Shown piece after piece: positions 1-64,000 of a stretch of DNA of 64,000 nucleotides (the first letter of the stretch is position 1; every line of letters starts with the position of its first letter). The notes under the pieces are model-generated. The model was not told where the DNA came from. It ran no database searches and saw nothing but the letters and a program-made list of their open reading frames with translations. The translations under genes and the position numbers were made by a program. Source of the stretch: Dyella halodurans (lineage in GTDB: Bacteria > Pseudomonadota > Gammaproteobacteria > Xanthomonadales > Rhodanobacteraceae); the NCBI RefSeq assembly GCF_026283925.1, contig NZ_JAPDPF010000003.1, positions 62,001-126,000 on the forward strand. The letters run 5' to 3'.

Positions 1-711
1 GCAGGTACAGCGGCCCCACCGCATTGGTCGTACAGCGGCGAGCACGGCCCCGCGCATTGGGGCGACGTCGCGGCCGATGGTGCCGTTTGCGCCATTGGCA
101 AGAGCCAGTCCCCGATCAATCTCGCTGCCGGCGCCGCCACGACCGGCAAAGCCGGCAATTTCAAGATCAACTACGCGCCAGGAGCCGTCGCGCTGTTGAA
201 CAACGGCCATACCATCCAGGCCGATGTCAGCGACGCCACGAATACGGTCACGTTTGACGGCACTTCATACACGTTGGCGCAGTTTCATTTTCACGCGCCC
301 AGCGAACACACCGTCGATGGCAAGCAATTTCCGATGGAAATCCATTTCGTGAACAAGGACGCGAATGGGCACATCGTTGTCGTGGGCGTTTTCGTGCAGG
401 CCGGAGCGGAAAACAAACTACTCGCGCCCATGTTCAGCGCCTTGCCAGCGACTGCGACGCCGGCAGGAACGCATGCCGGAAGCCCGCTGAAGGTGGACAT
501 CCCGGCCGTGCTTCCCAAGGATCGCAAGGCTTTTGTCTATGCGGGTTCGCTGACCACACCGCCCTGCACGGAAGGCGTGCACTGGATCGTGCTCGCCCAG
601 CCGATCGAGATGTCCAACGCGCAGATCGATGCGTTCAAGTCGATTATTCACGACAACCATCGCCCGTTGCAGAAGATCAATGGACGCGACGTGGTGAGCG
701 AGACGGAGTGA
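1..711 (+). CDS. Alpha-class carbonic anhydrase, 5'-truncated by window edge
   Basis: The frame is open from base 1, so the start and signal peptide lie outside the window. The visible part begins with the family signature HWSYSGEHGPAHWGD, followed by KSQSPINL. The zinc-ligand segment QFHFHAPSEH (two His in HFH; a third ligand is expected in the following MEIHFV) and the SLTTPPCTEGVHW segment near the C-terminus are also present. These are hallmarks of periplasmic alpha-carbonic anhydrases, which interconvert CO2 and bicarbonate. The internal ATG at 196 is not the real start, because conserved family sequence continues upstream of it. An export signal is expected from the family but cannot be seen here. 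The gene ends with TGA at 709-711 and is followed by a single REP copy. Confidence 0.93.
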   Translation, partial: AGTAAPPHWSYSGEHGPAHWGDVAADGAVCAIGKSQSPINLAAGAATTGKAGNFKINYAPGAVALLNNGHTIQADVSDATNTVTFDGTSYTLAQFHFHAPSEHTVDGKQFPMEIHFVNKDANGHIVVVGVFVQAGAENKLLAPMFSALPATATPAGTHAGSPLKVDIPAVLPKDRKAFVYAGSLTTPPCTEGVHWIVLAQPIEMSNAQIDAFKSIIHDNHRPLQKINGRDVVSETE

Positions 712-772
712 GTCGGCGGCTTGGGCTTAGCGGCGAAAACCGGCGACTGTGGTAACGGCCCTGCCCTGAGGA

Positions 773-794
773 CGCGCACTGGGTGCGCTCCTAC
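773..794 (-). repeat. GTAG-type REP, single copy
   Basis: Reading on the minus strand, the copy starts GTAGGAGCGCACCC and continues to GTGCGCG. The stem is GCGCAC/GTGCGC. It is the same unit as the inverted pairs at 3804-3950, 9331-9405 and 24909-25028, but no partner is visible nearby. It lies between the convergent carbonic anhydrase and TPR lipoprotein genes. Confidence 0.75.
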
Positions 795-811
795 GCAGGG
801 AACGGGCAGCG

Positions 812-1342
812 TCAGTAGCGCTGCACGCCTTCCACGTGGCACTGCTGCAACGACTTGGCGGCCGTCGCCGCGCCGGCATCGTCGCCTGCGCGTTCGCGCA
901 ACTCGGCGATGGTCTGCCAGTTGCGCGCGCATAGCGGCCCCAGGCGCGGACCGAGCTCCCACGAGCGCTGCGCGAACTTTTCGGCGTTGGCGTAATCCTT
1001 GAGGCGGATCGCCAGTTCGGCGCGGTCCTGCAGCAGGTCCGGCGAATTCGGGCTCAGCTTCAGTGCCTGGTCGAGCTTGGCCGCCGCGGCATCGTACTGG
1101 CCGGTGCGCATGTCGCCGGCCGCCGCGTCCTGCAAATTGGCCACGCCCGGCTCACGCAGCGGGTTCACGTCAATGACGGACTTTTCCTTGTCGCCCGCGG
1201 CGTGGATGGACGCCAGCATCTGCTCGTCCGAACGGGTCGGGCGGGTCGCTTGCGCGGGCGCGCTGGGCTGGCTGCACGCAGCGAGCAACAGGACGGCCAG
1301 CGTGGCTGGCACGGCGGAGACGGGGAAGGTACGACGCGACAT
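812..1342 (-). CDS. TPR-containing lipoprotein
   Basis: A 176-residue protein with a lipoprotein signal: basic start MSRR, hydrophobic stretch, and lipobox LLAAC with the lipidated Cys near residue 23. After a linker, residues of about 75-140 show TPR-like helices (GQYDAAAAKLDQALKLSPNS, then DYANAEKFAQRSWELGP). It starts only 2 bp after the stop of the PBP1B gene (TGA at 1345-1347), so the two are surely cotranscribed and probably translationally coupled. That suggests a role linked to peptidoglycan synthesis, perhaps as an outer-membrane partner of the synthase as LpoB is for PBP1B in enterics. This is inference: no LpoB similarity was recognised. Confidence 0.8.
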   Translation of the reverse strand: MSRRTFPVSAVPATLAVLLLAACSQPSAPAQATRPTRSDEQMLASIHAAGDKEKSVIDVNPLREPGVANLQDAAAGDMRTGQYDAAAAKLDQALKLSPNSPDLLQDRAELAIRLKDYANAEKFAQRSWELGPRLGPLCARNWQTIAELRERAGDDAGAATAAKSLQQCHVEGVQRY

Positions 1343-1344
1343 GA

Positions 1345-3672
1345 TCAGTCTCGAATGGGAGCCGGGGGAGCCGGTGCGGGCGCTTGGTCACCGCCGCCGA
1401 AAAGATTGCCGACGTGCTGCCAGAAGCAGCCCTCGGCATCTTGTGACAGTGTACCGGCCACTACCGGTAATTGCCGCGCTCCCTCGCACCCCTGTTCCGT
1501 GCGCCTGCCAGTGGACGGATTGATCCAGGCAAGCTCGAGACCCTCGCCAGGCGCTGCCGACAACGGTTTCGTCGGCAGCTTGCGGAACAACTCCTGCCAC
1601 GCGCGCAGACTGCCGGTGGCGCCATACAGGCCGCTCGGCTTGTTGTCGTCGCGGCCCATCCAGAACACCGCCAGATGCTCGCCAGTAAAGCCGGCGAACC
1701 AGCTGTCGCGCATATCGTTGCTGGTCCCGGTCTTGCCCGCTGCATTGAGGTAGGCCAGGCCGGAACTGCCAACCGATGCGGCGGTACCCGAACGCGTCAC
1801 CTGCTGCATGGCCCAGGTCACCAGGCGCACCGCGGACTGGTATTCACCCGGGCCGGTTTTCACTTCGTAGCGCTTGATGGTCTGGCCCTTGCCGTCGACC
1901 ACGCCGCGCACGGCGACCAAGGGCAAGGCATGGCCGTCGGCGGCGATGTACTGGTAAAGCTGGGTCGCCTGCAACGGCGACATGTCCAGCGCGCCGATCA
2001 GCAGCGACGGACTCGGGTTCACATCGGTCAGGCCAAACGATTCCAGGAAGGCCTTGATGCGCGACACGCCGATATTCATGCCGAGATTGATGGTGGCCAG
2101 GTTCCACGAATGCACCAGCGCGTCGACCATCGGCACCGGGCCGTGGGCATCGCCTTCGTCGTTCTTCGGCGTCCACATGGTGCCGTCGGGCTGCTTCATG
2201 CTGACCGGCTCGTCTTCGATCACGCTGCCGAGATTCCAGCGTTCCGGCTGCGCCAGCGCCACCAGGTAGACCAGCGGCTTCACCAGCGAACCAATCGGGC
2301 GGCGCGCATCGAGTGCGCGGTTGAAACCCTGGTCGCCGGGCAGCTTGCTGCCCACGACCGCCAACACCGCGCCGGTCTGCGCTTCGGTGATCACGGCAGC
2401 GGCTTGCGCCGCGTCACCACGCTTGCCGAGGCTGGCCATGGTGGTCGTGATGGCCTGCTCCGCATACAGCTGCGCGGCCGGATCAAGCGAGGTGTAGACG
2501 CTGAGATTGCCATTGGAAAGCGTCTCGTCGTCGAAGTCGGCGGTGATCTGGTCACGCACCAGCTGCATGAAGGCCGGGAAGCGGTTATGCGGCAACTGGC
2601 CGACGCTGACGATGCCCAGCGGGGTGGCCTGCGCGGCCTTCGCCTCATCAGCCGTCATCACGCCGGTTTCGGCGAACTGCTCGAGCACCAGGTTGCGGCG
2701 CGACAACGCGCGCTCTGGGTAGCGGCGCGGGTCGTAATAGCTCGGCCCCTTCACCATGCCGATCAGCAGTGCCATCTCCTGCGGCTTGAGGTCCTCCATG
2801 CGGCGACCAAAGTAGAACTCCGACGCTGCCGCAAAACCGTGCACCGCCTGGCTGCCTTGCTGACCGAGGAAGACTTCGTTGACGTAGGCCTCCAGGATGC
2901 GGCTCTTGTCGTAGTGCGCCTCGATCAGGATCGACATCAGCGCTTCGTTGAATTTGCGCGTGAAGTTCTGCTCGCGATCGAGGAACAGGTTGCGCACCAG
3001 CTGCTGGGTCAGGGTGGAACCGCCCTGCACCGTGTGGCCCGCGCGCAGGTTCGCGAACGAGGCGCGCAGGATGGCGGTGAGATCGATGCCGAAATGATGC
3101 TTGAAGTCGCGGTCCTCGACCGCCTGCAAACCGGACAGCAACATCGGCGGCACATCCGCCAGGCGCACGATGCGGCGCTCTTCCTGCTGTGAGCCGTACA
3201 AGGTGGCGATGCGCGCCGGATCGAGATGGGTCAGCTCGATGCTCTTGCCGCTGCCGAGGTCCTTCACGCCGGCCACCTGCCCCTTGCCCAGCGCCACGCG
3301 CACGCGCTTCGGCAACTCGCCGCCGTCGGGCCCGGCGTAACCGCGCGAGGCGATCGTGTAACTGCTGCCGTCCTTCAACCAGGTGCCGGCCACCTGGCCA
3401 TGCCCGTCGTTGCTGTAGCCGGCGAAGGTCAGCTCCAGCTCCAGCGCGGCCGGCGTCATCGGCGTGCCGGGGGCAAGCGCGAGCGGCCGTGCATAGATGC
3501 GCGTGGGCACCGCGAAGACCAGGTCGTTGAAGCGATCCTGCACGCGTTTGTTCAGCACCAGCGTGTAGGGCAGCACGAACCCGAACAGCAGACCCATGCA
3601 GATCCAGAACGGGATGCGCACCCAGGGCCAGGCGGCGCTGGTGAACGAACGTAGGCGGGGCAAGAAGGCCAA
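1345..3672 (-). CDS. mrcB: Penicillin-binding protein 1B, bifunctional transglycosylase/transpeptidase
   Basis: Class A PBP of about 775 residues that polymerises glycan strands and cross-links peptides in the periplasm. Visible parts, in order: short cytoplasmic N-terminus; one membrane segment (about 19-42); a UB2H-like region; the GT51 domain with catalytic EDRDFKHHFG (Glu186), GGSTLTQQL (about 218) and the RRNLVLEQF region; then the transpeptidase domain with SLVK (Ser462), SWN (Ser522) and AGKTGTSND. The frame begins at a TTG codon (3670-3672). No ATG or GTG lies between it and the upstream in-frame stop, so TTG is the longest start; a GTG at residue 18 is the alternative. The C-terminus ends in a Pro/Ala-rich tail. 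It is the first gene of a pair with the TPR lipoprotein downstream. Confidence 0.93.
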   Translation of the reverse strand: MAFLPRLRSFTSAAWPWVRIPFWICMGLLFGFVLPYTLVLNKRVQDRFNDLVFAVPTRIYARPLALAPGTPMTPAALELELTFAGYSNDGHGQVAGTWLKDGSSYTIASRGYAGPDGGELPKRVRVALGKGQVAGVKDLGSGKSIELTHLDPARIATLYGSQQEERRIVRLADVPPMLLSGLQAVEDRDFKHHFGIDLTAILRASFANLRAGHTVQGGSTLTQQLVRNLFLDREQNFTRKFNEALMSILIEAHYDKSRILEAYVNEVFLGQQGSQAVHGFAAASEFYFGRRMEDLKPQEMALLIGMVKGPSYYDPRRYPERALSRRNLVLEQFAETGVMTADEAKAAQATPLGIVSVGQLPHNRFPAFMQLVRDQITADFDDETLSNGNLSVYTSLDPAAQLYAEQAITTTMASLGKRGDAAQAAAVITEAQTGAVLAVVGSKLPGDQGFNRALDARRPIGSLVKPLVYLVALAQPERWNLGSVIEDEPVSMKQPDGTMWTPKNDEGDAHGPVPMVDALVHSWNLATINLGMNIGVSRIKAFLESFGLTDVNPSPSLLIGALDMSPLQATQLYQYIAADGHALPLVAVRGVVDGKGQTIKRYEVKTGPGEYQSAVRLVTWAMQQVTRSGTAASVGSSGLAYLNAAGKTGTSNDMRDSWFAGFTGEHLAVFWMGRDDNKPSGLYGATGSLRAWQELFRKLPTKPLSAAPGEGLELAWINPSTGRRTEQGCEGARQLPVVAGTLSQDAEGCFWQHVGNLFGGGDQAPAPAPPAPIRD

Positions 3673-3803
3673 GGAAGGGGAATCCTGAACAGGAAGGCAG
3701 GGGGATCATAGGGCCTGCTGCCCGGCGGGCATCTGAACGCAGACTGTGGTTTGTGGCACGAGGGAGGCAACGCCGAGGCCGCCAGGGGACCTTACGCACC
3801 CCC

Positions 3804-3950
3804 TGTAGGAGCGCACCCAGTGCGCGACAAACCGGCAGGACTGCCGGTTTGCACAGCGGCAGCTGCCCGAAGGGCGAGGGCCAAGGATGGCCCGAGTGAA
3901 AAGCCAACGGAGTGGGGACCCCGTGATCGCGCACAGGGTGCGCTCCTACA
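3804..3950. repeat. Inverted pair of GTAG-type REPs (REPIN-like) with internal palindrome
   Basis: The left unit, 3804-3828, reads TGTAGGAGCGCACCCAGTGC onwards on the plus strand. The right unit, 3927-3950, is its inverted counterpart with CAGGGTGCGCTCCTACA at the end. Next to the left unit is a near-perfect palindrome at 3828-3851 (CAAACCGGCAG, GA, CTGCCGGTTTG). A related palindrome accompanies the pair at 24909-25028. The right unit supplies the TAG stop codon of the SDR gene on the minus strand (3946-3948). The 3673-3945 gap contains nothing else that I can support. Confidence 0.85.
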
Positions 3951-4794
3951 AAGAGGGGGCGGCGGGGGTCCAACAGGCGGCATCGGGGCGGAAGGGCCGC
4001 GGCGAGATGCCCAGCAAGCCCTGGACGCCGCTATTGTCGGCGATCAGGTCGGCATCCAGCCTGGTCAGCGGCCCGCGCAGGCGCGGCACGGCGTGGCGAC
4101 CCAGGCGCAACAGCCAGGCCGGCAGCGGCACCGGAACCGTCGCCACCGGCAGGCTGGCGCGGACACGGGCGAACATCTCGGACGCGGGGAGACGTTCGCC
4201 GCCGCCCAGCGGCAGCACAAGCCCGGCGGCCCCGGGCTGGTCCAGGGCCGCGATCACCGCCTGGGCGATGTCGTCGGCATGCACCGGCTGGCGCAGCCCG
4301 CGCCCGGCCAGCAACGGGAATACGCGCTGGCGCATGGCGCGACGGGCGATCGGACTGAGGCTCTTGTCCAGGCCGGCGCCGTAGATCAAGGTGGGTCGGA
4401 ATACCGTCCACGGGTAGCCGTGACGCTCGCACGCGGCCGCCAGCGCCGCCTCGCCGTCACGCAGCATCTGGGAGATCGCGCGTTCGGCTGGCACATCGGA
4501 CGCCTGCTTGGATTCCGCACTCATCGAACTGGTCGCGATCACCCGCAGGCCAGGCACCGGATCGATCTTCGACAACCATTGGGACACCGCCAGCAGCGGC
4601 CCGAAACTGATGATGGCCGAGGGCTTCGGCACCACCGGCACGGCATCCGGCAAGCGCCCCTTCACCCACGTGACACCGGATCCATCGACGCGCGCCTGCC
4701 GGCTGATCGCCACCACGTTTTCGCCGCGCGCGCGCAGGCGTGGCAGCAGGAAATGGCCAATCTGACTGCTGGCACCGAAGATCACCACGGTCAT
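3946..4794 (-). CDS. Atypical NAD(P)-binding SDR (epimerase-like) protein
   Basis: A 282-residue Rossmann protein. The N-terminal GASSQIG glycine motif (residues 7-13) follows strand beta-1, and the later TVFRPTLIYGAG and HADDIAQAV segments are typical of extended SDR / NAD-dependent epimerase-like proteins. The canonical Tyr-x3-Lys pair is not visible: the equivalent helix reads PAERAISQMLRDGE. A redox or epimerase reaction of the usual type is therefore doubtful, and it may bind the cofactor for another purpose. It starts 10 bp downstream of the TPR gene, so the two form an operon. Its stop codon TAG lies inside a REP unit, and the last residues look like read-through into repeat-adjacent DNA. 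Confidence 0.82.
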   Translation of the reverse strand: MTVVIFGASSQIGHFLLPRLRARGENVVAISRQARVDGSGVTWVKGRLPDAVPVVPKPSAIISFGPLLAVSQWLSKIDPVPGLRVIATSSMSAESKQASDVPAERAISQMLRDGEAALAAACERHGYPWTVFRPTLIYGAGLDKSLSPIARRAMRQRVFPLLAGRGLRQPVHADDIAQAVIAALDQPGAAGLVLPLGGGERLPASEMFARVRASLPVATVPVPLPAWLLRLGRHAVPRLRGPLTRLDADLIADNSGVQGLLGISPRPFRPDAACWTPAAPSL

Positions 4795-4804
4795 GCAGGC
4801 ATCC

Positions 4805-6514
4805 TCAGGAACCAGTCTGCAGGCGCGCCGTCAGCGTGGACAGGCGCGCATTGCCCGGCGCCAGCTTGCGCGCCCGCTCCAGCGACTGCGCCGCACTGGC
4901 ACGGTCGCCTTGCTGCAGCTGCTGTTCGGCCTGGTCCAGCCAGGCATTGGCCAGACGTTGGCGCAGCTCGTCCTGCCCTGCAGCGCCGGGCGAGAGATCA
5001 CCGAGATCCGCGAGACGATCGCCAGCCACTTGCAGATTGCCGCTGGCGAGGGCCTGGTTGAACTGGTTCAGGGCCAGGCTGGGCAGCCCTTCCAGGCCGT
5101 GCCGGGCCGTCTCGTTATTGCCATCCAGCGCCAACGCACCGCGATAGAGATCGTAAGCGCTGTCGCCCGGAGGCAGCATCAGCTTGCCCTGCTGGGCGGC
5201 CGCATCGGCACGCTGGATCATCCGTGCGAGGTCGGCGGTCTGCTGCGCGGTGAGCACCGGATGCTGCGTCGGTCCCGCCACGTCCTGGGCGTCGCCCGCG
5301 ACCGGCAGCGCGCCCGCTGCCTTGTGAGTGTCGCCGAGGCGCGCCCTGGCGGCGGCAAGATCCGCCGAGTGGGGTGCCAGCTCGGCCGCTTGATCGAGCA
5401 GTTTGTGCGCCTGCTCATGGTCGCCGCTGTCCAGCGCCGCATTCGCCTGCATGATCAGCGCCTGTGCCACCTGGGCAAGACCGGCCTTGGCATCGGCATT
5501 GTCGGGATCGAGCGCCAGCGCCGCCTTGTAATGGGCCAGCGCCGTGTCGTCACCGTCACCGCTGATGCGGCCCGCGCGCATGGCGTCCTGCGCTTGATTG
5601 AGGGCATCGGCCAGCGCAGCGCCGTCCGGCTTGTCCGCCGGCACCAGGGCCGCGCGCAAGGCAGGCAGTTCGCCATAGTTGGGGATGAGCGCGGCCAGTC
5701 GATCCACCAGGGCGGAGGCGGCAGTCCGATCGCCCGCATCCAGCGCCTTATGCGCCTGGCTGGCCAGCGCTTCGCCGACCTTGTCCAGCCCGTGCGCGGC
5801 GACGGCATTGTTCGGGTCGGCGCCAAGCACGCGTCGGTACAGCGTGCCGGCGCCATCGTCGCCGTCCAGCTTGCCGGCATCGAAAGCCTGTTGTGCCTGC
5901 TCGATCAGGTGATCGGTCTGCACCGGACCCGTTCGGGCCGTGGCCAGCGCCTGGGTCAGGCGATCGACGTCGCTGCCGCCACCGAGCAACTCCCGCGCGG
6001 CGACCAGGGCCTGGTCGGCATCGTCCAGCTTGCCGGCCTGCAGCGCCGCGTCGGCGCGGGCGATCTCCGCCAAGCCCACCTTGCGCAGGCCATCGCGGGC
6101 TCGGTCGTTGTCGGGCTGCAGCGCGCGGGCGGCTTCGAACAGCTCGCGTGCGCTGGTGCCGTCATTGCCGTCCAGACGTCCTTCCTGCAAGGCGACTTCG
6201 GCACGACCCAGGACCCCATCCAGCTCGGTGCTTGGCACCAGGCCGCGCAACTTGTCCTGCTCCATCCACAGCGAGGTGCCCACGCCGATCACCAGCAGCA
6301 GCAACAGCGGGATCAGCCAGCCACGACGGCCCGATCGCGCCGGCGGCCGCGACGGCACACTGCGACGACGCTCCGGATCCAGGGTGACCTGCGGCAAGCC
6401 ATCGTCCGCCTTCGCCTTTGGCGCAGGCGCATCGTCCAGATGATCGAGGTCACCCAGGGTCGGTTCGGTGCGGCCCTGCGATCCGTGGTCGTGCGGGTCT
6501 TTGCGTCCGTTCAT
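4805..6514 (-). CDS. Membrane-anchored TPR-rich protein
   Basis: A 569-residue protein. An acidic/basic cytoplasmic N-terminus of about 65 residues is followed by one hydrophobic segment (WLIPLLLLLVIGVG, about 66-85) and then a long Ala/Leu/Asp-rich region to the end. That region is built from repeated helical units such as ALALDPDNADAKAGLAQV, ALQPDNDRARDGLRKV and ARKLAPGNARL, i.e. degenerate TPRs. The topology suggests a single-span inner-membrane protein with a periplasmic TPR domain acting as an assembly scaffold; no enzyme motif is visible. It is cotranscribed with the SDR gene (10 bp gap) and follows relA after 77 bp. The function is unknown. Confidence 0.8.
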   Translation of the reverse strand: MNGRKDPHDHGSQGRTEPTLGDLDHLDDAPAPKAKADDGLPQVTLDPERRRSVPSRPPARSGRRGWLIPLLLLLVIGVGTSLWMEQDKLRGLVPSTELDGVLGRAEVALQEGRLDGNDGTSARELFEAARALQPDNDRARDGLRKVGLAEIARADAALQAGKLDDADQALVAARELLGGGSDVDRLTQALATARTGPVQTDHLIEQAQQAFDAGKLDGDDGAGTLYRRVLGADPNNAVAAHGLDKVGEALASQAHKALDAGDRTAASALVDRLAALIPNYGELPALRAALVPADKPDGAALADALNQAQDAMRAGRISGDGDDTALAHYKAALALDPDNADAKAGLAQVAQALIMQANAALDSGDHEQAHKLLDQAAELAPHSADLAAARARLGDTHKAAGALPVAGDAQDVAGPTQHPVLTAQQTADLARMIQRADAAAQQGKLMLPPGDSAYDLYRGALALDGNNETARHGLEGLPSLALNQFNQALASGNLQVAGDRLADLGDLSPGAAGQDELRQRLANAWLDQAEQQLQQGDRASAAQSLERARKLAPGNARLSTLTARLQTGS

Positions 6515-6591
6515 GGGTTCACGAAGGTGGGATCAATCGTCCGAAGCTTAGCATTGCGCCGTGGCGCCACCCGCCTCGTCACGTTCAGCGT

Positions 6592-8724
6592 TCAGCCGGC
6601 GCTGACCCTGCGTGCGTCGACCACGTTGGGCATCGCGACCAGCCGCCCGAGCAGGCCGGAAAGCTGTTCGAAGTCGCGCACGCGCAAGGTGAAGCGCATC
6701 TCCACCTCGCCGGTCTGGGCAAACACCCGGCTGGACGAGGCGATGATGTGGGTGCCGGCATTGCTGATCATGCTGGTGACATCCTTCTGCAAGCCCTTGC
6801 GGTCGTAGCCGTGCAACTCGATCTCCACTTCATAGGCTTGCGCGGACGCCTTGCCCCATGCCATGTCGATCACCCGGTCCGGATCGCGTCGGGCCAGGCG
6901 CGCCAGGCTGATGCAGTCGGCGCGATGCACCGAAACGCCGCGTCCGCGCGTGACGAAGCCACGCACCGCATCGCCGGGCAACGGCTGGCAGCAGCGCGCC
7001 AGCGTGGTGAGCAGGTTGCCCACGCCCTCGATGCTCAGCGCACTGTGATCGCGCAGCGCCTGGCGCGGTGCGGTCGGTGCCGCCGACTGGGTGACCGGTG
7101 TAGGCGCCGAGGCTTCCTGCAGCACGCGGGCGATCTGCCCGGGCGCGACTTCACCCAGCGCCAGCGCCACCAGCAACTCGTCATGCGTCTTGAGATGGAA
7201 GTGCGCAGGCAGCTTGGCCAGGTCGGCCGTGGGCAAGGCCAGCCGCTTGATCTCGCGCTCGAAGATGCTGCGGCCCGCCGCCAGGTTCGCGTCATGCGCG
7301 ATCTTGCGGAACCACGTGCGCACTTTCTCCTTCGCGCGTGAGGTATGCAGATAGCCGTGATGCGACGACAGCCAGTCGCGGCTGGGTTCGGCCACCTTGG
7401 CCGTGAGCACTTCCACGCGATCGCCGCTATGCGGCTGGAAGGTCAGCGGCACGATGCGCCCATTGACCTTGGCACCACGGCAGCGATGACCGACTTCGGT
7501 ATGCACGTGGTAGGCGAAGTCCAGCACGGTGGCACCGCTGGGCAGGTCCACCACTTCGCCCTTGGGCGTGAGCACGTAGACGCGATCTTCGAGCAGCTCG
7601 GTCTGCAGTTCGGCGGCCAGGTCGCCGTCGCTGTCGGCGCGCGGCTCCAGCAGGCGGCGCATCCAGGCGATCTTCGCCTCGAACTCGCTGTCGCCGCTGC
7701 CGCCTTCCTTGTAGCGCCAGTGCGCCGCCACGCCCAGTTCGTTGATGCGATGCATCTCGTGCGTGCGGATCTGCACTTCCAGCGTCTTGCCGCGCGGACC
7801 GATCACGGCCGTATGCAGCGAGCGATAGTCGTTGCCCTTGGGCCGCGCGATGTAGTCGTCGAATTCGCCGGGCAAGTGCGGCCATAGCGTATGCACCACG
7901 CCGAGCGCGCCGTAACAATCGGCCACGCTGTCGACCAGCACGCGAATGGCGCGGATATCGTAGAGATCGGAGAATTCCAGCGCCTTGCGCTGCATCTTCT
8001 TCCAGATCGAATAGATGTGCTTGGGCCTGCCGGCCAGTTCCGCACGAATGCCGGCGGCTTCTAGCGAACGATGCAGCACATCCAGCGATTCGCGAATGAA
8101 TTCCTCGCGGTCACTGCGACGCTCGTCGAGCAGGCGCGCGATGCGCTTGTAGGTATCCGGGTGCAGGTAGCGGAAGCCGAGATCCTCCAGCTCCCACTTG
8201 AGTTGCCAGATACCCAGCCGATTCGCCAGCGGCGCATGGATGTCCTGGGTCAGCCGCGCCAGCAGCTGGCGCTCGCTTTCCGGCAAGGTACTCGCCGCAC
8301 GCATGCGAGCCAGCTGCCGCGCCAGCAGGATGAACACCACGCGCAGGTCGCGGATGATCGCCAGCAGCAGGCGGCGCAAACCCTCGGCGCCATGGTCGGC
8401 GCCATGCTGGGCGTGCAGCGCCCACACCCTCTCGGCGGCCACCTGGCCGGCGACCAGTCGTTGCAACTCGGCGGGCAAGGTCCGTTCGCGCTGTGCCCAC
8501 GAGGCTGGGTCGAGGCGCGCCACTTCAAACCACAGGGCGGCGGCCTGAGTCTGCGCATCGCAACCGAGCATGGCCAGCAGGTCGAGCACCTCCACGCCTT
8601 CGGCACGGCTCACCGGCAGCGGCGCGCACGCCTCCAGCGCCTCCGCCAGGACCGACGGGACACTGCTGGCGCGACTGCGCCACTCGGCAAGATCCGAGCT
8701 TGCGTTGGGGGCGGCTTGAACCAT
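6592..8724 (-). CDS. relA: RelA-type (p)ppGpp synthetase
   Basis: A 710-residue long RSH protein that makes the alarmone (p)ppGpp from GTP/GDP and ATP on stalled ribosomes. The N-terminal pseudo-hydrolase region lacks the HD/ED metal ligands expected of SpoT or Rel. The synthetase domain has GRPKHIYSIWKKMQ (about 232-245) and the EFDD motif at residues 287-290, where SpoT-type enzymes carry RxKD. This identifies a RelA-type, Mn/Mg-dependent synthetase without hydrolase activity. Downstream are the TGS domain (VYVLTPKGEVVDLPSGAT), helical and zinc-finger-like regions (LTTLARCCQPLPGD) and a C-terminal ACT/RRM domain. The start is ATG at 8722-8724 with no clear Shine-Dalgarno. A separate SpoT would be expected elsewhere in the genome. 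Confidence 0.95.
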   Translation of the reverse strand: MVQAAPNASSDLAEWRSRASSVPSVLAEALEACAPLPVSRAEGVEVLDLLAMLGCDAQTQAAALWFEVARLDPASWAQRERTLPAELQRLVAGQVAAERVWALHAQHGADHGAEGLRRLLLAIIRDLRVVFILLARQLARMRAASTLPESERQLLARLTQDIHAPLANRLGIWQLKWELEDLGFRYLHPDTYKRIARLLDERRSDREEFIRESLDVLHRSLEAAGIRAELAGRPKHIYSIWKKMQRKALEFSDLYDIRAIRVLVDSVADCYGALGVVHTLWPHLPGEFDDYIARPKGNDYRSLHTAVIGPRGKTLEVQIRTHEMHRINELGVAAHWRYKEGGSGDSEFEAKIAWMRRLLEPRADSDGDLAAELQTELLEDRVYVLTPKGEVVDLPSGATVLDFAYHVHTEVGHRCRGAKVNGRIVPLTFQPHSGDRVEVLTAKVAEPSRDWLSSHHGYLHTSRAKEKVRTWFRKIAHDANLAAGRSIFEREIKRLALPTADLAKLPAHFHLKTHDELLVALALGEVAPGQIARVLQEASAPTPVTQSAAPTAPRQALRDHSALSIEGVGNLLTTLARCCQPLPGDAVRGFVTRGRGVSVHRADCISLARLARRDPDRVIDMAWGKASAQAYEVEIELHGYDRKGLQKDVTSMISNAGTHIIASSSRVFAQTGEVEMRFTLRVRDFEQLSGLLGRLVAMPNVVDARRVSAG

Positions 8725-8837
8725 GCGACCATTCTAGGGCCTGCTCGCACGCTCCGCGTGGCCCGCATGAACCGGCGGTTCATGGCGTGTATGCTGCGCC
8801 AGCGCCGTTACTTCCCCATGATCGAGAGGATTGCCCC

Positions 8838-9314
8838 ATGCGTCTGGCCCGTCTGCTGCCGTTGATGATGAGTGTTGCCCTGGCTGTTCCCGTGATCGCG
8901 CACGCCGCCGACCAGTACGTGCCGCTGCAGCAGCGCATGTCTCCGGAGGAGTTCAAGGCCGCCGGCCTGGACAAGCTTTCGCCGGACGAGCTGAAGAATC
9001 TCGACGGCTGGCTGAGCGGGCACGCCAAGGTCACCACCAAGATGGTCGACCAGGCCGGCAAGCCGGTGTTCTATCCGAGCAGCGAGAAAGCCGGCCCGAT
9101 CCAGGCGCACGTGCAGGGCAGCTTTACCGGCTTCAGCGGCCACGGCGAGTTCACCCTGGACAATGGCCAGGTGTGGAAGCAGGCCGATACCGCCAGGATT
9201 TCCTGCCTGACCAGCAACAATCCGAAGGTCACCATCCGTCGCTCGCTGATGGGCAACTGGATGATGGCAGTGGATGGTTGCAACGACACCACGAGCGTGG
9301 TGCGCACCAAGTAA
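8838..9314 (+). CDS. Small secreted protein of unknown function
   Basis: A 158-residue protein with a clear Sec signal (MRLARLLPLMMSVALAVPV...AHA, cleavage after about residue 23). The ATG at 8838 is preceded by GAGAGGA at 8824-8830; the longer upstream reading frame lacks such a site and runs into the divergent relA start region. The mature part begins with a predicted amphipathic stretch (RMSPEEFKAAGLDKLSPDEL) and ends with a probable small beta domain containing two cysteines (ISCLTSN and DGCNDT) that could form a disulfide. Similar short exported proteins are frequent in Xanthomonadales, but I cannot assign a function. It converges on hrpA across a REP pair. Confidence 0.8.
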   Translation: MRLARLLPLMMSVALAVPVIAHAADQYVPLQQRMSPEEFKAAGLDKLSPDELKNLDGWLSGHAKVTTKMVDQAGKPVFYPSSEKAGPIQAHVQGSFTGFSGHGEFTLDNGQVWKQADTARISCLTSNNPKVTIRRSLMGNWMMAVDGCNDTTSVVRTK

Positions 9315-9330
9315 CCAGAAACGCCCCCCT

Positions 9331-9405
9331 TGTAGGAGCGCACCGTGTGCGCGATGTCGGCCCCGTCGCTACATAGGCCTATCGCGCACAGGGTGCGCTC
9401 CTACA
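9331..9405. repeat. Inverted pair of GTAG-type REPs between convergent genes
   Basis: The left unit, 9331-9354, is TGTAGGAGCGCACCGTGTGC plus GCGA. The right unit, 9382-9405, is its inverse. The spacer is only 27 bp, so the whole can fold as one long hairpin. It lies between the 3' ends of the secreted-protein gene and hrpA and could act as a bidirectional terminator. The right unit supplies the hrpA stop codon (TAG, complement of 9401-9403). Confidence 0.85.
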
Positions 9406-12400
9406 TCAGGTTTTCCAGCGCCCGGTGCAGGCGCTTGGCCGACACCGGCTCGGCCGTCTTCAACTCCTGCGCGAACAGCGATACGCGCCATTCCTCGATC
9501 AACCAACGCAGTTCGTCCAGTCCCTCGCCTCCTGCAGCGCGATGCTTCAAGTACTCGCGCCAGAACGGCAGTACCTGCAGCATGCGCTGCTGGTCCTTGG
9601 CCGGGTCCTGGCGCAGCCGCTCGGCGCGTAAGCGCATGGCCTTGAGGTAACGCGGATAGTGCGCCAGCCGCGCGGTCGGCAAGTCGCGCAGGAAACCGGG
9701 GATCAACAAGCCATCCAGCTGTTCGCGCAGATCGTCGTAGCTGGCGCGGGCAAAACCCATCAGCGGCGGTTGCAGCCAGGGCTTCAACTCGGCCTGCGCC
9801 TCGATGATCGGCTCGGCCAGCTTCAGCCGTTCCACGGCGGCGGCGAACAGTTCGCGTGCAGCCTGTGTATGTAGCGCTTCGAACGTACCGGCGGTGCGCA
9901 CGTCCAGGGCGTGGCGGTCCAGCAGGTCGCTGAAGCCGCCTTCCACCAGGTCCTCGCGCAAGCCATCGACACCGCCTAGCGGTGCGTACTTGAGTGCCAG
10001 CGGATTGCCGACCGGCAGGCGGCGGCGCGCCTGCTTCATGTCGCTGGCCAGTGCGTTGCGCAACAGGCGCACCACGCCGAGACGATGCGCCTCGCGCGCC
10101 TCGTCGCCACGTTCGAACACGCGCAATGCCACCGTTTCGCCCAGGTCGACCAGGGCTGGAAAGGCCAGCAGGCCACCGGCCGAGCGGACCTGGGCCGGGA
10201 TCTCCTCGAAATCCCAGCTGGCGATGTCTTCGCGGGTCAGTTCGATATCGGTCTTGCGCGAGAACGCTTCGCGCGCCTGGCCTTCCCACTGCGCGCGCAT
10301 GTGGGCGAGATCGCGACCCGCCGTGAGCGTGCGGCCGTTCTCGTCATGCAGGCGATAGCGCATGCGGAAATGCGCAGGCAGTTCGACAACGGCGAATTCA
10401 CCCGCCCCGATGTCCACCCCGGTGGCACGCTTCAAGAAGGTGGCCAGGGCCTTGCCCAGTGGCTCGTCGCGCGGTGCTTCCGCCTCGACAAACGCGCGGG
10501 CGAAATCCGGCGCCGGTACGAAGTTCCGTCGCAAGGCCTTGGGCAAGCCTCGAATCAACTCGGCCACTTTTTCAGCCAGCAGTCCTGGCACCAGCCATTC
10601 GCAGCGCGCAGCAGGCAGCGCATTCAACATCGATAGCGGCAGATGCAGGGTAACGCCATCGGCATCGTCGCCGGGTACAAAACGGTATTCCAGCCGGTAC
10701 TTTTGCGGCCGCTCCTGCGCATCCTGCGCACGCGGCACTCGGCCATCCATGGCCAGCGGCGGGATCTCCAGCGACGCGGGAAACGCCCGCGGATCGAGCC
10801 CCGCTCCGCCGCTCATCACATCGTCCAGCGACCAGCGCAGGGCGGCCTGCTCGGCGGGACGCGCCTTGCGATACCACGCATCGAGCGCGCGGCTATCGGC
10901 GATGTCCTGTGGCAGCTTGCCTTCGAAGAAGCCGACCAGCTCGTCCTCGTGACGCAGCAGGCCTTCGCGTCGCTGCTTGGCTTCGATGCCATGCGCGTCT
11001 TCCAGCACGCGCTGGTTGGCACGGATGAAGTCGGCGCGCGCGTCGATATCGCAACGAACCAGCGCCTCGCGCAGGAAGATCTGGTGGGCGAGCGCCGGAT
11101 TCTGGCGCTGGAACGTCACCGGTCGACGCTCGACCAGGGTCAGTCCGAACAGGCTCACCTGCTCGTACGCGACAACATGGCCGCGCTTGCGCGACCAGTG
11201 CTCGTCACGGCATGACGAACGCAACAAGTGTGCGGCCTGCTGTTCAATCCACAGCGGCTCGACGCGGGCGCACATCATGCCCCATACGCGGCCACCGACA
11301 TCGAGGATTTGCGCGGCAAAGATCCAGTTCGGCGGCACTTTCGACAGTGCCGAGCCAGGGAATACCTGGAAGCGGCGCTCGCGCGTGCTGCGATAGACGC
11401 TCTTCTCGTCCTTGTGGCCTACCTGGGTGGGCAAGCCGGCGAGCAGGCTGCGGTGGACCGCTTCGTAGTGCAGCGCCGCTTCGCTCTCACTCCCTCTCCC
11501 CGCACCTTCGCTCCCTCTCCCCCCCGGGGAGAGGGCTGGGGTGAGGGGCAGGTGCTCGCCTGATCCCTTCCTACCCTGCTTCTTTTCAGGAGCAACTGCC
11601 GTTGCCTTTGCAGCGCCCCGCAAGGTTGCCCCCTCATCCCGGCCTTCTCCCCTTTGGGGAGAAGGAGAAGTGAGGCTCCATCCCAGCTCCTGCACCACCA
11701 ACAACAACTGCCGATGCAGCTCACGCCATTCGCGCATGCGCATGAAGCTGAGGAAGTGGCGTGAGCACCAGTCGCGCAGCTTCGACTGGGTGAGCTCCTC
11801 ATGCGCCTTGCCGTACTCGCGCCACAGGTTGATCACGCCAACGAAATCGGACTTGGGATCGGCGAACGCGGCATGCGCCGCATCGGCCTGCTGGCGTGCA
11901 TCCGCGGGGCGCTCGCGCGGATCCTGGATGCTGAGGAAGGACACGATGGTCAGCACGTCGCGCAGGCTGTGCAGCTTTTCCGCCTCGACCAGCATGCGCG
12001 CCAGCTGCACATCGATGGGCAGGCGGGCGACGGTGCGGCCGATCGGGGTGAGATGCCGCGCCTCATCAATTGCCGAGATCTCCGCCAGGCGGCGATAACC
12101 ATCGGCCACCACGCGCGGGTCGGGCGCTTCAAGGAAGGGGAACTGATCCACCTCGCCGAGCTGTAGCGAGAGCATGCGCAGGATCACGTTGGCCAGCGAC
12201 GAGCGCAGCAGCTCCGGGTCGGTATACGCAGCGCGACTGTTGTAGTCGGCCTCGTCGTAGAGGCGATAGCAGATGCCTGGCCCCACGCGCCCGCAACGGC
12301 CCTTGCGCTGGTCGGCGGCGGCCCGCGAAATCGGTTCCACATGCAGGCGTTCGAGCTGGCTGCGCTGGCTGTAGCGCTTGACGCGCGCCTGGCCCGAATC

Positions 12401-13537
12401 GACCACGTAGCGGATGCGCGGCACCGTCAGCGAGGTTTCGGCCACGTTGGTAGCCAGCACGATGCGTCGCTTCGGGCCCGGCTTGAACACGCGGTCCTGG
12501 TCGCCCGCGGAAAGGCGCGCATACAGCGGCAGCACTTCGGTCTCACGGTATTGCCGGCGCGACAGCAGCAGATGGGTGTCGCGGATCTCGCGCTCGCCGG
12601 GCATGAAGATCAGCACGTCGCCGCGCGGGTCGTCATGGGTGATCTCGTCGAGCACCGCGGCGACATGTTCGGCACTGCCCTGCTGCATCTCACCGGCCCG
12701 CTGTCCACGCGTCGCAGCCACGGCATCGAGCGAGCGCCAGCGCACCTCCACCGGATAGGTGCGCCCTTCCACCGACACGATCGGCGCGCCGCTGAAATGC
12801 TCGGCGAAGCGTTCGGTATCGATGGTGGCCGAAGTGACGATGATCTTCAGCGTGGGCCGCTTCGCCGCCAGCCGCTTCAGGTAACCCAGCAGGAAATCGA
12901 TATTGAGGCTGCGCTCGTGCGCCTCGTCGATGATGATGGTGTCGTACGCGCTAAGCCACGGATCGCCCTGGGTTTCAGCCAGCAGGATGCCGTCGGTCAT
13001 GAACTTGATCAGGCTGCGCTCGGATACCTGGTCGTTGAAGCGCACCTGGAAGCCGACCTGTTCGCCCAACAGGGTGCCTAGCTCTTCCGCGACACGACGT
13101 GCCACCGAGCGCGCAGCCAGCCGGCGTGGCTGGGTGCAGCCGATCATGCCCGCTTCGCCGCGGCCAGCCGCCAGGCACAGCTTGGGCAACTGGGTGGTCT
13201 TGCCCGAGCCGGTTTCGCCGGCGATCACCACCACCTGGTGCTTGCGGATCAGCTCGACGATCTCGTCGGCACGGGCGGTGATGGGTAGCGCCTCGTCCAG
13301 GCGGATCGCCGGCTTCGCGTCGACGCGGGCACGGCGCTTTGCCGCGGACGCCTCGATATCCGTGGCGAGCGCCGTCAGCTTTCTTTCGTCGAAGCGACGC
13401 GAGAGCTCGCGCAGCCGGCCTTGCAGCCGGCCGTAGTCGCGACTGGAAACATGGTCCAGCGCCTTGCGCAGATCGCGCAGACGGGCGTCGGATGCGGAGG
13501 ATGGGGGGGCGGAGGCATGGGTCATCGGACCGCACAT
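9401..13537 (-). CDS. hrpA: ATP-dependent DEAH-box RNA helicase HrpA
   Basis: A 1378-residue DEAH/RHA helicase acting in rRNA/mRNA remodelling; HrpA homologues rescue stalled ribosomes and process mRNA. Motifs: Walker A GETGSGKT (107-114), DEAH (204-207), SATI, and the helicase C-terminal motif (QRKGRCGRVGPG). The HA2/OB region and the C-terminal DUF3418 domain characteristic of bacterial HrpA follow. Residues of about 622-676 are encoded by a palindromic repeat pair (see 11511-11672) that keeps the frame open and separates the ELG of the preceding domain from YEAVHRSLL. The ATG at 13537 is used here; a second ATG four codons later is possible, and neither has a strong Shine-Dalgarno. The stop codon is inside a REP unit. 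Confidence 0.95.
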   Translation of the reverse strand: MCGPMTHASAPPSSASDARLRDLRKALDHVSSRDYGRLQGRLRELSRRFDERKLTALATDIEASAAKRRARVDAKPAIRLDEALPITARADEIVELIRKHQVVVIAGETGSGKTTQLPKLCLAAGRGEAGMIGCTQPRRLAARSVARRVAEELGTLLGEQVGFQVRFNDQVSERSLIKFMTDGILLAETQGDPWLSAYDTIIIDEAHERSLNIDFLLGYLKRLAAKRPTLKIIVTSATIDTERFAEHFSGAPIVSVEGRTYPVEVRWRSLDAVAATRGQRAGEMQQGSAEHVAAVLDEITHDDPRGDVLIFMPGEREIRDTHLLLSRRQYRETEVLPLYARLSAGDQDRVFKPGPKRRIVLATNVAETSLTVPRIRYVVDSGQARVKRYSQRSQLERLHVEPISRAAADQRKGRCGRVGPGICYRLYDEADYNSRAAYTDPELLRSSLANVILRMLSLQLGEVDQFPFLEAPDPRVVADGYRRLAEISAIDEARHLTPIGRTVARLPIDVQLARMLVEAEKLHSLRDVLTIVSFLSIQDPRERPADARQQADAAHAAFADPKSDFVGVINLWREYGKAHEELTQSKLRDWCSRHFLSFMRMREWRELHRQLLLVVQELGWSLTSPSPQRGEGRDEGATLRGAAKATAVAPEKKQGRKGSGEHLPLTPALSPGGRGSEGAGRGSESEAALHYEAVHRSLLAGLPTQVGHKDEKSVYRSTRERRFQVFPGSALSKVPPNWIFAAQILDVGGRVWGMMCARVEPLWIEQQAAHLLRSSCRDEHWSRKRGHVVAYEQVSLFGLTLVERRPVTFQRQNPALAHQIFLREALVRCDIDARADFIRANQRVLEDAHGIEAKQRREGLLRHEDELVGFFEGKLPQDIADSRALDAWYRKARPAEQAALRWSLDDVMSGGAGLDPRAFPASLEIPPLAMDGRVPRAQDAQERPQKYRLEYRFVPGDDADGVTLHLPLSMLNALPAARCEWLVPGLLAEKVAELIRGLPKALRRNFVPAPDFARAFVEAEAPRDEPLGKALATFLKRATGVDIGAGEFAVVELPAHFRMRYRLHDENGRTLTAGRDLAHMRAQWEGQAREAFSRKTDIELTREDIASWDFEEIPAQVRSAGGLLAFPALVDLGETVALRVFERGDEAREAHRLGVVRLLRNALASDMKQARRRLPVGNPLALKYAPLGGVDGLREDLVEGGFSDLLDRHALDVRTAGTFEALHTQAARELFAAAVERLKLAEPIIEAQAELKPWLQPPLMGFARASYDDLREQLDGLLIPGFLRDLPTARLAHYPRYLKAMRLRAERLRQDPAKDQQRMLQVLPFWREYLKHRAAGGEGLDELRWLIEEWRVSLFAQELKTAEPVSAKRLHRALENLM
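11511..11672. repeat. CCTCTCCCC/GGGGAGAGG palindromic element pair inside hrpA
   Basis: Two inverted copies of the same unit found between genes at 14121-14285 and 34235-34376. The left unit is 11511-11549 (CTCCCTCTCCCCCCGGGGAG, then TGGGGTGAGGGG). The right unit is 11631-11672 (CCTCATCCCGGCCTTCTCCC, then GGGGAGAAGGAGAAGTG). The element is about 162 bp, a multiple of three, and is read through in the hrpA frame as peptides such as SPSPQRGEG and LTPALSPGGRG. A partial extra copy lies at 11489-11502. Confidence 0.85.
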
Positions 13538-13645
13538 GATAGCCGCTGACTATCGCCCGCATCGGAAGTATTCATTTCTCCGCACGGATCCGGCCCGATA
13601 AGCTCGGTTCCAGGTTCCACCCCCAACCCTCAAAAGGAGCAAGTC

Positions 13646-14113
13646 ATGGCCATTTCCATCGGTATCGCCAAGAAGGACCGGGAGCAGATCGGCCAGCAGC
13701 TGTCCAAGCTGTTGGCCGATACCTATTCGCTCTACCTGAAGACGCACAGCTTTCACTGGAACATCACGGGGCCGCAGTTCAACAGCCTGCATGCCATGTT
13801 CGAGACCCAGTACAACGAACTGTGGCTGGCCGCCGACGAGATCGCCGAGCGCATCCGCACCCTGGACGTGTTCGCGCCGGGCTCCTACAGCCAGTTCGGC
13901 AAGCTCACCTCGATCAAGGAAGAAGCGGGAGTCCCGGAGTGGAAGGATATGGTCGGCCAGCTGGTCGAGGGGCACGAGATTGCCGCGCACACCGCGCGCG
14001 GAGTCATCAAGGCGGCTGATGCGGCTGGTGACGAAGGCACGGCCGATATCGTGACCGGACGCCTGAAGGAGCATGAGAAGACGGCGTGGATGTTGCGTTC
14101 GCTGTTGAAGTAG
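13646..14113 (+). CDS. dps: Dps-family DNA-protecting ferritin-like protein
   Basis: A 155-residue protein of the ferritin-like Dps family, which oxidises and stores iron using H2O2 and protects DNA in starvation or oxidative stress. The intersubunit ferroxidase segment is clear: [17 protein letters not shown] followed by the helix with [14 protein letters not shown]. The N-terminus ([13 protein letters not shown]) is short and lysine-containing, and the length matches the family (150-190). The ATG at 13646 has an excellent Shine-Dalgarno, AAAAGGAG, at 13632-13639. It is a single gene, divergent from hrpA, followed directly by an inverted repeat pair that separates it from the convergent methyltransferase gene. 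Confidence 0.95.
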
Positions 14114-14120
14114 CCAATTG

Positions 14121-14285
14121 GCTCCCTCTCCCCTTCGGGGAGAGGGTTGGGGTGAGGGGTCGGCCTGGCCTCGGTGGAACATCGAGCGAACGCTTGCTCT
14201 TACAGAGGCTTTCGCGAGCACCCGCCCTTTACCCCCTTTTCGGGGCTCACCTCGGTCCTCTCCCCAAAGGGGAGAGGAAGAAGTG
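14121..14285. repeat. Intergenic CCTCTCCCC/GGGGAGAGG inverted element, empty form
   Basis: The left unit begins GCTCCCTCTCCCCTTCGGGG (14121-14140) and continues TGGGGTGAGGGG. The right unit ends GGGGAGAGGAAGAAGTG (14270-14285). Between them is a spacer that includes CTTTCGCGAGCACCC, a core also found in the copies at 31034-31500 and 34235-34376. The element lies between the convergent dps and methyltransferase genes and would form a strong hairpin in either transcript. Confidence 0.85.
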
Positions 14286-14287
14286 CG

Positions 14288-15340
14288 CTACGGCCTCGCT
14301 TCCAGCACCAGGTTGAACGGCGTTTCGGTGGCGCGGCGGAACTGGCGGAAGCCGCCGCCGTCGACCACGACCTGGCGCAGGCGCTTCTCGCCGGCCTGCG
14401 CGCCCAGTGCCGGGCCTTTGCGCGCCAGCGACACCGGCACGCAGATCTGCGATGAGGCGGCGTAGTACACGCGGCCGACCGGGTTCATGTTCTCCTGCAC
14501 GCTGTCGCCGGCAAACGGCTCGACAATCATGCAGTTGCCATCGCTCTTCAGGGCCTGGTGCGCGTGCCTGGCGGCTCCAACCGGATCGCCCATGTCGTGC
14601 AGGCAATCGAAGAACGCGATCAAGTCGAAATTCCTGCCGGTGTAGCCGGCGGCATCCGCGACGTCGAAGCGCGCATTCTCCACGCCGGCCGCCTTGGCGC
14701 GCTCGCGCGCCACGTCGATCGAGGGCGCGTGGTAGTCGTAGCCCACGAACTCCGACTCGGGAAACGATTGCGCCATCAGGATCGTGCTGGCGCCGTGGCC
14801 GCAGCCCACGTCGGCAGCGCGACCGCCCCGGCGCAGCTTGTCCACCACGCCGTCCAGCGCCGGCAGCCATGCCGCAATCAGGTTGGCGTTGTAGCCGGCG
14901 CGGAAGAAACGCTCGGTGCCATGGAACAGGCAGGGATGATGCTCGCCCCATTCCATGCCGCGACCGTTGCGGAAATTGGCCAGTGTGCGCTCCTTGGCGT
15001 GGAACATCGCCTCGACGATGGAATAGGCCCCGGGCAGGTCGACCGGCCCGTTGGGGTCGGCCAGGCATAGCGCCTGCTCCTCGCTCAGGCCGTAGGTTCC
15101 GCTGGCCTCGTCGAACTCCACGTAGCCGCCTGCCGCCTGATTGCCCAGCCACTCGCGCACGTAGCGCTCGAACGTGCCCGTGCGCTGGGCCAGTTCGGCC
15201 GGGGTGAGGCGTGCGCCGGCAAGCGCCTTGTAGAAACCCAGTTCGTCGCCGATCTGGATCAAGGTGGCGCTCGTCGCCGCACCCAGGTCGCACACCGCCT
15301 TGCCCAGAAACGCCTGCAGTCGTTGTTCGTCGATGGCCAT
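14288..15340 (-). CDS. Class I SAM-dependent methyltransferase with N-terminal winged helix
   Basis: A 350-residue protein. The N-terminal 100 residues (ELGFYKALAGARLTPAELAQ, RTGTFERYVREWLGN) resemble the dimerisation/winged-helix domain of O-methyltransferase-like enzymes. The Rossmann domain has AADVGCGHGAST as the SAM-binding loop, an acidic residue after strand 2 (GYDYHAP) and DLIAFFDCLHDMGD as motif IV. The family includes small-molecule methyltransferases; the substrate is unknown. ATG at 15338-15340 is preferred over an in-frame GTG six codons upstream, because GGAG lies 7 bases before it. It is a single gene, with its stop immediately beyond the repeat element. Confidence 0.87.
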   Translation of the reverse strand: MAIDEQRLQAFLGKAVCDLGAATSATLIQIGDELGFYKALAGARLTPAELAQRTGTFERYVREWLGNQAAGGYVEFDEASGTYGLSEEQALCLADPNGPVDLPGAYSIVEAMFHAKERTLANFRNGRGMEWGEHHPCLFHGTERFFRAGYNANLIAAWLPALDGVVDKLRRGGRAADVGCGHGASTILMAQSFPESEFVGYDYHAPSIDVARERAKAAGVENARFDVADAAGYTGRNFDLIAFFDCLHDMGDPVGAARHAHQALKSDGNCMIVEPFAGDSVQENMNPVGRVYYAASSQICVPVSLARKGPALGAQAGEKRLRQVVVDGGGFRQFRRATETPFNLVLEARP

Positions 15341-15473
15341 GGCACAACTCCGCGACACCGCCTGCGCGACGGTGGAGTAGGATCAAAAGCTCTGCATACG
15401 CCACCGCCGACATGAGCGCCTGTCCCAAACCGGACAGCCCGAAAGCACTAGGTTCCGTGGCGAGGAGGCCTTC

Positions 15474-16145
15474 ATGCATCCGAATGCACCGTCCGTGGGC
15501 GACCTTCACGCGCTTCCGCCGATACGCGATGAATACCGGCACGATGCCGGCGTTTCCGCCGCCGTCCTGGGTGAACTGCTCGATCAACTGCTGATAGGCG
15601 TGATCCTGGCCGATGCGGACGCGCGCCCGTGCTACGCCAATCGCGAAGCGCGCCGCATCCTGGCCAGCCATGATGGACTGGCGGAAGGACCCGACGGCCT
15701 GAGGGCCAGCACCAGCGGAGGCACCTGCCGTCTGCGCCAGGCCTTGGCCCTGACGGGCCTGGCGCCGGCGGGCGACGGTGACGCAACGGCAACGCGCTAC
15801 CTGTCGCTGCACCGACCCGGCCCTGCGCGACGGGCGCCGTTGCTGCTCACCTTCTCGGCCCTGGCCGGGTCGCCGGGGCGGACAGCGATCTTCATCGACG
15901 TCCCAGAGCGCCTCCAGCCGGTTTCCCGTGGGGCCATGGCGGAAGTGTTCGGCCTCACTCCACGCGAGGCCGCGCTGGCTGCCTTGTTGGCGGATGGTCA
16001 CGAGCTGCGCGATTGCGCCGGTCTGCTGGCCATGGGGGAAGGCACCGCGCGCAATCACCTCAAGCACGTGTTCGAGAAGACCATGAAACACAGCCAGGGA
16101 GCGCTGGTGGCACAGTTGTGCCGTATGGTGGGACCGTATCGTTAG
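15474..16145 (+). CDS. LuxR-type HTH transcriptional regulator
   Basis: A 223-residue protein. The N-terminal part (about 25-150) resembles a PAS-like sensor: LLDQLLIGVILADADARPCYANREARRI. The C-terminal 65 residues form a LuxR/GerE-type HTH: FGLTPREAALAALLADGHEL, then GEGTARNHLKHVFEKT and ALVAQLCR. The ATG at 15474 has GAGGAGG at 15462-15468. It is divergent from the methyltransferase gene with a 133-bp shared upstream region, so it may control that gene; this is inference from position only. The ligand or signal is unknown. Confidence 0.88.
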   Translation: MHPNAPSVGDLHALPPIRDEYRHDAGVSAAVLGELLDQLLIGVILADADARPCYANREARRILASHDGLAEGPDGLRASTSGGTCRLRQALALTGLAPAGDGDATATRYLSLHRPGPARRAPLLLTFSALAGSPGRTAIFIDVPERLQPVSRGAMAEVFGLTPREAALAALLADGHELRDCAGLLAMGEGTARNHLKHVFEKTMKHSQGALVAQLCRMVGPYR

Positions 16146-16575
16146 GGATCGTCGGCGCAGCCGGCCATCCCGTTGTATTCGCGACTGAAGCAAGCCACAT
16201 GCTTTGACCCGACGACCCCGCAAAAGCTATCCAGGCGTGGAATTCGGACGTTTGCAGACCACCCGGGCCTGACCTGGCGCTGACCACTCCACCCTCTCTT
16301 TATTGAGGGAAATGCGCTGCATGGTTAAGCTCCTCACGCTTTTCGGCCTCGTGTGAGGCAGCCACGGGGATCGTTTTGAGCGCCACACCAACCAAGAGTC
16401 TGGTTTCATACTCCAAGTACCTCGCGTTGCGCTTGAGCAGTTGCCAGGCGCAACCGTACGGGCCGGGTCTGTTTGCCCACAGGGCGGCGTCATCGCTCAG
16501 TCGTGTAGCGACGTACACTTCCTCGCTCTTCCTTGCCCTGCGCGCAAACAGCTCCCGGCGCGAGGCACTTGGGAT
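16146..16575. other. 430-bp intergenic region with no assigned gene
   Basis: It holds the leader of the ndvB-like gene. A minus-strand open frame runs across it (from within the ndvB start to about 16300) with protein-like composition (for example WQLLKRNARYLEYE), but it overlaps the ndvB N-terminus and has no supported start. The plus-strand frame upstream of 16576 is also open back to 16441 but reads as low-quality sequence. Base composition is less GC-rich than the flanks. It may be a decayed gene or mobile remnant; I cannot decide which. Confidence 0.35.
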
Positions 16576-19212
16576 ATGAAACCAAACTCTAACGACAGCC
16601 GGCATCCGCTGCTCGCAGGCATCCTGCTCGCCCTGATCGTTGCGGCCATGAACATCGGCCTGTGGTGGTGGAGCAACCTGCCGCATGGCCCCGAGGACTG
16701 GAAAGGTCCGATCGGTGGCTTTGCGCTGTCCGCCTTCCAGCGCTATCAGAACCCGCTGAAGAACGATTTTCCGAGCGAGGACGAAATCGCTGGTGATCTC
16801 AAGCTGATCAGCCAGTATTCGCCGCGCATCCGCACCTATTCGATGCTGCTGACCCCGCAGGTGTATCGCCTGGCCGAACAGGAAGGGCTGCAGGTGATGG
16901 CCGGCGCGTGGATCGACCGCCGCCTGGACAACAACGAGAAGGAGATCGAGGCGCTGATTGCCCAGTCGCGTCGTTACCCCAACTCGATCAATCGGGTCAT
17001 CGTCGGCAACGAAGTGCTGTTCCGCAACGATGTGTCACCCGAACAACTGATGGCCTATGCCGACCGCGTGCGCGCGGCGGTGCACCAGCCGGTGACGATT
17101 GCCGAGCCCTGGCACATCTGGGCCAAGTACCCGGAACTGGCCCAGCACGTCGACTTCATCACCGTGCACCTGTTCCCGTACTGGAACGGCATTGCCGCCA
17201 CGGCTACCGGCCGGGGGCTTGACCGCAACGATCCGCTTGGCCGCTACCCGGCGATCAAGGATGCGCTGGGCAGCTATGAAACGCTGCAGAAGATGTTTCC
17301 CGGCAAGCTCGTCGTGATCGGCGAAATCGGCTGGCCTTCGAACGGCGATCGCTTCAAGTACGCCGACCCATCGGTATCGAACCAGGCGATCTTCCTGCGC
17401 ACCTGGTTCAACGAGGCGAAGAAACGCAACATCGACTACTACGTGATGGAAGCGTTCGACCAGCCCTGGAAGGAGAAGCTGTCCGGCCGCACCGAGGCCT
17501 ATTGGGGCATGTTCAACGCCGATCGCCAGCTGAAATTCCCGTTCACCGGCCCGGTGACCGAGGATACCGGCTGGCCGTGGAAGGCGCTGGCGGCGAGCCT
17601 GCTCGCCCTGCTGCCGATGATCTGGTTCGCGCGCCACTACAGCCGCTTCAAGCTGATGGGGCGGTTCTTCTTCTGTGCGCTGATCCAGCTGGCCTGCGGC
17701 CTGGTGGTGTGGTCGGCCACGCTGCCGTTCAACTTCTACCTGAGCTGGATCGACTGGACCATGCTGGTGCTGCTGTTCCCGGCCCAGATCGCGATCCTCG
17801 GCATCCTGCTGATCAACGGTTTCGAGTTCACCGAGGTGCTGTGGCGCCGCGACTGGATTCGCCACGCCGGCCTGCTCAGGCCCGACCCGGTGGAAAGGCA
17901 GCCGTTCGTGTCGATCCACCTGGCCTGCTACAACGAGCCGCCGGAGATGGTCATCATCACGCTGGACTCGCTGGCCGCGCTGGAATACGAGAACTACGAA
18001 GTCCTGGTGATCGACAACAACACCAAGGACCCGGCGATCTGGAAGCCGGTGCAGGACTACTGCGAAAAGCTGGGCAGCAAGTTCCGCTTCTTCCATCTGG
18101 AACCGTGGCCGGGCTTCAAGGCCGGCGCACTGAACTTCGGCCTGAAGGAAACCGACCCGCGCGCCGACGTGGTGGCGGTGATCGATGCCGACTACGAAGT
18201 GCGCAAGGACTGGCTGGCCGCGCTGACCGGCCACTTCCACAACCCGAAGGTGGCCGTGGTGCAGTGCCCGCAGGCGCACCGCGAGTTTGAGCACAACCGC
18301 TTCCGCCGCATGACCGCGTGGGAATACGACGGCTTCTTCCGCATCGGCATGCACCACCGCAACGAGCGCAACGCCATCATCCAGCACGGCACCATGACCA
18401 TGGTGCGCCGCTCGGCGCTGGAAGGCACCGGCGGCTGGTCGGAATGGACCATTTGCGAGGACGCCGAGCTGGGCCTGCGCCTGATGCATGCCGGCTATGA
18501 GCTGGTGTATGTCGACGAGCTGATGGGCAAGGGCCTGACCCCGGCCGACTTCAAGGCCTACAAGAGCCAGCGCTACCGCTGGGCCTTCGGTGCCATGCAG
18601 ATTCTCAAGGGCCGCTGGGACTGGATGACCAAGAAGGGGCCGCTCTCCGGCGGCCAGCGCTTCCACTTCCTCACCGGCTGGTTCAGCTGGTTTGCCGACG
18701 CGCTGCACCTGATCTTCACCATGATGGCGATCTTCTGGACCGCCGGCATGGTGGCCTTCCCGACCATCTTCAGCCTGCCGATGCAGCTGTTCCTGATCCC
18801 GGTGATCGGCTTCTTCTTCGCCAAGGCGATCTTTGGCATCGTGCTGTACCGCGCCCGGGTCCCCTGCAGCTGGTACGACACCTTGATGGCCTCGCTGGCC
18901 AGCATGGGCCTGTCGCACGCCATTGCCCGCGGCATCCTGCACGGCCTGACGCGCGAGAAGACCTCGTTCGTGGTGACGGCTAAGAGCCGACGCCTGGGCG
19001 GCAGCAATTTCGCTGCCTTCGCGCCGGTGCGCGAGGAACTGCTGATGGCGGTCGCGCTGTTCCTGTGCATCGCCGGCATGGGCCTGCGCTTCGGCACGCA
19101 TTACGTCGAAGGCGTGCTGTGGATGTTCATCATGGCTGCACAGTCCATCCCTTATGTCTCGGCCGTGGTGGGTGCGTGGATTGCGCACAAGGCCGGCGAC
19201 AAGGCCGGCTGA
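16576..19212 (+). CDS. ndvB: NdvB-like beta-glucan synthase, GH17-GT2 fusion
   Basis: An 878-residue inner-membrane protein. Order: one N-terminal membrane segment (about 11-32). Next, a periplasmic GH17 transglycosylase domain with proton donor Glu146 (VGNEVLF) and nucleophile Glu250 (IGEIGWPS). Then a group of membrane spans (about 335-430), followed by a cytoplasmic GT2 domain with HLACYNEPPEM, DAD (537-539), CEDAELG and QRYRW (665-669), and finally three or more C-terminal spans. This matches Pseudomonas NdvB-type enzymes, which synthesise and remodel (cyclic) beta-1,3-glucans of the periplasm linked to biofilm antibiotic tolerance. The start is ATG at 16576 (MKPNSND), directly before the signal-anchor; the longer frame to 16441 adds non-conserved sequence. 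Glucan linkage is inferred. Confidence 0.9.
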   Translation: MKPNSNDSRHPLLAGILLALIVAAMNIGLWWWSNLPHGPEDWKGPIGGFALSAFQRYQNPLKNDFPSEDEIAGDLKLISQYSPRIRTYSMLLTPQVYRLAEQEGLQVMAGAWIDRRLDNNEKEIEALIAQSRRYPNSINRVIVGNEVLFRNDVSPEQLMAYADRVRAAVHQPVTIAEPWHIWAKYPELAQHVDFITVHLFPYWNGIAATATGRGLDRNDPLGRYPAIKDALGSYETLQKMFPGKLVVIGEIGWPSNGDRFKYADPSVSNQAIFLRTWFNEAKKRNIDYYVMEAFDQPWKEKLSGRTEAYWGMFNADRQLKFPFTGPVTEDTGWPWKALAASLLALLPMIWFARHYSRFKLMGRFFFCALIQLACGLVVWSATLPFNFYLSWIDWTMLVLLFPAQIAILGILLINGFEFTEVLWRRDWIRHAGLLRPDPVERQPFVSIHLACYNEPPEMVIITLDSLAALEYENYEVLVIDNNTKDPAIWKPVQDYCEKLGSKFRFFHLEPWPGFKAGALNFGLKETDPRADVVAVIDADYEVRKDWLAALTGHFHNPKVAVVQCPQAHREFEHNRFRRMTAWEYDGFFRIGMHHRNERNAIIQHGTMTMVRRSALEGTGGWSEWTICEDAELGLRLMHAGYELVYVDELMGKGLTPADFKAYKSQRYRWAFGAMQILKGRWDWMTKKGPLSGGQRFHFLTGWFSWFADALHLIFTMMAIFWTAGMVAFPTIFSLPMQLFLIPVIGFFFAKAIFGIVLYRARVPCSWYDTLMASLASMGLSHAIARGILHGLTREKTSFVVTAKSRRLGGSNFAAFAPVREELLMAVALFLCIAGMGLRFGTHYVEGVLWMFIMAAQSIPYVSAVVGAWIAHKAGDKAG

Positions 19213-19221
19213 CACCCAGGT

Positions 19222-19245
19222 GACCCATGGCTGCGTCCATGGGTC
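19222..19245 (+). terminator. Hairpin downstream of the glucan synthase gene
   Basis: A perfect 9-bp stem GACCCATGG / CCATGGGTC with a 6-base loop, 10 bp after the ndvB stop. No T-tract follows, so it is a weak terminator candidate or an mRNA-stabilising hairpin between ndvB and tamA. Confidence 0.4.
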
Positions 19246-19326
19246 CAGGAGTGACGGGTCAGCTAAGCTGCGGGCGGGCGTGTCACAGCGCCTACCCAAG
19301 GCTTCCAGGATGGAAACACCGATCGC

Positions 19327-21090
19327 ATGGGCCGAATCCAACGCCTGACGCTGCTGCCGTTGCTGTGGTTGCCGCTGCTCGCGCACGCGAGCGTGCAGCT
19401 GGTGGTGGATGGCGTAGAGGATCCGCTCAAGTTCGCCGTCACCTCGGGCGTCGATGTCGCCCAATACGCCAATCGCAGCGTCACCGATGCCCAGATGCAG
19501 CGGCTTTATGGCCAGGCCGTCGACCAGGCCAAGAGCGCCATGGAGCCCTATGGCTACTACGAGGCCGCGGTGGATGGCCGGCTCGAGTCGCTGGGCGGGG
19601 GCAACTGGCGCGTCACCCTGCACGTCACCCCGGGCGTGCCGGTCACAGTGACCGCCGTCGAGCTCAAGCTCGACCCGAAGGCCGCCGAGATCCCGGGCAT
19701 CCGTCGCGCCAAGCGCGCCATCGAGAACCTCAAGGGCGAAGTCCTCAACCACGGCGTGTATGACGCCGCCCGCGACGCGCTCAGCAGCGCATTGACCGCC
19801 GACGGTTTCCTGGACGCCCGCCTGACCACCCGCCGAGTCGAAGTGAACCGCGGCGAGCGCAGTGCCGTGGTCCGCCTGGTCTGGGAAGTCGGCCCGCGCT
19901 ATCGCTTCGGCGACGTGCACTTCGAAGGCTCGCAGTTCCGCCCCGGCTTCCTGCAGCGCTATGTGCCGTTCAAGCACGGCGACTATTTCTCGCAAAGCCA
20001 GCTGCTGCAGCTGCAACAGGCCTTGAACGGCGCCGACTATTTCTCGGTGGTCAACGTGCAGCCCGATGTCGACGACAAGAAGAATGGCGTGGTCGACGTC
20101 AAGGTCGACCTGGCGCCAGCCAAGCGCACGATTTACACCGGCGGCCCGTTCTTCGGCACCGACACCGGTTTCGGCGTGCGCCTTGGCTACGAGCTGCGCT
20201 GGACCAACAAGCGCGGGCACAAATGGAAGAACGAGGTGGTGCTGGCGCAGAACCTCAAGACCGTCTCGACGCTGTATGTGGTGCCCATGCCTGGCCAGAA
20301 TCAACGCAGCTTCAACTACGGCGCCATCTATCGCGATTCGAACACCGACACCTCGCAGTCGCGCACGCTGGAAGTCATCGCGAACGAAACGCGCCAGTGG
20401 TACGGCTGGACCCGCAGCATCGGCATGCATGTACTCGACGGCACCTTTACCGTGGGCAAGCGGGGCAACGAACCGGACAATACGCCCGGCCTGGATCACG
20501 GCCAGAGCACCCTGGTCTATCCGGAGATGTCGCTGTCACGCAAATCCGGCGACAACCCGATCTTCGTGCGCAATGGCTGGTCGCTGGTGCTGACCGCCCG
20601 CAGTACCGTCGGCACCCTGCTGTCAGACGCCAGCTTCAGCCAGGTCACCGCCGACGCCAAATGGATCAACTCCTTCGCCGGCAACAACCGCCTGATCCTG
20701 CGCGGTTCGGCCGGCGCGACCTGGACCAATGATTTTTCCGACCTGCCGCCGCAGCTGCGCTTCTTCGCCGGCGGCGACCGCTCGATCCGCGGCTATGGTT
20801 TCCAGAGCATCGGACCGGAGAACAGTTACGGCCGCGTCATCGGCGGCAAGAACCTGCTGGTCGCCAGCACCGAGGTGGAACACTACTTCAGCCGCACCTG
20901 GGGCATGGCCAGCTTCGTCGACGCCGGCAACGCGTTCAGCGGCACCGATTACAAACCGGCCATCGGCGCGGGACTCGGTGCCCGCTGGCTGTCGCCGGTG
21001 GGTATGATCCGGCTTGACCTGGGCGTACCCGTGCACAACTCGACGCATCACGGCGTGGAGCTGCACGTGGTGATTGGCCCGGATCTGTGA
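19327..21090 (+). CDS. tamA: Translocation and assembly module subunit TamA (Omp85 family)
   Basis: A 587-residue outer-membrane protein that works with TamB in inserting or delivering outer-membrane components. Signal peptide MGRIQRLTLLPLLWLPLLAHA; three POTRA-like domains up to about residue 265 (one ends RYRFGDVHFEGSQFRPGFL); then a 16-strand Omp85 barrel with the conserved RFFAGGDRSIRGYGFQS segment in loop L6 and a C-terminal strand ending in VIGPDL. Length matches TamA (about 577 in E. coli). The tamB start lies 10 bp downstream, giving a standard tamAB operon. The ATG at 19327 has only a weak upstream Shine-Dalgarno. Confidence 0.95.
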   Translation: MGRIQRLTLLPLLWLPLLAHASVQLVVDGVEDPLKFAVTSGVDVAQYANRSVTDAQMQRLYGQAVDQAKSAMEPYGYYEAAVDGRLESLGGGNWRVTLHVTPGVPVTVTAVELKLDPKAAEIPGIRRAKRAIENLKGEVLNHGVYDAARDALSSALTADGFLDARLTTRRVEVNRGERSAVVRLVWEVGPRYRFGDVHFEGSQFRPGFLQRYVPFKHGDYFSQSQLLQLQQALNGADYFSVVNVQPDVDDKKNGVVDVKVDLAPAKRTIYTGGPFFGTDTGFGVRLGYELRWTNKRGHKWKNEVVLAQNLKTVSTLYVVPMPGQNQRSFNYGAIYRDSNTDTSQSRTLEVIANETRQWYGWTRSIGMHVLDGTFTVGKRGNEPDNTPGLDHGQSTLVYPEMSLSRKSGDNPIFVRNGWSLVLTARSTVGTLLSDASFSQVTADAKWINSFAGNNRLILRGSAGATWTNDFSDLPPQLRFFAGGDRSIRGYGFQSIGPENSYGRVIGGKNLLVASTEVEHYFSRTWGMASFVDAGNAFSGTDYKPAIGAGLGARWLSPVGMIRLDLGVPVHNSTHHGVELHVVIGPDL

Positions 21091-21100
21091 GAAAGACGCG

Positions 21101-24100
21101 ATGACCGCCGCGACCTCCACACCCGCTGCCACTGCTCCCGCGCCGCCACCGCGTCGCCGCTGGCTGCGCCGGACGCTGCTGGCGCTGCTCGCCCTGCTGC
21201 TCCTGCTCGCACTCTTCCTTGGCTGGCTGGTCGGCACCGGCCCTGGCCTGCGCTTCGCCCTGGCGCGTGCCGAAGGCTTCACCCATGGCGCACTGAGCGT
21301 GCAGTCGGCGCAGGGGCGACTGATCGGACCGCTGGACCTGGTCGGCCTGCGCTATGCGGACGGCACCGGCCTCGATGTGAAGGTGGCGAAGGCGCATCTG
21401 GATCTGCGCGTGCGGTCCTTGTTGCACAAGCGCGTGCACGCGCGCGTGCTCGACGTCGACGGCGTGGATATCGCCTTGGCCAAGAGCAATCCGGACAACG
21501 AAAGCAGCTTCTCGCTGCAACCGCCGTTCAATATGGTGCTGGATCGCGCGCATGTCGGTAGCTTCCGCCTGACCCAGGCGGGCCAGCTGCTGTTTGCCTC
21601 GCACAGCCTCGACCTGGTGGGTGCGTGGACATCGCAAGGCATCGAGTTGCGACAGCTTGCCCTGCGCGCGCCGGATGGTCATGTCGATCTCGATGGCACC
21701 TTGGTGGTGGCGGCCAACTATCGTGGCGACAGCAAGCTGCGCTTCGCCTGGCGCCTCGCCGGCACCGACTATGCCGGCGAGTTGCAGGCCCATGGCGATG
21801 GCAAGCACGCCCGTGCCGATGTGCAGCTCAGCCAACCCATGGCCGCGCATCTGCAACTCGCACTGGCGCAAAGTGGCGACAACGCCTGGACCGCGCGGCT
21901 GGACGCACCGGCGTTCAACCCCAAGCCCCTGCTGGGTGAGAGTTCCCTCACGGCCCTGGCGGTGGCGCTTGAAGGCCACGGCGATCGCCGCAGCGGTAGC
22001 TTGACGGGTCAACTGGGACTCAACGACTACCAGCTGCAACTGCGCCCACTGCGTGCGCGTTTCAGCGACGACCTGAAGACGCTCACGTTCGACCAGCTCG
22101 ACCTGGCCTCGCCACAGTTCAAGGGCGATGTCACGGCGCGCGGCGTCGTGCAGCTCGGCGCGCATCCGCTGTCGGCGGACCTCACCGTCGACTGGGCTGG
22201 CCTGGAACTGCCCGAGGCCCTGGTCGGACAAACCTTGCTGAGCCATGGCCAGCTGCAGGCCAAGGGCAGCCTCGACCAGTTCCACGCCGAGGGCAAATTG
22301 GCGCTGGGGCCACCCGGCCAGCTGGCCGACATCTCGCTCGCCCTCGACGGCACGCAGCAACTGATCACCCTGCACTCGCTCACGGTCAAGCAGCCGCAGG
22401 GGCAGCTGGATGCCAAGGGCACGCTCACGCTGCAGCCCGCACTGGCCTGGCAACTGGAAGCCACGGCGAACAAGTTCGACCCCGGCCACGTGCTGGCGAA
22501 GTGGCATGGCTCGCTCGATTTCGACATCGCCTCGCAGGGGACGCTGCCGAAGGACCGCCCCGACGTCACCCTGGAGATCCGCACGCTGGTCGGACAACTG
22601 CGCGATCGCACCGTGCGCGGCGAAGGCAAGCTGCATCTGCCGCCGGAAGGCGTGTTGAATGGCCAGCTGCATCTGGTCTCGGGTGGCAGCGATGTGCGCA
22701 TCGACGCGCGGCCGGGCAACAGCAACAACGTCACCATCACGCTGGCCATCGCCACCCTGGCGGACTGGCTGCCGGATGCGGCCGGTCGCGTCCAGGGCAG
22801 CATCCGGGTGCTCGGGAAATATCCCGGCCTGGCCGTCGATGCGAACCTGCAAGGCCAGGCACTCAGCTACGCCGGGCAACGCGTGGACAGCCTGCGCCTG
22901 CTCGCCAACGTCCCAGACATCAGCCGCCCCGGCGGCAGGCTCGATCTGCAGGCCACGGGCGTGAATGCGGGCGGCCTCGCCTTCACCCAGGTCAGTGTGC
23001 GTGGCGACGGCACCGCGGAACGCCACAACCTCACGCTCAACGCCCACGGCGCGGCGCTGACAACCGCCCTGGCCCTCAATGGCAGCCTGCGCGGTTCGGC
23101 CTGGAACGGCACGCTGACCTCACTCACCCTCGATGTGCAGGGCCTGCCCCCCTGGCGTCTGCAGCAGCCCTCCCAGCTCTCGTACAACGACGGCGCGATG
23201 AGCGCATCGGAACTGTGCCTGACGGCCGGCGAGCCGCTGCTGTGCGCTGCCGCCAAACAGGACAAGGCAGGCAACCTGGATGCCAGCTATCGGCTGCGCA
23301 ACCTGCCCATCGCCCTGGTGTTGAGCGCGGTGAGCAGCAGCAAGGTGCCGATGCGCGTGGAAGGCACCCTGGAAGGCAACGGCAGCGTCCGCCGCAATAC
23401 GGCCGGCGCACTGAACGGCACGGCGACCATCACGTCCGTGCGCGGCTCCATCGCCTTTGCCGATCGGGTCGACCAGCCCTTGCTGACCTACGACAACCTC
23501 GCACTCAACGCACAGCTGAGCCCATCGAACCAGCGCATCGACCTGCATGCGGGCCTCACCAACAACGGACGTCTGGACGGCCAGGTCACCATCAGCGGCG
23601 CCCAGCAGGCACTGGCTGGTCGCGTCTCCATGCACGTGACCAACCTGGCCTTGCTGGAAGTCTTCACCAACGCGGTGGTCAGGCCCAAGGGCACGATCAG
23701 CGGCGATTTCACCCTGGGCGGCACCGTGGCCCAGCCGGCGATCAACGGCCAGGCGGTCGCAAGCGAACTGGCCGCCGAGATCCCGGCGATGGGACTACGG
23801 CTCAGCGACGGCCGGGTGACCGTCAGCACCCGGGACGCCCGGCACTTCGATATCGTCGGTTCGCTGCATTCGGGCAGCGGCAGCGTCGCCCTGCAGGGTT
23901 CCGCGGCCCTGGGTGCCGACGCCAAGGCGGTGCTGTCGGTGAAAGGCAGCAACTTCACGGCGGTCGATATTCCCTCGGCCAAGGTTGCCGTCTCGCCCGA
24001 TCTCGCGCTGCGCCATGGCGCCGAAGGCCTGGACATCAGCGGCTCGATCACGCTCGACAGTGCCGACGTGGATCTGTCCAAACTGCCGGGCGCGGGGGCG

Positions 24101-24895
24101 ACCCGGGCCTCACCCGACGTGGTCGTGGTGGATGATCCGCATCGTGAGGAACAGGTGGCCAGCCTGCCGATCACCACGACCGTCACGGTCCATCTGGGCG
24201 AGAAGACCCATCTCGTCGGCATGGGCCTGGACGGCCACCTGCACGGCCAGGTGGTAGTAAGCGAGCGCCCTGGCCGCAGCGCCCTCGGCCAGGGCCAGAT
24301 CAATGTCAGCGGCACCTATCGGGCCTATGGACAGAATCTGGAGATTTCGACAGGACAGCTGCTGTTCGCCAGCACGCCGATCGACAATCCCGGCCTGAAT
24401 ATCCGCGCCATTCGCCGCCTCAACCCCAACGCGACCATCAGTGATGGCCAGCAAGTTGGCCTGATGGTGACCGGCACGGCGCAACGCCCGGTGCTCAACG
24501 TGTTCTCGCAGCCGGCGATGCAACAATCGGACGCCCTCGCCTACCTGATCACCGGCAGGCCGCTGTCCCAGGTCCGGGGCAATGAAGGCAACACGGTGAA
24601 TGCGGCGGCCCAGGCCCTGGGCTCGGCCGCGGGCAACCTGCTGGCCAAGAGCATCGGCGCGCGACTGGGCATCGACGAAATGGGCGTCAGCAGCAACGAC
24701 GCGCTGAATGGCGGCTCCGCCTTCACCGTCGGCAAATACCTCTCGCCGCGGCTCTACTTCAGCTATGGCGTCGGGCTGTTCGATCCAGGCCAGGTGATCA
24801 CGCTGCGCTACCACATCAGCGGCCGCTGGAATTTCGAGGCGCTGACCGCCACCGAATTCAGTCGCGCCAGCATCAACTACCGCTTCGAAAGGTAA
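21101..24895 (+). CDS. tamB: Translocation and assembly module subunit TamB (AsmA-like, DUF490)
   Basis: A 1264-residue inner-membrane-anchored protein spanning the periplasm; partner of TamA and implicated in phospholipid transport. The N-terminus is Ala/Pro-rich, followed by RRRWLRR and one membrane segment (LLALLALLLLLALFLGWLV). Next is a very long repetitive beta region typical of lipid-channel AsmA-like proteins. The C-terminal DUF490 domain contains ALAYLITGRPLS, the GAR-LGIDEMGV segment and the terminal barrel-docking strand SRASINYRFER. ATG at 21101, 10 bp after the tamA stop with GAGAAAG before it, is preferred over a TTG inside tamA at 21074. Confidence 0.94.
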   Translation: MTAATSTPAATAPAPPPRRRWLRRTLLALLALLLLLALFLGWLVGTGPGLRFALARAEGFTHGALSVQSAQGRLIGPLDLVGLRYADGTGLDVKVAKAHLDLRVRSLLHKRVHARVLDVDGVDIALAKSNPDNESSFSLQPPFNMVLDRAHVGSFRLTQAGQLLFASHSLDLVGAWTSQGIELRQLALRAPDGHVDLDGTLVVAANYRGDSKLRFAWRLAGTDYAGELQAHGDGKHARADVQLSQPMAAHLQLALAQSGDNAWTARLDAPAFNPKPLLGESSLTALAVALEGHGDRRSGSLTGQLGLNDYQLQLRPLRARFSDDLKTLTFDQLDLASPQFKGDVTARGVVQLGAHPLSADLTVDWAGLELPEALVGQTLLSHGQLQAKGSLDQFHAEGKLALGPPGQLADISLALDGTQQLITLHSLTVKQPQGQLDAKGTLTLQPALAWQLEATANKFDPGHVLAKWHGSLDFDIASQGTLPKDRPDVTLEIRTLVGQLRDRTVRGEGKLHLPPEGVLNGQLHLVSGGSDVRIDARPGNSNNVTITLAIATLADWLPDAAGRVQGSIRVLGKYPGLAVDANLQGQALSYAGQRVDSLRLLANVPDISRPGGRLDLQATGVNAGGLAFTQVSVRGDGTAERHNLTLNAHGAALTTALALNGSLRGSAWNGTLTSLTLDVQGLPPWRLQQPSQLSYNDGAMSASELCLTAGEPLLCAAAKQDKAGNLDASYRLRNLPIALVLSAVSSSKVPMRVEGTLEGNGSVRRNTAGALNGTATITSVRGSIAFADRVDQPLLTYDNLALNAQLSPSNQRIDLHAGLTNNGRLDGQVTISGAQQALAGRVSMHVTNLALLEVFTNAVVRPKGTISGDFTLGGTVAQPAINGQAVASELAAEIPAMGLRLSDGRVTVSTRDARHFDIVGSLHSGSGSVALQGSAALGADAKAVLSVKGSNFTAVDIPSAKVAVSPDLALRHGAEGLDISGSITLDSADVDLSKLPGAGATRASPDVVVVDDPHREEQVASLPITTTVTVHLGEKTHLVGMGLDGHLHGQVVVSERPGRSALGQGQINVSGTYRAYGQNLEISTGQLLFASTPIDNPGLNIRAIRRLNPNATISDGQQVGLMVTGTAQRPVLNVFSQPAMQQSDALAYLITGRPLSQVRGNEGNTVNAAAQALGSAAGNLLAKSIGARLGIDEMGVSSNDALNGGSAFTVGKYLSPRLYFSYGVGLFDPGQVITLRYHISGRWNFEALTATEFSRASINYRFER

Positions 24896-24908
24896 GCGGT
24901 GAGACCCA

Positions 24909-25028
24909 TGTAGGAGCGCACCCTGTGCGCGATCACGACGTCACCGCTCCGTCGGATTTTCCCCCGGACCCTCCCTGGCCCAAACCGGCAATGCTGCCGG
25001 TTTATCGCGCACAGGGTGCGCTCCTACA
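24909..25028. repeat. Inverted pair of GTAG-type REPs between tamB and a DUF5329-like gene
   Basis: The left unit is 24909-24933 (TGTAGGAGCGCACCCTGTGC onward) and the right unit is 25004-25028, inverted. The spacer contains the palindrome AAACCGGCA/TGCCGGTTT (about 24981-25003), also seen in the 3804-3950 element. It lies between convergent genes and could serve as a bidirectional terminator. Confidence 0.85.
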
Positions 25029-25051
25029 AAAGAACGACGGCCGTATCGGGT

Positions 25052-25435
25052 TCAGGGCTGTTGCTGCCGCAGGCGCAACAGCTCCTCGGTCAGCCAGTCG
25101 GCGGACGGTTGCTCCTTGCCGTCGCAATTCACCTTGTAAGGCTTGCCGCTGAAGCTGCTGGTGCTGGCCGCGCGCGCAATGAACTCCTCGGCGGAGTTGA
25201 TCTGGTCCCGGTGTTCCAGGTATTCCAGCTTGCTCTGCAGATGCGCTTTTGCATCGACGCCGCTGTACTCGCTGCCGTTACGGATAAAGCGGCAATGGCT
25301 GTTGCCGACATAGTCGAGCAGGGCCGCCACTTCGCGCTGCCCGGTGGCGTCCAGGGCTGCATACGCGCTCAGCGCCGGCCAGCCGCCCGCGACGACTGCT
25401 ATCAAGGCCACGCCCAGCCGCCTGATCACCTGCAT
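25052..25435 (-). CDS. DUF5329-like exported protein
   Basis: A 127-residue protein with an N-terminal signal (MQVIRRLGVALIAVVAGG...YA). The mature part has the pattern LLDYVGNSHCRFIRNGSEYS, HLQSKLEYL, AEEFIARAAS and SGKPYKVNC...WLTEELLRLR, which I associate with the small DUF5329 family; this is from memory and unverified. Two cysteines (HCRF and VNCD) may be disulfide-bonded. The ATG at 25433-25435 with GAGGT upstream is chosen over a longer frame starting at 25558, whose extra 41 residues precede the signal peptide. The function is unknown. Confidence 0.75.
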   Translation of the reverse strand: MQVIRRLGVALIAVVAGGWPALSAYAALDATGQREVAALLDYVGNSHCRFIRNGSEYSGVDAKAHLQSKLEYLEHRDQINSAEEFIARAASTSSFSGKPYKVNCDGKEQPSADWLTEELLRLRQQQP

Positions 25436-25625
25436 GCCAACCTCGACTGTCCTCGCTACCCGGGATCCTCGCGGAGTGGCGTTTCCGCCGCCTTTCCTGA
25501 CTGTGACAGCGGGTCTGACGGGCGACACCGCCAGCACCGGTGGGATCCGATAGCCCAAAGGTCATGCCCACGCGAGCGGGTCGTGGGATTATGGTGAACG
25601 TTTTCCTACCCAGGAGTATCGCCCC

Positions 25626-27704
25626 ATGCGGCACTATCGTTGGATTCTCACGGCTGCAGCCCTGACCAGCACCTGCGCCCTGGCTGCCGCCCCCGCCGCA
25701 CCCCCGGCGGTGCAGGCGCCCGCACGCAACCCCAGCGGCATCGATCTGGCCGGCATCGACCATAGCGTCAAGCCGGGCGACGACTTCGACAACTTCGCCA
25801 ACGGCAACTGGAAGAAGACCGCAGTAATTCCGGCCGACCGCTCGAGCACGGGCATCTTCCTGCAAGTGTTCCAGAAGGCTGAACAGCGCACCGCCGACCT
25901 GATCCGCGACACCGCCAAGGGCAACCCGGCGGCGGGCAGCAACGAGCGCAAGATCGCCGACTACTACGCCGCCTTCATGGATGAGGCCACCATCGAGAAG
26001 CGTGGCCTCACGCCGCTGCAGCCCCAGCTGAAGCAGATCGACGCCATCCACAACCAGGCCGATCTCGCCCGCGTACTGGGCGGCGGCCTGCGCGCCGACG
26101 TGGACCCGGTCAACGCAACCAACTTCCACACCGAAAACCTGTTTGGCCTGTTCGTCTCGCACGGCCTGGTGGATGCCAATCGCAACATCCCCTACCTGCT
26201 GCAAGGCGGCCTGGGCATGCCCACGCGCGACTACTACCTGTCCGACGACAAGGCGATGGTGGGTACCCGCGACAAGTACCAGGCGTATATCGCCGCCTTG
26301 CTCAAGCAGGCCGGCGTGGCCGATGCGGACGCCAAGGCCAAGTCCATCCTCGCGCTGGAAACCAAGATCGCCAAGGCGCATGCGGACATCGTCGACAGCC
26401 AGGACGTGCACAAGGCGAATAACCCGTGGCCTGCGGCGTCGTTCAGCCAGAAGGCACCGGGCCTGGACTGGGCCACCTACTTCAAGGCCGCCGGCCTGGA
26501 ACAGGCAACGGTAGTCAACGCATGGCAGCCGCAAGCCATCCAGGGACTGTCCGCCCTGGTGGCCAGCGAGCCGCTGCAGACCTGGAAGGACTACCTCACC
26601 TTCCATGCCCTCAATGAAAGCGCGAGCCTGCTGCCCAAGGCCTATGCCGACCTCAGCTTCGGCTTCTACGGCCAGACCCTGCAGGGCACGCCCAAGCAGC
26701 GTGATCGGTGGAAGCGCGGCGTGGCCAGCACCAATGTCGCACTCGGCGATGCGGTGGGCCAGATCTATGTGAAGAAGTACTTCCCGGCCTCGTCGAAGCA
26801 GGAAGTCGAACAGATGGTGAAGAACATCCTCGCCGCGTTCGACGAGCGCGTGGATCACCTCGACTGGATGACGCCCGCCACGCGCCAGAAGGCCAAGGCC
26901 AAGCTGGCCGCCATCAAGGTCAGCGTCGGCTACCCGGACACCTGGCGTGACTACGGCACGCTGGAGATCCACGCCGATGACGCCCTGGGCAACCAGCAGC
27001 GCGCCGAAAAGTTCGAGTACCAGCACCAGCTGGCCAAGCTCGGCCAGCCGGTCGATCGCAACGAATGGTGGATGACGCCGCAGACGGTGAACGCGGTGAA
27101 CCTGCCGCTGCAGAATGCACTGAACTTCCCGGCAGCAATCCTCGAATCCCCGTTCTTCGATCCCAAGGTGGACGCGGCCGCGAACTACGGCTCGATCGGC
27201 GCGGTGATCGGCCACGAGATCAGCCACAGCTTCGACAATCTCGGCGCCGAGTTCGACGCCCAGGGCAACCTCGCCAACTGGTGGACGCCGGAAGACCTGG
27301 CCCACTTCAAGGCGGCGGGCCAGCAGCTGGTGAAGCAGTTCAATGCGTACGAAGCCTTGCCGGGCCTGCATATCAACGGCCAGCAGACGCTGGGCGAGAA
27401 CATCGCCGACCTGTCCGGCCTGACCATTGCCTATGCCGCCTACCAGAAGTCGCTCGGCGGCAAGCCCGCAGCGGTGGTCGATGGCCTCACCGGCGACCAG
27501 CGCTTCTTCCTCGCCTTCGCCCAATCCTGGCGCGAAAAGGTGCGCGACGAAGCGATGCGCCAGCGCGTGATCGGCAACGAACACGCACCCGGCCGTTTCC
27601 GCGCGCAGACCGTGCGCAATATCGATGCGTGGTACGACGCGTTCGAGCCCAAGCCCGGCCAGACGCTGTACCTGGCGCCGCAGGATCGCGTGCGCATCTG
27701 GTAA
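25626..27704 (+). CDS. M13-family (neprilysin/PepO-like) zinc metallopeptidase
   Basis: A 692-residue secreted peptidase cleaving short peptides. Signal peptide MRHYRWILTAAALTSTCALA, likely processed near AAA; N-terminal M13 helical domain starting at GDDFDNFANGNWKK. The catalytic HEISH zinc motif has His530, Glu531 and His534, with third ligand Glu591 in GENIADLSG, and a C-terminal segment (VRNIDAWYDAFEP...RVRIW) typical of the family. Length matches bacterial PepO. The start ATG at 25626 is preceded by AGGAG. It is a single gene ending in a strong intrinsic terminator at 27729-27760. Location is periplasmic or extracellular. Confidence 0.95.
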   Translation: MRHYRWILTAAALTSTCALAAAPAAPPAVQAPARNPSGIDLAGIDHSVKPGDDFDNFANGNWKKTAVIPADRSSTGIFLQVFQKAEQRTADLIRDTAKGNPAAGSNERKIADYYAAFMDEATIEKRGLTPLQPQLKQIDAIHNQADLARVLGGGLRADVDPVNATNFHTENLFGLFVSHGLVDANRNIPYLLQGGLGMPTRDYYLSDDKAMVGTRDKYQAYIAALLKQAGVADADAKAKSILALETKIAKAHADIVDSQDVHKANNPWPAASFSQKAPGLDWATYFKAAGLEQATVVNAWQPQAIQGLSALVASEPLQTWKDYLTFHALNESASLLPKAYADLSFGFYGQTLQGTPKQRDRWKRGVASTNVALGDAVGQIYVKKYFPASSKQEVEQMVKNILAAFDERVDHLDWMTPATRQKAKAKLAAIKVSVGYPDTWRDYGTLEIHADDALGNQQRAEKFEYQHQLAKLGQPVDRNEWWMTPQTVNAVNLPLQNALNFPAAILESPFFDPKVDAAANYGSIGAVIGHEISHSFDNLGAEFDAQGNLANWWTPEDLAHFKAAGQQLVKQFNAYEALPGLHINGQQTLGENIADLSGLTIAYAAYQKSLGGKPAAVVDGLTGDQRFFLAFAQSWREKVRDEAMRQRVIGNEHAPGRFRAQTVRNIDAWYDAFEPKPGQTLYLAPQDRVRIW

Positions 27705-27728
27705 GGCATCGACGCAAGTCGAAACAGA

Positions 27729-27760
27729 GAGCCGCGCCCTCGCGGGGCGCGGCTTTTTTA
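27729..27760 (+). terminator. Rho-independent terminator of the M13 peptidase gene
   Basis: GC-rich stem AGCCGCGCCC / GGGCGCGGCT with a short loop, followed by seven T residues. It is 25 bp after the peptidase stop and between convergent genes. Confidence 0.9.
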
Positions 27761-27786
27761 CTGAAGGCTAAGCGCGGCGCAACGGC

Positions 27787-28272
27787 TCAGAGGTTCTTCG
27801 TCATGAAGACGCTATACGGATCTTCGACGTAATCGGCGAACGGGCCGCAAAGCTCGAAACCGAACCGTGCATATAACTCGCGCGCCGGCGCGAATGCGGC
27901 CGGCGCTCCCGTTTCCAAGCTTAGCCGCTGGTAGCCGCGTCGCTGCGCCTCGCCGAGGATGTGTTGCAGCATGGCCGCCGCCACGCCCTGGCGGCGGTAA
28001 TGCATCGATGTACGCATCGACTTGATCTCGCCATGCGCCACACCCAGCTGCTTGATTGCGCCGCACCCCATCAGCTCACCGTGCTGCCACAGCGTCCAGA
28101 ACGTGATTTCCGGTCGGCGCAAAGCATCGAGATCGAGCGCATGGATGCTTTCCGGTGGCGAGTGCAGCGCCATGTCACGCAAATGCTCGTGCAACAAGGC
28201 GGCAATCTCGGGCCCGCGCAAATCATCGATGCGTATGTCGAAAGCCGTGGACGTGGGAGCGCCTTCCTGCAT
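27787..28272 (-). CDS. GNAT-family N-acetyltransferase
   Basis: A 161-residue single-domain GNAT protein. The acetyl-CoA-binding motif A is visible as GEIKSMRTSMHYRRQGVAAA (RRQGVA), followed by the helix MLQHILGEAQRRGY and the C-terminal RLSLETGAP...ARELYARFGFELCGPF. The substrate is unknown. ATG at 28270-28272 is chosen over a longer reading frame whose extra 62 residues overlap murD2. It lies 22 bp after murD2 and is the last gene of the lysine/peptidoglycan unit. Confidence 0.87.
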   Translation of the reverse strand: MQEGAPTSTAFDIRIDDLRGPEIAALLHEHLRDMALHSPPESIHALDLDALRRPEITFWTLWQHGELMGCGAIKQLGVAHGEIKSMRTSMHYRRQGVAAAMLQHILGEAQRRGYQRLSLETGAPAAFAPARELYARFGFELCGPFADYVEDPYSVFMTKNL

Positions 28273-28294
28273 GTCATCGATACCCGTAGCTGCC

Positions 28295-29674
28295 CTAGCC
28301 GATACCCAGGCCGTCGATGCCGATGATGTCCTGACTATCGAAGCCCGCCCATTCGGCGAAGCGCCGGCCACGTTCGGCATAGTCATGAAACTGGTCGAAG
28401 CTGGGTGCGCCAGGCGAGAGCAGCACGGTGCCGCCTGCGGGCGTGAGTGCCTTGGCACGCGTCACGGCGGTGGCAAGTTCACCCACTTCTTCGATCGTGG
28501 TCTTTACGCCGGCCTCCCGCAGCGCCCGGGCGATGCGGGGGCCGTTGGCGCCTTGCGCAACGATGGCGTGCGGCGCGCGGGTCTGCATGGCCACGCAGAA
28601 CTCGGACCAGTCGAGGCCCCGATCATGGCCGCCGACGATGACCGTGATGTTGTGCCCATCGAGGCTGGCGAGTGCTGCCAGCGTCGCCTGCGGCGTGGTG
28701 CTGATGGAGTCGTTGATCCATGCAAGGCCGTCACACTCGCCCAAGGGCTGCAGGCGGTGCGGCAGCGGCCGGAACGCGGCCAGCGATTCCGCGGCGGCCA
28801 CGGCGTCGAAACCCATCGCTTCCAGCGCAGCGAGCGCGGCGCAGGCATTCAACGCATTGTGCTCGCCCGGGGCGCGCAGCCTCGCAATGTCGAAAACCTG
28901 TTGCGTGCCGCGACAAATAAAACCACCGCGCACATGCCATCCCGCCGCATCACCGAACACCATGCGGTTCGGATGTTGCGCCGTACGTTCCAGCAGGAAC
29001 GGCTGGGTGGCATTGACCAGCAACTGCCGGGAGACATCGGCCAGCTTGAGCTTGTCGTCGATATAGCGCTCACGCGAGCCGTGCCAGTCGAGGTGTTCCT
29101 CGTACAGGCTGGTGACCACGCCAAGCTCGACCGGGCCGGCTTCGCCGGTCTGGAAACTCGACAGCTCGATCGCCCACAGCTCGGCGGACTGATCCAGCAG
29201 CTCCAGCATCGGCAGGCCGATATTGCCGGCGAGCGCCGTGCGTACGCCGAGCGAACGTGCCAGATGCGCGATCAGCGCCGTGGTCGTGCTCTTGCCCTTG
29301 GTGCCGGTAATGGCAATCACGCGCGACGCGGCATGCTCCGCGAACCACAAGGCCGTACCTGAAGTGATACGGATACCCGCCTCGGCCGCGGCCAACAGTG
29401 CTGGTTTGTAGGCGGAGACGCCGGGTGACTTCACCACCACGTCGAACGAGGCCAGCGCAATCGCATCCGGTTCGTTGCCGTGCACGAGCAGGGACGCATC
29501 GAAGGCCGTGGCAGCCGATACTTCCGGCTCGCTGCAGTACAGCGTGAGGGACAGTTGCGGTAAACGTTCCCGAATCGCCGAGATGGCGGCACGCCCTTCG
29601 CGACCAAAGCCCCAGATCGCCACGCGCTGGCCGGCGAGGTCGGCAATGCGCAAGGGCGTCCGCTGTTGCTTCAC
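28295..29674 (-). CDS. murD2: UDP-MurNAc-L-Ala--L-Glu ligase MurD2
   Basis: A 459-residue Mur ligase. The N-terminal Rossmann-like part begins QRVAIWGFGREGRAA. The ATP-binding loop is GTKGKSTTT, the central domain contains YEEHLDWHGSRERY, and the C-terminal domain GGHDRGLDW and LLSPGAPSFDQF. Adjacent MurL identifies the route described in Xanthomonas oryzae, in which MurD2 adds L-Glu, rather than D-Glu, to UDP-MurNAc-L-Ala in the cytoplasm. The start is the GTG that overlaps the murL stop codon (GTGA), so the pair is translationally coupled; the longer open frame upstream lies inside murL. A canonical MurD/MurI may also exist elsewhere in the genome and cannot be excluded. Confidence 0.92.
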   Translation of the reverse strand: MKQQRTPLRIADLAGQRVAIWGFGREGRAAISAIRERLPQLSLTLYCSEPEVSAATAFDASLLVHGNEPDAIALASFDVVVKSPGVSAYKPALLAAAEAGIRITSGTALWFAEHAASRVIAITGTKGKSTTTALIAHLARSLGVRTALAGNIGLPMLELLDQSAELWAIELSSFQTGEAGPVELGVVTSLYEEHLDWHGSRERYIDDKLKLADVSRQLLVNATQPFLLERTAQHPNRMVFGDAAGWHVRGGFICRGTQQVFDIARLRAPGEHNALNACAALAALEAMGFDAVAAAESLAAFRPLPHRLQPLGECDGLAWINDSISTTPQATLAALASLDGHNITVIVGGHDRGLDWSEFCVAMQTRAPHAIVAQGANGPRIARALREAGVKTTIEEVGELATAVTRAKALTPAGGTVLLSPGAPSFDQFHDYAERGRRFAEWAGFDSQDIIGIDGLGIG

Positions 29675-31014
29675 GCGAAGATCGCCAAGGCAGGCAGCAA
29701 GCGTGCCGGAATGCGGTGTTCGCCCGACGCCTGCAGCCAGGGCTCTAGCGCCAGCTCGCTCGCATCCAGCTGCGGCAGGATCTCGTTGCGGAAACGATTG
29801 ACCAGGGCGTCTTCCTGCCACTCCGGGCGCTGGCTCAAGGCGAACATCGCCGCGCGCGCCTCGGCGCCCTCGCCCACGCACTCGAACGGCTTGTGGTCCT
29901 GGTATTCCAGCAGCGCGTCGAAGCCGGCCGCGAGATTCTCGTCGTCCAGCAGATTGCGGCCAAAGATCGACAACAGGCGCGGCTTGGCCAGGAACGGCGC
30001 CAGCGCCAGGAACACGAAATGGCACTTCGGGCACTGACCGCACCAACGGTCGGCCGGCTTGGGACCGAGCAGCTTGAAGTTGCGGTTGCAGCTGGAGAAC
30101 GCATCGAAGTACGGCGTGAGCTTGGCAAACGCACGCGTCACGGCCAGCTCCGAATACGGACGCAGCAGCGAGCAATAAGTGAGGTCGGCAGCCACGTGCT
30201 GGTGCAGCCAGTCGCCCAGCAGCTGTTCAAACACGTAGCCCTTGCTCCACTGGTGGTTCACCAGCTGGCCTTCGTATTCCAGCGTCGCCGCGGACGCCGA
30301 GCGTTCGTTGGCGAACGCGATGCTGTCGTAGCCGTAGAGCAGCGCCGCCACGGCCAGGATCGCGGAATTCACCGCCGTCACCGGAATATGCCCGTTCCAT
30401 GCGCCAAGGCGGTTGAGCTCGAACAGGCCCGGCGCCAGCTCGCGCTGGATATTGAGCATGGGCAAACCGGTGCGCTCGGCGCAGGCGGCGATCAGCGGCG
30501 AATTGCCCACCCACACCGCCGTCGCCTCACCACCGATGGACTTGATCGCTTCCACTGCCACCAACGAGTCCTTGCCGCCACCGATCGGCACCAGGGTGCG
30601 TTGCGGCAAGTTCAACGCCTTGGCCGCCGGTTGTGCCGCGGCGCCACGCGGAAACGCGATGCGTCCACGCAGATCCAGCCCGTTGCGGTAAGCGAACTCG
30701 GCCAGGCCATGCAGATACAGCGCATCGAGCAGGTCCGCCGTGGCGTCATCCAGCGGGCCACCGGCGACCTCGATGCGCGGCGGCACCCCGGCCTTGTAAT
30801 AGCTCACGCCGGCAATCAGGTGCAGCATGCGCAGCGCCGCATCGAACGCCGCCTGATGGCTGGCCGGCAAGGCCGGCGCCTGCGGGAAGCGCACGCGCTC
30901 GATCAGTTCCTCGCCATGGTCAAAGGCATACACCAGCTCGGCCACGCCATCGGCATAGCTGCAGCGCACGAAGCGAAATACCTGGGTCAGGCGGGGTTGG
31001 ATGTTGGTTGTCAC
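29671..31014 (-). CDS. murL: UDP-MurNAc-L-Ala-L-Glu epimerase MurL
   Basis: About 447 residues. MurL epimerises the L-Glu of UDP-MurNAc-L-Ala-L-Glu to D-Glu, replacing glutamate racemase. Visible hallmarks are the nucleotide-binding-like segment LVPIGGGKDSLVAVEAIKS, the NSAILAVAALLYGYD helix, and the cysteine cluster CNRNFK...RWCGQCPKCHFVFLALAPF near residue 330. I recognise the protein by its family sequence and by its fusion-like overlap with murD2. A GTG at 31012-31014 with GGAG eight bases upstream is preferred over the TTG two codons earlier, where GGAG would be too close. It follows the DUF559 element by 19 bp. Confidence 0.9.
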   Translation of the reverse strand: MTTNIQPRLTQVFRFVRCSYADGVAELVYAFDHGEELIERVRFPQAPALPASHQAAFDAALRMLHLIAGVSYYKAGVPPRIEVAGGPLDDATADLLDALYLHGLAEFAYRNGLDLRGRIAFPRGAAAQPAAKALNLPQRTLVPIGGGKDSLVAVEAIKSIGGEATAVWVGNSPLIAACAERTGLPMLNIQRELAPGLFELNRLGAWNGHIPVTAVNSAILAVAALLYGYDSIAFANERSASAATLEYEGQLVNHQWSKGYVFEQLLGDWLHQHVAADLTYCSLLRPYSELAVTRAFAKLTPYFDAFSSCNRNFKLLGPKPADRWCGQCPKCHFVFLALAPFLAKPRLLSIFGRNLLDDENLAAGFDALLEYQDHKPFECVGEGAEARAAMFALSQRPEWQEDALVNRFRNEILPQLDASELALEPWLQASGEHRIPARLLPALAIFA

Positions 31015-31033
31015 GCTCAAGTCTCCGCGGGCA

Positions 31034-31414
31034 TTACTCCCTCTCCCCTTCGGGGAGAGGGTTGGGGTGAGGGGCCGGGCTTGCCAATGCCTCCATGATC
31101 ACCTCAAGTACGCTGTCCAAATTCTTCAAGACATCATTGTTCCAGAAACGCAGCACGCGGTAGCCCATGTTTTGGAGTTTTCGCGTGCGCGCCTCGTCAT
31201 AAGCCACTTGTTCGCCATGTTGCCCGCCGTCCAGTTCCACAATCAGCGCTGCATCCGGGCAGACGAAATCCACGATGTATTGATCGATCTCGTTCTGGCG
31301 GCGGAACTTCCAGCCTTGCAGGTGCCGGTTGCGCAGGCGGTACCAGAGCACTTGCTCGGCATCGGTTTGCCCCGCTCGCAGCCCTCGAGCCCGATCCACG
31401 TTCAGACGCTTCAT
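31034..31414 (-). CDS. DUF559-family endonuclease-like protein
   Basis: A 126-residue protein of the DUF559 group, whose members have the restriction-endonuclease/Vsr-like fold. Visible: TDAEQVLWYRLRNRHLQGWK, the FRRQNEIDQYIVDFVCP segment with a catalytic-type Asp, ALIVELDGGQH (E-x-D-G-G-x-H) and LQNMGYRVLRFWNNDV. The start is the ATG at 31412-31414 (MKRLNVDRARG); an in-frame upstream extension to 31531 is repeat-derived plus sequence antisense-like to the lysA end, and is not conserved in kind. The last 12 residues are repeat-encoded. It lies in the same direction as lysC-lysA and murL and may be read in that transcript. The activity and target are unknown. Confidence 0.85.
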   Translation of the reverse strand: MKRLNVDRARGLRAGQTDAEQVLWYRLRNRHLQGWKFRRQNEIDQYIVDFVCPDAALIVELDGGQHGEQVAYDEARTRKLQNMGYRVLRFWNNDVLKNLDSVLEVIMEALASPAPHPNPLPEGERE

Positions 31415-31500
31415 CCTTGAAGGCCCTCCGTTGCCAGTCTTTCGCGAGCACCCGCCCCTCACCCCGGCCCTCTCCCCGGAGGGGAGAGGGAGAAGTGGGG
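31034..31500. mobile_element. Palindromic element carrying a DUF559 nuclease gene
   Basis: The left CCTCTCCCC unit (about 31037-31080: CTCCCTCTCCCCTTCGGGGA, then TTGGGGTGAGGGG) and the right inverted unit (about 31450-31500, GGCCCTCTCCCCGGAGGGGA onward) match the empty elements at 14121-14285 and 34235-34376. Just before the right unit is the core CTTTCGCGAGCACCC shared by all three. The DUF559 gene lies between the units. The left unit encodes its C-terminus (PHPNPLPEGERE) and the right unit supplies the region before its start. It sits between lysC-lysA and murL. Confidence 0.7.
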
Positions 31501-31502
31501 TC

Positions 31503-34121
31503 TTACTCGATGATGATTTCCTCGGCCTCATCGCGCAGGTTATACGGCGACGACATCACCTTGCCGTATGCGCCCGCCTGGGCGATCAGCATCACGTCGC
31601 CCTCTTCCGGTTCGGGCAGGCGACGGTCGGTGCCGAGCACGTCGCCGCTTTCGCAGATCGGGCCTACCACCTGGAACAGCGAGGTGGCAGGCTCGCCGAG
31701 CCGGGTGAGGTTGACGATTTCGTGCCAGGCTTCGTACAGCGCCGGGCGGATCAGGCTGTTCATGCCGGTGTCCACGCCGAGGTAGCGCACCGTGCCATGG
31801 CCCTTGCCCTTGGTCTGGGTGACCTTGGTCAACAGCACACCCGCATCGGCCACCAGGTAACGGCCGGGTTCCATCCACAGCTTGTAGTGCGGATAGGCCG
31901 CCTTTACCTCGCGCAGGACGCGATCGAGTGCGGCGATATCCAGTCGCGCCTCGCCCGGATGCGACGGCACGCCAAGGCCACCGCCGATATCCAGGAAGGT
32001 GACGCTGCCGATGCGCTCGGCCAGGCTGGCCAGCTGGCCATAGACCTCGCCCCAGTGCGTGTCGTCGAGAATGCCCGAGCCCAGGTGGGCATGCAGGCCG
32101 CGCACGATGACGCCGTGCGTATCGGCCAGGCGCAGGAACGCGTCGACCTGTTCTACCGGCAAACCGAACTTGCTGCCGCTGCCGCCCGTGCGCACCTTTT
32201 CGTGATGACCCAGGCCACGGCCCAGGTCGATACGCAGCACGACCTCGCGGCCACGGAACAGCTCACCCCACTGCTCGAGCTGATACAGCGAGTCGAGCGA
32301 GAGCGTGGCCCGCGTGGTCAGCGCCCAGGCGTAATCCTCGCGCGGCGCGAAGTTGGGGGTGAACAGCAGCGGCGCCGTCTCGGGCACCACCGCCATCACC
32401 GCCTTCAATTCACCCGGCGAGACGCATTCAAAGCCGAAACCTTCCTCCGCCAGCGCCCTGAGGATGGCCGGATGGGTGTTTGCCTTCACCGCATAGTGCA
32501 GGCGATCGACCGCTGCCAGCGTTTTCAGGTCGCGCGCCTGCTGGCGCACGGTAGGGAGGTGGTAGACATAGCGCGGCGTCGCCTCGGCACCGAGTTTCAG
32601 CAGCGCGTCGCGGCGGTCCGTACGCCACCAGGCCGCGGCGGGCGGCAATACTTCGCCGCTGCCATACAAGGCCTGCCAGCTGGGGCCGAACAAGGCGCTG
32701 TCGTCGGTGCGCAATGCGCCGGCCGTGATCAGCAACTCGTGCAGATGCGGCAAGAGTTCGTCCACCACGTTCTCGTCCACCACGAAGGTGAGATTGAGGT
32801 TGTTGGAGGACTGCGAAATCATGTGCACGCGCAGCTGGCCGAATTCCGCCAGCACGCCGGACAGCGTGTGCAGCATGGAGCGCATGCCGCGGCCGACCAG
32901 GGTAATCGCCGCACACGGCGCGATCACCTTGACCCGGCAGACCTTGGCCAGATCGCTGGCGAGCGCGGCGAGCGCGTCGGAGTCGAGCAAGTTCTCGGTC
33001 GGGTCGAGCGATACGGTGACGTTGGTCTCGGCCGAACCGATCAGGTCCACCGACAGGCCATGCTGCTTGAACTGCGCGAACACGTCGGCAAGAAAGCCGA
33101 CCTGCTGCCACATGCCCACCGACTCCATCGAGACCAGGGTGATGCCCTTGCGTGCGCTGATCGCCTTGACGCTGGGTGCGTGCTCGCGCACTTCGGGACC
33201 AATCAGCGTGCCTTCCAGCTCCGGACGATTGGTGTCCTTGATCAGCAGCGGCACGCGCGGCTCGCGCAGCGGCGACAGGCAGCGCGGATGCAGCACCTTG
33301 GCGCCGGTGGAGGCGATTTCCTGGGCCTCCTCGTAATCGAGGCGCTGCAGCAGACGTGCACTCGGCACCTGGCGCGGATTGGCGGTGAACATGCCGGCCA
33401 CGTCGGTCCAGATCTCTACCCGCTGCGCCTTCAGCAGCGCGCCGAAGTACGAGGCCGAGGTATCCGAACCACCCCGCCCGAGTAGGACCGTACGGCCCTG
33501 CGCTTCGCGGGCGATAAAGCCTTGGGTGATGAACACCTCGCCCAGCTGTGCCAGGCGCGCGTTCAAGGCGGGCTCGGGCTTGGCCTCGACCATGGCCGAC
33601 AGCAGCTTGGTGCGCTCGTTCTGGTTCGGCAGCGCGACCGCGGCAAGGCAGTCGCGTGCATCGAGCCACTGCGTGGGCAAGCCGCTATGGCTGAGGAAGG
33701 CTGAGCCGAGCGCGCTCGACATCAACTCGCCATGCCCCTGCACCAGGGCGGCCCAGGCCAGCTCACCGAGTGCCGCGGGGCCGTCCTCCGCCAGCGACGC
33801 GAGTTCGGCCAGACGTGCGCCGAGCGTGTCCGGAACCGCCAGCTGCATGTGATCGAGCAGCTCGTAATGACGCTGTGCGATCGCCTTGGCAGCCTCGATG
33901 CGTTTGCCCTTGTCTTCCTGTGCGCACAGTTGTTTGAGTGCGTCGGTGATGCCGGAGAGTGCCGAAACGACCACCAGCACGCGTGCGCCTTCGGCGCGAC
34001 GGCTGGCGACCAGCTCCAGAATGTTCTGCCAGCGCGGCAGGGTGGCGACACTGGTGCCGCCAAACTTCATCACGATCCAGGATGCGTCGGCAGGAAGCGA
34101 CGCGGGGGCATTCGAGGTCAC
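31503..34121 (-). CDS. Bifunctional aspartokinase / diaminopimelate decarboxylase
   Basis: An 872-residue LysC-LysA fusion catalysing the first and last steps of lysine synthesis: phosphorylation of aspartate, and decarboxylation of meso-DAP. The N-terminal kinase has KFGGTSV (about 19-25), LLGRGGSDTSA and GTKVLHP-like TGAKVLHPRCL. It is followed by two ACT domains (about 290-440) that are the usual site of lysine feedback inhibition. The C-terminal PLP decarboxylase has HYAVKANTHP (PLP lysine), the HLGSGI and GGGLGVP segments, MEPGRYLVADAG and ICESGDVLG. The GTG at 34119-34121 is preceded by GAGAG; the upstream frame is not conserved. Fusions of this kind are known in Xanthomonas/Xylella. 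The gene heads a probable unit with DUF559, murL, murD2 and the GNAT gene. Confidence 0.94.
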   Translation of the reverse strand: MTSNAPASLPADASWIVMKFGGTSVATLPRWQNILELVASRRAEGARVLVVVSALSGITDALKQLCAQEDKGKRIEAAKAIAQRHYELLDHMQLAVPDTLGARLAELASLAEDGPAALGELAWAALVQGHGELMSSALGSAFLSHSGLPTQWLDARDCLAAVALPNQNERTKLLSAMVEAKPEPALNARLAQLGEVFITQGFIAREAQGRTVLLGRGGSDTSASYFGALLKAQRVEIWTDVAGMFTANPRQVPSARLLQRLDYEEAQEIASTGAKVLHPRCLSPLREPRVPLLIKDTNRPELEGTLIGPEVREHAPSVKAISARKGITLVSMESVGMWQQVGFLADVFAQFKQHGLSVDLIGSAETNVTVSLDPTENLLDSDALAALASDLAKVCRVKVIAPCAAITLVGRGMRSMLHTLSGVLAEFGQLRVHMISQSSNNLNLTFVVDENVVDELLPHLHELLITAGALRTDDSALFGPSWQALYGSGEVLPPAAAWWRTDRRDALLKLGAEATPRYVYHLPTVRQQARDLKTLAAVDRLHYAVKANTHPAILRALAEEGFGFECVSPGELKAVMAVVPETAPLLFTPNFAPREDYAWALTTRATLSLDSLYQLEQWGELFRGREVVLRIDLGRGLGHHEKVRTGGSGSKFGLPVEQVDAFLRLADTHGVIVRGLHAHLGSGILDDTHWGEVYGQLASLAERIGSVTFLDIGGGLGVPSHPGEARLDIAALDRVLREVKAAYPHYKLWMEPGRYLVADAGVLLTKVTQTKGKGHGTVRYLGVDTGMNSLIRPALYEAWHEIVNLTRLGEPATSLFQVVGPICESGDVLGTDRRLPEPEEGDVMLIAQAGAYGKVMSSPYNLRDEAEEIIIE

Positions 34122-34234
34122 GGTTCTCTCAGTTGGGTTGCGGGAAAAATATTCGATCAGTGTTGCGCCGCAGCAGGCGGAATGCAATGGGAGGACGCCT
34201 ACGGGCGTTTGGATGGCTAAATGCGGGGCCTACA

Positions 34235-34376
34235 GCTCCCTCTCCCCTTTGGGGAGAGGGTTGGGGTGAGGGGTCGGGCTGGCCTCGGTCGCGTTCAGGC
34301 GAGAGCTCGTTCTAGAGAGGCTTTCGCGAGCACCCTCCCCTCACCTCGGTCCTCTCCCCGAAGGGGAGAGGAAGCA
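34235..34376. repeat. Intergenic CCTCTCCCC/GGGGAGAGG inverted element, empty form
   Basis: The left unit begins GCTCCCTCTCCCCTTTGGGG at 34235, the right unit ends about 34376 (CTCTCCCCGAAGGGGAGAGG), and CTTTCGCGAGCACCC lies just before the right unit. It occupies most of the 260-bp gap between the lysC-lysA start and the fumarase stop and lacks a nuclease gene. Confidence 0.85.
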
Positions 34377-34381
34377 GAGCG

Positions 34382-35896
34382 TCAGGCCACCACCACCGGA
34401 ATCTTGCCAATGCGCGCCTGCCATTCCTTCGGCCCGGTCTGGTGGACCGAGGTGCCGGCCGAATCCACGGCCACGGTCACCGGCATGTCCTGCACCTCGA
34501 ACTCGTAGATCGCTTCCATGCCGAGGTCGGCGAAGCCGACCACGCGGGACGCCTTGATCGCCTTGGACACGAGGTAGGCCGCGCCGCCCACCGCCATCAG
34601 GTACACCGACTGGTGCTGCTTGATGGCCTCGATGGCGGCCGGGCCGCGCTCGGCCTTGCCGACCATGCCGAGCAGGCCGGTCTGCGCCAGCACCTGTTCG
34701 GTGAACTTGTCCATGCGCGTGGCCGTGGTCGGGCCGGCCGGGCCCACTACTTCGTCGCGCACCGGATCGACCGGGCCCACGTAGTAGATGAAGCGGCCCT
34801 TGAAATCGACCGGCAGCGGCTCGCCCTTGTTGAGCATGTCGACCATGCGCTTGTGCGCGGCGTCGCGGCCGGTGAGCAGCTTGCCGTTGAGCAGCAGCAC
34901 TTCGCCCGGCTTCCAGCTGGCGACTTCGTCGCGGGTCACCGTATCGAGGTTCACGCGGCGGCCCTTGCTAGAGTCGTAGGTGAGCTGCGGCCAGTCCTTC
35001 AGCGACGGCGGGTCGAGCATCACCGGGCCGGAGCCGTCCAGCGTGAAATGCGCATGGCGGGTGGCGGCGCAGTTCGGGATCAAGGCCACCGGCAGGTTGG
35101 CGGCGTGGGTCGGATAGTCCTTCACCTTGATGTCGAGCACGGTGGTGAGGCCACCCAGGCCCTGCGCGCCGATGCCCAGTGCATTGACCTTCTCGTACAG
35201 CTCCAGGCGCAGTTCCTCGGCGCGATTGCTGGGGCCGCGCGCGATCAGGTCCTGGATGTCGATCGGCTCCATCAGCGCTTCCTTGGCCAGCAGCATCGCC
35301 TTCTCGGCGGTGCCGCCGATGCCGATGCCGAGCATGCCCGGCGGGCACCAGCCGGCGCCCATGGTCGGCACGGTCTTGATCACCCAGTCGACGATGGAGT
35401 CGGACGGATTGAGCATGGCGAATTTCGACTTCGCTTCCGAACCGCCGCCCTTGGCCGCGACGATCACGTCGACGGTGTCGCCCGGCACGATCGAGACGTT
35501 GATCACCGCCGGCGTGTTGTCCTTGGTATTCGTGCGCTTGCCGGCCGGGTCGGCCAGCACGCTGGCGCGCAGCTTGTTGTCCGGGTCGTTATAGGCGCGG
35601 CGCACGCCCTCGTTGACCATGTCTTCCAGCGACAGGGTGGCGTCCCAGCGCACATTCATGCCGACCTTGAGGAAGACGGTGACGATGCCGGTGTCCTGGC
35701 ACAACGGGCGATGGCCCTCGGCGGCCATGCGCGAATTGATCAGGATCTGCGCCATCGCGTCTTTCGCGGCCGGCGACTCTTCGCGCTCGTAGGCGGCGGC
35801 GAGGTTGGTGATGTAGTCGACGGGATGGTAGTAGCTGATGTACTGCAGGGCGTCGGCGACGGACTGGATCAAATCGTCTTGCTTGATGGTGGTCAT
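34382..35896 (-). CDS. Class I (4Fe-4S) fumarate hydratase
   Basis: A 504-residue class I fumarase interconverting fumarate and malate in the TCA cycle. The three cluster cysteines are visible in PLCQDTG, GWCPPG and PNCAATRHAH. Family landmarks KGGGSEAKSK, GIGIGGTAEK and the C-terminal domain FIYYVGPVDP...GPAGPTTATRMD are also present. Length matches the homodimeric class I enzyme, with both domains on one chain. The ATG at 35894-35896 (MTTIKQDD) is preferred over a longer frame starting at 35971, whose 25 extra residues are basic and unconserved. It is a single gene with its own 404-bp upstream region. Being oxygen-labile, it usually coexists with a class II fumarase elsewhere. Confidence 0.95.
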   Translation of the reverse strand: MTTIKQDDLIQSVADALQYISYYHPVDYITNLAAAYEREESPAAKDAMAQILINSRMAAEGHRPLCQDTGIVTVFLKVGMNVRWDATLSLEDMVNEGVRRAYNDPDNKLRASVLADPAGKRTNTKDNTPAVINVSIVPGDTVDVIVAAKGGGSEAKSKFAMLNPSDSIVDWVIKTVPTMGAGWCPPGMLGIGIGGTAEKAMLLAKEALMEPIDIQDLIARGPSNRAEELRLELYEKVNALGIGAQGLGGLTTVLDIKVKDYPTHAANLPVALIPNCAATRHAHFTLDGSGPVMLDPPSLKDWPQLTYDSSKGRRVNLDTVTRDEVASWKPGEVLLLNGKLLTGRDAAHKRMVDMLNKGEPLPVDFKGRFIYYVGPVDPVRDEVVGPAGPTTATRMDKFTEQVLAQTGLLGMVGKAERGPAAIEAIKQHQSVYLMAVGGAAYLVSKAIKASRVVGFADLGMEAIYEFEVQDMPVTVAVDSAGTSVHQTGPKEWQARIGKIPVVVA

Positions 35897-36300
35897 GGCG
35901 AGCTTCGACTCCGGGGAATACCGCGTCGAAAACGGCCGTTGACGACGCACAAGCCCACTATTGTGCCGCAAAGTGATCGATCGGCCGAACGCGCCCGGCG
36001 CGGCTGGGCAAGGCGGCCCAGGGGCCCAGGCATTCCTCGGCCGAACGATATAGGCGCAATATTTTGCGCGGCACTTTTCAACCCCGACGCGGATTTGGCA
36101 ATTTTTTACGAAATTTCAGCTACTTCCAAGGCCCATGCAATGGGCGTAGGTTCGGGTGGCCGGCGCGGTTGATCTTCCAGGGGACGCCCCGGCTGTTGGG
36201 GAACGCGATGACAAACCACGACCAGCCGGGCGGTGGAGCATCACATCCGTGATACCGCAGCGCCGCTCAGCGGGACCGTTTTTACCCTTGGAGAACGCAC
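35897..36300. other. Divergent 404-bp intergenic region between fumarase and S53 peptidase genes
   Basis: No gene is supported here. An AT-rich stretch at about 36045-36125 contains an inverted repeat GCGCAATATTTTGCGC (36054-36069) and a run of A/T (ATTTTTTACGAAATTTC). Such low-GC sequence is unusual in this region and probably includes the peptidase promoter. TCGGCCGAACG occurs twice (about 35979 and 36037). GGAGAA at about 36291 is the Shine-Dalgarno of the peptidase. Confidence 0.5.
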
Positions 36301-38205
36301 ATGCTCAAGAACTTGCATCGCAAGTCGCTAGCGGCCTCGCTGGCGCTGCTGCTCGGTGGCTTCACCATGGCATCCTTCGCCGCCGGCGCTTCGTCGGCTG
36401 CTGACCTTGGGGCCAGCAACACCAATCAGAAGGTCAATGTCACGCTGGTGCTGGGACTGCACAATCAGGCGGCGCTGGAAAGCTATATCTACAGCACGGT
36501 CACGCAAGGCAACCCCTCTTATCACCGCTTCCTCACCACCGACCAGTTCGCGGATCGCTACGGCGCCACCGCCGATGAAATCTCCAAGGTGCAAGCCTTC
36601 ATCAAGCAGCAGGGGCTGACCCAGGTCCAGCTGTTGCCGAATCATCTGGCGATCCAGGTGAGCGGCACGATCGGCCAGTTCAACAAGGCGTTCCAGACAT
36701 CCGTGCACGATTATCGCGCCAGTGATGGCTCGACCTTCCATCGCCCGAGCACGGCGCTGACGGTGCCAGCCGCGCTTTCCGGCACCCTGGTGCTGACTTC
36801 GGGCCTGAACAGCGAGCCACATTTCCGCTCCCACCGCGTAAGCGCGTTAGAGCCAGCGCCGGCCAGCAGCCATGCCAATGCGCTGGCCAAGAGCGCCACC
36901 GCCGCGCCGGCCACCACGCCCTGTACGGGCAACCCGACGGCGACCTGTACACCCGGCGAATTCACCGTGGGTGATGTCGCCAACCGTTACAACGTCAATC
37001 CACTGTACAAGGCCGGCATCAACGGCAAGGGTTCGACCATCGGCATCGCCACGCTGGCGGACTTCGTGGTTGCCGATGCGTATACCTACTGGAGCGATAT
37101 CGGCCTGGCGGTGAAGCCGAATCGCATCACGAAGTTCGCGGTCGACGGCGGTGGCCCGCTGAGCGGACCCGATGGCTCCGGCGAGACTTCGCTTGACGTC
37201 GAGCAGTCCGGCGGCCTGGCGCCGTGGGCCGATATCGTCGTCTACCACGCACCGAACACCGATGCCGGCTTCTTCGATGTGTTCAACCAGGCCGTGTCCG
37301 ACAACAAGGTCGACAGCCTGTCGGTCAGCTGGGGCGAGCCCGAGGTCCTCTACATCCTGCAACTGGACGCCAATGTCGCCTACATGCAGGCCCTGCACCA
37401 GGTATTCCTGGAAGCGGCTGTACAAGGCATCACGATGTTCGCCACCTCGGGCGACTCCGGCGCGTTCGACACCGTGTCGTTTTTTGGCGGCTTGCCCTCC
37501 GACCCTGTGCCGCCACCGCTCACCGCGGACTCCCCGGGAGCCGATCCCTTCATCACCACGGCGGGCGGCACCACCGTGCCCTTCACTTATAGCTTCCGCA
37601 GTGGCCCAACGGCGTCGATCACCAAGGAAAGCGTCTGGGGCTGGGACTACATCGCGAACTACTTCCAGACCAATCTCGGCATCAATTTCCTTTATCGGGT
37701 TTTCTCAACCGGTAGCGGTGGCGGCGTGAGCGTGTTCTGGCCAACGCCGCTGTACCAGCAGTTCACCTCGGGCATCCGCAAGACCGAGAAGAACCAGACC
37801 TTGTCCCTCCCCGATAACGGCATCAATTACACGCTGCCAGCCAACTTCCGCGGCCGCAACGTGCCCGACCTCTCGTTGAATGCCGACCCTGAAACCGGCT
37901 ACAGCTTCGTTTCCTCGACGGACGGCCCGGGCTTGCTGACGTTCGAAGGCGGCACCAGTTTCGTGGCGCCCCAGCTCAACGGCATCGCCGCCCTGCTGCG
38001 ACAGTCGACGCATGGCCGCACCGGCTTCTGGAACCCGCAGATCTATCCGCTGCAGAATATCTTTGGTTATGGCCCGTTCTCGGCCTTCAACGATATCAAG
38101 GCGGGTGACAACTGGTTCTACCAGGGTGTCACGGGTTACGAGCCGGGAGCAGGTATCGGCACGCTCAACGCCACCAACTTGGCCCTGTTCCTCAGCGTGT
38201 TCTAA
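36301..38205 (+). CDS. S53-family (sedolisin) serine-carboxyl peptidase
   Basis: A 634-residue secreted acid endopeptidase precursor. Signal peptide MLKNLHRKSLAASLALLLGG...AAG; pro-kumamolisin activation domain (about 40-175; NPSYHRFLTTDQF, YGATADEI). The S53 catalytic domain carries GSGETSLDVEQ (Glu295, Asp299), SGDSGA (oxyanion Asp385) and GGTSFVAPQ (Ser553). A C-terminal calcium-site-like segment follows (FNDIKAGDNWF). The catalytic triad of the family is complete. It is active at low pH in characterised members. The start ATG at 36301 has GGAGAA upstream, and an intrinsic terminator follows at 38227. It is a single gene. Confidence 0.94.
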   Translation: MLKNLHRKSLAASLALLLGGFTMASFAAGASSAADLGASNTNQKVNVTLVLGLHNQAALESYIYSTVTQGNPSYHRFLTTDQFADRYGATADEISKVQAFIKQQGLTQVQLLPNHLAIQVSGTIGQFNKAFQTSVHDYRASDGSTFHRPSTALTVPAALSGTLVLTSGLNSEPHFRSHRVSALEPAPASSHANALAKSATAAPATTPCTGNPTATCTPGEFTVGDVANRYNVNPLYKAGINGKGSTIGIATLADFVVADAYTYWSDIGLAVKPNRITKFAVDGGGPLSGPDGSGETSLDVEQSGGLAPWADIVVYHAPNTDAGFFDVFNQAVSDNKVDSLSVSWGEPEVLYILQLDANVAYMQALHQVFLEAAVQGITMFATSGDSGAFDTVSFFGGLPSDPVPPPLTADSPGADPFITTAGGTTVPFTYSFRSGPTASITKESVWGWDYIANYFQTNLGINFLYRVFSTGSGGGVSVFWPTPLYQQFTSGIRKTEKNQTLSLPDNGINYTLPANFRGRNVPDLSLNADPETGYSFVSSTDGPGLLTFEGGTSFVAPQLNGIAALLRQSTHGRTGFWNPQIYPLQNIFGYGPFSAFNDIKAGDNWFYQGVTGYEPGAGIGTLNATNLALFLSVF

Positions 38206-38226
38206 GCGGGCCTTGAGCAAGACCTG

Positions 38227-38266
38227 GCGGAAGCCGGTGCCGCAAGGTGCCGGCTTCCGCTTTTTT
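38227..38266 (+). terminator. Rho-independent terminator of the S53 peptidase gene
   Basis: Stem GCGGAAGCCGG / CCGGCTTCCGC with a 12-base loop, followed by TTTTTT. It begins 22 bp after the peptidase stop codon. Confidence 0.9.
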
Positions 38267-38344
38267 CCTTTCCGCGTGACCGGGGCTTGCTGAGGCCGGA
38301 CTCAACCGCCATGCTCGCTGGCACCTCTCAGCGTGCAAGGTTCC

Positions 38345-39670
38345 ATGAGCGATTCATCGACGTCCGGTGGTTACGTTCGCCGCCTCCGCCCATGGGACGC
38401 GGCCATGATCGTGGTCGGCGGCATCATCGGCGGCGGCATCTTCCTCAACCCATACGTCGTGGCGATGCGCACCTCGTCGGGCTTGTCGCTGCTGCTCATG
38501 TGGGTGGGCGCGGGCCTGCTCACCCTGATCGGTGCGCTCTGCTATGCCGAACTGGGCGCGCGCCGCCCCCATGCGGGCGGCAGCTACGTGTACCTGCGCG
38601 AGGCCTTCGGGCCGCTGGCCGGCTTTCTGTTCGGCTGGAGCATGCTGCTGGTGATCTATTCGGGATCAACGGCCGCGGTGGCCACGATCTTTGCCAGCTA
38701 CGCGGCGGCCCTGTTCGGCCTGCCCGCCAGTGCCACCACCAGCCTGGCCATCGGCGCCCTGGTTTTCGTGGCGCTGATCAACCTGTTTGGCCTGCGCCTG
38801 GGCGCCCAGATCCAGAACGCATTCACCTTGCTCAAGTTGCTGGCGGTGGCTGTGCTGGTGGTATGCGGGCTGTTCCTGGCCGGCGTGAACGGCCATGGCA
38901 TTCTGGCCACCGACCCGCAGACTGCGGACATGGGTTTCATGGGCGCGGCACTACCGGTGTTGTTCGCCTATTCCGGCTTCACCTATCTCAATAATCTGGC
39001 CGGCGAAGTCAGCGAGCCGCAACGCACCCTGCCCCGCGCCCTGTTGATCGGCATGTTGCTGGTAATCGCGGCCTATGCGCTGGTCAACCTGGCTTATCTC
39101 GCCGTGCTCGGCCACGCCGGCCTCGCCGCCAGCCGGGCGCCGGCAGCCGACGTCATGCAGCGCGTATTCGGCACCGCGGGCGCCAAACTGATCGCCGTGG
39201 GCGTGGCGATTTCCGCGCTGGGCTTCTGCAATATCACCCTGGTGGCCGGCGCCCGCGTGCTGCAGGTGATGGGCGAGGATGGCTTGTTTTTCCGCAGCGT
39301 GGCGCGGCTGCATCCCAAGCACCGTACGCCCAATGTTGCGCTCCTGCTGCTCTCGGGCTGGGCCATCGTGCTGGTGTGGTCCGGCAGCTATGGCCAGTTG
39401 CTGGATTACGCCACGTTTGGCGACTGGCTCGCCTGTGCGGTGGGCGTGGGCACCTTGTTCTGGTATCGCAAGCGTGAAGGCGCCCAGGCGAGCTTCCGCG
39501 TGCCTGGCTATCCCCTGCTGCCGCTGATCTTTATCGCCACGATCGGCCTGGTCATGGTGCAGAGCCTGCGCGCCAGCCCCATGAACACGGGCATCGGCCT
39601 GCTCATCATGGTCGCGGGCGTGCCGGTTTACCTGGTGTGGCGACGCCTGTTCAGCCGGGTCACCTCCTAA
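38345..39670 (+). CDS. APC-superfamily amino acid permease
   Basis: A 441-residue integral membrane protein with about 12 hydrophobic spans. The first carries the APC fingerprint MIVVGGIIGGGIFLNP (residues of about 22-37). Other landmarks are AELGARRPHAGGSYVYLREAFGP and the TM6-loop VLFAYSGFTYLNNLAGEV. It imports an amino acid or related solute by proton symport or exchange; the substrate cannot be read from sequence. The ATG at 38345 with AAGG upstream is preferred over GTG at 38333. The gene lies 51 bp before the small subunit of the Mo-hydroxylase-like pair; there is no sign of functional linkage. Confidence 0.88.
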   Translation: MSDSSTSGGYVRRLRPWDAAMIVVGGIIGGGIFLNPYVVAMRTSSGLSLLLMWVGAGLLTLIGALCYAELGARRPHAGGSYVYLREAFGPLAGFLFGWSMLLVIYSGSTAAVATIFASYAAALFGLPASATTSLAIGALVFVALINLFGLRLGAQIQNAFTLLKLLAVAVLVVCGLFLAGVNGHGILATDPQTADMGFMGAALPVLFAYSGFTYLNNLAGEVSEPQRTLPRALLIGMLLVIAAYALVNLAYLAVLGHAGLAASRAPAADVMQRVFGTAGAKLIAVGVAISALGFCNITLVAGARVLQVMGEDGLFFRSVARLHPKHRTPNVALLLLSGWAIVLVWSGSYGQLLDYATFGDWLACAVGVGTLFWYRKREGAQASFRVPGYPLLPLIFIATIGLVMVQSLRASPMNTGIGLLIMVAGVPVYLVWRRLFSRVTS

Positions 39671-39721
39671 GCGCCGCGCTGCGATGCCACAATGTGCGGA
39701 TAGAGAAGGAGAGTCTCACCG

Positions 39722-40255
39722 ATGGCGCAAGTGCAAGACCCGATCCTGACGCCCCACCCGACCAATGCCATCGTGCCCGAGAAGGTGCGCGAAGGCATCG
39801 ATCTGGAGATCAACGGCAGGACCTACCGTCATACCGGCGATGCGCAGATGCCGCTGCTTTGGTATCTACGCGACATCCTGCGGCTCACCGGCACCAAGTA
39901 CAGCGGTGAACATGGCGAAGGCGGCCACGACCTGGTGCTGGTGGACGGCAAGCTGGCGTCAGCCACCCATGTTGCGGTCGCTGACGTGGCCGGCAAGCCG
40001 ATCACCACGGTGGAAGGCCTCGCCGCTGCCGACGGCAAGCTGCATCCGCTGCAACAGGCCTTCGTGGACGAAGATGCGATCGGCTGTGGCTACTGCACGC
40101 CAGGCTGGCTGATGGCCTCGCTCGACCTGCTCAACCGTCATTCGCAACCCAGCGACAACGAGATCGACCAGTTGCCCAACCTTTGCCGCTGCGGCTGCCA
40201 GACGCGGGTGCGCCTGGCCATCAAGCGCGTCGCTTCCGCCGGGAGCCACGCATGA
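39722..40255 (+). CDS. 2Fe-2S small subunit of a molybdenum-hydroxylase-like pair, one cluster lost
   Basis: A 177-residue protein resembling IorA-type small subunits. The C-terminal helical [2Fe-2S] domain is intact: GCGYCTPGW (Cys122, Cys125) and NLCRCGC (Cys155, Cys157). The N-terminal ferredoxin-like domain is recognisable (GTKY...LVLVDGK, residues 57-77). However, the cysteine loop that normally reads CGxxxCGAC is SGEHGEGGHD, and no cysteine occurs before residue 122. The usual plant-type cluster therefore cannot be bound. GGAG precedes the ATG at 39722. The stop overlaps the large-subunit start by four bases. Electron flow through a single cluster, or a non-redox role, is inferred. Confidence 0.85.
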   Translation: MAQVQDPILTPHPTNAIVPEKVREGIDLEINGRTYRHTGDAQMPLLWYLRDILRLTGTKYSGEHGEGGHDLVLVDGKLASATHVAVADVAGKPITTVEGLAAADGKLHPLQQAFVDEDAIGCGYCTPGWLMASLDLLNRHSQPSDNEIDQLPNLCRCGCQTRVRLAIKRVASAGSHA

Positions 40256-42516
40256 TCGGCGACAACCATGACGGCGTTCGGCTGACGCGCCGCCGCTTCC
40301 TGCAGGTAGTCGCCGGCACGGCTGGCGCGCTCGTGGTCGGCATTCGCCTTGCCGATGCCACCGATGCACCGGTGCCGCCGGCCCTGCTCGGCGACACCTT
40401 GTACGGCCTTGGCCCATTCGTACGCATCGATACCGACGGCAACGTGATCATCGGCGCACGCGATCCGGACACTGGCACCGGCACCACCACGTCGCTGCCA
40501 CGCATCATCGCCGATGAGCTCGACGCCGACTGGACGCGCGTCAGCGTGGTACCGCTAGGCCTTGGCGTCGAGGACGACAACGGCAAGCCGCGCTGGACCT
40601 ATGGGCATCAGACCAGCGGACTCGGCAATTCGATTCCGGCCGCGTGGGGCGACCTGCGCGAAGTCGGCGCGCTCGCCCGCTGGCTGCTGCTGCAGGCCGC
40701 GGCGCGACGGCTCGGCGTGCCAGCCGACCGGCTGCGCTGTGAGGCCGGCAATGTCATCGCTCCCGATGGCCGTCGTTTCAGCTATGGCTCCCTGGCGGAG
40801 GCTGCGTCCAAGGTCACGCCGCCGACATCGCCGGTACCCTTGAAGACGCCGGATCGCTACACCTTGATCGGTCACCCTGCCGGCACCGTCGACGCGCGTG
40901 CCGTGGTCACCGGCGAGGCCATCTACACGCTCGACAGCTATGCCGGCGACATGTTGACCGCCGTGCTCAGCCATTGCCCCTGGCCTGACGGCAGCCTGGA
41001 CCACCTGGACACTACCGACACCCTGGCGGTGACGGGCGTGGTCAAGGTCGTGCAGCTCAAGCCCGAGGCGGGCCAGCCGCCTGGTCACACGGTGCGCTCG
41101 CCGGCCGTGGCGGTGCTGGCCGACAGCACCTGGGCAGCGCTGCAGGGTCGCGCCAAGCTCAAGCTCCAGTGGAAGCCGGGCAGCCAGAGCGAAAGCAGTG
41201 CCTGGTTTGAACAACAGGCCGCCGATCTCGTCAACAACAAGGACGCGGCACCCACCACGCGCGTGCGCAACGATGGCGATGTCGACGCGGCCAGCAAGAA
41301 AGCCGCGCACCGCGTCGACGCGACCTATGTGCAGCCGTGGCTGGCCCACGCCACTTCCGAGCCGATGAATTGCGTGGTGCACATCGACAAGGACAGTGCG
41401 ACGCTGGTGGTGCCGACCCAATCGCCGCAGGACGCATGGCACGTCGTGCAGCGGCTCACCGGCCTTTCGCCGGCGCAGATCCAGATCAGCGTGCCGCGTG
41501 TCGGCGGCGGTTATGGCCGCCGCTTCGATCACGACTACGTGGCCGAGGCGGTCATGCTGGCCAAGGCAGCGGAAAAGCCGGTCAAGCTGATGTGGACGCG
41601 CGAAGAGGACATGAGCCAGGATTTTTATCGCTCCGCCTGCGTGCACAAACTCAATGCCACGCTGGATGGCAAGCGCCAGATCGTCAGCTGGAACCAGCGC
41701 ATGGCGAGTGCCTCGGCCTTTGCGCATCGTGGCGTGCCCGACAATCGCCTATGGACGTCCGAAGTGGATGCCCATCAGCTGCCTGCCGGACTCGTGCCCA
41801 ACCTGCGCAGCGACTGGTACTCCCTGCCCTCGGCCATGCCTCGTGGCCTGGCCCGTGGCATGCCGCACGTGAGCAATGCGTTCGCGGTCGAAAGCTTCGT
41901 CGACGAGATTGCCCACAGCCTGAAGGAAGATCCGCTGGTGACGCGCCTGCGCCTGCTTGGCGTGCCGCGCCAGATCCCGCTGGAAGAAGGCCAGACGCTC
42001 GACACCGGTCGCCTGATCAATGTGCTGAAGCTGGTGGCCGATCGCATCGAGTGGAAGAACTGGCTGCGCACGGTCAATGGCCTGGGTATCGCCTGCTGGT
42101 ATGTCGACGGCGCCTATGTCGCGCATGCCGTCGAAGCGTCCCTGCAGGGTGACCGCCTCAATATCGAGCGTGCCGTGTGCGCGGTCGATGTGGGTCGCGT
42201 GGTCAACCCGAAGGGTCTCGAAGGCCAGGTCGCCGGCGCCACGCTCGATGCGCTGTCCACCGCGCTCAACCTGTCGGTGACCTACAAGGACAGCCAGGTC
42301 CAACAGCGCAACTGGAAGGACTACCCGCTCGCCAGCATGGCGCAACTGCCGGACACGACCGAAGTGATCCTGGTACCCAGCGAACTTGAGCCGACGGGTG
42401 CCAGCTTCCTCGCCATGCCGACCGCGGCGCCCGCCCTCGCCAATGCCGTCTTCCGCGTGAGTGCGGTGCGCGTGCGCCGGTTGCCGTTGATGAAAGAACT
42501 GCTGCGCATGCTTTGA
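40252..42516 (+). CDS. Large subunit of a molybdenum-hydroxylase-like (IorB-type) protein
   Basis: A 754-residue protein of the xanthine oxidase superfamily, closest in architecture to isoquinoline 1-oxidoreductase beta subunits. Tat signal TRRRFLQVVAG (residues 12-22); repeated Mo-cofactor binding regions, including the conserved GGGYGRRFDHDY. In the last part, where family members have GVGEP with the catalytic Glu, this protein reads PTGASFLAMP (714-723), with Phe719 at the Glu position. The usual hydroxylation mechanism is therefore unlikely. ATG at 40252 overlaps the small-subunit TGA (ATGA), with GGGAG upstream. The Tat signal suggests both subunits are exported together. A cofactor-binding but altered or inactive enzyme is inferred. 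Confidence 0.86.
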   Translation: MIGDNHDGVRLTRRRFLQVVAGTAGALVVGIRLADATDAPVPPALLGDTLYGLGPFVRIDTDGNVIIGARDPDTGTGTTTSLPRIIADELDADWTRVSVVPLGLGVEDDNGKPRWTYGHQTSGLGNSIPAAWGDLREVGALARWLLLQAAARRLGVPADRLRCEAGNVIAPDGRRFSYGSLAEAASKVTPPTSPVPLKTPDRYTLIGHPAGTVDARAVVTGEAIYTLDSYAGDMLTAVLSHCPWPDGSLDHLDTTDTLAVTGVVKVVQLKPEAGQPPGHTVRSPAVAVLADSTWAALQGRAKLKLQWKPGSQSESSAWFEQQAADLVNNKDAAPTTRVRNDGDVDAASKKAAHRVDATYVQPWLAHATSEPMNCVVHIDKDSATLVVPTQSPQDAWHVVQRLTGLSPAQIQISVPRVGGGYGRRFDHDYVAEAVMLAKAAEKPVKLMWTREEDMSQDFYRSACVHKLNATLDGKRQIVSWNQRMASASAFAHRGVPDNRLWTSEVDAHQLPAGLVPNLRSDWYSLPSAMPRGLARGMPHVSNAFAVESFVDEIAHSLKEDPLVTRLRLLGVPRQIPLEEGQTLDTGRLINVLKLVADRIEWKNWLRTVNGLGIACWYVDGAYVAHAVEASLQGDRLNIERAVCAVDVGRVVNPKGLEGQVAGATLDALSTALNLSVTYKDSQVQQRNWKDYPLASMAQLPDTTEVILVPSELEPTGASFLAMPTAAPALANAVFRVSAVRVRRLPLMKELLRML

Positions 42517-42523
42517 CACGACA

Positions 42524-42551
42524 ACGTGCCCGTCCGCTTGGACGGGCACGT
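42524..42551 (+). terminator. Strong hairpin after the Mo-hydroxylase-like operon
   Basis: A perfect 12-bp stem ACGTGCCCGTCC / GGACGGGCACGT with loop GCTT, 8 bp after the stop. No T-tract follows, so termination may be weak or Rho-assisted. Confidence 0.55.
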
Positions 42552-42709
42552 GAGTGCGCCATCAGCGCACCTGCCTGGGGGCGCCGGCCCGGTCCCGACG
42601 GCCCGAGTCCCATAGGACACCTCACCCCGACCATCGCGCCGCATCGACGATTGACGTTACACAATGCCCCGCCGGCTGCTGAAGTGGCCCTCCGACGGGA
42701 GTCGATGTC

Positions 42710-43291
42710 ATGAAACCGCTGCGCCTGTTGCTCACGCTTGCCAGCCTGGCGCTTTGCGCCTGTTCGACCGTGTCCGTCACCAATGAATGGAAGGACCCGG
42801 CCTGGTCAGGTCCGCCAGCATCCAGCGTGGTGGTCGTCGGCATCTCGAAAAGCGACCTGATACGACGCAAGTTCGAAGACACGTTCTCGCAACAGCTGCT
42901 GGCGGCGGGCCTGAAGGCCGTCCCCAGCTATACTCAGATACCTCCTGGCAACGGCGGAGCCGTCAAGCTAACTGACCTGGTTCGTTCCAGCGGCGCCGAG
43001 GTGGTCCTGGTCACGCGCATGCTGCGCGTTGAACAAAAGATCGATGTCACCCCGACCGGCCCCGCCTATGGCGGTTTCTATGGCTGGTACGGCGGCGCCT
43101 GGGCATCCACGGCGCAGGTGACGCAATACGATGTGGTCACGCTGGAAACCAGCGTCTGGGATGCCAAGACGCAGAAGCTCGTGTGGTCGGTCACCACCGA
43201 GGCGGTAAGTCAGGAAAAGATCGCCAAGGCGACGGAGGAGCTGGCGCAGGCGCTGATTCCGAAGCTGAGGACGGATGGGATCTTGCGCTGA
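42710..43291 (+). CDS. Putative lipoprotein of unknown function
   Basis: A 193-residue protein with a lipoprotein signal; lipobox region LALCACS, lipidated Cys near residue 19. The mature part is alpha/beta: SSVVVVGISKSDLIRRKFED, then GAEVVLVTRMLRVEQK, then VTLETSVWDAKTQKLVWSVTTEAV and a final helix with EELAQALIPKL. The central Gly/Tyr-rich insert (GGFYGWYGGAW) is notable. The last strand-helix resembles outer-membrane lipoproteins of the DUF4136 or LPS-assembly-like type, but I do not assign it. ATG at 42710 has GGGAG upstream. It is a single gene convergent with NfeD. The 43292-43431 gap shows nothing. Confidence 0.75.
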   Translation: MKPLRLLLTLASLALCACSTVSVTNEWKDPAWSGPPASSVVVVGISKSDLIRRKFEDTFSQQLLAAGLKAVPSYTQIPPGNGGAVKLTDLVRSSGAEVVLVTRMLRVEQKIDVTPTGPAYGGFYGWYGGAWASTAQVTQYDVVTLETSVWDAKTQKLVWSVTTEAVSQEKIAKATEELAQALIPKLRTDGILR

Positions 43292-43431
43292 GGCTTGCGG
43301 TTGGCGGTGTAATCACCGCCTAGGCGATGGCTCGTCACTCTAGCGACTGTCAACCGCCCAATGGCTGGTCAAGCCGGGGTGCCGAGCAAGCGAGATGCAA
43401 GCCGCCTGCTCCGGCTGGGCCAGGCAGCGAA

Positions 43432-43878
43432 TCACTCCGTGGGACGCACCAACAGCGTCGTCCCATCCACGCCCACGACCTCGACCATGCTGCCCACGGG
43501 CAGATCCGGCCCACGGACCAACCACAGGCTATCGCCGACGCGCGCCTTGCCACGCCCATTGACGATCGCTTCGGCCAGGACGTAACGCTGCCCGATCTTC
43601 TGCTCGCCGCGGCGATTGAGCAAGGCATCGCCCGGTTCGTTGCGCATCAGCCTCGGGCGCAAGCCATACCAGTAGGCCGCGCAGGATAGAAACGCCAGCA
43701 CCGCGAACACCAGTGCCTGGCCCAGCAGCGACAGGCCGGGTGCGACCAGCATGACCAGCCCGGTGACGCCCGCGGCGATGCCGATCCACAGCATGAAATA
43801 CCCCGGCATGATCACTTCCAGCGCAATCAACACCAGCGCCAGAATCCACCACCAAAAGTGCAAGGCCACCTGTTCCAC
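43432..43878 (-). CDS. NfeD-family membrane protein
   Basis: A 148-residue protein: two or three hydrophobic segments in the first 70 residues (HFWWWILALVLIALEVIMPG; LWIGIAAGVTGLVMLVAPG), then a short soluble OB-fold of the NfeD type (RYVLAEAIVNGRGKARVGDS, MVEVVGVDGTTLLV). It begins with GTG at 43876-43878. It lies 27 bp after a SPFH-domain protein gene, the usual partner in bacteria. Together such pairs organise membrane microdomains and quality control. Confidence 0.9.
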   Translation of the reverse strand: MEQVALHFWWWILALVLIALEVIMPGYFMLWIGIAAGVTGLVMLVAPGLSLLGQALVFAVLAFLSCAAYWYGLRPRLMRNEPGDALLNRRGEQKIGQRYVLAEAIVNGRGKARVGDSLWLVRGPDLPVGSMVEVVGVDGTTLLVRPTE

Positions 43879-43905
43879 GTCGTCTCGTCTCCGGCCTGTG
43901 GATGC

Positions 43906-44868
43906 TTAGCCCACCGGCGGCGGCACGCGCCGGCCAGCCTGGCCCTGCAGCGGATTCTGCTGCTGGCTCAGCGATTCCTTGGCCAGCTCGGCAATGCCGG
44001 CGAGCGAACCGAGGATGCCGGTCGCCTCCATCGGCAGCAGCAACATCTTCTGGTTCGGCGAGTTCGCCATTTCCTTCAGCGCCTCGACGTATTTGTTCGC
44101 CACGAAGTAATTGAGCGCGTTGATATTGCCGTTGGCGATCGCTTCGGAAACCATCGCGGTCGCCTTGGCCTCGGCCTCGGCCGAACGCTCGCGCGCTTCG
44201 GCGGCGCGGAAGGCCGCTTCCCTTTCACCTTCGGCGGCCAGGATCACCGATTGCTTCTCGCCTTCGGCCTTGAGGATGGCCGCCTGGCGGAAGCCCTCGG
44301 CATCGAGGATATTGGCGCGTTTCTCGCGCTCGGCCTTCATCTGGCGGGCCATCGAATCGATCAGGTCACGCGGAGGCGCAATGTCCTTGATCTCGATGCG
44401 GTTGACCTTGACGCCCCAGGGATGGGTCGCCTCGTCGACTACCGACAGCAGCTTGGCATTGATGGCGTCACGCTGGCTGAGCGATTCGTCCAGGTCCATC
44501 GAGCCCAGCACGGTGCGGATATTGGTCATCACCAGGGCCAGCGCCGCCTGCTCCAGGTTGGCGACCTCGTAGGCGGCCTTGGCGGCGTCCAGCACCTGGT
44601 AGAACACCACGCCGTCCACCCGTACGACGGCGTTGTCCTTGGTGATGACGTCCTGCGACGGCACGTCCAGCACCTGCTCCATCATGTTCATCTTGCGGCC
44701 GATGCCGTACATGATGGGGATCAGGAAATGCAGGCCGGGAGTGAGCGTGCGCGTGTACATGCCGAAGCGCTCCACCGTCCACTCGTAGCCCTGCGGCACG
44801 ATGCGCACCAGCTTGGCCAAGATGATCACGACGACGATGACTACCACCAACGCGAACAGCTGACCCAT
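43906..44868 (-). CDS. SPFH/band-7 paraslipin (QmcA-like)
   Basis: A 320-residue stomatin-like protein. N-terminal hydrophobic segment ([18 protein letters not shown]), then the SPFH domain from [14 protein letters not shown] to [10 protein letters not shown] long Ala/Glu-rich coiled coil follows ([33 protein letters not shown]) and a C-terminal region with [10 protein letters not shown]. These oligomerise into large cages on the inner membrane. Length and order match QmcA/paraslipins. Downstream NfeD gene 27 bp away completes the standard operon. The start is ATG at 44866-44868. Confidence 0.93.
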
Positions 44869-44936
44869 CGCCCTGCTCCTGCATCCATGAAAGATGCGCC
44901 GAGTATAGGTGAGCCGGCCCTCGGCGGTACGAGCGC

Positions 44937-46319
44937 TTACTTCGGCCCGAGTGGTAGCAGAAGGCTGACACGCAAGCCGCCTTCCTCACGATTCGCCAGG
45001 GCGATGCGCCCGCCATGCGCCTCCACGATCTCGCGCGCCAGCGCCAGGCCGAGACCGGTGCCGGAACGCTTGGTCGAATAGAACGGCAGCAAGGCCTGCG
45101 CCAGCACCGTCTCGCTCATGCCCGGGCCACGATCGGCCACTTCGATGCGCAGGTCGCGGGCAATCACCGTCAGCGACAGGCTGACTTCGTCATCCGCGCT
45201 ACCGGATTCGTGGGCGTTCTTGATCAGGTTGATCAGCACCTGTTCGATCTGGCCTGCATCGAACCAGCCCGGCTGCTCGGGGATGTGGCCGCTCACCTTG
45301 AATTGGCAGTGCAGCGAAAGCGCTTCGAGAAACGCCTTCCACGCAATCGCCACCGGCTGTGGTGCCGGCAACTTGGCAAAGCTGGCATAGCCCGCGATGA
45401 AGCCATGCAGGTGGCGCGCGCGTTCGCCGATGGTGGCGAACACGCCGGGCAGGCGCGAGGTGTCGCCACGCCGCGCAAGCTCGGCGCCGGAATGCGCAAG
45501 CGAGGAAATCGGCGCCAGCGAGTTGTTCAACTCGTGGCTGATCACGCGGATCACGCGCTTCCAGGTCGCCACTTCCTGGCGCGACAACTCGCGCGTCATG
45601 CGGCGAAACAGCCGCAGTCGATGCGGCCGCCCCTGCAGGCGGAAACTGCGCTGCGACAAATGGAAGGTTTCCTCGCCACCGTCCATCTCCACGGTGAGCA
45701 AGGCGTCCTCGCCGCCATCAACGGCGCGGCGCAGGGCCTCGGGGCTATCGCTCAGGAGCTCGGCGAAGCTCAGGCCGTGCAGGGTGCGTCCTTCGTTGAA
45801 CAGGTGGCGCGCCGCGATATTGGCGTAGGTGACGCGATCGCTGGCATCTGTCAGGACCAAGGCCACCGGCGTGTTCTGCACCACCGTATCCAGCAGCAAC
45901 TCGCGCTGGGCCAGGTTCTGGCGCTGCTCGCGCAAGGTCTGGCCCAGCGCGTTGTGCATGCGGATCAGCTCGCCGAGTTCGTCGCGACGATCCGCGGCAA
46001 TGGAGAAGCTGAAGTCGCCATCGCGATAACTCGCCACGGCGCCTTCCAGCGCACGCAGCAGCTTGGTGATCGGCGACATCACGCGGTGGCCCAGCCACAG
46101 CGCCAGCGGCAACAACAGGATGACCGAGATGATCAGGCCGCCATAGAAACTGAAATGCGCCGGTGCACCCAGGTCGATGCCGAGGTCGTTGTGCAGCCAC
46201 ACCAGCAACTGCGGCAGCGGCCATTGGGTGACGCCGGCATACACCAGCACGCCCGACAGGCCGGCCAGGCTCAGCAACAGCACCATGCGCGATTCCAGCG
46301 AACTCAAACCGCGCAGCAT
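44937..46319 (-). CDS. NtrY-like sensor histidine kinase
   Basis: A 460-residue sensor kinase. Two membrane spans (about 11-30 and 58-77) enclose a short periplasmic loop of about 27 residues. A HAMP linker (about 78-130) and PAS-like domain (about 140-240; [20 protein letters not shown]) follow. The dimerisation helix carries [12 protein letters not shown] (phospho-acceptor His262), and the ATPase domain [18 protein letters not shown] and [18 protein letters not shown]. Partner of the sigma54-type regulator encoded upstream in the same direction. The short periplasmic loop suggests it senses membrane-associated signals or a protein partner. Regulon proposed here: the ABC export operon. Confidence 0.92.
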
Positions 46320-46347
46320 CGGGTGCTTCCTTGGCGGCGACTCGTCG

Positions 46348-46659
46348 TCAATGGCACGCGCCGCCCATCCCCATCGGCACGCAGTTCACATGGGGGCCGC
46401 GACCATTGTTGATGATCACGCGAATCGGCGACTGATCCGGCGGCGCGTTGTCCTTGGGATTCCGATCGCTGAACTTGAAGCGCCCGGCGGCACTGGCTGC
46501 GGTGCTTAGCGCATCGCGATAAGTGCCCGCGCTGGTGCTCGATGGCGCTGGCGCGTTCCAGCTGTCGCTGGCCTGGGTAACGGGCGGCTTGGCATTCTGC
46601 GCCACCGCCGCCATGGCGAGCACAGATGCCGCAAGAAACAGGACGCTGCGATATCGCAT
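46348..46659 (-). CDS. Small exported protein between regulator and kinase genes
   Basis: A 103-residue protein with a signal peptide (MRYRSVLFLAASVLAMAAVAQ) and a mature part rich in Ser/Ala/Pro. It has two cysteines near the end (VNCVPMG and GACH) and an IRVIINNGRGPH strand. ATG at 46657-46659 is chosen because GGAG lies about nine bases upstream; longer frames add a non-signal extension. It sits between the response regulator gene (103-bp gap) and the kinase (28-bp gap) on the same strand. An accessory role, such as a periplasmic modulator of the kinase, is a guess from position only. Confidence 0.7.
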   Translation of the reverse strand: MRYRSVLFLAASVLAMAAVAQNAKPPVTQASDSWNAPAPSSTSAGTYRDALSTAASAAGRFKFSDRNPKDNAPPDQSPIRVIINNGRGPHVNCVPMGMGGACH

Positions 46660-46762
46660 GGCAGGCTCCATCGGTAGCGATATCATCCTCGCCGGCGCCG
46701 TGGACGGCAATCACGATGGGTGACGCAACGCGCCAGTCAGGCCTGATCGACACCATCCCGGC

Positions 46763-48106
46763 TCAGGCCTGCGCCTGGGCCAGGCCGTAACGCTCCATGC
46801 GCCGGTACAGCGCCTGGCGCGACAGGCCGAGCGACTGGGCGGCACGGCTGACGACGCCGCCGGCCTTCTCCAGCGCCGCTTCCACCGACTCGCGACTGGG
46901 CTCGTCCAGATTGCGCACGGCGGTGGCCGCGACCTGCGGCAGATTCAGTTGTTCCGGCGTTATGCGGCCATCGCTGGCCAGCAGCGCCGCGCGCTCGATC
47001 GCGTTCTTCAGCTCGCGCACGTTGCCCGGCCAGGGATAGGACAGCAAGGCCTCACGCGCGGCATCGCCCAGTTCGGCGCGCCCATCGAGGAAATGCTCGG
47101 CCAGCGGCAGGATGTCATCCACGCGCTCTGAAAGCGGCGGCAGATTGACCTCGATGACATTGAGTCGGTAATAGAGATCTTCACGGAACGTACCGGCACG
47201 GATCATCGCCTTTAGATCGGCGTTGGTGGCGCTCAGTACACGCACCTTCACATGGCGGGTACGACCGGAACCGAGGCGCTCGAATTGTCCGGTTTCCAGC
47301 ACACGCAGCAGCTTCACCTGCCCCGATAGCGGCAGGTTGCCGATTTCATCGAGGAACAAGGTGCCACCGTCGGCCAACTCGAAACGTCCCTCGCGGGCCT
47401 TGTTGGCGCCGGTATAGGCGCCGGCATCCGCGCCAAACAGTTCGGCTTCGATCAACTCGCCGGGCAAGGCGCCGCAGTTCACCGCAATGAAGGCGCCGCG
47501 CTTGGCCGCCGAATTGGCGTGCACGATGGCCGCAATGCGCTCCTTGCCGGCGCCGTTGGGGCCGGTGATCAGCACCGGCACATCCGAGCGCGCCACCTGG
47601 CAGGCCAGTTCCAGCGTGCGGGCCATCGCCTCGGAGGCGAACACCAGGCTGTCGAGATCGTAACGACGTTGCAGGTCCTCGCGGCGGCGGCGCCGTTCGT
47701 TGCGCGTGCGGTTCACCTCGCGGGTGGATTCGGACAGTTCCAGCAGGTTTTCCACCGTGGTGAGCAGCTTGGCGTCGTCCCACGGCTTGGCCAGATAATC
47801 CGAAGCACCGGCCTTGACCAGTTCCACCGCCGTCTCCAGATGTGTCCAGGCGGTGAGCAGGATCACCGGCAGGTCGGTATGGCGCTGGCGGATGGCCCGG
47901 AATAGCGCGATGCCCTCCTCGCCAGACGTGGTGTCGGCGGTGAAGTTCATATCCTGAATGACCACGTCGACGCGTTCGCTTTCCAGCATCGCCAGCCCCT
48001 GCTCGGGCGTCAGTGCGATCAGCGGACGGATTTCATGCAGGGAAAGCGCCAGCGACAGCGCTTCACCCACGGCCGGGTTGTCGTCAATGATCAGTACGGT
48101 TCGCAT
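46763..48106 (-). CDS. Sigma54-dependent NtrC-family response regulator
   Basis: A 447-residue protein. The receiver domain has IIDDN (Asp8/Asp9), phospho-acceptor Asp52 (VVIQDMNF) and Lys107 (LAKPWDD). The AAA+ domain has Walker A GPNGAGKE (182-189), sigma54-contact loop GAYTGA (229-234, in place of the usual GAFTGA), Walker [11 protein letters not shown], and the helicase-like VRVLSATN. The C-terminal Fis-type HTH reads [22 protein letters not shown]. It activates sigma54-RNA polymerase at enhancer sites. The sigma54 promoter and GGACA palindromes upstream of the ABC operon are the obvious candidate targets. ATG at 48104-48106 (MRTVLIIDD) is preferred over a longer frame with 14 extra residues. 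Confidence 0.93.
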
Positions 48107-48197
48107 TCGTCTCTTGCACATGTAGACGTGGATGCAGCTCCACGCCAAAAGGTTGCCATCTTTCGCACGATCCGTCGCGGGTCAAGGGCGGCGGCCA

Positions 48198-48995
48198 TCA
48201 AGCGCTCGGCGGAACGGGGGGAGCCGGGGGTGTCGGTGGAGCGGGTGGCGCGCTGGGCAGCAAGTCCTCGCGGGCCTGCGCGGACAAGGCCACCCCGTGC
48301 TCGACGCCATGGCGCCGTACCGTCAGCGGCATCGGCGACGTGCCGTGCTCGCGCAGGCGACTGAGCAAGGCCGCCACATCGTGTACGGGCTGGCCATCCG
48401 CCTCGATGATCACATCGCCCTGGGCCAGTCCCCACAGGGAGGCCGGGGTCAGCGCAGCCACGGTGACGCCGCCTTCGCTGGCGGTGACCAGATGCAGGCG
48501 CTGGCCATCGCTGCGCCAGCGCAGGCTGTTGTCGGATTGGTAGACGAAACGGCTGTGGCTTGCGGCGACCGGCGCTGCAGGGGCAGCGGGAGGCTGCGGT
48601 GCAACCGGCGGCTTGGGTGACGGCGCGGGCACCAGATCATGCGCCTGGGCCGCCAGCGTGACCGTGCGCTCGACGCCAGCCTGGCGCAGCTTGAGCGGCA
48701 TCGGCGAGGCATCGTGTGCGCGCAGCGTGTTCAACAGCTCGGCCACGTCGTGAACCGGGTGGCCATCGGCTTCCACGATGATGTCGCCTTCGCTCAGTCC
48801 CCACAGCGAGGCGGGTGTGATGCCGGCCACTTGGACGCCACCGTCCTTGACCGTGGCCAAATGCAGATAGCGGCCCTCGCTATGCCAGCGCAAGGTGTTG
48901 TCGGAGCGGTAGGAAAACTCGGTAGCCGCCCAAGCAGTCGCCACGGGCGCCAGCAAGGCTGCGACCAACCACACTGTCTTGATCGATCGTTGCAT
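48198..48995 (-). CDS. Periplasmic tandem-PDZ protein
   Basis: A 265-residue protein with signal peptide MQRSIKTVWLVAALLAPVATAWA. Two near-identical PDZ-like modules occupy residues of about 26-116 and 147-243. Each begins with an F-[SV]-Y-[RQ]-S-D-N element and carries ASLWGLxxGDxIxEADGxPVHDVA and the SPMPL strand. They are joined by a Pro/Ala linker, and a Pro-rich tail follows. No protease domain is present, so it is a stand-alone peptide- or protein-binding module. It lies between the sigma54 regulator and the DUF885 peptidase. The second module looks like a recent internal duplication of the first. Confidence 0.85.
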   Translation of the reverse strand: MQRSIKTVWLVAALLAPVATAWAATEFSYRSDNTLRWHSEGRYLHLATVKDGGVQVAGITPASLWGLSEGDIIVEADGHPVHDVAELLNTLRAHDASPMPLKLRQAGVERTVTLAAQAHDLVPAPSPKPPVAPQPPAAPAAPVAASHSRFVYQSDNSLRWRSDGQRLHLVTASEGGVTVAALTPASLWGLAQGDVIIEADGQPVHDVAALLSRLREHGTSPMPLTVRRHGVEHGVALSAQAREDLLPSAPPAPPTPPAPPVPPSA

Positions 48996-49017
48996 CGCCT
49001 TTCCCCTTGGAAGAGTA

Positions 49018-49038
49018 CGCGCCGCCTCATGCGGCGCG
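49018..49038 (-). terminator. Hairpin between DUF885 and PDZ genes
   Basis: Stem CGCGCCGC / GCGGCGCG with a 5-base loop, 21 bp after the DUF885 stop. No T-tract is present. It could weaken readthrough into the PDZ gene or stabilise the upstream mRNA. Confidence 0.4.
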
Positions 49039-49059
49039 CACTTCAGTCTTACCGGAAGC

Positions 49060-50883
49060 TCAACCGGCCACCGGATGAGCGGGCGCCTTGCCCGCCTTCA
49101 CCGCAGCGATCCATGCGTTGATGCGCATTTCAAGCACGTCCAGCGGCAGCGCGCCGCCACCGAGCACTTCGTCGTGGAAGGCGCGGATGTCGAACTGGTC
49201 GCCCAGCTCCTTCTTTGCATGCTCACGCAGCTCGACGATCTTCAGCTGGCCCATTTTGTACGCCAGCGCCTGGCCCGGCCAGGTGATGTAGCGGTCGGTT
49301 TCGGCCTGCACATCCGGCTCGTCTTCGCTGGAATGCTCGTGGAAGAAGTCCACCATCTGCTGGCGCGTCCAGTGCTTGCTGTGCACGCCGGTGTCGAGCA
49401 CGAGGCGGTCGGCACGCAGCAGTTCGTCGGAGAGGCGGCCGTAGTAGGACAGCGGGTCCTTGTAGAAGCCCAGCTCCTTGCCCAGCTGCTCCGCATACAG
49501 CGCCCAGCCCTCGATATACGCGTTGTAGCCCGCCTGCTGGCGGAACGGCGGCAGCTTGGGCAGCGACTGCGCGATCGAGATCTGCATGTGATGGCCGGGA
49601 ATGCCTTCGTGGTAGGCGGTCGACTCGATGGTCAGCACGCTGCGGTTGGCGTAGTCACCGGTGTTGACGAAGATCTGGCCCGGACGCGAACCATCGGGCG
49701 TGCCCTGGTGGTATTCGGCGGCGGCCGCTTCCTTCTCGCGGAACGGCTCCACCGGCACCACTTCCACCTTGGTCTTGGGCAGCAGGCCGAACAGCTTCGG
49801 CAGTTCCGGCTGCATGCCCGCCAGGTAGTTGCGGTAGCGGTTGAGAATGTCCTCACGCGAGGTGGCGTGCGTCTTCGGGTTGGTCTTGAGGGCGGCGCGG
49901 AAGCTCGCCAGGTCCTTGTAGCCCTGCGACTTGGCCACCTCGGTCATCTCGCCTTCGATGCGCTTCACTTCGGCCAGGCCGATTTCATGAATGCGCTCCG
50001 GGCTTTCCTTGGTGGTGGTCATCTGCTCGACATCGAAGCGGTAAATCGCCTCGCCGTTCGGCAGCTGCCAGACGCCAGGTTCGCTGCGGCCGTGCGGCGC
50101 GTAATCCTTCGCCACGAACTCGCCCAGCTTCTGGTAGGCCGGACGCACGTCCTGATCGATGGCCGCAAGAATGGCGTCGTGCAGGCGCTTCTGATCCGCC
50201 GGCGACACCGACTTCGGGAAATGTTTGAGCGGCTCGGCGAAAACGCTGTCCATGCCGGCGGGCTTGCCGATGCTGTCGATCTGGGTGACGACCTTCTCCA
50301 GCAGGTACTTCGGCGGCATCATGCCGTCCTTCAGGCCCTGCTGTGCCACGCTCGTCACCTGCTCGAGCAAGGTTGGCACGGCCTTGAGGCGCGTCAGGTA
50401 ATCGTCGTATTCCTTGGTGCTGTTGAACGGGACGGAGCTGACGAAACCAGCCAGCGCAAGGTGCGCGCCGCTCATCTGGTCCAGCGGCATCTCGTCGATC
50501 TTCAGGTCATGCGCCTTGAGGGCGTCCTGCAGCTGACGCACCATCAGCTGCTGGTTCAGCTTGTCGTCGTCGGAGAAGCCGGTGGTGTCGATCGCCTGGA
50601 AGCGCTTCAGGAAATCCTGGTTCTTCGCATACTCGGCCTTGGCGTGTGCCAGTGAGGCGTCGCTCCAGCGGTCGTTGTAGCGCAGGTCGCCAATGATGGT
50701 GGCGAACTCCGGCGCGTTTTCCAGATTGTGCTGCCACTGCTCAGCCAGCAAGGCATTCAGCGCCTTCACGCGCGTCGCCACGTCCGCCTGCGTCGCCGGC
50801 GCCGGCGCCGCCGCCTGTACGCTGGCCACACCTGCGGCCGACATCAACAAACCCGCCAGAACCATACGCGGTCCGATTTTCAT
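49060..50883 (-). CDS. DUF885-family exported metallopeptidase-like protein
   Basis: A 607-residue protein. Signal peptide MKIGPRMVLAGLLMSAAGVASVQA; long helical body. Near residue 425-435 is the zinc-type motif STAYHEGIPGHHMQ (HExxxH-like: His-Glu then HH), followed by EGWALYAEQLGKELG, which supplies further ligand candidates. Matches the DUF885 group, regarded as M2/M3-like metallopeptidases but poorly characterised. ATG at 50881-50883 with GGAAGGG upstream is preferred; a longer frame into the neighbouring permease gene is not credible. It is 98 bp downstream of the last ABC permease gene, on the same strand. Confidence 0.88.
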   Translation of the reverse strand: MKIGPRMVLAGLLMSAAGVASVQAAAPAPATQADVATRVKALNALLAEQWQHNLENAPEFATIIGDLRYNDRWSDASLAHAKAEYAKNQDFLKRFQAIDTTGFSDDDKLNQQLMVRQLQDALKAHDLKIDEMPLDQMSGAHLALAGFVSSVPFNSTKEYDDYLTRLKAVPTLLEQVTSVAQQGLKDGMMPPKYLLEKVVTQIDSIGKPAGMDSVFAEPLKHFPKSVSPADQKRLHDAILAAIDQDVRPAYQKLGEFVAKDYAPHGRSEPGVWQLPNGEAIYRFDVEQMTTTKESPERIHEIGLAEVKRIEGEMTEVAKSQGYKDLASFRAALKTNPKTHATSREDILNRYRNYLAGMQPELPKLFGLLPKTKVEVVPVEPFREKEAAAAEYHQGTPDGSRPGQIFVNTGDYANRSVLTIESTAYHEGIPGHHMQISIAQSLPKLPPFRQQAGYNAYIEGWALYAEQLGKELGFYKDPLSYYGRLSDELLRADRLVLDTGVHSKHWTRQQMVDFFHEHSSEDEPDVQAETDRYITWPGQALAYKMGQLKIVELREHAKKELGDQFDIRAFHDEVLGGGALPLDVLEMRINAWIAAVKAGKAPAHPVAG

Positions 50884-50981
50884 GGAAACACCCTTCCGGT
50901 TGAAATAGACCCTATTCTCCACGGCCAGCGCCACCGCAACCCGTGCCGGACTGCATGGTTCGGCGACCGGTTTGCCCCCGT

Positions 50982-52196
50982 TCAAACTGAACGCGTGGCC
51001 ACCACCGGTGGCACCGCCGCCGCCCGCAGGGCGGGGCCGAGCACGGCCAGCTGGCCGAGCAGCCACAATGAGACGGCACCCATGGGCAGGTAATACAGCG
51101 GCAGGCGCGGCAGCTCGTAGAACTTCATGAGCGCCAGGTTCAGTCCAAACGCCAGCACCATGCCGACGAGGATGCCGCCACTGACGATCAGGAAATTCTC
51201 GGTCTGGAAGTAGCTGAGAATGTCCTGCCGGGTGGCACCGATGGCGCGTCGGATACCGATCTGCTTGCGGCGTTGCTGTACCCAGAAACTGGCCAGGCCG
51301 ACGATGCCCAGGGCGGTGACCAGCAGCAGCGAGGCGATGACGGCCACCAGGATGCCCGTCATGGTGCGGTCCTGTTGGAAGAAGCTTTCGCGCAAATCGC
51401 CGATGGTTTGCGTGCCCTGCAGGTCGAGCACGGCGTCCGGGGCCACCTTGGCAATCGTCTCGCGAGCATCACGCAGTACGCGGCGGATATCGGCGGGAGC
51501 CGCCTTGATCAAATAACTGCCGGAAAGCCCCGGCCCAGGCTGCGCCGGCAGGAAGGCCGACCAGCCCCCGGTGCCGGCGCCCCATAGGGCGGGAGCGGGC
51601 ACCACCAGGCGATCGATAACACCGACCACCTGGTAGTGCAAGGGCTTGCTCCAGATCGACTTGCCCAGCGGATCCTCGCCAGGCCACAAGTGCTCGGCCA
51701 GCTCCCTGGTCACCAGCACGGGCGCGAAACTCGGCATCAAGCCGGAGAACGACTGATAGTCCTCCGCCTGCAGGGCCCGACCCGCCACCAGGTGAAACCC
51801 CAAGGCCTCCGCGCTGCCCGGGCCGCCGAGGTAGAACTCGATCACGCCGCCGCGATGCAGCCCCTCGGCATCGGTGGTGATGCCCATCGAGCCGCGTCGC
51901 TCGCCGAACGGAATGGAATTGAGCACGCTGACCGACTGCACGCCGGGAATGGCGCGCAAACCCGCCGTCACCCGCGCGTTGACATCCACCGACTGGCGGT
52001 CTTCGTAGCCGCTGATCGTCAGCGAGGCGAGCGAGGCTTCATCGACGCCGCTCTGGATATGCATGTCCCGGACGCGATTGGCGATCAGGAAACAGGCGTT
52101 GCATAACACCGCACAGGCAAGCGCGATCTCCAGGCCGATCAACATCGCGGCGAGCCGGTGACGGCGCAGGGCAGAAAGTATGGGTCGTATCTGCAT
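50982..52196 (-). CDS. MacB/FtsX-type ABC permease, type B, copy 4
   Basis: A 404-residue permease. Short N-terminus (MQIRPILSALRRHRLAAML) leading into the first membrane span, a periplasmic MacB-type domain (about 45-260), and three C-terminal spans of the FtsX core. The cytoplasmic loop after the second span reads QQRRKQIGIRRAIGATRQDI. It ends RAAAVPPVVATRSV, the hallmark tail shared by all four type-B copies. Closest to copy 3 (PFG in the periplasmic domain). It is the last gene of the ABC operon, 7 bp after type A copy 4. With a type A subunit it presumably forms a heterodimeric permease served by the single ATPase at 61406. Confidence 0.9.
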   Translation of the reverse strand: MQIRPILSALRRHRLAAMLIGLEIALACAVLCNACFLIANRVRDMHIQSGVDEASLASLTISGYEDRQSVDVNARVTAGLRAIPGVQSVSVLNSIPFGERRGSMGITTDAEGLHRGGVIEFYLGGPGSAEALGFHLVAGRALQAEDYQSFSGLMPSFAPVLVTRELAEHLWPGEDPLGKSIWSKPLHYQVVGVIDRLVVPAPALWGAGTGGWSAFLPAQPGPGLSGSYLIKAAPADIRRVLRDARETIAKVAPDAVLDLQGTQTIGDLRESFFQQDRTMTGILVAVIASLLLVTALGIVGLASFWVQQRRKQIGIRRAIGATRQDILSYFQTENFLIVSGGILVGMVLAFGLNLALMKFYELPRLPLYYLPMGAVSLWLLGQLAVLGPALRAAAVPPVVATRSV

Positions 52197-52203
52197 GGGG
52201 CCC

Positions 52204-53526
52204 TCAGAGTGTCTTCAATTGCAGGCCGGGTGCCACGCGACTGGCCCGGGCGGCCGGCAGCACGCCAGCGATTAGACTGGTGGCGATGGCAAGCGCAAAC
52301 GTGAGCAGGAACATGCGGCCGTCGAGATAAGCCAGATCGGCAAAGGCCACCGGCTGGCCACGCACGACCCACAGCCCGAGCAAGGTCAGCAGCAGGCCAC
52401 CCACACCGCCGAGCAAGCCAACCATGCCTGCCTCGACCAGGCATTGCGCGAAGATGGCAGCGCGACTGGCACCCAGCGCCCGACGCACGCCGATCTCACC
52501 GGAACGGCGCAGGAATTTCGCCAGCAGCAGCCCGATGGTGTTGAACAAACAAATGGCAAGAAACGCGAACGCGAGCCAGGTCTGCAGGCGCACGTCGCTT
52601 GGCACTACGCCATTGAAGTCCAGCCATTCCATCAAGCTGCGCAAGCGCGTGTTCTGCGGTCGCACCACGCGACCCAAGGCGTGCTGCTCGGCCGCGTAGC
52701 CATCGAGGAAGCGCTTGAACGCGGTCACCTTGGCCGGGCTGTTCAATTGCACCCACACACCCAGCCATACGCACGGCGCGTTCTGCAGATGGCCCGGGGT
52801 CGACGGTGGCAGCCAACAGGTGAACTGATAGAAATTGCCGTCGTTGATTTCCAGGCCACTGGTGAACGGTGTGAACACATCCTGCGGCTTGCTGTAGAAG
52901 TCGGCGGTCTTGCCCGCGGCGAAACGGCCGCCGGCCACGGTGTAGAACTGCGGCGATGGTCGCCACGGCGCCAGCACGCCAACGATGCGCACATCGGTAT
53001 CGCGCAGGCGCAGCGTACGGCCCACGCTGTTGGCGCCCTGGAACAACCGGGCATTGAGGTCGGCGGAGATCACCGCCACGCGGGCATGCTTGTCGTCATC
53101 CTCGGCGCGCCACGGCCCGCCATACTGAAACGGCACGTCGAACATCGGGAAGAAGTCGGCCGTGGTCGACAGCATCGATGGCATCAGCGGCGGCAACGAG
53201 GCATCCGGTGCGCGCAGCTTCACCGCGCTATCGACCACCACGGTCTGCCGGTCGGCCAGATGGGCATTCAGGATGTCCATGGCGGTCGGATAGTCGAGCT
53301 TGTCCAGCGGCTGCTTGCGCTGCTCCGGCGACGGATCGGTATCGACCTGCGCGTAGAACAGCGAGCCGCTGCGTCCCGGCAGCGGATCGCCCGACAGCAG
53401 ATGCATCACGGTCAAGGTGGTCATGCTGGCGCCGATGCCTACCGCGATCGCCAGCACCATCAGCGCGGTGAGCACGCTGTTACGACGCAGGCCGCGCCAT
53501 GCCAGTTCAAGATAGTAGCCAAACAT
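52204..53526 (-). CDS. MacB/FtsX-type ABC permease, type A, copy 4
   Basis: A 440-residue permease. It begins MFGYYLELAWRGLRRNSVLT before the first membrane span (VLAIAVGIGASMTTLTV), then GDPLPGRSGSLFYAQ opening the large periplasmic domain. Three C-terminal spans follow, with GLLLAKFLRRSGEIGVRRAL as the cytoplasmic coupling segment; ends LQLKTL. Most similar to type A copy 3 (both share LSGDPxPGRS). It lies 45 bp after type B copy 3 and 7 bp before copy 4 of type B. No ATP-binding domain is fused, unlike canonical MacB. Confidence 0.9.
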   Translation of the reverse strand: MFGYYLELAWRGLRRNSVLTALMVLAIAVGIGASMTTLTVMHLLSGDPLPGRSGSLFYAQVDTDPSPEQRKQPLDKLDYPTAMDILNAHLADRQTVVVDSAVKLRAPDASLPPLMPSMLSTTADFFPMFDVPFQYGGPWRAEDDDKHARVAVISADLNARLFQGANSVGRTLRLRDTDVRIVGVLAPWRPSPQFYTVAGGRFAAGKTADFYSKPQDVFTPFTSGLEINDGNFYQFTCWLPPSTPGHLQNAPCVWLGVWVQLNSPAKVTAFKRFLDGYAAEQHALGRVVRPQNTRLRSLMEWLDFNGVVPSDVRLQTWLAFAFLAICLFNTIGLLLAKFLRRSGEIGVRRALGASRAAIFAQCLVEAGMVGLLGGVGGLLLTLLGLWVVRGQPVAFADLAYLDGRMFLLTFALAIATSLIAGVLPAARASRVAPGLQLKTL

Positions 53527-53571
53527 CCCTATCTCCCCGTAGCGCCGCCCGTAACGGGCGGCGGCCTTCCA

Positions 53572-54792
53572 TTACACCGAACGCGTCGCCACCACCGGCG
53601 GCACCGCCGCTGCGCGCATGGCCGGACCGAGTACCGCCAGCTGACCGATCACCCATAGCGAGAGCGCACCTACCGGGAAGTAGATCGCCGGCAGGCGAGG
53701 CAACTCGTAATGCAGCATCAGCATCAGGTTGATGCCGTAGGCGAGCACCATGCCCAGCGCGATACCGATGGTGGCGAGCAGGAAATTCTCGGTCTGGAAG
53801 TAGTGCAGGATGTTCCGACGGGTCGCGCCCAGCGCACGCCGCACGCCGATCTGCCGGCGCCGCTGCGCCACCCAGAAGCTGCCCAGGCCGACGATGCCCA
53901 GGGCCGTCACCACCAGCAGGGCGATGCATACGCCCACCAGCAAGCCGGCCATGGCGCGGTCGTTCTGGAAGAAGTTGCTGCGCACCTCGTCCCACGGCCG
54001 CTGCTTCAGGATGACACGATGCGGATTGATCGCCTTCATCTTGGCCACGGCGGCCTTCAGCACGGCGTCGCGATTCTGCGGATCGGTGCGGATGATGTAG
54101 AGACCCTGGGTGATGCGCATCGGCAGCACCATGGTGAACTCGGCGGTGGCATTGTCGGTGAAGGCTGGCCGCACCAGATGCTTCACCACGCCCACCACCG
54201 TCATCGGGTAATCGGCGTAGTAGATCACCTTGCCGAGCGGCTGCTGTCCGGGCCACAGGCGTTGCGCCAGGCTCTGCGTGATGACGGTGACCTTGGGAAT
54301 GCCCTTTGCGTCCTTGACCGAGGCGGCCCTGACCACATCGTCGAAATCCATGTAGTCGTCGGGCTGCAGGTTGCGCCCCTCGACCAGTTGCGTGCCCAGC
54401 GTCTGCAGCACGTTCTCGCCCGTGTAGGTCGTGGCATTGAGCGTCGACACACGCTGGTTGCGGTCGAGCTTGATACCGCCGTTCCACGAGGAATTGCCGA
54501 ACGGCACCTGGTTCGCCGACGACACCTGCAGCACCCCAGGAATTTGCCGCAGCGCAGCCAGATCTTCCGCGGTCCGTGCTTTCTGGTTCTTGTTCGGGCC
54601 GATGTCGGCAAACAGGATTTCCAGCAACTCGTGCTCGGCCACGCCGCTGGTCATATGCATGCGGTCGAGGCGCTGGTTGATGAGGAACACCGCGTTGCAC
54701 ACGATGGCGCAGGTCAAGGCGATCTCGATGATCACCAGGAAGGCGGTGATCTTGTGACGACGCAGTGTCGAAAGAATCGGCAGGATGTCCAT
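53572..54792 (-). CDS. MacB/FtsX-type ABC permease, type B, copy 3
   Basis: A 406-residue permease: MDILPILSTLRRHKITAFLV, first span with LTCAIVCNAVFLI, periplasmic domain starting near MHMTSGV, three C-terminal spans with WVAQRRRQIGVRRALGATRR and the conserved tail RAAAVPPVVATRSV. The two lower-position copies (3 and 4) share features absent from copies 1 and 2, such as PFG instead of SYPLRGGGW in the first periplasmic region. It starts 10 bp after type A copy 3. Confidence 0.9.
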   Translation of the reverse strand: MDILPILSTLRRHKITAFLVIIEIALTCAIVCNAVFLINQRLDRMHMTSGVAEHELLEILFADIGPNKNQKARTAEDLAALRQIPGVLQVSSANQVPFGNSSWNGGIKLDRNQRVSTLNATTYTGENVLQTLGTQLVEGRNLQPDDYMDFDDVVRAASVKDAKGIPKVTVITQSLAQRLWPGQQPLGKVIYYADYPMTVVGVVKHLVRPAFTDNATAEFTMVLPMRITQGLYIIRTDPQNRDAVLKAAVAKMKAINPHRVILKQRPWDEVRSNFFQNDRAMAGLLVGVCIALLVVTALGIVGLGSFWVAQRRRQIGVRRALGATRRNILHYFQTENFLLATIGIALGMVLAYGINLMLMLHYELPRLPAIYFPVGALSLWVIGQLAVLGPAMRAAAVPPVVATRSV

Positions 54793-54802
54793 GGCGTTGT
54801 CC

Positions 54803-56107
54803 TTACTGGCTCTTCAGTTGCAGCGCAGGAGTGATCTGGCAGGCGCGCCAGGCGGGCAGCAGGCCGGCCAACAGGCTCGACCCCACGGCCAACAGGAAGG
54901 TGATCAACAGCATCGACATGTCCAGGTGCGCGAGCGCCGCGTAGTCGGAAGGTTGCTTGCGCACCAGCCACAGGCCGAGAAAGGCCAGCAGCAGGCCGCC
55001 CGCGCCGCCGGCGAGGCCGATGACGCCCGACTCCACCAGCAGCTGGGCAAACACCTCGCGCTTGGACGCGCCCAGTGCGCGGCGCACACCCAGCTCACCC
55101 GAACGGCGCAGGAATTTCGCCAGCATCAGGCCCACCGTGTTGACCAGGCAGACCAGCAGGAAGCCGAAGGCCAGCCAAGTCTGCAGGCGCACATCGCCGG
55201 GCACGACCTTGTTGATGTCCAGCCACTCCATCAAGGCAGGCAGGCGCACATTGGGCGGCCGTTGAAAGCGGCCCATCGCCTTCTGTTCCTGCGAGTAATG
55301 CAGCAGGTATTCCTTGTAGGCGGCGGCATCGCCGGTGCTGCTCAACTGCACCCAGAATTGCAGCCACACGCAGGGCGCGGTTTCGAGGTGCTCTTCATCG
55401 CCACCGCCGGTGCCCCAGCAATCCATCGAGCCGTTGTGGTCAAAGCGCAGCTCGCGCGCGGTGGTGAGCGGCAGGAACACATCTTCCGACGCGACATAGT
55501 TGCCCATGTTCATGTCGTAGAAGTGCGGATTCGGCCGCCAGCTGTCCAGCACGCCGATCACGCGGAAGGCGCTATCGCCCATGCGCAGGGTCTGGCCGGT
55601 GCTGTCCTTGCCGGCGAACAGCTTGTCGTTGAGCGTGCGGGTGATCACCACCACGCGCGCCTTGTCATTGTCATCTGCCTCGCTCCAGCCACGGCCGAAC
55701 AGGAACGGCACCTGGAACATGGCGAAGAAGTCGTCCGAGGTGTAACGCGCATCGGCGTAAAACGGGTCCATGCCCGACTGCGCTGGCTGCACCGGTACCG
55801 CGCCACCGGTCATGAGGGCCTGGTGCAGGCCCCGCTTGGCATGCAGCAGGTTCATGCCGTCGATCCAGGTGACCTGTTGCATCGGCTCCTTGCCGGGCTC
55901 GTAGCCGTCCATGTCCTGCGGATCGAGCTGCGGGTAGAACAGCGTCGCGCTCCTGCCAGGCATCGGGTCACCCGACAGCACATGCAGCACGGTCAGCGTG
56001 GTCATGCTGGCGCCGATGCCGAGCGCAATGGCCAGCACCATCAACGCGGTGAGCGTCTTGTTGCGCCTGAGGCTGCGCAGCGCCAAATCCAGGTAGTAGC
56101 CGAACAT
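54803..56107 (-). CDS. MacB/FtsX-type ABC permease, type A, copy 3
   Basis: A 434-residue permease: MFGYYLDLALRSLRRNKTLT, first span with IALGIGASMTTLTVLHVLSG, the GDPMPGRSATLFYPQ periplasmic opening, and C-terminal FtsX core with LMLAKFLRRSGELGVRRALG; ends LQLKSQ. It is 33 bp after type B copy 2. Membrane topology is one N-terminal and three C-terminal spans, as in MacB without the ATPase. Confidence 0.9.
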   Translation of the reverse strand: MFGYYLDLALRSLRRNKTLTALMVLAIALGIGASMTTLTVLHVLSGDPMPGRSATLFYPQLDPQDMDGYEPGKEPMQQVTWIDGMNLLHAKRGLHQALMTGGAVPVQPAQSGMDPFYADARYTSDDFFAMFQVPFLFGRGWSEADDNDKARVVVITRTLNDKLFAGKDSTGQTLRMGDSAFRVIGVLDSWRPNPHFYDMNMGNYVASEDVFLPLTTARELRFDHNGSMDCWGTGGGDEEHLETAPCVWLQFWVQLSSTGDAAAYKEYLLHYSQEQKAMGRFQRPPNVRLPALMEWLDINKVVPGDVRLQTWLAFGFLLVCLVNTVGLMLAKFLRRSGELGVRRALGASKREVFAQLLVESGVIGLAGGAGGLLLAFLGLWLVRKQPSDYAALAHLDMSMLLITFLLAVGSSLLAGLLPAWRACQITPALQLKSQ

Positions 56108-56140
56108 ACGTTTCCCCTCGCTTCCTGACTTTTCGTGCGG

Positions 56141-57370
56141 TCAGACCGACCGCGTGGCCTCTACCGGAGGCACCCGTGATGCACGCATCGCCGGCGCCAG
56201 CACCGCGCCTTGGCCCAACAACAACAGGATCACCACGCCTGCCAGCACATACACCAGCGACAGCCGATTCATCTCGAAGCGCGTGACCAGCCACAAATTG
56301 ATCGCAACGGCCAGCAGCACGCCAAACAACGCACCCGCACTGCTGATCAACAGGTTCTCGGTCATGAAGTAGTTGAGAATGTCGCGCTGGGTGGCACCCA
56401 GGGCACGCCGCACGCCAATCTGCTTGCGCCGCTGGCCCACCCAGAAGCTGGTGAGGCCCACGATGCCCGCCGCCGTGATGGCCAGCAGCACCACGCAGAT
56501 CACCCCCATCAGTATCGCCATGCCGCGATCACGCTCGTAGGCACGGGACCGCACTTCCGTAAAGCTCAGCAGGCCGTCCTGTTCATTGATGATGCGGCGC
56601 GGATTGTGCGCGAACAGCGCCTTCGACGCCGCCTTCATCGCCGCGTCCAGCTGGCCGGGACGTGCGCGCACGATATAGAACGTACCAATCGTCGAGGCCA
56701 GCCGCTTGGGAATGATGGTGGAGCGATGCGCAAACTCGGCCGCCCAACGGTCGACGCTCTGCGCCTGCAGCACGTCGACCACGCCGACGATGGTGCCGGG
56801 GCCGCCGACCATGTAAATGGTCTTGCCTACCGCGTCACCATTCGGGAACAGCTTGTCGGCCAGTGCCTTGGTGACGATCATCTGCGGCGGTGCCAGCGTG
56901 TCGCGCACATCCATGGCGGCGATTTCATCGGCGCGGAAGTTGCGGCCGGCGATCAGCTTCAGGCCCAGCGTATCGATGAAATGATCGTCCGCGAAGTAGA
57001 CCGTGGATCCCGTCGTGTCCTGCTGCTGGTCGGGCTTCAACTTGATGCCGTCGTCCCAACCGCCGCCGCGCAACGGATAGGAGTTGCTGGGCGTCGCGTC
57101 CTGCACGCCGGCCAGCTGACGCAGCACCACCAGGTCCTCGCGGATCTTGGCATCGGCCTGCTGCGGCGTCGACGTTCCCACCCATTCGTTCTGGATCACG
57201 AAGATATCCGCCTCATCCAGCCCGGTCGGCTCGGACAAGTGGCTCACGCGCTGGTGAATGATGAACAGCGCATTGCAGACGATGGCGAGCGTCAGGGCGA
57301 TCTGCATCGCGATCAGGAAGGTGCCCGCCTTGTGACGGCGCAACGCGGAAAGAATCGGCTTGATCTGCAC
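56141..57370 (-). CDS. MacB/FtsX-type ABC permease, type B, copy 2
   Basis: A 409-residue permease beginning at GTG (57368-57370): QIKPILSALRRHKAGTFLI, first span ALTLAIVCNALFII, periplasmic domain with NSYPLRGGGWDDG and LIAGRNFRADEI, FtsX core with WVGQRRKQIGVRRALGATQR and FMTENLL, tail VPPVEATRSV. Very close to copy 1 (SYPLRGGGW and AGRNFR shared), showing a recent duplication. It lies 15 bp after type A copy 2. Confidence 0.9.
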   Translation of the reverse strand: MQIKPILSALRRHKAGTFLIAMQIALTLAIVCNALFIIHQRVSHLSEPTGLDEADIFVIQNEWVGTSTPQQADAKIREDLVVLRQLAGVQDATPSNSYPLRGGGWDDGIKLKPDQQQDTTGSTVYFADDHFIDTLGLKLIAGRNFRADEIAAMDVRDTLAPPQMIVTKALADKLFPNGDAVGKTIYMVGGPGTIVGVVDVLQAQSVDRWAAEFAHRSTIIPKRLASTIGTFYIVRARPGQLDAAMKAASKALFAHNPRRIINEQDGLLSFTEVRSRAYERDRGMAILMGVICVVLLAITAAGIVGLTSFWVGQRRKQIGVRRALGATQRDILNYFMTENLLISSAGALFGVLLAVAINLWLVTRFEMNRLSLVYVLAGVVILLLLGQGAVLAPAMRASRVPPVEATRSV

Positions 57371-57385
57371 GGTTCGCTCCTCGCC

Positions 57386-58708
57386 TCAGTTGGACTTCAG
57401 CTGCCAGGCGGGCTGCACTTGCGCCGCCCGCCAGGTGGGATAGAACGCAGCCAACACCGTGGCGGCAATTGCCACCAGCAAGGTCAGTGCGACCAGGGAC
57501 AGATCCAGGTGCGCCAAACGGGCGATCTGTGGCTCGAACACCAGGCCGACGCCCCAGATGCCCAAGCCAGTCAGCAACAGTCCGAGCACGCCACCGGCCA
57601 GACCGACCATGCCGGCCTCAGCGAGGAACTGGCGATAGATGTCGGCACGCGACGCACCCAGCGCGCGGCGCACGCCGATCTCCGGCGCACGGCGCATGAA
57701 CTTGGCCAGCAGCAGGCCGATCGTGTTGACCAGACAGATCAACAGAAAGCCCAGCGCCAGCGATAGCGAAATGCGGCTTTCCGGCGGCACGGCGTGCAGG
57801 AAGTCGAGCCATTCACGCACGTTGCGCAAGCGATTGTTCGGCGCCCAGTTGAAACGGCCAGCACGACGCTGGTCATTGGCGTAGCTGTCGAGGAATTGCC
57901 GATAGGCCGCCACCTTCGACGCGCTGTTCAGCTCGACCCAGGGACTGACCCAGACGCACTCGCCATGCAGCCAGCTGTCGCGATCGTCACCGCGCTTGCC
58001 GTCGCTGCCGCAGTTGTTGTTGCCGTAGGTTTCGATCTTCTGGTCGATCGCATACGTGAACGGGATATAGATCTGCGCGGGATCGGCGAATTCATTGCCG
58101 TCGAACAAGTCGTAGAAGCGCGGCTTGGGATCCCAGTTGTCCATCACCCCGACGACCCGGTACTGGCGGTCATCCATGGTGATGCGCCGCCCCACGCTGT
58201 TCTGCCCGGCGAAGAGTTTCTGGTTGAGGCTGCGGCTGATCACCACGATGGCCTCGCGCGATTCGTCCTCGACGCTACCCCAGGGATTGCCATACAGGAA
58301 CGGCGCCTCGAACATCGGAAAGAAATCGCCATAGGTGGCATAGCCGGTGGCCTTGAATGGCATCTTGCTCGAGTCACCCGGCATCACCGACAAGCTCACC
58401 GGGTACAACAGGGTCTGGCGATCCGCCCGGTGCGCGCGCATCAGCGCCATCGCATCGGTATAGGTAAGCGCACTCGGCGGCTCGCCATGGCGATTGAATT
58501 GCGGACCGCGGTTGTCGATCAGCGGCACGAACAGCTGTGACGACTTCTGCGGTATCGGGTCGCCCGACACGGCGCGAAACACCGCGAACGTCACCATCGA
58601 AGCCGCCACGCCAAAACCAATCGACATGATCATCAAGGCGGTCAGCAGCGGATTGCGGCGCAGGCTGATGGCGCCCAAACCCAGGTTGTGCATGAACATG
58701 CCGCTCAT
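57386..58708 (-). CDS. MacB/FtsX-type ABC permease, type A, copy 2
   Basis: A 440-residue permease. It starts at ATG 58706-58708 (MSGMFMHNLGLGAISLRRNP), chosen because GAGGTG lies just upstream; the longer frame to 58759 adds unsupported residues. The first span has IGFGVAASMVTFAVFRAVSG, then the periplasmic SSQLFVPLIDNRGPQ segment, then the FtsX core LLLAKFMRRAPEIGVRRALG; ends PAWQLKSN. It shares SSQLFVPLIDN and the C-terminal tail with copy 1, so these two are sister copies. Type B copy 1 ends 74 bp upstream. Confidence 0.9.
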   Translation of the reverse strand: MSGMFMHNLGLGAISLRRNPLLTALMIMSIGFGVAASMVTFAVFRAVSGDPIPQKSSQLFVPLIDNRGPQFNRHGEPPSALTYTDAMALMRAHRADRQTLLYPVSLSVMPGDSSKMPFKATGYATYGDFFPMFEAPFLYGNPWGSVEDESREAIVVISRSLNQKLFAGQNSVGRRITMDDRQYRVVGVMDNWDPKPRFYDLFDGNEFADPAQIYIPFTYAIDQKIETYGNNNCGSDGKRGDDRDSWLHGECVWVSPWVELNSASKVAAYRQFLDSYANDQRRAGRFNWAPNNRLRNVREWLDFLHAVPPESRISLSLALGFLLICLVNTIGLLLAKFMRRAPEIGVRRALGASRADIYRQFLAEAGMVGLAGGVLGLLLTGLGIWGVGLVFEPQIARLAHLDLSLVALTLLVAIAATVLAAFYPTWRAAQVQPAWQLKSN

Positions 58709-58782
58709 AGCCACCTCACTGCGCACTCGCCATCCGCTGTTGCCCGAACACTCATCCAACGCTCCTTCGCTCTAACCATGGC

Positions 58783-60015
58783 TCAGACCGACCGGGTCGC
58801 CTCGACGGGCGGCACGCGCGCGGCCCGCATGGCCGGCGCAAGCACCGCGCCCTGCCCCAGCAGCAGCAAGGCCACCACGCCCACGGCCACGTACACCAGC
58901 GAGAGCCGCGCCATCTCGAATTGCGTCACCAGCCATAGATTCATGCCGATCGCGAGCAGCGCGCCAACGACCACGCCAGCGACACCGATCAGCAGGTTCT
59001 CGGTCATGAAATAGCTGAGGATGTCGCGCTGCGTGGCGCCCAGCGCTCGCCGCACGCCGATCTGCTTGCGGCGCTGGCCGACCCAGAAGCTGGTCAGGCC
59101 GACAATGCCCGCCGCGGTGATCGCCAGCAGCACCAGGCACACCACGCCCATCAGGATCGCCATGCCGCGGTCGCTCTTGTAAGCCTGTGCGCGTACGACG
59201 TCATACGTGCGCACGCCACGCTCGGAGGGGATCACGCGCATGCGGTTGAGCTTGTACAAGGTCTCCGGCACGGACTTGGTGATCGCCGCCAACTGGCCCG
59301 GTTTGCTGCGCACCATGTACGAGGTGCCGCCACCGGTGAGCTGGTAAGGCAGCAGCACGGCGTTGTCGAGGAAGGTGTCGGACCAGCTGCTGTTCCACGG
59401 CACTTCCAGCCGCTCGACGATGCCGATGATGGTGCTCGGCTTGGTGCCGTCATCGACGTACACCACCTTCCCCAGACCCGAGCCATCCGGAAACAGTTTG
59501 TCGGCCAGTGTCTTGGTGACCATGATCTGCGACGAGGCCACGACCGCCTTGGGATCCATTTCGACGATTTCGTCGGAGCGGAAGTTGCGCCCCGCCACCA
59601 GCTTCAAGCCCATCGTCGCGAGGGCATGGTCATCGACGAAATACTGGGTGGTATGCGTCTCGGACTTCTTGGCATCCGGGTTGGTGCGCACGCCGGTCGA
59701 CCAGCCGCCGCCGCGCAAGGGATACGAGTTGATCGAGATGGCGTCTTCGACACCCGGCAGCTGGCGGATCGCCTGCACGTCGGCGCGAATGAGCGGGCCA
59801 GTCTTTTCGTCATCCACGCCGACCCAGCGGTTCTGCAGGGTCAACAGGTCCGTTTCGATCATGCCGGTGGGGCGCGCGATGCGGTCCAGGCGTTGCTGGA
59901 TGATGAACAGCGCGTTGCAGACGATGGCCAGGGTCAGCGCGATCTGCAAGGCGATCAGGATCGTGCCTGCCTTGTGGCGCTTGAGTGCGGCGAGGATGGG
60001 CTTGATTTGCAGCAT
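58783..60015 (-). CDS. MacB/FtsX-type ABC permease, type B, copy 1
   Basis: A 410-residue permease: MLQIKPILAALKRHKAGTIL, first span ALTLAIVCNALFII, periplasmic NSYPLRGGGWSTG and VAGRNFRSDEI, FtsX core WVGQRRKQIGVRRALGATQR and FMTENLLIG, tail VPPVEATRSV. It lies 10 bp after type A copy 1. The ATG is at 60013-60015. One of eight permeases in the operon. Confidence 0.9.
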   Translation of the reverse strand: MLQIKPILAALKRHKAGTILIALQIALTLAIVCNALFIIQQRLDRIARPTGMIETDLLTLQNRWVGVDDEKTGPLIRADVQAIRQLPGVEDAISINSYPLRGGGWSTGVRTNPDAKKSETHTTQYFVDDHALATMGLKLVAGRNFRSDEIVEMDPKAVVASSQIMVTKTLADKLFPDGSGLGKVVYVDDGTKPSTIIGIVERLEVPWNSSWSDTFLDNAVLLPYQLTGGGTSYMVRSKPGQLAAITKSVPETLYKLNRMRVIPSERGVRTYDVVRAQAYKSDRGMAILMGVVCLVLLAITAAGIVGLTSFWVGQRRKQIGVRRALGATQRDILSYFMTENLLIGVAGVVVGALLAIGMNLWLVTQFEMARLSLVYVAVGVVALLLLGQGAVLAPAMRAARVPPVEATRSV

Positions 60016-60025
60016 GGTCGTCGCC

Positions 60026-61339
60026 TCAGTTGGATTTCAGCTGCCAGGCAGGCTGGACCTGCGCCGCACGCCAGGTGGGATAGAACGCCGCCAGCACCGT
60101 CGCCAGCACTGCCACCAGCAGGGTCAACGCGATCAGCGAGACGTTGAGCCGGGCCAGCCGCGCGATATCCGGATCGAACACCAGGGTCACGCCGAACACG
60201 CCGACACCGGTCAGCAACAGGCCCAGCAGACCGCCGGCCAGGCCCACCGTGCCTGCCTCGATCAGGAACTGTGCGTAGATCTCCTTGCGCGATGCGCCCA
60301 GCGCCCGGCGCACGCCGATTTCCGGCGCGCGCTTCATGAATTTCGCCAGCAGCAGGCCGACCGTGTTGACCAGGCAGATCAGCAGGAAGCCGAGCGACAC
60401 CAGCAGCGAGACCTTGGCCTCCTGCGGCACTACCTTCTCGTGGTCCAGCCATTGGGGGACGTTGTACAGGCGCACGTTCGGCGCCCAGTGGAAGCGGCCG
60501 CTGCGCTGCTGTTCGGCCGCGTAGCCGCGCAGATAGTCGCGATAGCCGGCCGCCGCCGTTTCGTCGGGCAATTCGGTCCAGTACTGGATCCACACGCATT
60601 CCGAGCGGATCCAGGCATCCCAGCCTTCACCGGCGTGCTTGTTGCAGTTGTTGTTGCCGTTCGTCGCCATCTTCAGGTCGATAGCGCGGGTGAACGGAAT
60701 GAACAGCTGGATCGGGTCACCGAAGCCCGAGGTGTTGACGGGATCGAAGAACAGCGGCTGCGGATCCCAGGTGTCCATCACGCCGGTGATGCGATAGTTG
60801 CGGCCGTCCAGGTTGATCTCGCGACCTACGCTGTTGGCGCCATTGAACAGCTTGTCGTTGAGCTTGCGCCCGATCACCACGGTCGCCGCATGCGCTTCGT
60901 CGTCTGCACTCTGCCAGGCGCCGCCGTACAGGAACGGCACGTTGAACATGGCGAACGCATCGGCATACACCGCGTAGCTGCTTTCGCGGATCGGCAGCAG
61001 GCTGGCATCGGCCGGAATCACCGAAGGCGCCACCGGGTACAGCGCGGTCTGCCGCTTGCCGCGGTGATCGCGCATCAGGCCCATGGCGTCGGTGTAGCTC
61101 ATCGCCTCGGGCGGCTCGCCCTTGTTTTGCGCCGCATCTTCCGGCCCCCAGTTGTCGATCAGGGGCACGAACAGCTGGGACGATTTGTCCGGTATCGGAT
61201 TGTTCGAGGTGGCGCGGAACACCGAATACGTGGTCATCGAGGCGGCCACGCCAAAGCCGATCGCCATCACCATCAGCGCTGTCAGCAAGGGATTGCGGCG
61301 CAAGCTGCGAAGGCCAAGCTGAATATAGTAAGCAAACAT
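60026..61339 (-). CDS. MacB/FtsX-type ABC permease, type A, copy 1
   Basis: A 437-residue permease: MFAYYIQLGLRSLRRNPLLT, first span with IGFGVAASMTTYSVFRATSN, periplasmic SSQLFVPLIDNWGPE, FtsX core LLLAKFMKRAPEIGVRRALG, tail PAWQLKSN. It is the first permease after the ATPase (66-bp gap). The topology and lack of an ATPase domain match the membrane half of MacB. It probably pairs with the type B subunit immediately downstream. Confidence 0.9.
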   Translation of the reverse strand: MFAYYIQLGLRSLRRNPLLTALMVMAIGFGVAASMTTYSVFRATSNNPIPDKSSQLFVPLIDNWGPEDAAQNKGEPPEAMSYTDAMGLMRDHRGKRQTALYPVAPSVIPADASLLPIRESSYAVYADAFAMFNVPFLYGGAWQSADDEAHAATVVIGRKLNDKLFNGANSVGREINLDGRNYRITGVMDTWDPQPLFFDPVNTSGFGDPIQLFIPFTRAIDLKMATNGNNNCNKHAGEGWDAWIRSECVWIQYWTELPDETAAAGYRDYLRGYAAEQQRSGRFHWAPNVRLYNVPQWLDHEKVVPQEAKVSLLVSLGFLLICLVNTVGLLLAKFMKRAPEIGVRRALGASRKEIYAQFLIEAGTVGLAGGLLGLLLTGVGVFGVTLVFDPDIARLARLNVSLIALTLLVAVLATVLAAFYPTWRAAQVQPAWQLKSN

Positions 61340-61405
61340 CGTTATCCGCTCTGGTGGTGATGACGGCCTCCCGACGGCGCGGGAGGTCTCATGGGTAGGC
61401 CCGGA

Positions 61406-62128
61406 TCAGGCCGGCGCGTTGTTGCGCGCCGCGTGCACGGCGTGGTGGAAGCGCGGGTCTTCCGCCAGATCCACGACCTGGCCGTCGATGATGTGCACGT
61501 TGCGCTGCGCGCGGGCGGCCAGCTCCGGATCATGCGTGACCATGACGATGGTGGCGCCCTCGCGATGGATCTCCTCGAGCAGTTCCATCACGCCGCGTGC
61601 CATCTGCGTATCCAGGTTGCCGGTCGGTTCGTCCGCCAGCAGCAGGCGCGGCGAGCCGGCCAGTGCACGGGCGATGGCGACGCGCTGCTGCTGACCGCCG
61701 GAGAGTTCGGCCGGATAGTGCTTGGCGCGCGAGGCCAGACCCACGCGTTCCAGCGCGTCCATGATGCGCTGCTTGCGCTCGGCCGCCTTCATGCCGCGAT
61801 AGCGCAGCGGCACTTCGACGTTGTCGAACACGTTGAGGTCGGGAATCAGGTTGAACGCCTGGAAGATGAAGCCGATCTTCTCGTTGCGGATCTTCGAGCG
61901 GGCGTTGTCGTTGAGGTTGCTCACCTCGACGCCGTCCAGGTGGTACTCGCCACCGGTGAAGGTTTCCAGCAGGCCGGCGATGGTGAGGAAGGTGGTCTTG
62001 CCGGAGCCGGACGGGCCGGTCACGGCGACGAACTCGCCTTCTTTCACATTGATGTTGAAGTCGCGCAGCGCGTAGGTCTCCACCACTTCGGTGCGGTAGA
62101 CCTTGGACAGGTGAGTCATCTTGAGCAT
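61406..62128 (-). CDS. MacB/LolD-type ABC transporter ATP-binding protein
   Basis: A 240-residue ATPase. Walker A GPSGSGKTTF, Q-loop in GFIFQAFNLIPDLNVFDN, signature LSGGQQQRVAIARAL, Walker B LLLADEPTG and switch His in VTHDPELAARA. Belongs to the MacB/LolD/FtsE subgroup that drives mechanotransmission rather than solute import. The ATG at 62126-62128 (MLKMTHLSKVYR) is preferred. It is the only ATP-binding gene in the operon, so it must serve all eight permeases if they are all functional. It is 60 bp after the adaptor gene. Confidence 0.95.
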   Translation of the reverse strand: MLKMTHLSKVYRTEVVETYALRDFNINVKEGEFVAVTGPSGSGKTTFLTIAGLLETFTGGEYHLDGVEVSNLNDNARSKIRNEKIGFIFQAFNLIPDLNVFDNVEVPLRYRGMKAAERKQRIMDALERVGLASRAKHYPAELSGGQQQRVAIARALAGSPRLLLADEPTGNLDTQMARGVMELLEEIHREGATIVMVTHDPELAARAQRNVHIIDGQVVDLAEDPRFHHAVHAARNNAPA

Positions 62129-62188
62129 GTGTGCTTCCTCAGTGGTGGTTGTCGCCCCTCCCCTTGCACGCAAGGGAGGGTTGGGTCG

Positions 62189-63460
62189 TTAGTTGCTGAT
62201 GGCGACGCGGGCCGCGCCCTTGAAGCTGTCGGTACCTGAGATCACGATGTTGTCGCCTTCCTTCAGGCCATCGAGAATCTCGACCTTGTCGATGCTGCTG
62301 GCACCCACGCGGATCGGATGCTTCTCGGCAATGCCGTCGCGCACGATGTAGGCATAGCTGCCACCCGATTCGTCGACGAAGGAACCACGCTGCACGGTCA
62401 ACACGTTGTCGCGCTTGTCGAGCAGGATGCGCACGGACAGGCGCTGGTTCTGGCGCAACTGCTTGGGCGTCTCGCCGTCGAAGCGCAGGCGTGCCGCCAC
62501 TTCGCCGTTGACCACTTCAGGCGAGATCGCGCTGACCAGGCCCTTCCAGGTGTTGCCGTTGCCGGTGATTTCGCCGCCCATGCCGATGCCCAGGTCGCGT
62601 GCGAAGCTTTCCGGCACCTTCATTTCCACTTCGAGCGCGGAGAGGTCGATGACACTGAGCAGCTGCGCGTCCTTGGCCACCGTGGCGCGTTCGGCGATGA
62701 ACAGCTGACCGACCTGGCCATCCACCGGCGACTTCACGTTGAGATCGTCGACCTGGCGCTGCAAGTCCTTCACCAGCAGCAGCTGGCGCTCATGGGCGAG
62801 CTTCTTGGACTGGATGTCGAACTCGAGGCTGTTGCTGTCCGTGCCCAGGTCGGCCTTGGCATGGCTCATGGTGATCTTGGCCTTTTGCAGCTCGTCCTTG
62901 GCCTTGTCCACGTTCATGCTCGGCACGGCGCCCAGCCCGAAGGCCTTCTCGTAACGAGCAAGGTCGCGCTCCGCGCCCTGCTGGTCGATCTGCGCGTTGT
63001 CGTAAGCCTTCTGCAATTCACCGCGCTTCTTGCGCGCGTCGATCTGGGCGCGCAGGTAATCCACCTGCATCGCATCGGCTGCGCTCTGTTCCTGCGCCAG
63101 CTTGTTGGTCAGTTCGGGGCTGTCGATGGTGGCAAGCACCTGGCCCTTCTTCACTGCATCGCCAGCGTGCACCTTCAAGGTCACGGCACCGCCGTAAGTG
63201 GCATAGAGGGTGGGGCTGACCGCTGCCACGACCTTGCCTTCGGCGGCGATGTCACGCACGAAGGGGCCACGCTGCACCGTGGCGAACGCCAGGCGCGAAC
63301 CGCTTACCGAGGCGTCGGCCGAGAACAGGCGGCCGATGCGCGGCGCGAACAGCGCCATCAGCACCAGCACGGCCACGCCGCCGCCGATCCACAGCAGGCG
63401 ACGCTTGCGATTGGGTTTGACCTCGACCAGTCGGTCTTGAGCGGAGGTGTCGCGAATCAT
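62189..63460 (-). CDS. HlyD/MacA-type periplasmic adaptor (membrane fusion protein)
   Basis: A 423-residue adaptor. N-terminal inner-membrane anchor (about 21-41; LLWIGGGVAVLVLMALF), lipoyl half-motifs (VHAGDAVKKGQVLATIDSPE and VKSPVDGQVGQL) flanking a long coiled coil (about 118-235), then beta-barrel and membrane-proximal domains ending LKEGDNIVISGTD. Connects an inner-membrane ABC transporter to the periplasm, possibly to TolC. No outer-membrane channel gene is encoded nearby. It is the first gene of the ABC operon; the ATG at 63458-63460 has AGGGA upstream and sits about 45 bp from a sigma54 promoter. Confidence 0.94.
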   Translation of the reverse strand: MIRDTSAQDRLVEVKPNRKRRLLWIGGGVAVLVLMALFAPRIGRLFSADASVSGSRLAFATVQRGPFVRDIAAEGKVVAAVSPTLYATYGGAVTLKVHAGDAVKKGQVLATIDSPELTNKLAQEQSAADAMQVDYLRAQIDARKKRGELQKAYDNAQIDQQGAERDLARYEKAFGLGAVPSMNVDKAKDELQKAKITMSHAKADLGTDSNSLEFDIQSKKLAHERQLLLVKDLQRQVDDLNVKSPVDGQVGQLFIAERATVAKDAQLLSVIDLSALEVEMKVPESFARDLGIGMGGEITGNGNTWKGLVSAISPEVVNGEVAARLRFDGETPKQLRQNQRLSVRILLDKRDNVLTVQRGSFVDESGGSYAYIVRDGIAEKHPIRVGASSIDKVEILDGLKEGDNIVISGTDSFKGAARVAISN

Positions 63461-63506
63461 CGATGTGTCCCTGGCCGCGGACAGTGCGGCCCCTGGACCT
63501 ATCTGA

Positions 63507-63522
63507 GCAAGCGGCGTGCCAA
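63507..63522 (-). promoter_or_regulatory. Sigma54 promoter of the ABC export operon
   Basis: On the minus strand the sequence reads TTGGCACGCCGCTTGC, a close match to the sigma54 consensus TGGCACG-N4-TTGC with correct spacing. The expected start site lies about 12 bases downstream, near 63495, giving a leader of roughly 35 bases before the adaptor gene. A sigma54 activator is encoded in the same gene block at 46763-48106. Confidence 0.85.
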
Positions 63523-63578
63523 CTCAAAATCGATGCTTTATATGTGTATTTTCAACATGTTATTGGATGCCATCCGAA

Positions 63579-63620
63579 GCGGACAGCTGTCCGCGGACAA
63601 CTGGACGGACAAACGGACAA
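63579..63620 (-). promoter_or_regulatory. Candidate enhancer sites (GGACA palindromes) upstream of the sigma54 promoter
   Basis: A perfect palindrome GCGGACAGCTGTCCGC at 63579-63594 overlaps a second, TGTCCGCGGACA at 63588-63599. More GGAC(A) half-sites follow to about 63620. They lie about 60-110 bp upstream of the -24/-12 element, the usual distance for NtrC-type regulator binding. They begin 15 bp beyond the stop codon of the next gene. Confidence 0.65.
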
Positions 63621-63634
63621 GCTCCGCGGCCGCC

Positions 63635-64000
63635 TCAGCCCAGGGTCGGCTCCAGCTCGACGGCGGCCGCCCGGGCCACCTCGCCCGCGATGCCCCGCCC
63701 CAAGGCGGATACCTTCGCCAGTGGCATGGTCTCAAGAAGCTGGAGCGCACCCACGCGGCGGTGGCGGAACTGGGCCAAGGTAGCGCTGGCCGCCCGGCAT
63801 ACCAGTCGCTCCGGGCGTAGCGGCGCCAGCGGCAGCAGCCGGCTCCCGGCAAGCAAGGCATCCCAGGCGAGATAGTCCGTGTCCGGCAACAGGTGCAGCC
63901 TCGCACATGGGCGACCTTGTGCATCCATGCAGTCGATCCATTCGCGCGGCCCCTCTGCGCCGATCATGCTGGCGGCCACGAGTTCCCGCGTGTCGAACAG
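63635..64000 (-). CDS. Unknown protein, 5' end outside the window
   Basis: A frame open to the window edge, so at least 121 residues are visible, ending with TGA at 63635-63637. The sequence has a soluble, folded look (FDTRELVAASMIG, GPREWIDCMDAQGRPCARLHLLPDTDYLAWDALLAG, GIAGEVARAAAVELEP) with no membrane span or known motif. The internal ATG at 63967 is not a likely start, because the upstream residues continue in the same style. It is followed by the enhancer-like palindromes and the sigma54 promoter of the ABC operon on the same strand. I do not recognise the family. Confidence 0.6.
   Translation of the reverse strand: MFDTRELVAASMIGAEGPREWIDCMDAQGRPCARLHLLPDTDYLAWDALLAGSRLLPLAPLRPERLVCRAASATLAQFRHRRVGALQLLETMPLAKVSALGRGIAGEVARAAAVELEPTLG

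Follow-up and report, generated by a model that had tools for sequence, protein, structure and literature searches.

One ATPase, one adaptor and four permease pairs: a candidate sigma-54-controlled export machine in Dyella halodurans

Background

How can a single ATPase gene serve eight permease genes that lie in one row behind it? The question is raised by a locus of Dyella halodurans within a stretch of 64,000 nucleotides (contig NZ_JAPDPF010000003.1, positions 62,001 to 126,000), here called the window. The host is a soil bacterium. The original prediction described one adaptor and one ATPase followed by four tandem A-B pairs of MacB/FtsX-like permeases, with two permease types in four copies each. 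It proposed one shared engine and possibly combinatorial heterodimers, and held that broken frames or further ATPase genes nearby would argue against such an engine. It also suggested looking for the same gene order in relatives and building trees of the eight permeases.

Results and discussion

Gene content of the array

The predicted layout was confirmed at all coordinates: ten minus-strand genes encode the adaptor, the ATPase and then four A-B permease pairs, with gaps of 7-66 bases between them (Table 1). Each gene has one terminal stop, with no broken frames in the array, and only one of the 40 ATPase matches in the genome lies within it. This ATPase carries the Walker A, LSGGQ, Walker B and H-loop motifs. 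No outer-membrane channel gene is among the array genes listed.

FtsX (PF02687) is matched by all eight permeases and MacB_PCD (PF12704) by seven, the exception being B4. The A proteins are 43-65% identical to one another and the B proteins 39-61%, against 24-32% when an A is compared with a B; the matrices of the two types mirror each other (A1/A2 65% and B1/B2 61%; A3/A4 54% and B3/B4 49%). Predicted models of A3 and B3 match MacB, LolC/E and YbbP over the whole chain (Foldseek, best 1000 chains), which is the permease fold of the type VII ABC class (MacB/Lol/FtsX/YbbP). The docking region, TM2-coupling helix-TM3, has an identity of 0.56-0.76 between paralogues of the same genome, and the periplasmic blocks mostly 0.1-0.5. 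Because the C-terminal end of the permeases is as well conserved (0.68-0.79), the docking region may lend weak support to a common ATPase.

Table 1. Features of the array and its surroundings (positions in the window)
Feature	Position	Strand	Basis and remarks
Palindrome TGTCCGCGGACA	63588..63599	.	C19:125588-125599; probable upstream activator site of NtrC-type regulator
Sigma-54 -24/-12 promoter TGGCACG-CCGC-TTGC	63507..63521	-	Pattern match upstream of adaptor
HlyD/MacA-like periplasmic adaptor	62189..63460	-	PF16576, PF13437; TIGR01730 over cut-off
Stand-alone ABC ATPase, sole one in array	61406..62173	-	PF00005; probable start ATG 62128
Permease A1, ADOP N-half type	60026..61339	-	PF12704+PF02687; TIGR03434 positions 6-401
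Permease B1, ADOP C-half type	58783..60015	-	PF12704+PF02687; TIGR03434 positions 411-801
Permease A2	57386..58759	-	Profile matches; real start probably near 58700
Permease B2	56141..57370	-	Profile matches
Permease A3	54803..56107	-	Profile matches; predicted structure, mean pLDDT 87.8
Permease B3	53572..54792	-	Profile matches; predicted structure, mean pLDDT 94.0
Permease A4	52204..53526	-	Profile matches
Permease B4	50982..52196	-	FtsX domain, ADOP C-half match; without MacB_PCD match
DUF885 protein	49060..50883	-	PF05960 E 7e-174; ORF opens 51066, probable start 50883
Protein with two PDZ domains	48198..48995	-	Profile matches
NtrC-type response regulator, presumed sigma-54 promoter activator	46763..48148	-	PF00072+PF00158+PF02954
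Histidine kinase, presumed sensor	44937..46319	-	HAMP domain; weak PAS match
Band-7/SPFH protein	43906..44868	-	Frequent neighbour after kinase

Distribution of the arrays

The array is present in 20 of 20 genomes of the genus (window included) with the same gene order and 3-5 pairs each, and the arrangement is therefore not due to chance. A wider census comprises 57 arrays with 160 pairs. Each array has a single adaptor and a single array-type ATPase, the number of A-B pairs ranges from 1 to 7, and none of the 57 holds an unpaired A or B. Apparent stray A and B genes at L045 and L052 proved to be a sorting artefact of stop-to-stop ORFs. The sizes of the arrays at L061 and L068, both cut by contig ends, are lower bounds, and a further ABC ATPase (31% identity) lies downstream at L094. 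The census left out L100-L103 (of 60 loci), where the adaptors are 24-31% identical and the permeases are not of the A-B type. Three loci outside the order of the host have one pair each, so expansion of the pairs is seen inside the order only. The pair classes persist as separate lineages across genera.

Control elements and neighbouring genes

We found the exact palindrome TGTCCGCGGACA in 38 of the 57 array promoters and at four places in the host genome. The strict sigma-54 pattern occurs in 33 of the 57 array promoters; in an initial scan of 76 loci, arrays and orphans together, there are 34 occurrences, 33 before adaptors and one before an orphan pair. Conservation and gene order suggest that the NtrC-type regulator binds the palindrome, and the genes of the array are probably co-transcribed. 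Of the 20 loci of the genus, 19 have the DUF885 gene directly behind the array, and the remaining locus is cut by a contig end. A small two-cysteine protein has a promoter in common with the array in 20 of 20 cases, and neither of two members searched has a Pfam or NCBIfam match at E values up to 0.1.

Permease pairs without ATPase or adaptor

A-B pairs lacking both ATPase and adaptor genes exist elsewhere and nest among the array pairs in the tree. Well-supported branches force at least three changes between array and orphan labels, which could be gains or losses, with array to orphan as the simpler direction. By an AU test, the 53 array pairs do not form one side of a branch against 7 orphans; the same question put to the BlaR1-linked orphans alone carries no information, since every clade forms one side of some branch. 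Two of 20 loci taken as orphans (L327 and L328) turned out to be arrays.

No array-type ATPase was found within the 14-16 kb fetched around orphan loci such as L104, L236, L237 and L309-L312; L238 stops at a contig edge. Two of 18 orphan loci contain a gene for a distantly related ABC ATPase (29% and 36% identity), more than 4 kb away. In the host genome 17 of 19 FtsX domains lie beside an ATPase of this class, and the other two, on contig C24, have no ATPase match on that contig.

Some orphan pairs share the control elements of the array. Of the 22 non-BlaR1 orphan loci, eight carry the palindrome upstream of A, six of these with a sigma-54 promoter, and 14 lack it there; the scan (23 rows) was made from match coordinates, and the rows of L236 and L239 begin at the match rather than at the start codon. 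Fifteen of the 20 genomes in the genus carry a further pair behind BlaI-BlaR1, and none of these 15 loci has the palindrome or the strict promoter. Together with the 14 loci lacking the palindrome, this limits the evidence for sharing of the array's control to a minority of the orphans. Kinase- and regulator-like genes lie near some orphan pairs, and a few pairs are found inside natural-product-like gene clusters.

Partnership of A and B

The phylogenetic histories of A and B partners are congruent. Over 179 pairs they correlate with r 0.92, against a mean of 0.15 after shuffling within genomes, and none of 500 shuffles reaches the observed value. Nearest neighbours of A and B partners agree in 153 of 154 cases (shuffled mean 33), and A adjoins B in 18 of 18 loci of each of two sets, one consisting of orphan loci. 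The unit of descent is therefore a fixed A-B cassette, and the shared history argues for fixed heterodimers, whose assembly we infer from sequence, and against combinatorial mixing. Thus the two types may well be heterodimer partners, as had been predicted, and the combinatorial part of that proposal is disfavoured. An exporter in which every A could join every B, so that as many as 16 heterodimers with differing substrates would work on one ATPase, would fit the single row of eight permease genes and the likeness of the A proteins, and of the B proteins, in the docking region; however, given the congruence and the constant adjacency, orphans included, we consider it quite unlikely. A MacAB-like pump amplified for dosage, with the pairs as redundant copies that increase the output of a single substrate, would agree with a tandem array downstream of one sigma-54 promoter. 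However, paralogues of the same type are just 39-65% identical, their periplasmic blocks diverge most, and the pair classes are maintained as distinct lineages across genera, all of which makes this account very improbable.

What drives the pairs

The pairs could be sensors or mechanotransmitters in the manner of BceAB or FtsEX, reporting a ligand to a kinase instead of exporting, with orphans perhaps working without ATP. Kinase and regulator genes lie within the cluster, orphan pairs lie behind BlaI-BlaR1 or near kinase- and regulator-like genes, and BceAB-type sensing is known in this ABC class, according to an excerpt of PMC5985334. Nevertheless, each of the 57 arrays includes an adaptor, as befits a transenvelope exporter, and the coupling-helix motif is conserved across the 179 pairs, which include 19 orphan pairs; we regard the sensor role as unlikely. 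It is also improbable that the orphans draw their energy from a different type VII ATPase (LolD, FtsE or YbbA-like) instead of the array ATPase. The host genome does encode eight other ATPases 40-47% identical to that of the array, but six of them have FtsX domains of their own next to them, and the other two belong to importers of the MetN and CysA types; moreover, the orphans nest among the array pairs and some carry the array's promoter.

The best reading of these sequence comparisons is that exchangeable permease pairs are driven by a single engine under sigma-54 control, which acts in cis and probably also in trans. The shared engine of the original prediction is supported by the gene content of the operon and, indirectly, by the ATPase-less pairs elsewhere. 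The array would encode an exporter of the MacB/Lol class (type VII ABC) that has a single engine, made up of a cytoplasmic ATPase dimer and a periplasmic adaptor, and several exchangeable heads. Each head would be a fixed A-B heterodimer: its coupling helices would bind the common ATPase, and its two diverged periplasmic domains would determine the substrate. The operon would be turned on by sigma-54 together with the NtrC-type regulator from the downstream gene, the trigger probably being envelope stress sensed by the kinase. The ATPase would likewise be shared, by the array pairs in cis and in trans by A-B pairs encoded elsewhere without their own. Peptides or natural products may be taken up on the periplasmic side and exported outward by way of an outer-membrane channel whose gene lies elsewhere. 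A role in envelope defence would agree with the MacB-like fold, with control by sigma-54 and NtrC and with the link to BlaI-BlaR1. We think that this one-engine, exchangeable-heads machine is probably the explanation. The chances are slightly better than even for a wider scheme, in which one sigma-54 ATPase-adaptor locus energises split-ADOP pairs genome-wide (those of the array, same-promoter copies, those behind BlaI-BlaR1 and those in natural-product-like clusters) and which includes the small two-cysteine protein as a membrane protein, either an MgrB-like brake on the kinase or cargo.

Comparison with known systems

The closest profile is that of the ADOP family duplicated permease (TIGR03434, 803 positions), of which A corresponds to the N-half (positions 4-401) and B to the C-half (410-801). 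ADOP proteins fuse the two units in about 800 residues (cut-off 622 bits), whereas the array encodes eight separate proteins of 404-457 residues that score 157-189 bits each, and it comes with an ATPase, an adaptor and a two-component system. The name ADOP refers to an 'orphan' permease, that is, one without an ATPase gene nearby, and the orphan A-B pairs, with no array-type ATPase in the 14-16 kb around loci such as those named above, may resemble ADOP in this respect.

Like MacAB-TolC, the array combines an adaptor, a MacB-type periplasmic domain and an FtsX fold; unlike it, the ATPase is separate and two permease types form several pairs per engine. The permeases score 28-51 bits with the ATPase-fused MacB equivalog (cut-off 966) and the adaptor 59.5 bits with MacA (cut-off 342). 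LolCDE shares the two related permeases and one stand-alone ATPase but differs from the array, which has an adaptor and several pairs per ATPase; the five of eight permeases that match lolCE (TIGR02212) reach 24.7-28 bits (cut-off 362), and the ATPase has 221 bits with LolD (cut-off 308). YbbAP differs in its fused permease and in lacking an adaptor. The darobactin exporter DarB/C/D is similar in that DarD is the best NCBIfam match of the ATPase (258 bits, cut-off 375) and DarC matches the adaptor (78.6 of 450); however, DarB consists of one permease only (777 positions), and its profile gives the array permeases at most 25.8 of 700 bits. A single ATPase for several ABC transporters is found in MsmK, which serves several sugar importers (excerpt of PMC4519317). 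For the array this idea rests on genomic correlates, and it concerns an exporter-type ABC system with an adaptor and with pairs both in the array and dispersed.

Conclusions

In the open-licence literature we found no paper on this array or on ATPase-less A-B pairs in Rhodanobacteraceae, and none describing type VII ABC systems that share an ATPase. ADOP-type permeases, 'orphan' in the sense of having no ATPase gene nearby, are described as 'orphan permeases of unknown function' with 28 and 33 copies in two Dyadobacter genomes, according to an excerpt of PMC11573002. The Dyella case offers a testable answer to how such permeases are energised, namely by one ATPase in trans. If true, it would be a shared-ATPase scheme for the MacB/Lol class, as MsmK is one for sugar importers (PMC4519317, excerpt). 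The promoter makes it possible to search whole genomes for some of the heads, and the gene clusters that hold a few of them may help in guessing their substrates.

Array architecture and distribution

The original prediction described eight permeases served by one ATPase and one adaptor, and this array proved both real and conserved, with three to five pairs of permease genes in each of the 20 Dyella genomes (G000–G019, the window's genome, G000, among them). All ten frames are intact and are separated by gaps of 7–66 bases. The permeases fall into two FtsX/MacB-type groups, A and B; pairwise identity in the window is 43–65% for A-A, 39–61% for B-B and 24–32% for A-B comparisons. Located 3' of the array are, in order, genes for a DUF885 protein, a double-PDZ protein, an NtrC-type response regulator, a HAMP kinase and a Band-7 protein.

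Coordinates of the array, its upstream elements and related loci
Feature	Location	Remarks
Adaptor, ATPase, eight permeases (A-B-A-B-A-B-A-B)	63460 to 50982	window, minus strand
Sigma-54 promoter	63521-63507	window, before adaptor
Palindrome TGTCCGCGGACA	63599-63588	window, before adaptor
BlaI-BlaR1-A-B locus	G000:C24; L104 6523-11719	no ATPase; BlaI, PF03965; BlaR1, PF05569
Small protein family	G000:C22:234544-234881 (L275)	own genome
Second, tail-less paralogue	G000:C11:716021-716300 (L274)	own genome
A-B pair without ATPase	L236 2509-13477	with chorismate mutase, prephenate dehydrogenase, chorismate-binding/amidotransferase enzyme, CmlA-type hydroxylase
A-B pair	L238 516-8930	peptide-modifying cluster: radical-SAM enzyme, C39-peptidase ABC exporter, 2OG oxygenase

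The named relatives recovered through the adaptor belong mostly to Dyella, Rhodanobacter, Frateuria and Fulvimonas, and the window itself is assigned to a Dyella-like member of Rhodanobacteraceae. From 60 loci surrounding adaptor relatives we dropped four with distant adaptors (L100–L103), and the remaining 56 together with the window make 57 arrays carrying 160 A-B pairs. One pair is present in 26 arrays, two pairs in 2, three in 3, four in 15, five in 7, six in 2 and seven in 2, the numbers for L061 and L068 being lower bounds because these arrays run into contig ends. Adaptor and array-type ATPase each occur once in all 57, and none contains an unpaired A or B; one locus (L094) has an extra ABC ATPase downstream (31% identical). 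The four dropped loci represent a second, distant family, in which adaptor and ATPase are followed by two to four permeases, a regulator and a kinase, and the permeases are just 24–28% like B.

In a sample of the class, the adaptor was matched at E 1e-60 in 6 of 185 genomes. Three of the six lie in other orders and contain a single pair, and therefore the base form is adaptor-ATPase-A-B, often accompanied by a regulator and a kinase. Across this sample and the census, multiplication of pairs is seen inside the order only. Assignment of the array to MacAB, LolCDE, the darobactin exporter or the fused ADOP permeases was considered and rejected on the score and architecture criteria of each.

Congruent histories of paired A and B

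We compared the histories of A and B in 179 pairs, comprising 160 from arrays and 19 orphan pairs, which lie elsewhere in the genome apart from any array adaptor or array-type ATPase. Distances in the two trees correlate at 0.92, a value reached by none of 500 shuffles of B partners within genomes (mean 0.15, maximum 0.28). In 153 of the 154 pairs that come from genomes holding several, A and B have their nearest relatives in one and the same pair, against a mean of 32.9 and a maximum of 53 after shuffling. Judged from these trees, the unit of descent is the A-B cassette, rather than the single gene.

Within genomes, the coupling-helix docking region retains an identity of 0.56–0.76 and the C-terminal end is conserved as well (0.68–0.79), while the periplasmic blocks mostly range from 0.1 to 0.5. 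A conserved docking region with diverged periplasmic blocks would suit one ATPase serving many substrates, but the C-terminal end is equally conserved. In the A-type periplasmic domain, C232 and C248 (A1 numbering) are kept in at least 95% of the 179 A proteins and could form a disulfide.

Pairs lacking an ATPase

The window's genome encodes 19 FtsX domains, 17 of which adjoin an ATPase of the same class; no ATPase match was found on contig C24, where the remaining pair resides. Eight other ATPases of this genome are 40–47% identical to the array ATPase, six adjoining the FtsX domains and two being MetN- and CysA-type importer ATPases. A YbbA-like ATPase match (G000:C19:461020-461715), beside a 796-residue FtsX frame, contains one TGA; a 241-amino-acid ORF is visible there (L113), and the match may be decayed or just an over-long alignment.

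The pair on C24 follows BlaI and BlaR1 genes, an arrangement present in 15 of 20 Dyella genomes, with BlaR1 split over two frames in L228. Twin BlaI-type operators, called with what we take to be the operator consensus, occur at all 15 loci, and neither the array palindrome nor the strict sigma-54 promoter pattern was found at any of them. A concatenated tree of 60 pairs, including five of these 15, places them as sister to the last pair of two seven-pair arrays (support 100/99), and its well-supported branches force at least three changes between array and orphan; a quicker tree puts all 15 at the same place.

Another 20 matches in the family, taken from outside the known arrays, comprised two that proved to be arrays and 18 A-B loci (20 pairs) with neither adaptor nor array-type ATPase. 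Two of the 18 have a distant ABC ATPase gene (29% and 36% identity) more than 4 kb away. Two orphan pairs lie within natural-product-like clusters. That of L236 resembles an aminophenylalanine-type natural-product cluster; the L238 contig stops just past B, so an ATPase gene may follow. MacB genes are also described as common in gene clusters of the acidobacterium Ca. Angelobacter (PMC9723581). Near three other orphan pairs (L319, L323, L326) are one gene resembling a kinase and another, in the opposite orientation, resembling a regulator.

A shared upstream element

The strict promoter precedes 33 of the 57 arrays (18 of 20 in Dyella) and the exact palindrome 38 (20 of 20). A scan of both strands of 76 loci, arrays and orphans together (2.86 Mb in sum), gave 34 occurrences of the strict promoter, of which 33 have an adaptor downstream and one an orphan pair (L237). 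Of 22 orphan loci not linked to BlaR1, eight carry the palindrome no more than 330 bases upstream of A, and six of these eight also have the sigma-54 element. Three of the eight (L309–L311) had been chosen for such sites; the palindrome occurs in 4 of 15 loci chosen blind to it in the same fetch and in 1 of 4 fetched earlier (L236–L239). We infer that the palindrome is bound by the NtrC-type regulator encoded downstream of the array.

Searched for in combination, palindrome and promoter were found at 57 sites spread over 24 of the 41 genomes, and the reversed pattern had no match in the same search. They precede adaptors (24), a small-protein family (26, including one decayed copy, L272, and at least two tail-less paralogues), an orphan A-B pair (1) and other proteins with signal-like N-termini (6). 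These six are DUF4440/SnoaL-like proteins of about 165 residues (L245, L261, L266; one fragment, when scanned, scored below the cut-off), proteins of about 390 residues (L267, L270) and one of about 216 (L254).

The small protein, of about 66 residues, follows palindrome and promoter in all 20 Dyella genomes. It combines a single hydrophobic anchor with a two-cysteine tail, C-x-LPPDG-V/I-VCPR. The family occurs in 40 of 81 genomes (genus, 20/20; rest of the family, 20/29, two of them weak; other families, 0/32), and two members matched no Pfam or NCBIfam family up to E 0.1. The small membrane protein MgrB, whose two cysteines are periplasmic, restrains PhoQ (PMC10576120), and MacAB carries a small disulfide peptide out of the periplasm (PMC5985334). 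With MgrB taken as an analogue rather than a homologue, MgrB-like restraint and export as cargo are two candidate roles.

The best-supported reading of these sequence comparisons is a shared engine that would work like a hybrid of MacAB and LolCDE, with A-B heads that are fixed as pairs but exchangeable, in cis and probably also in trans.
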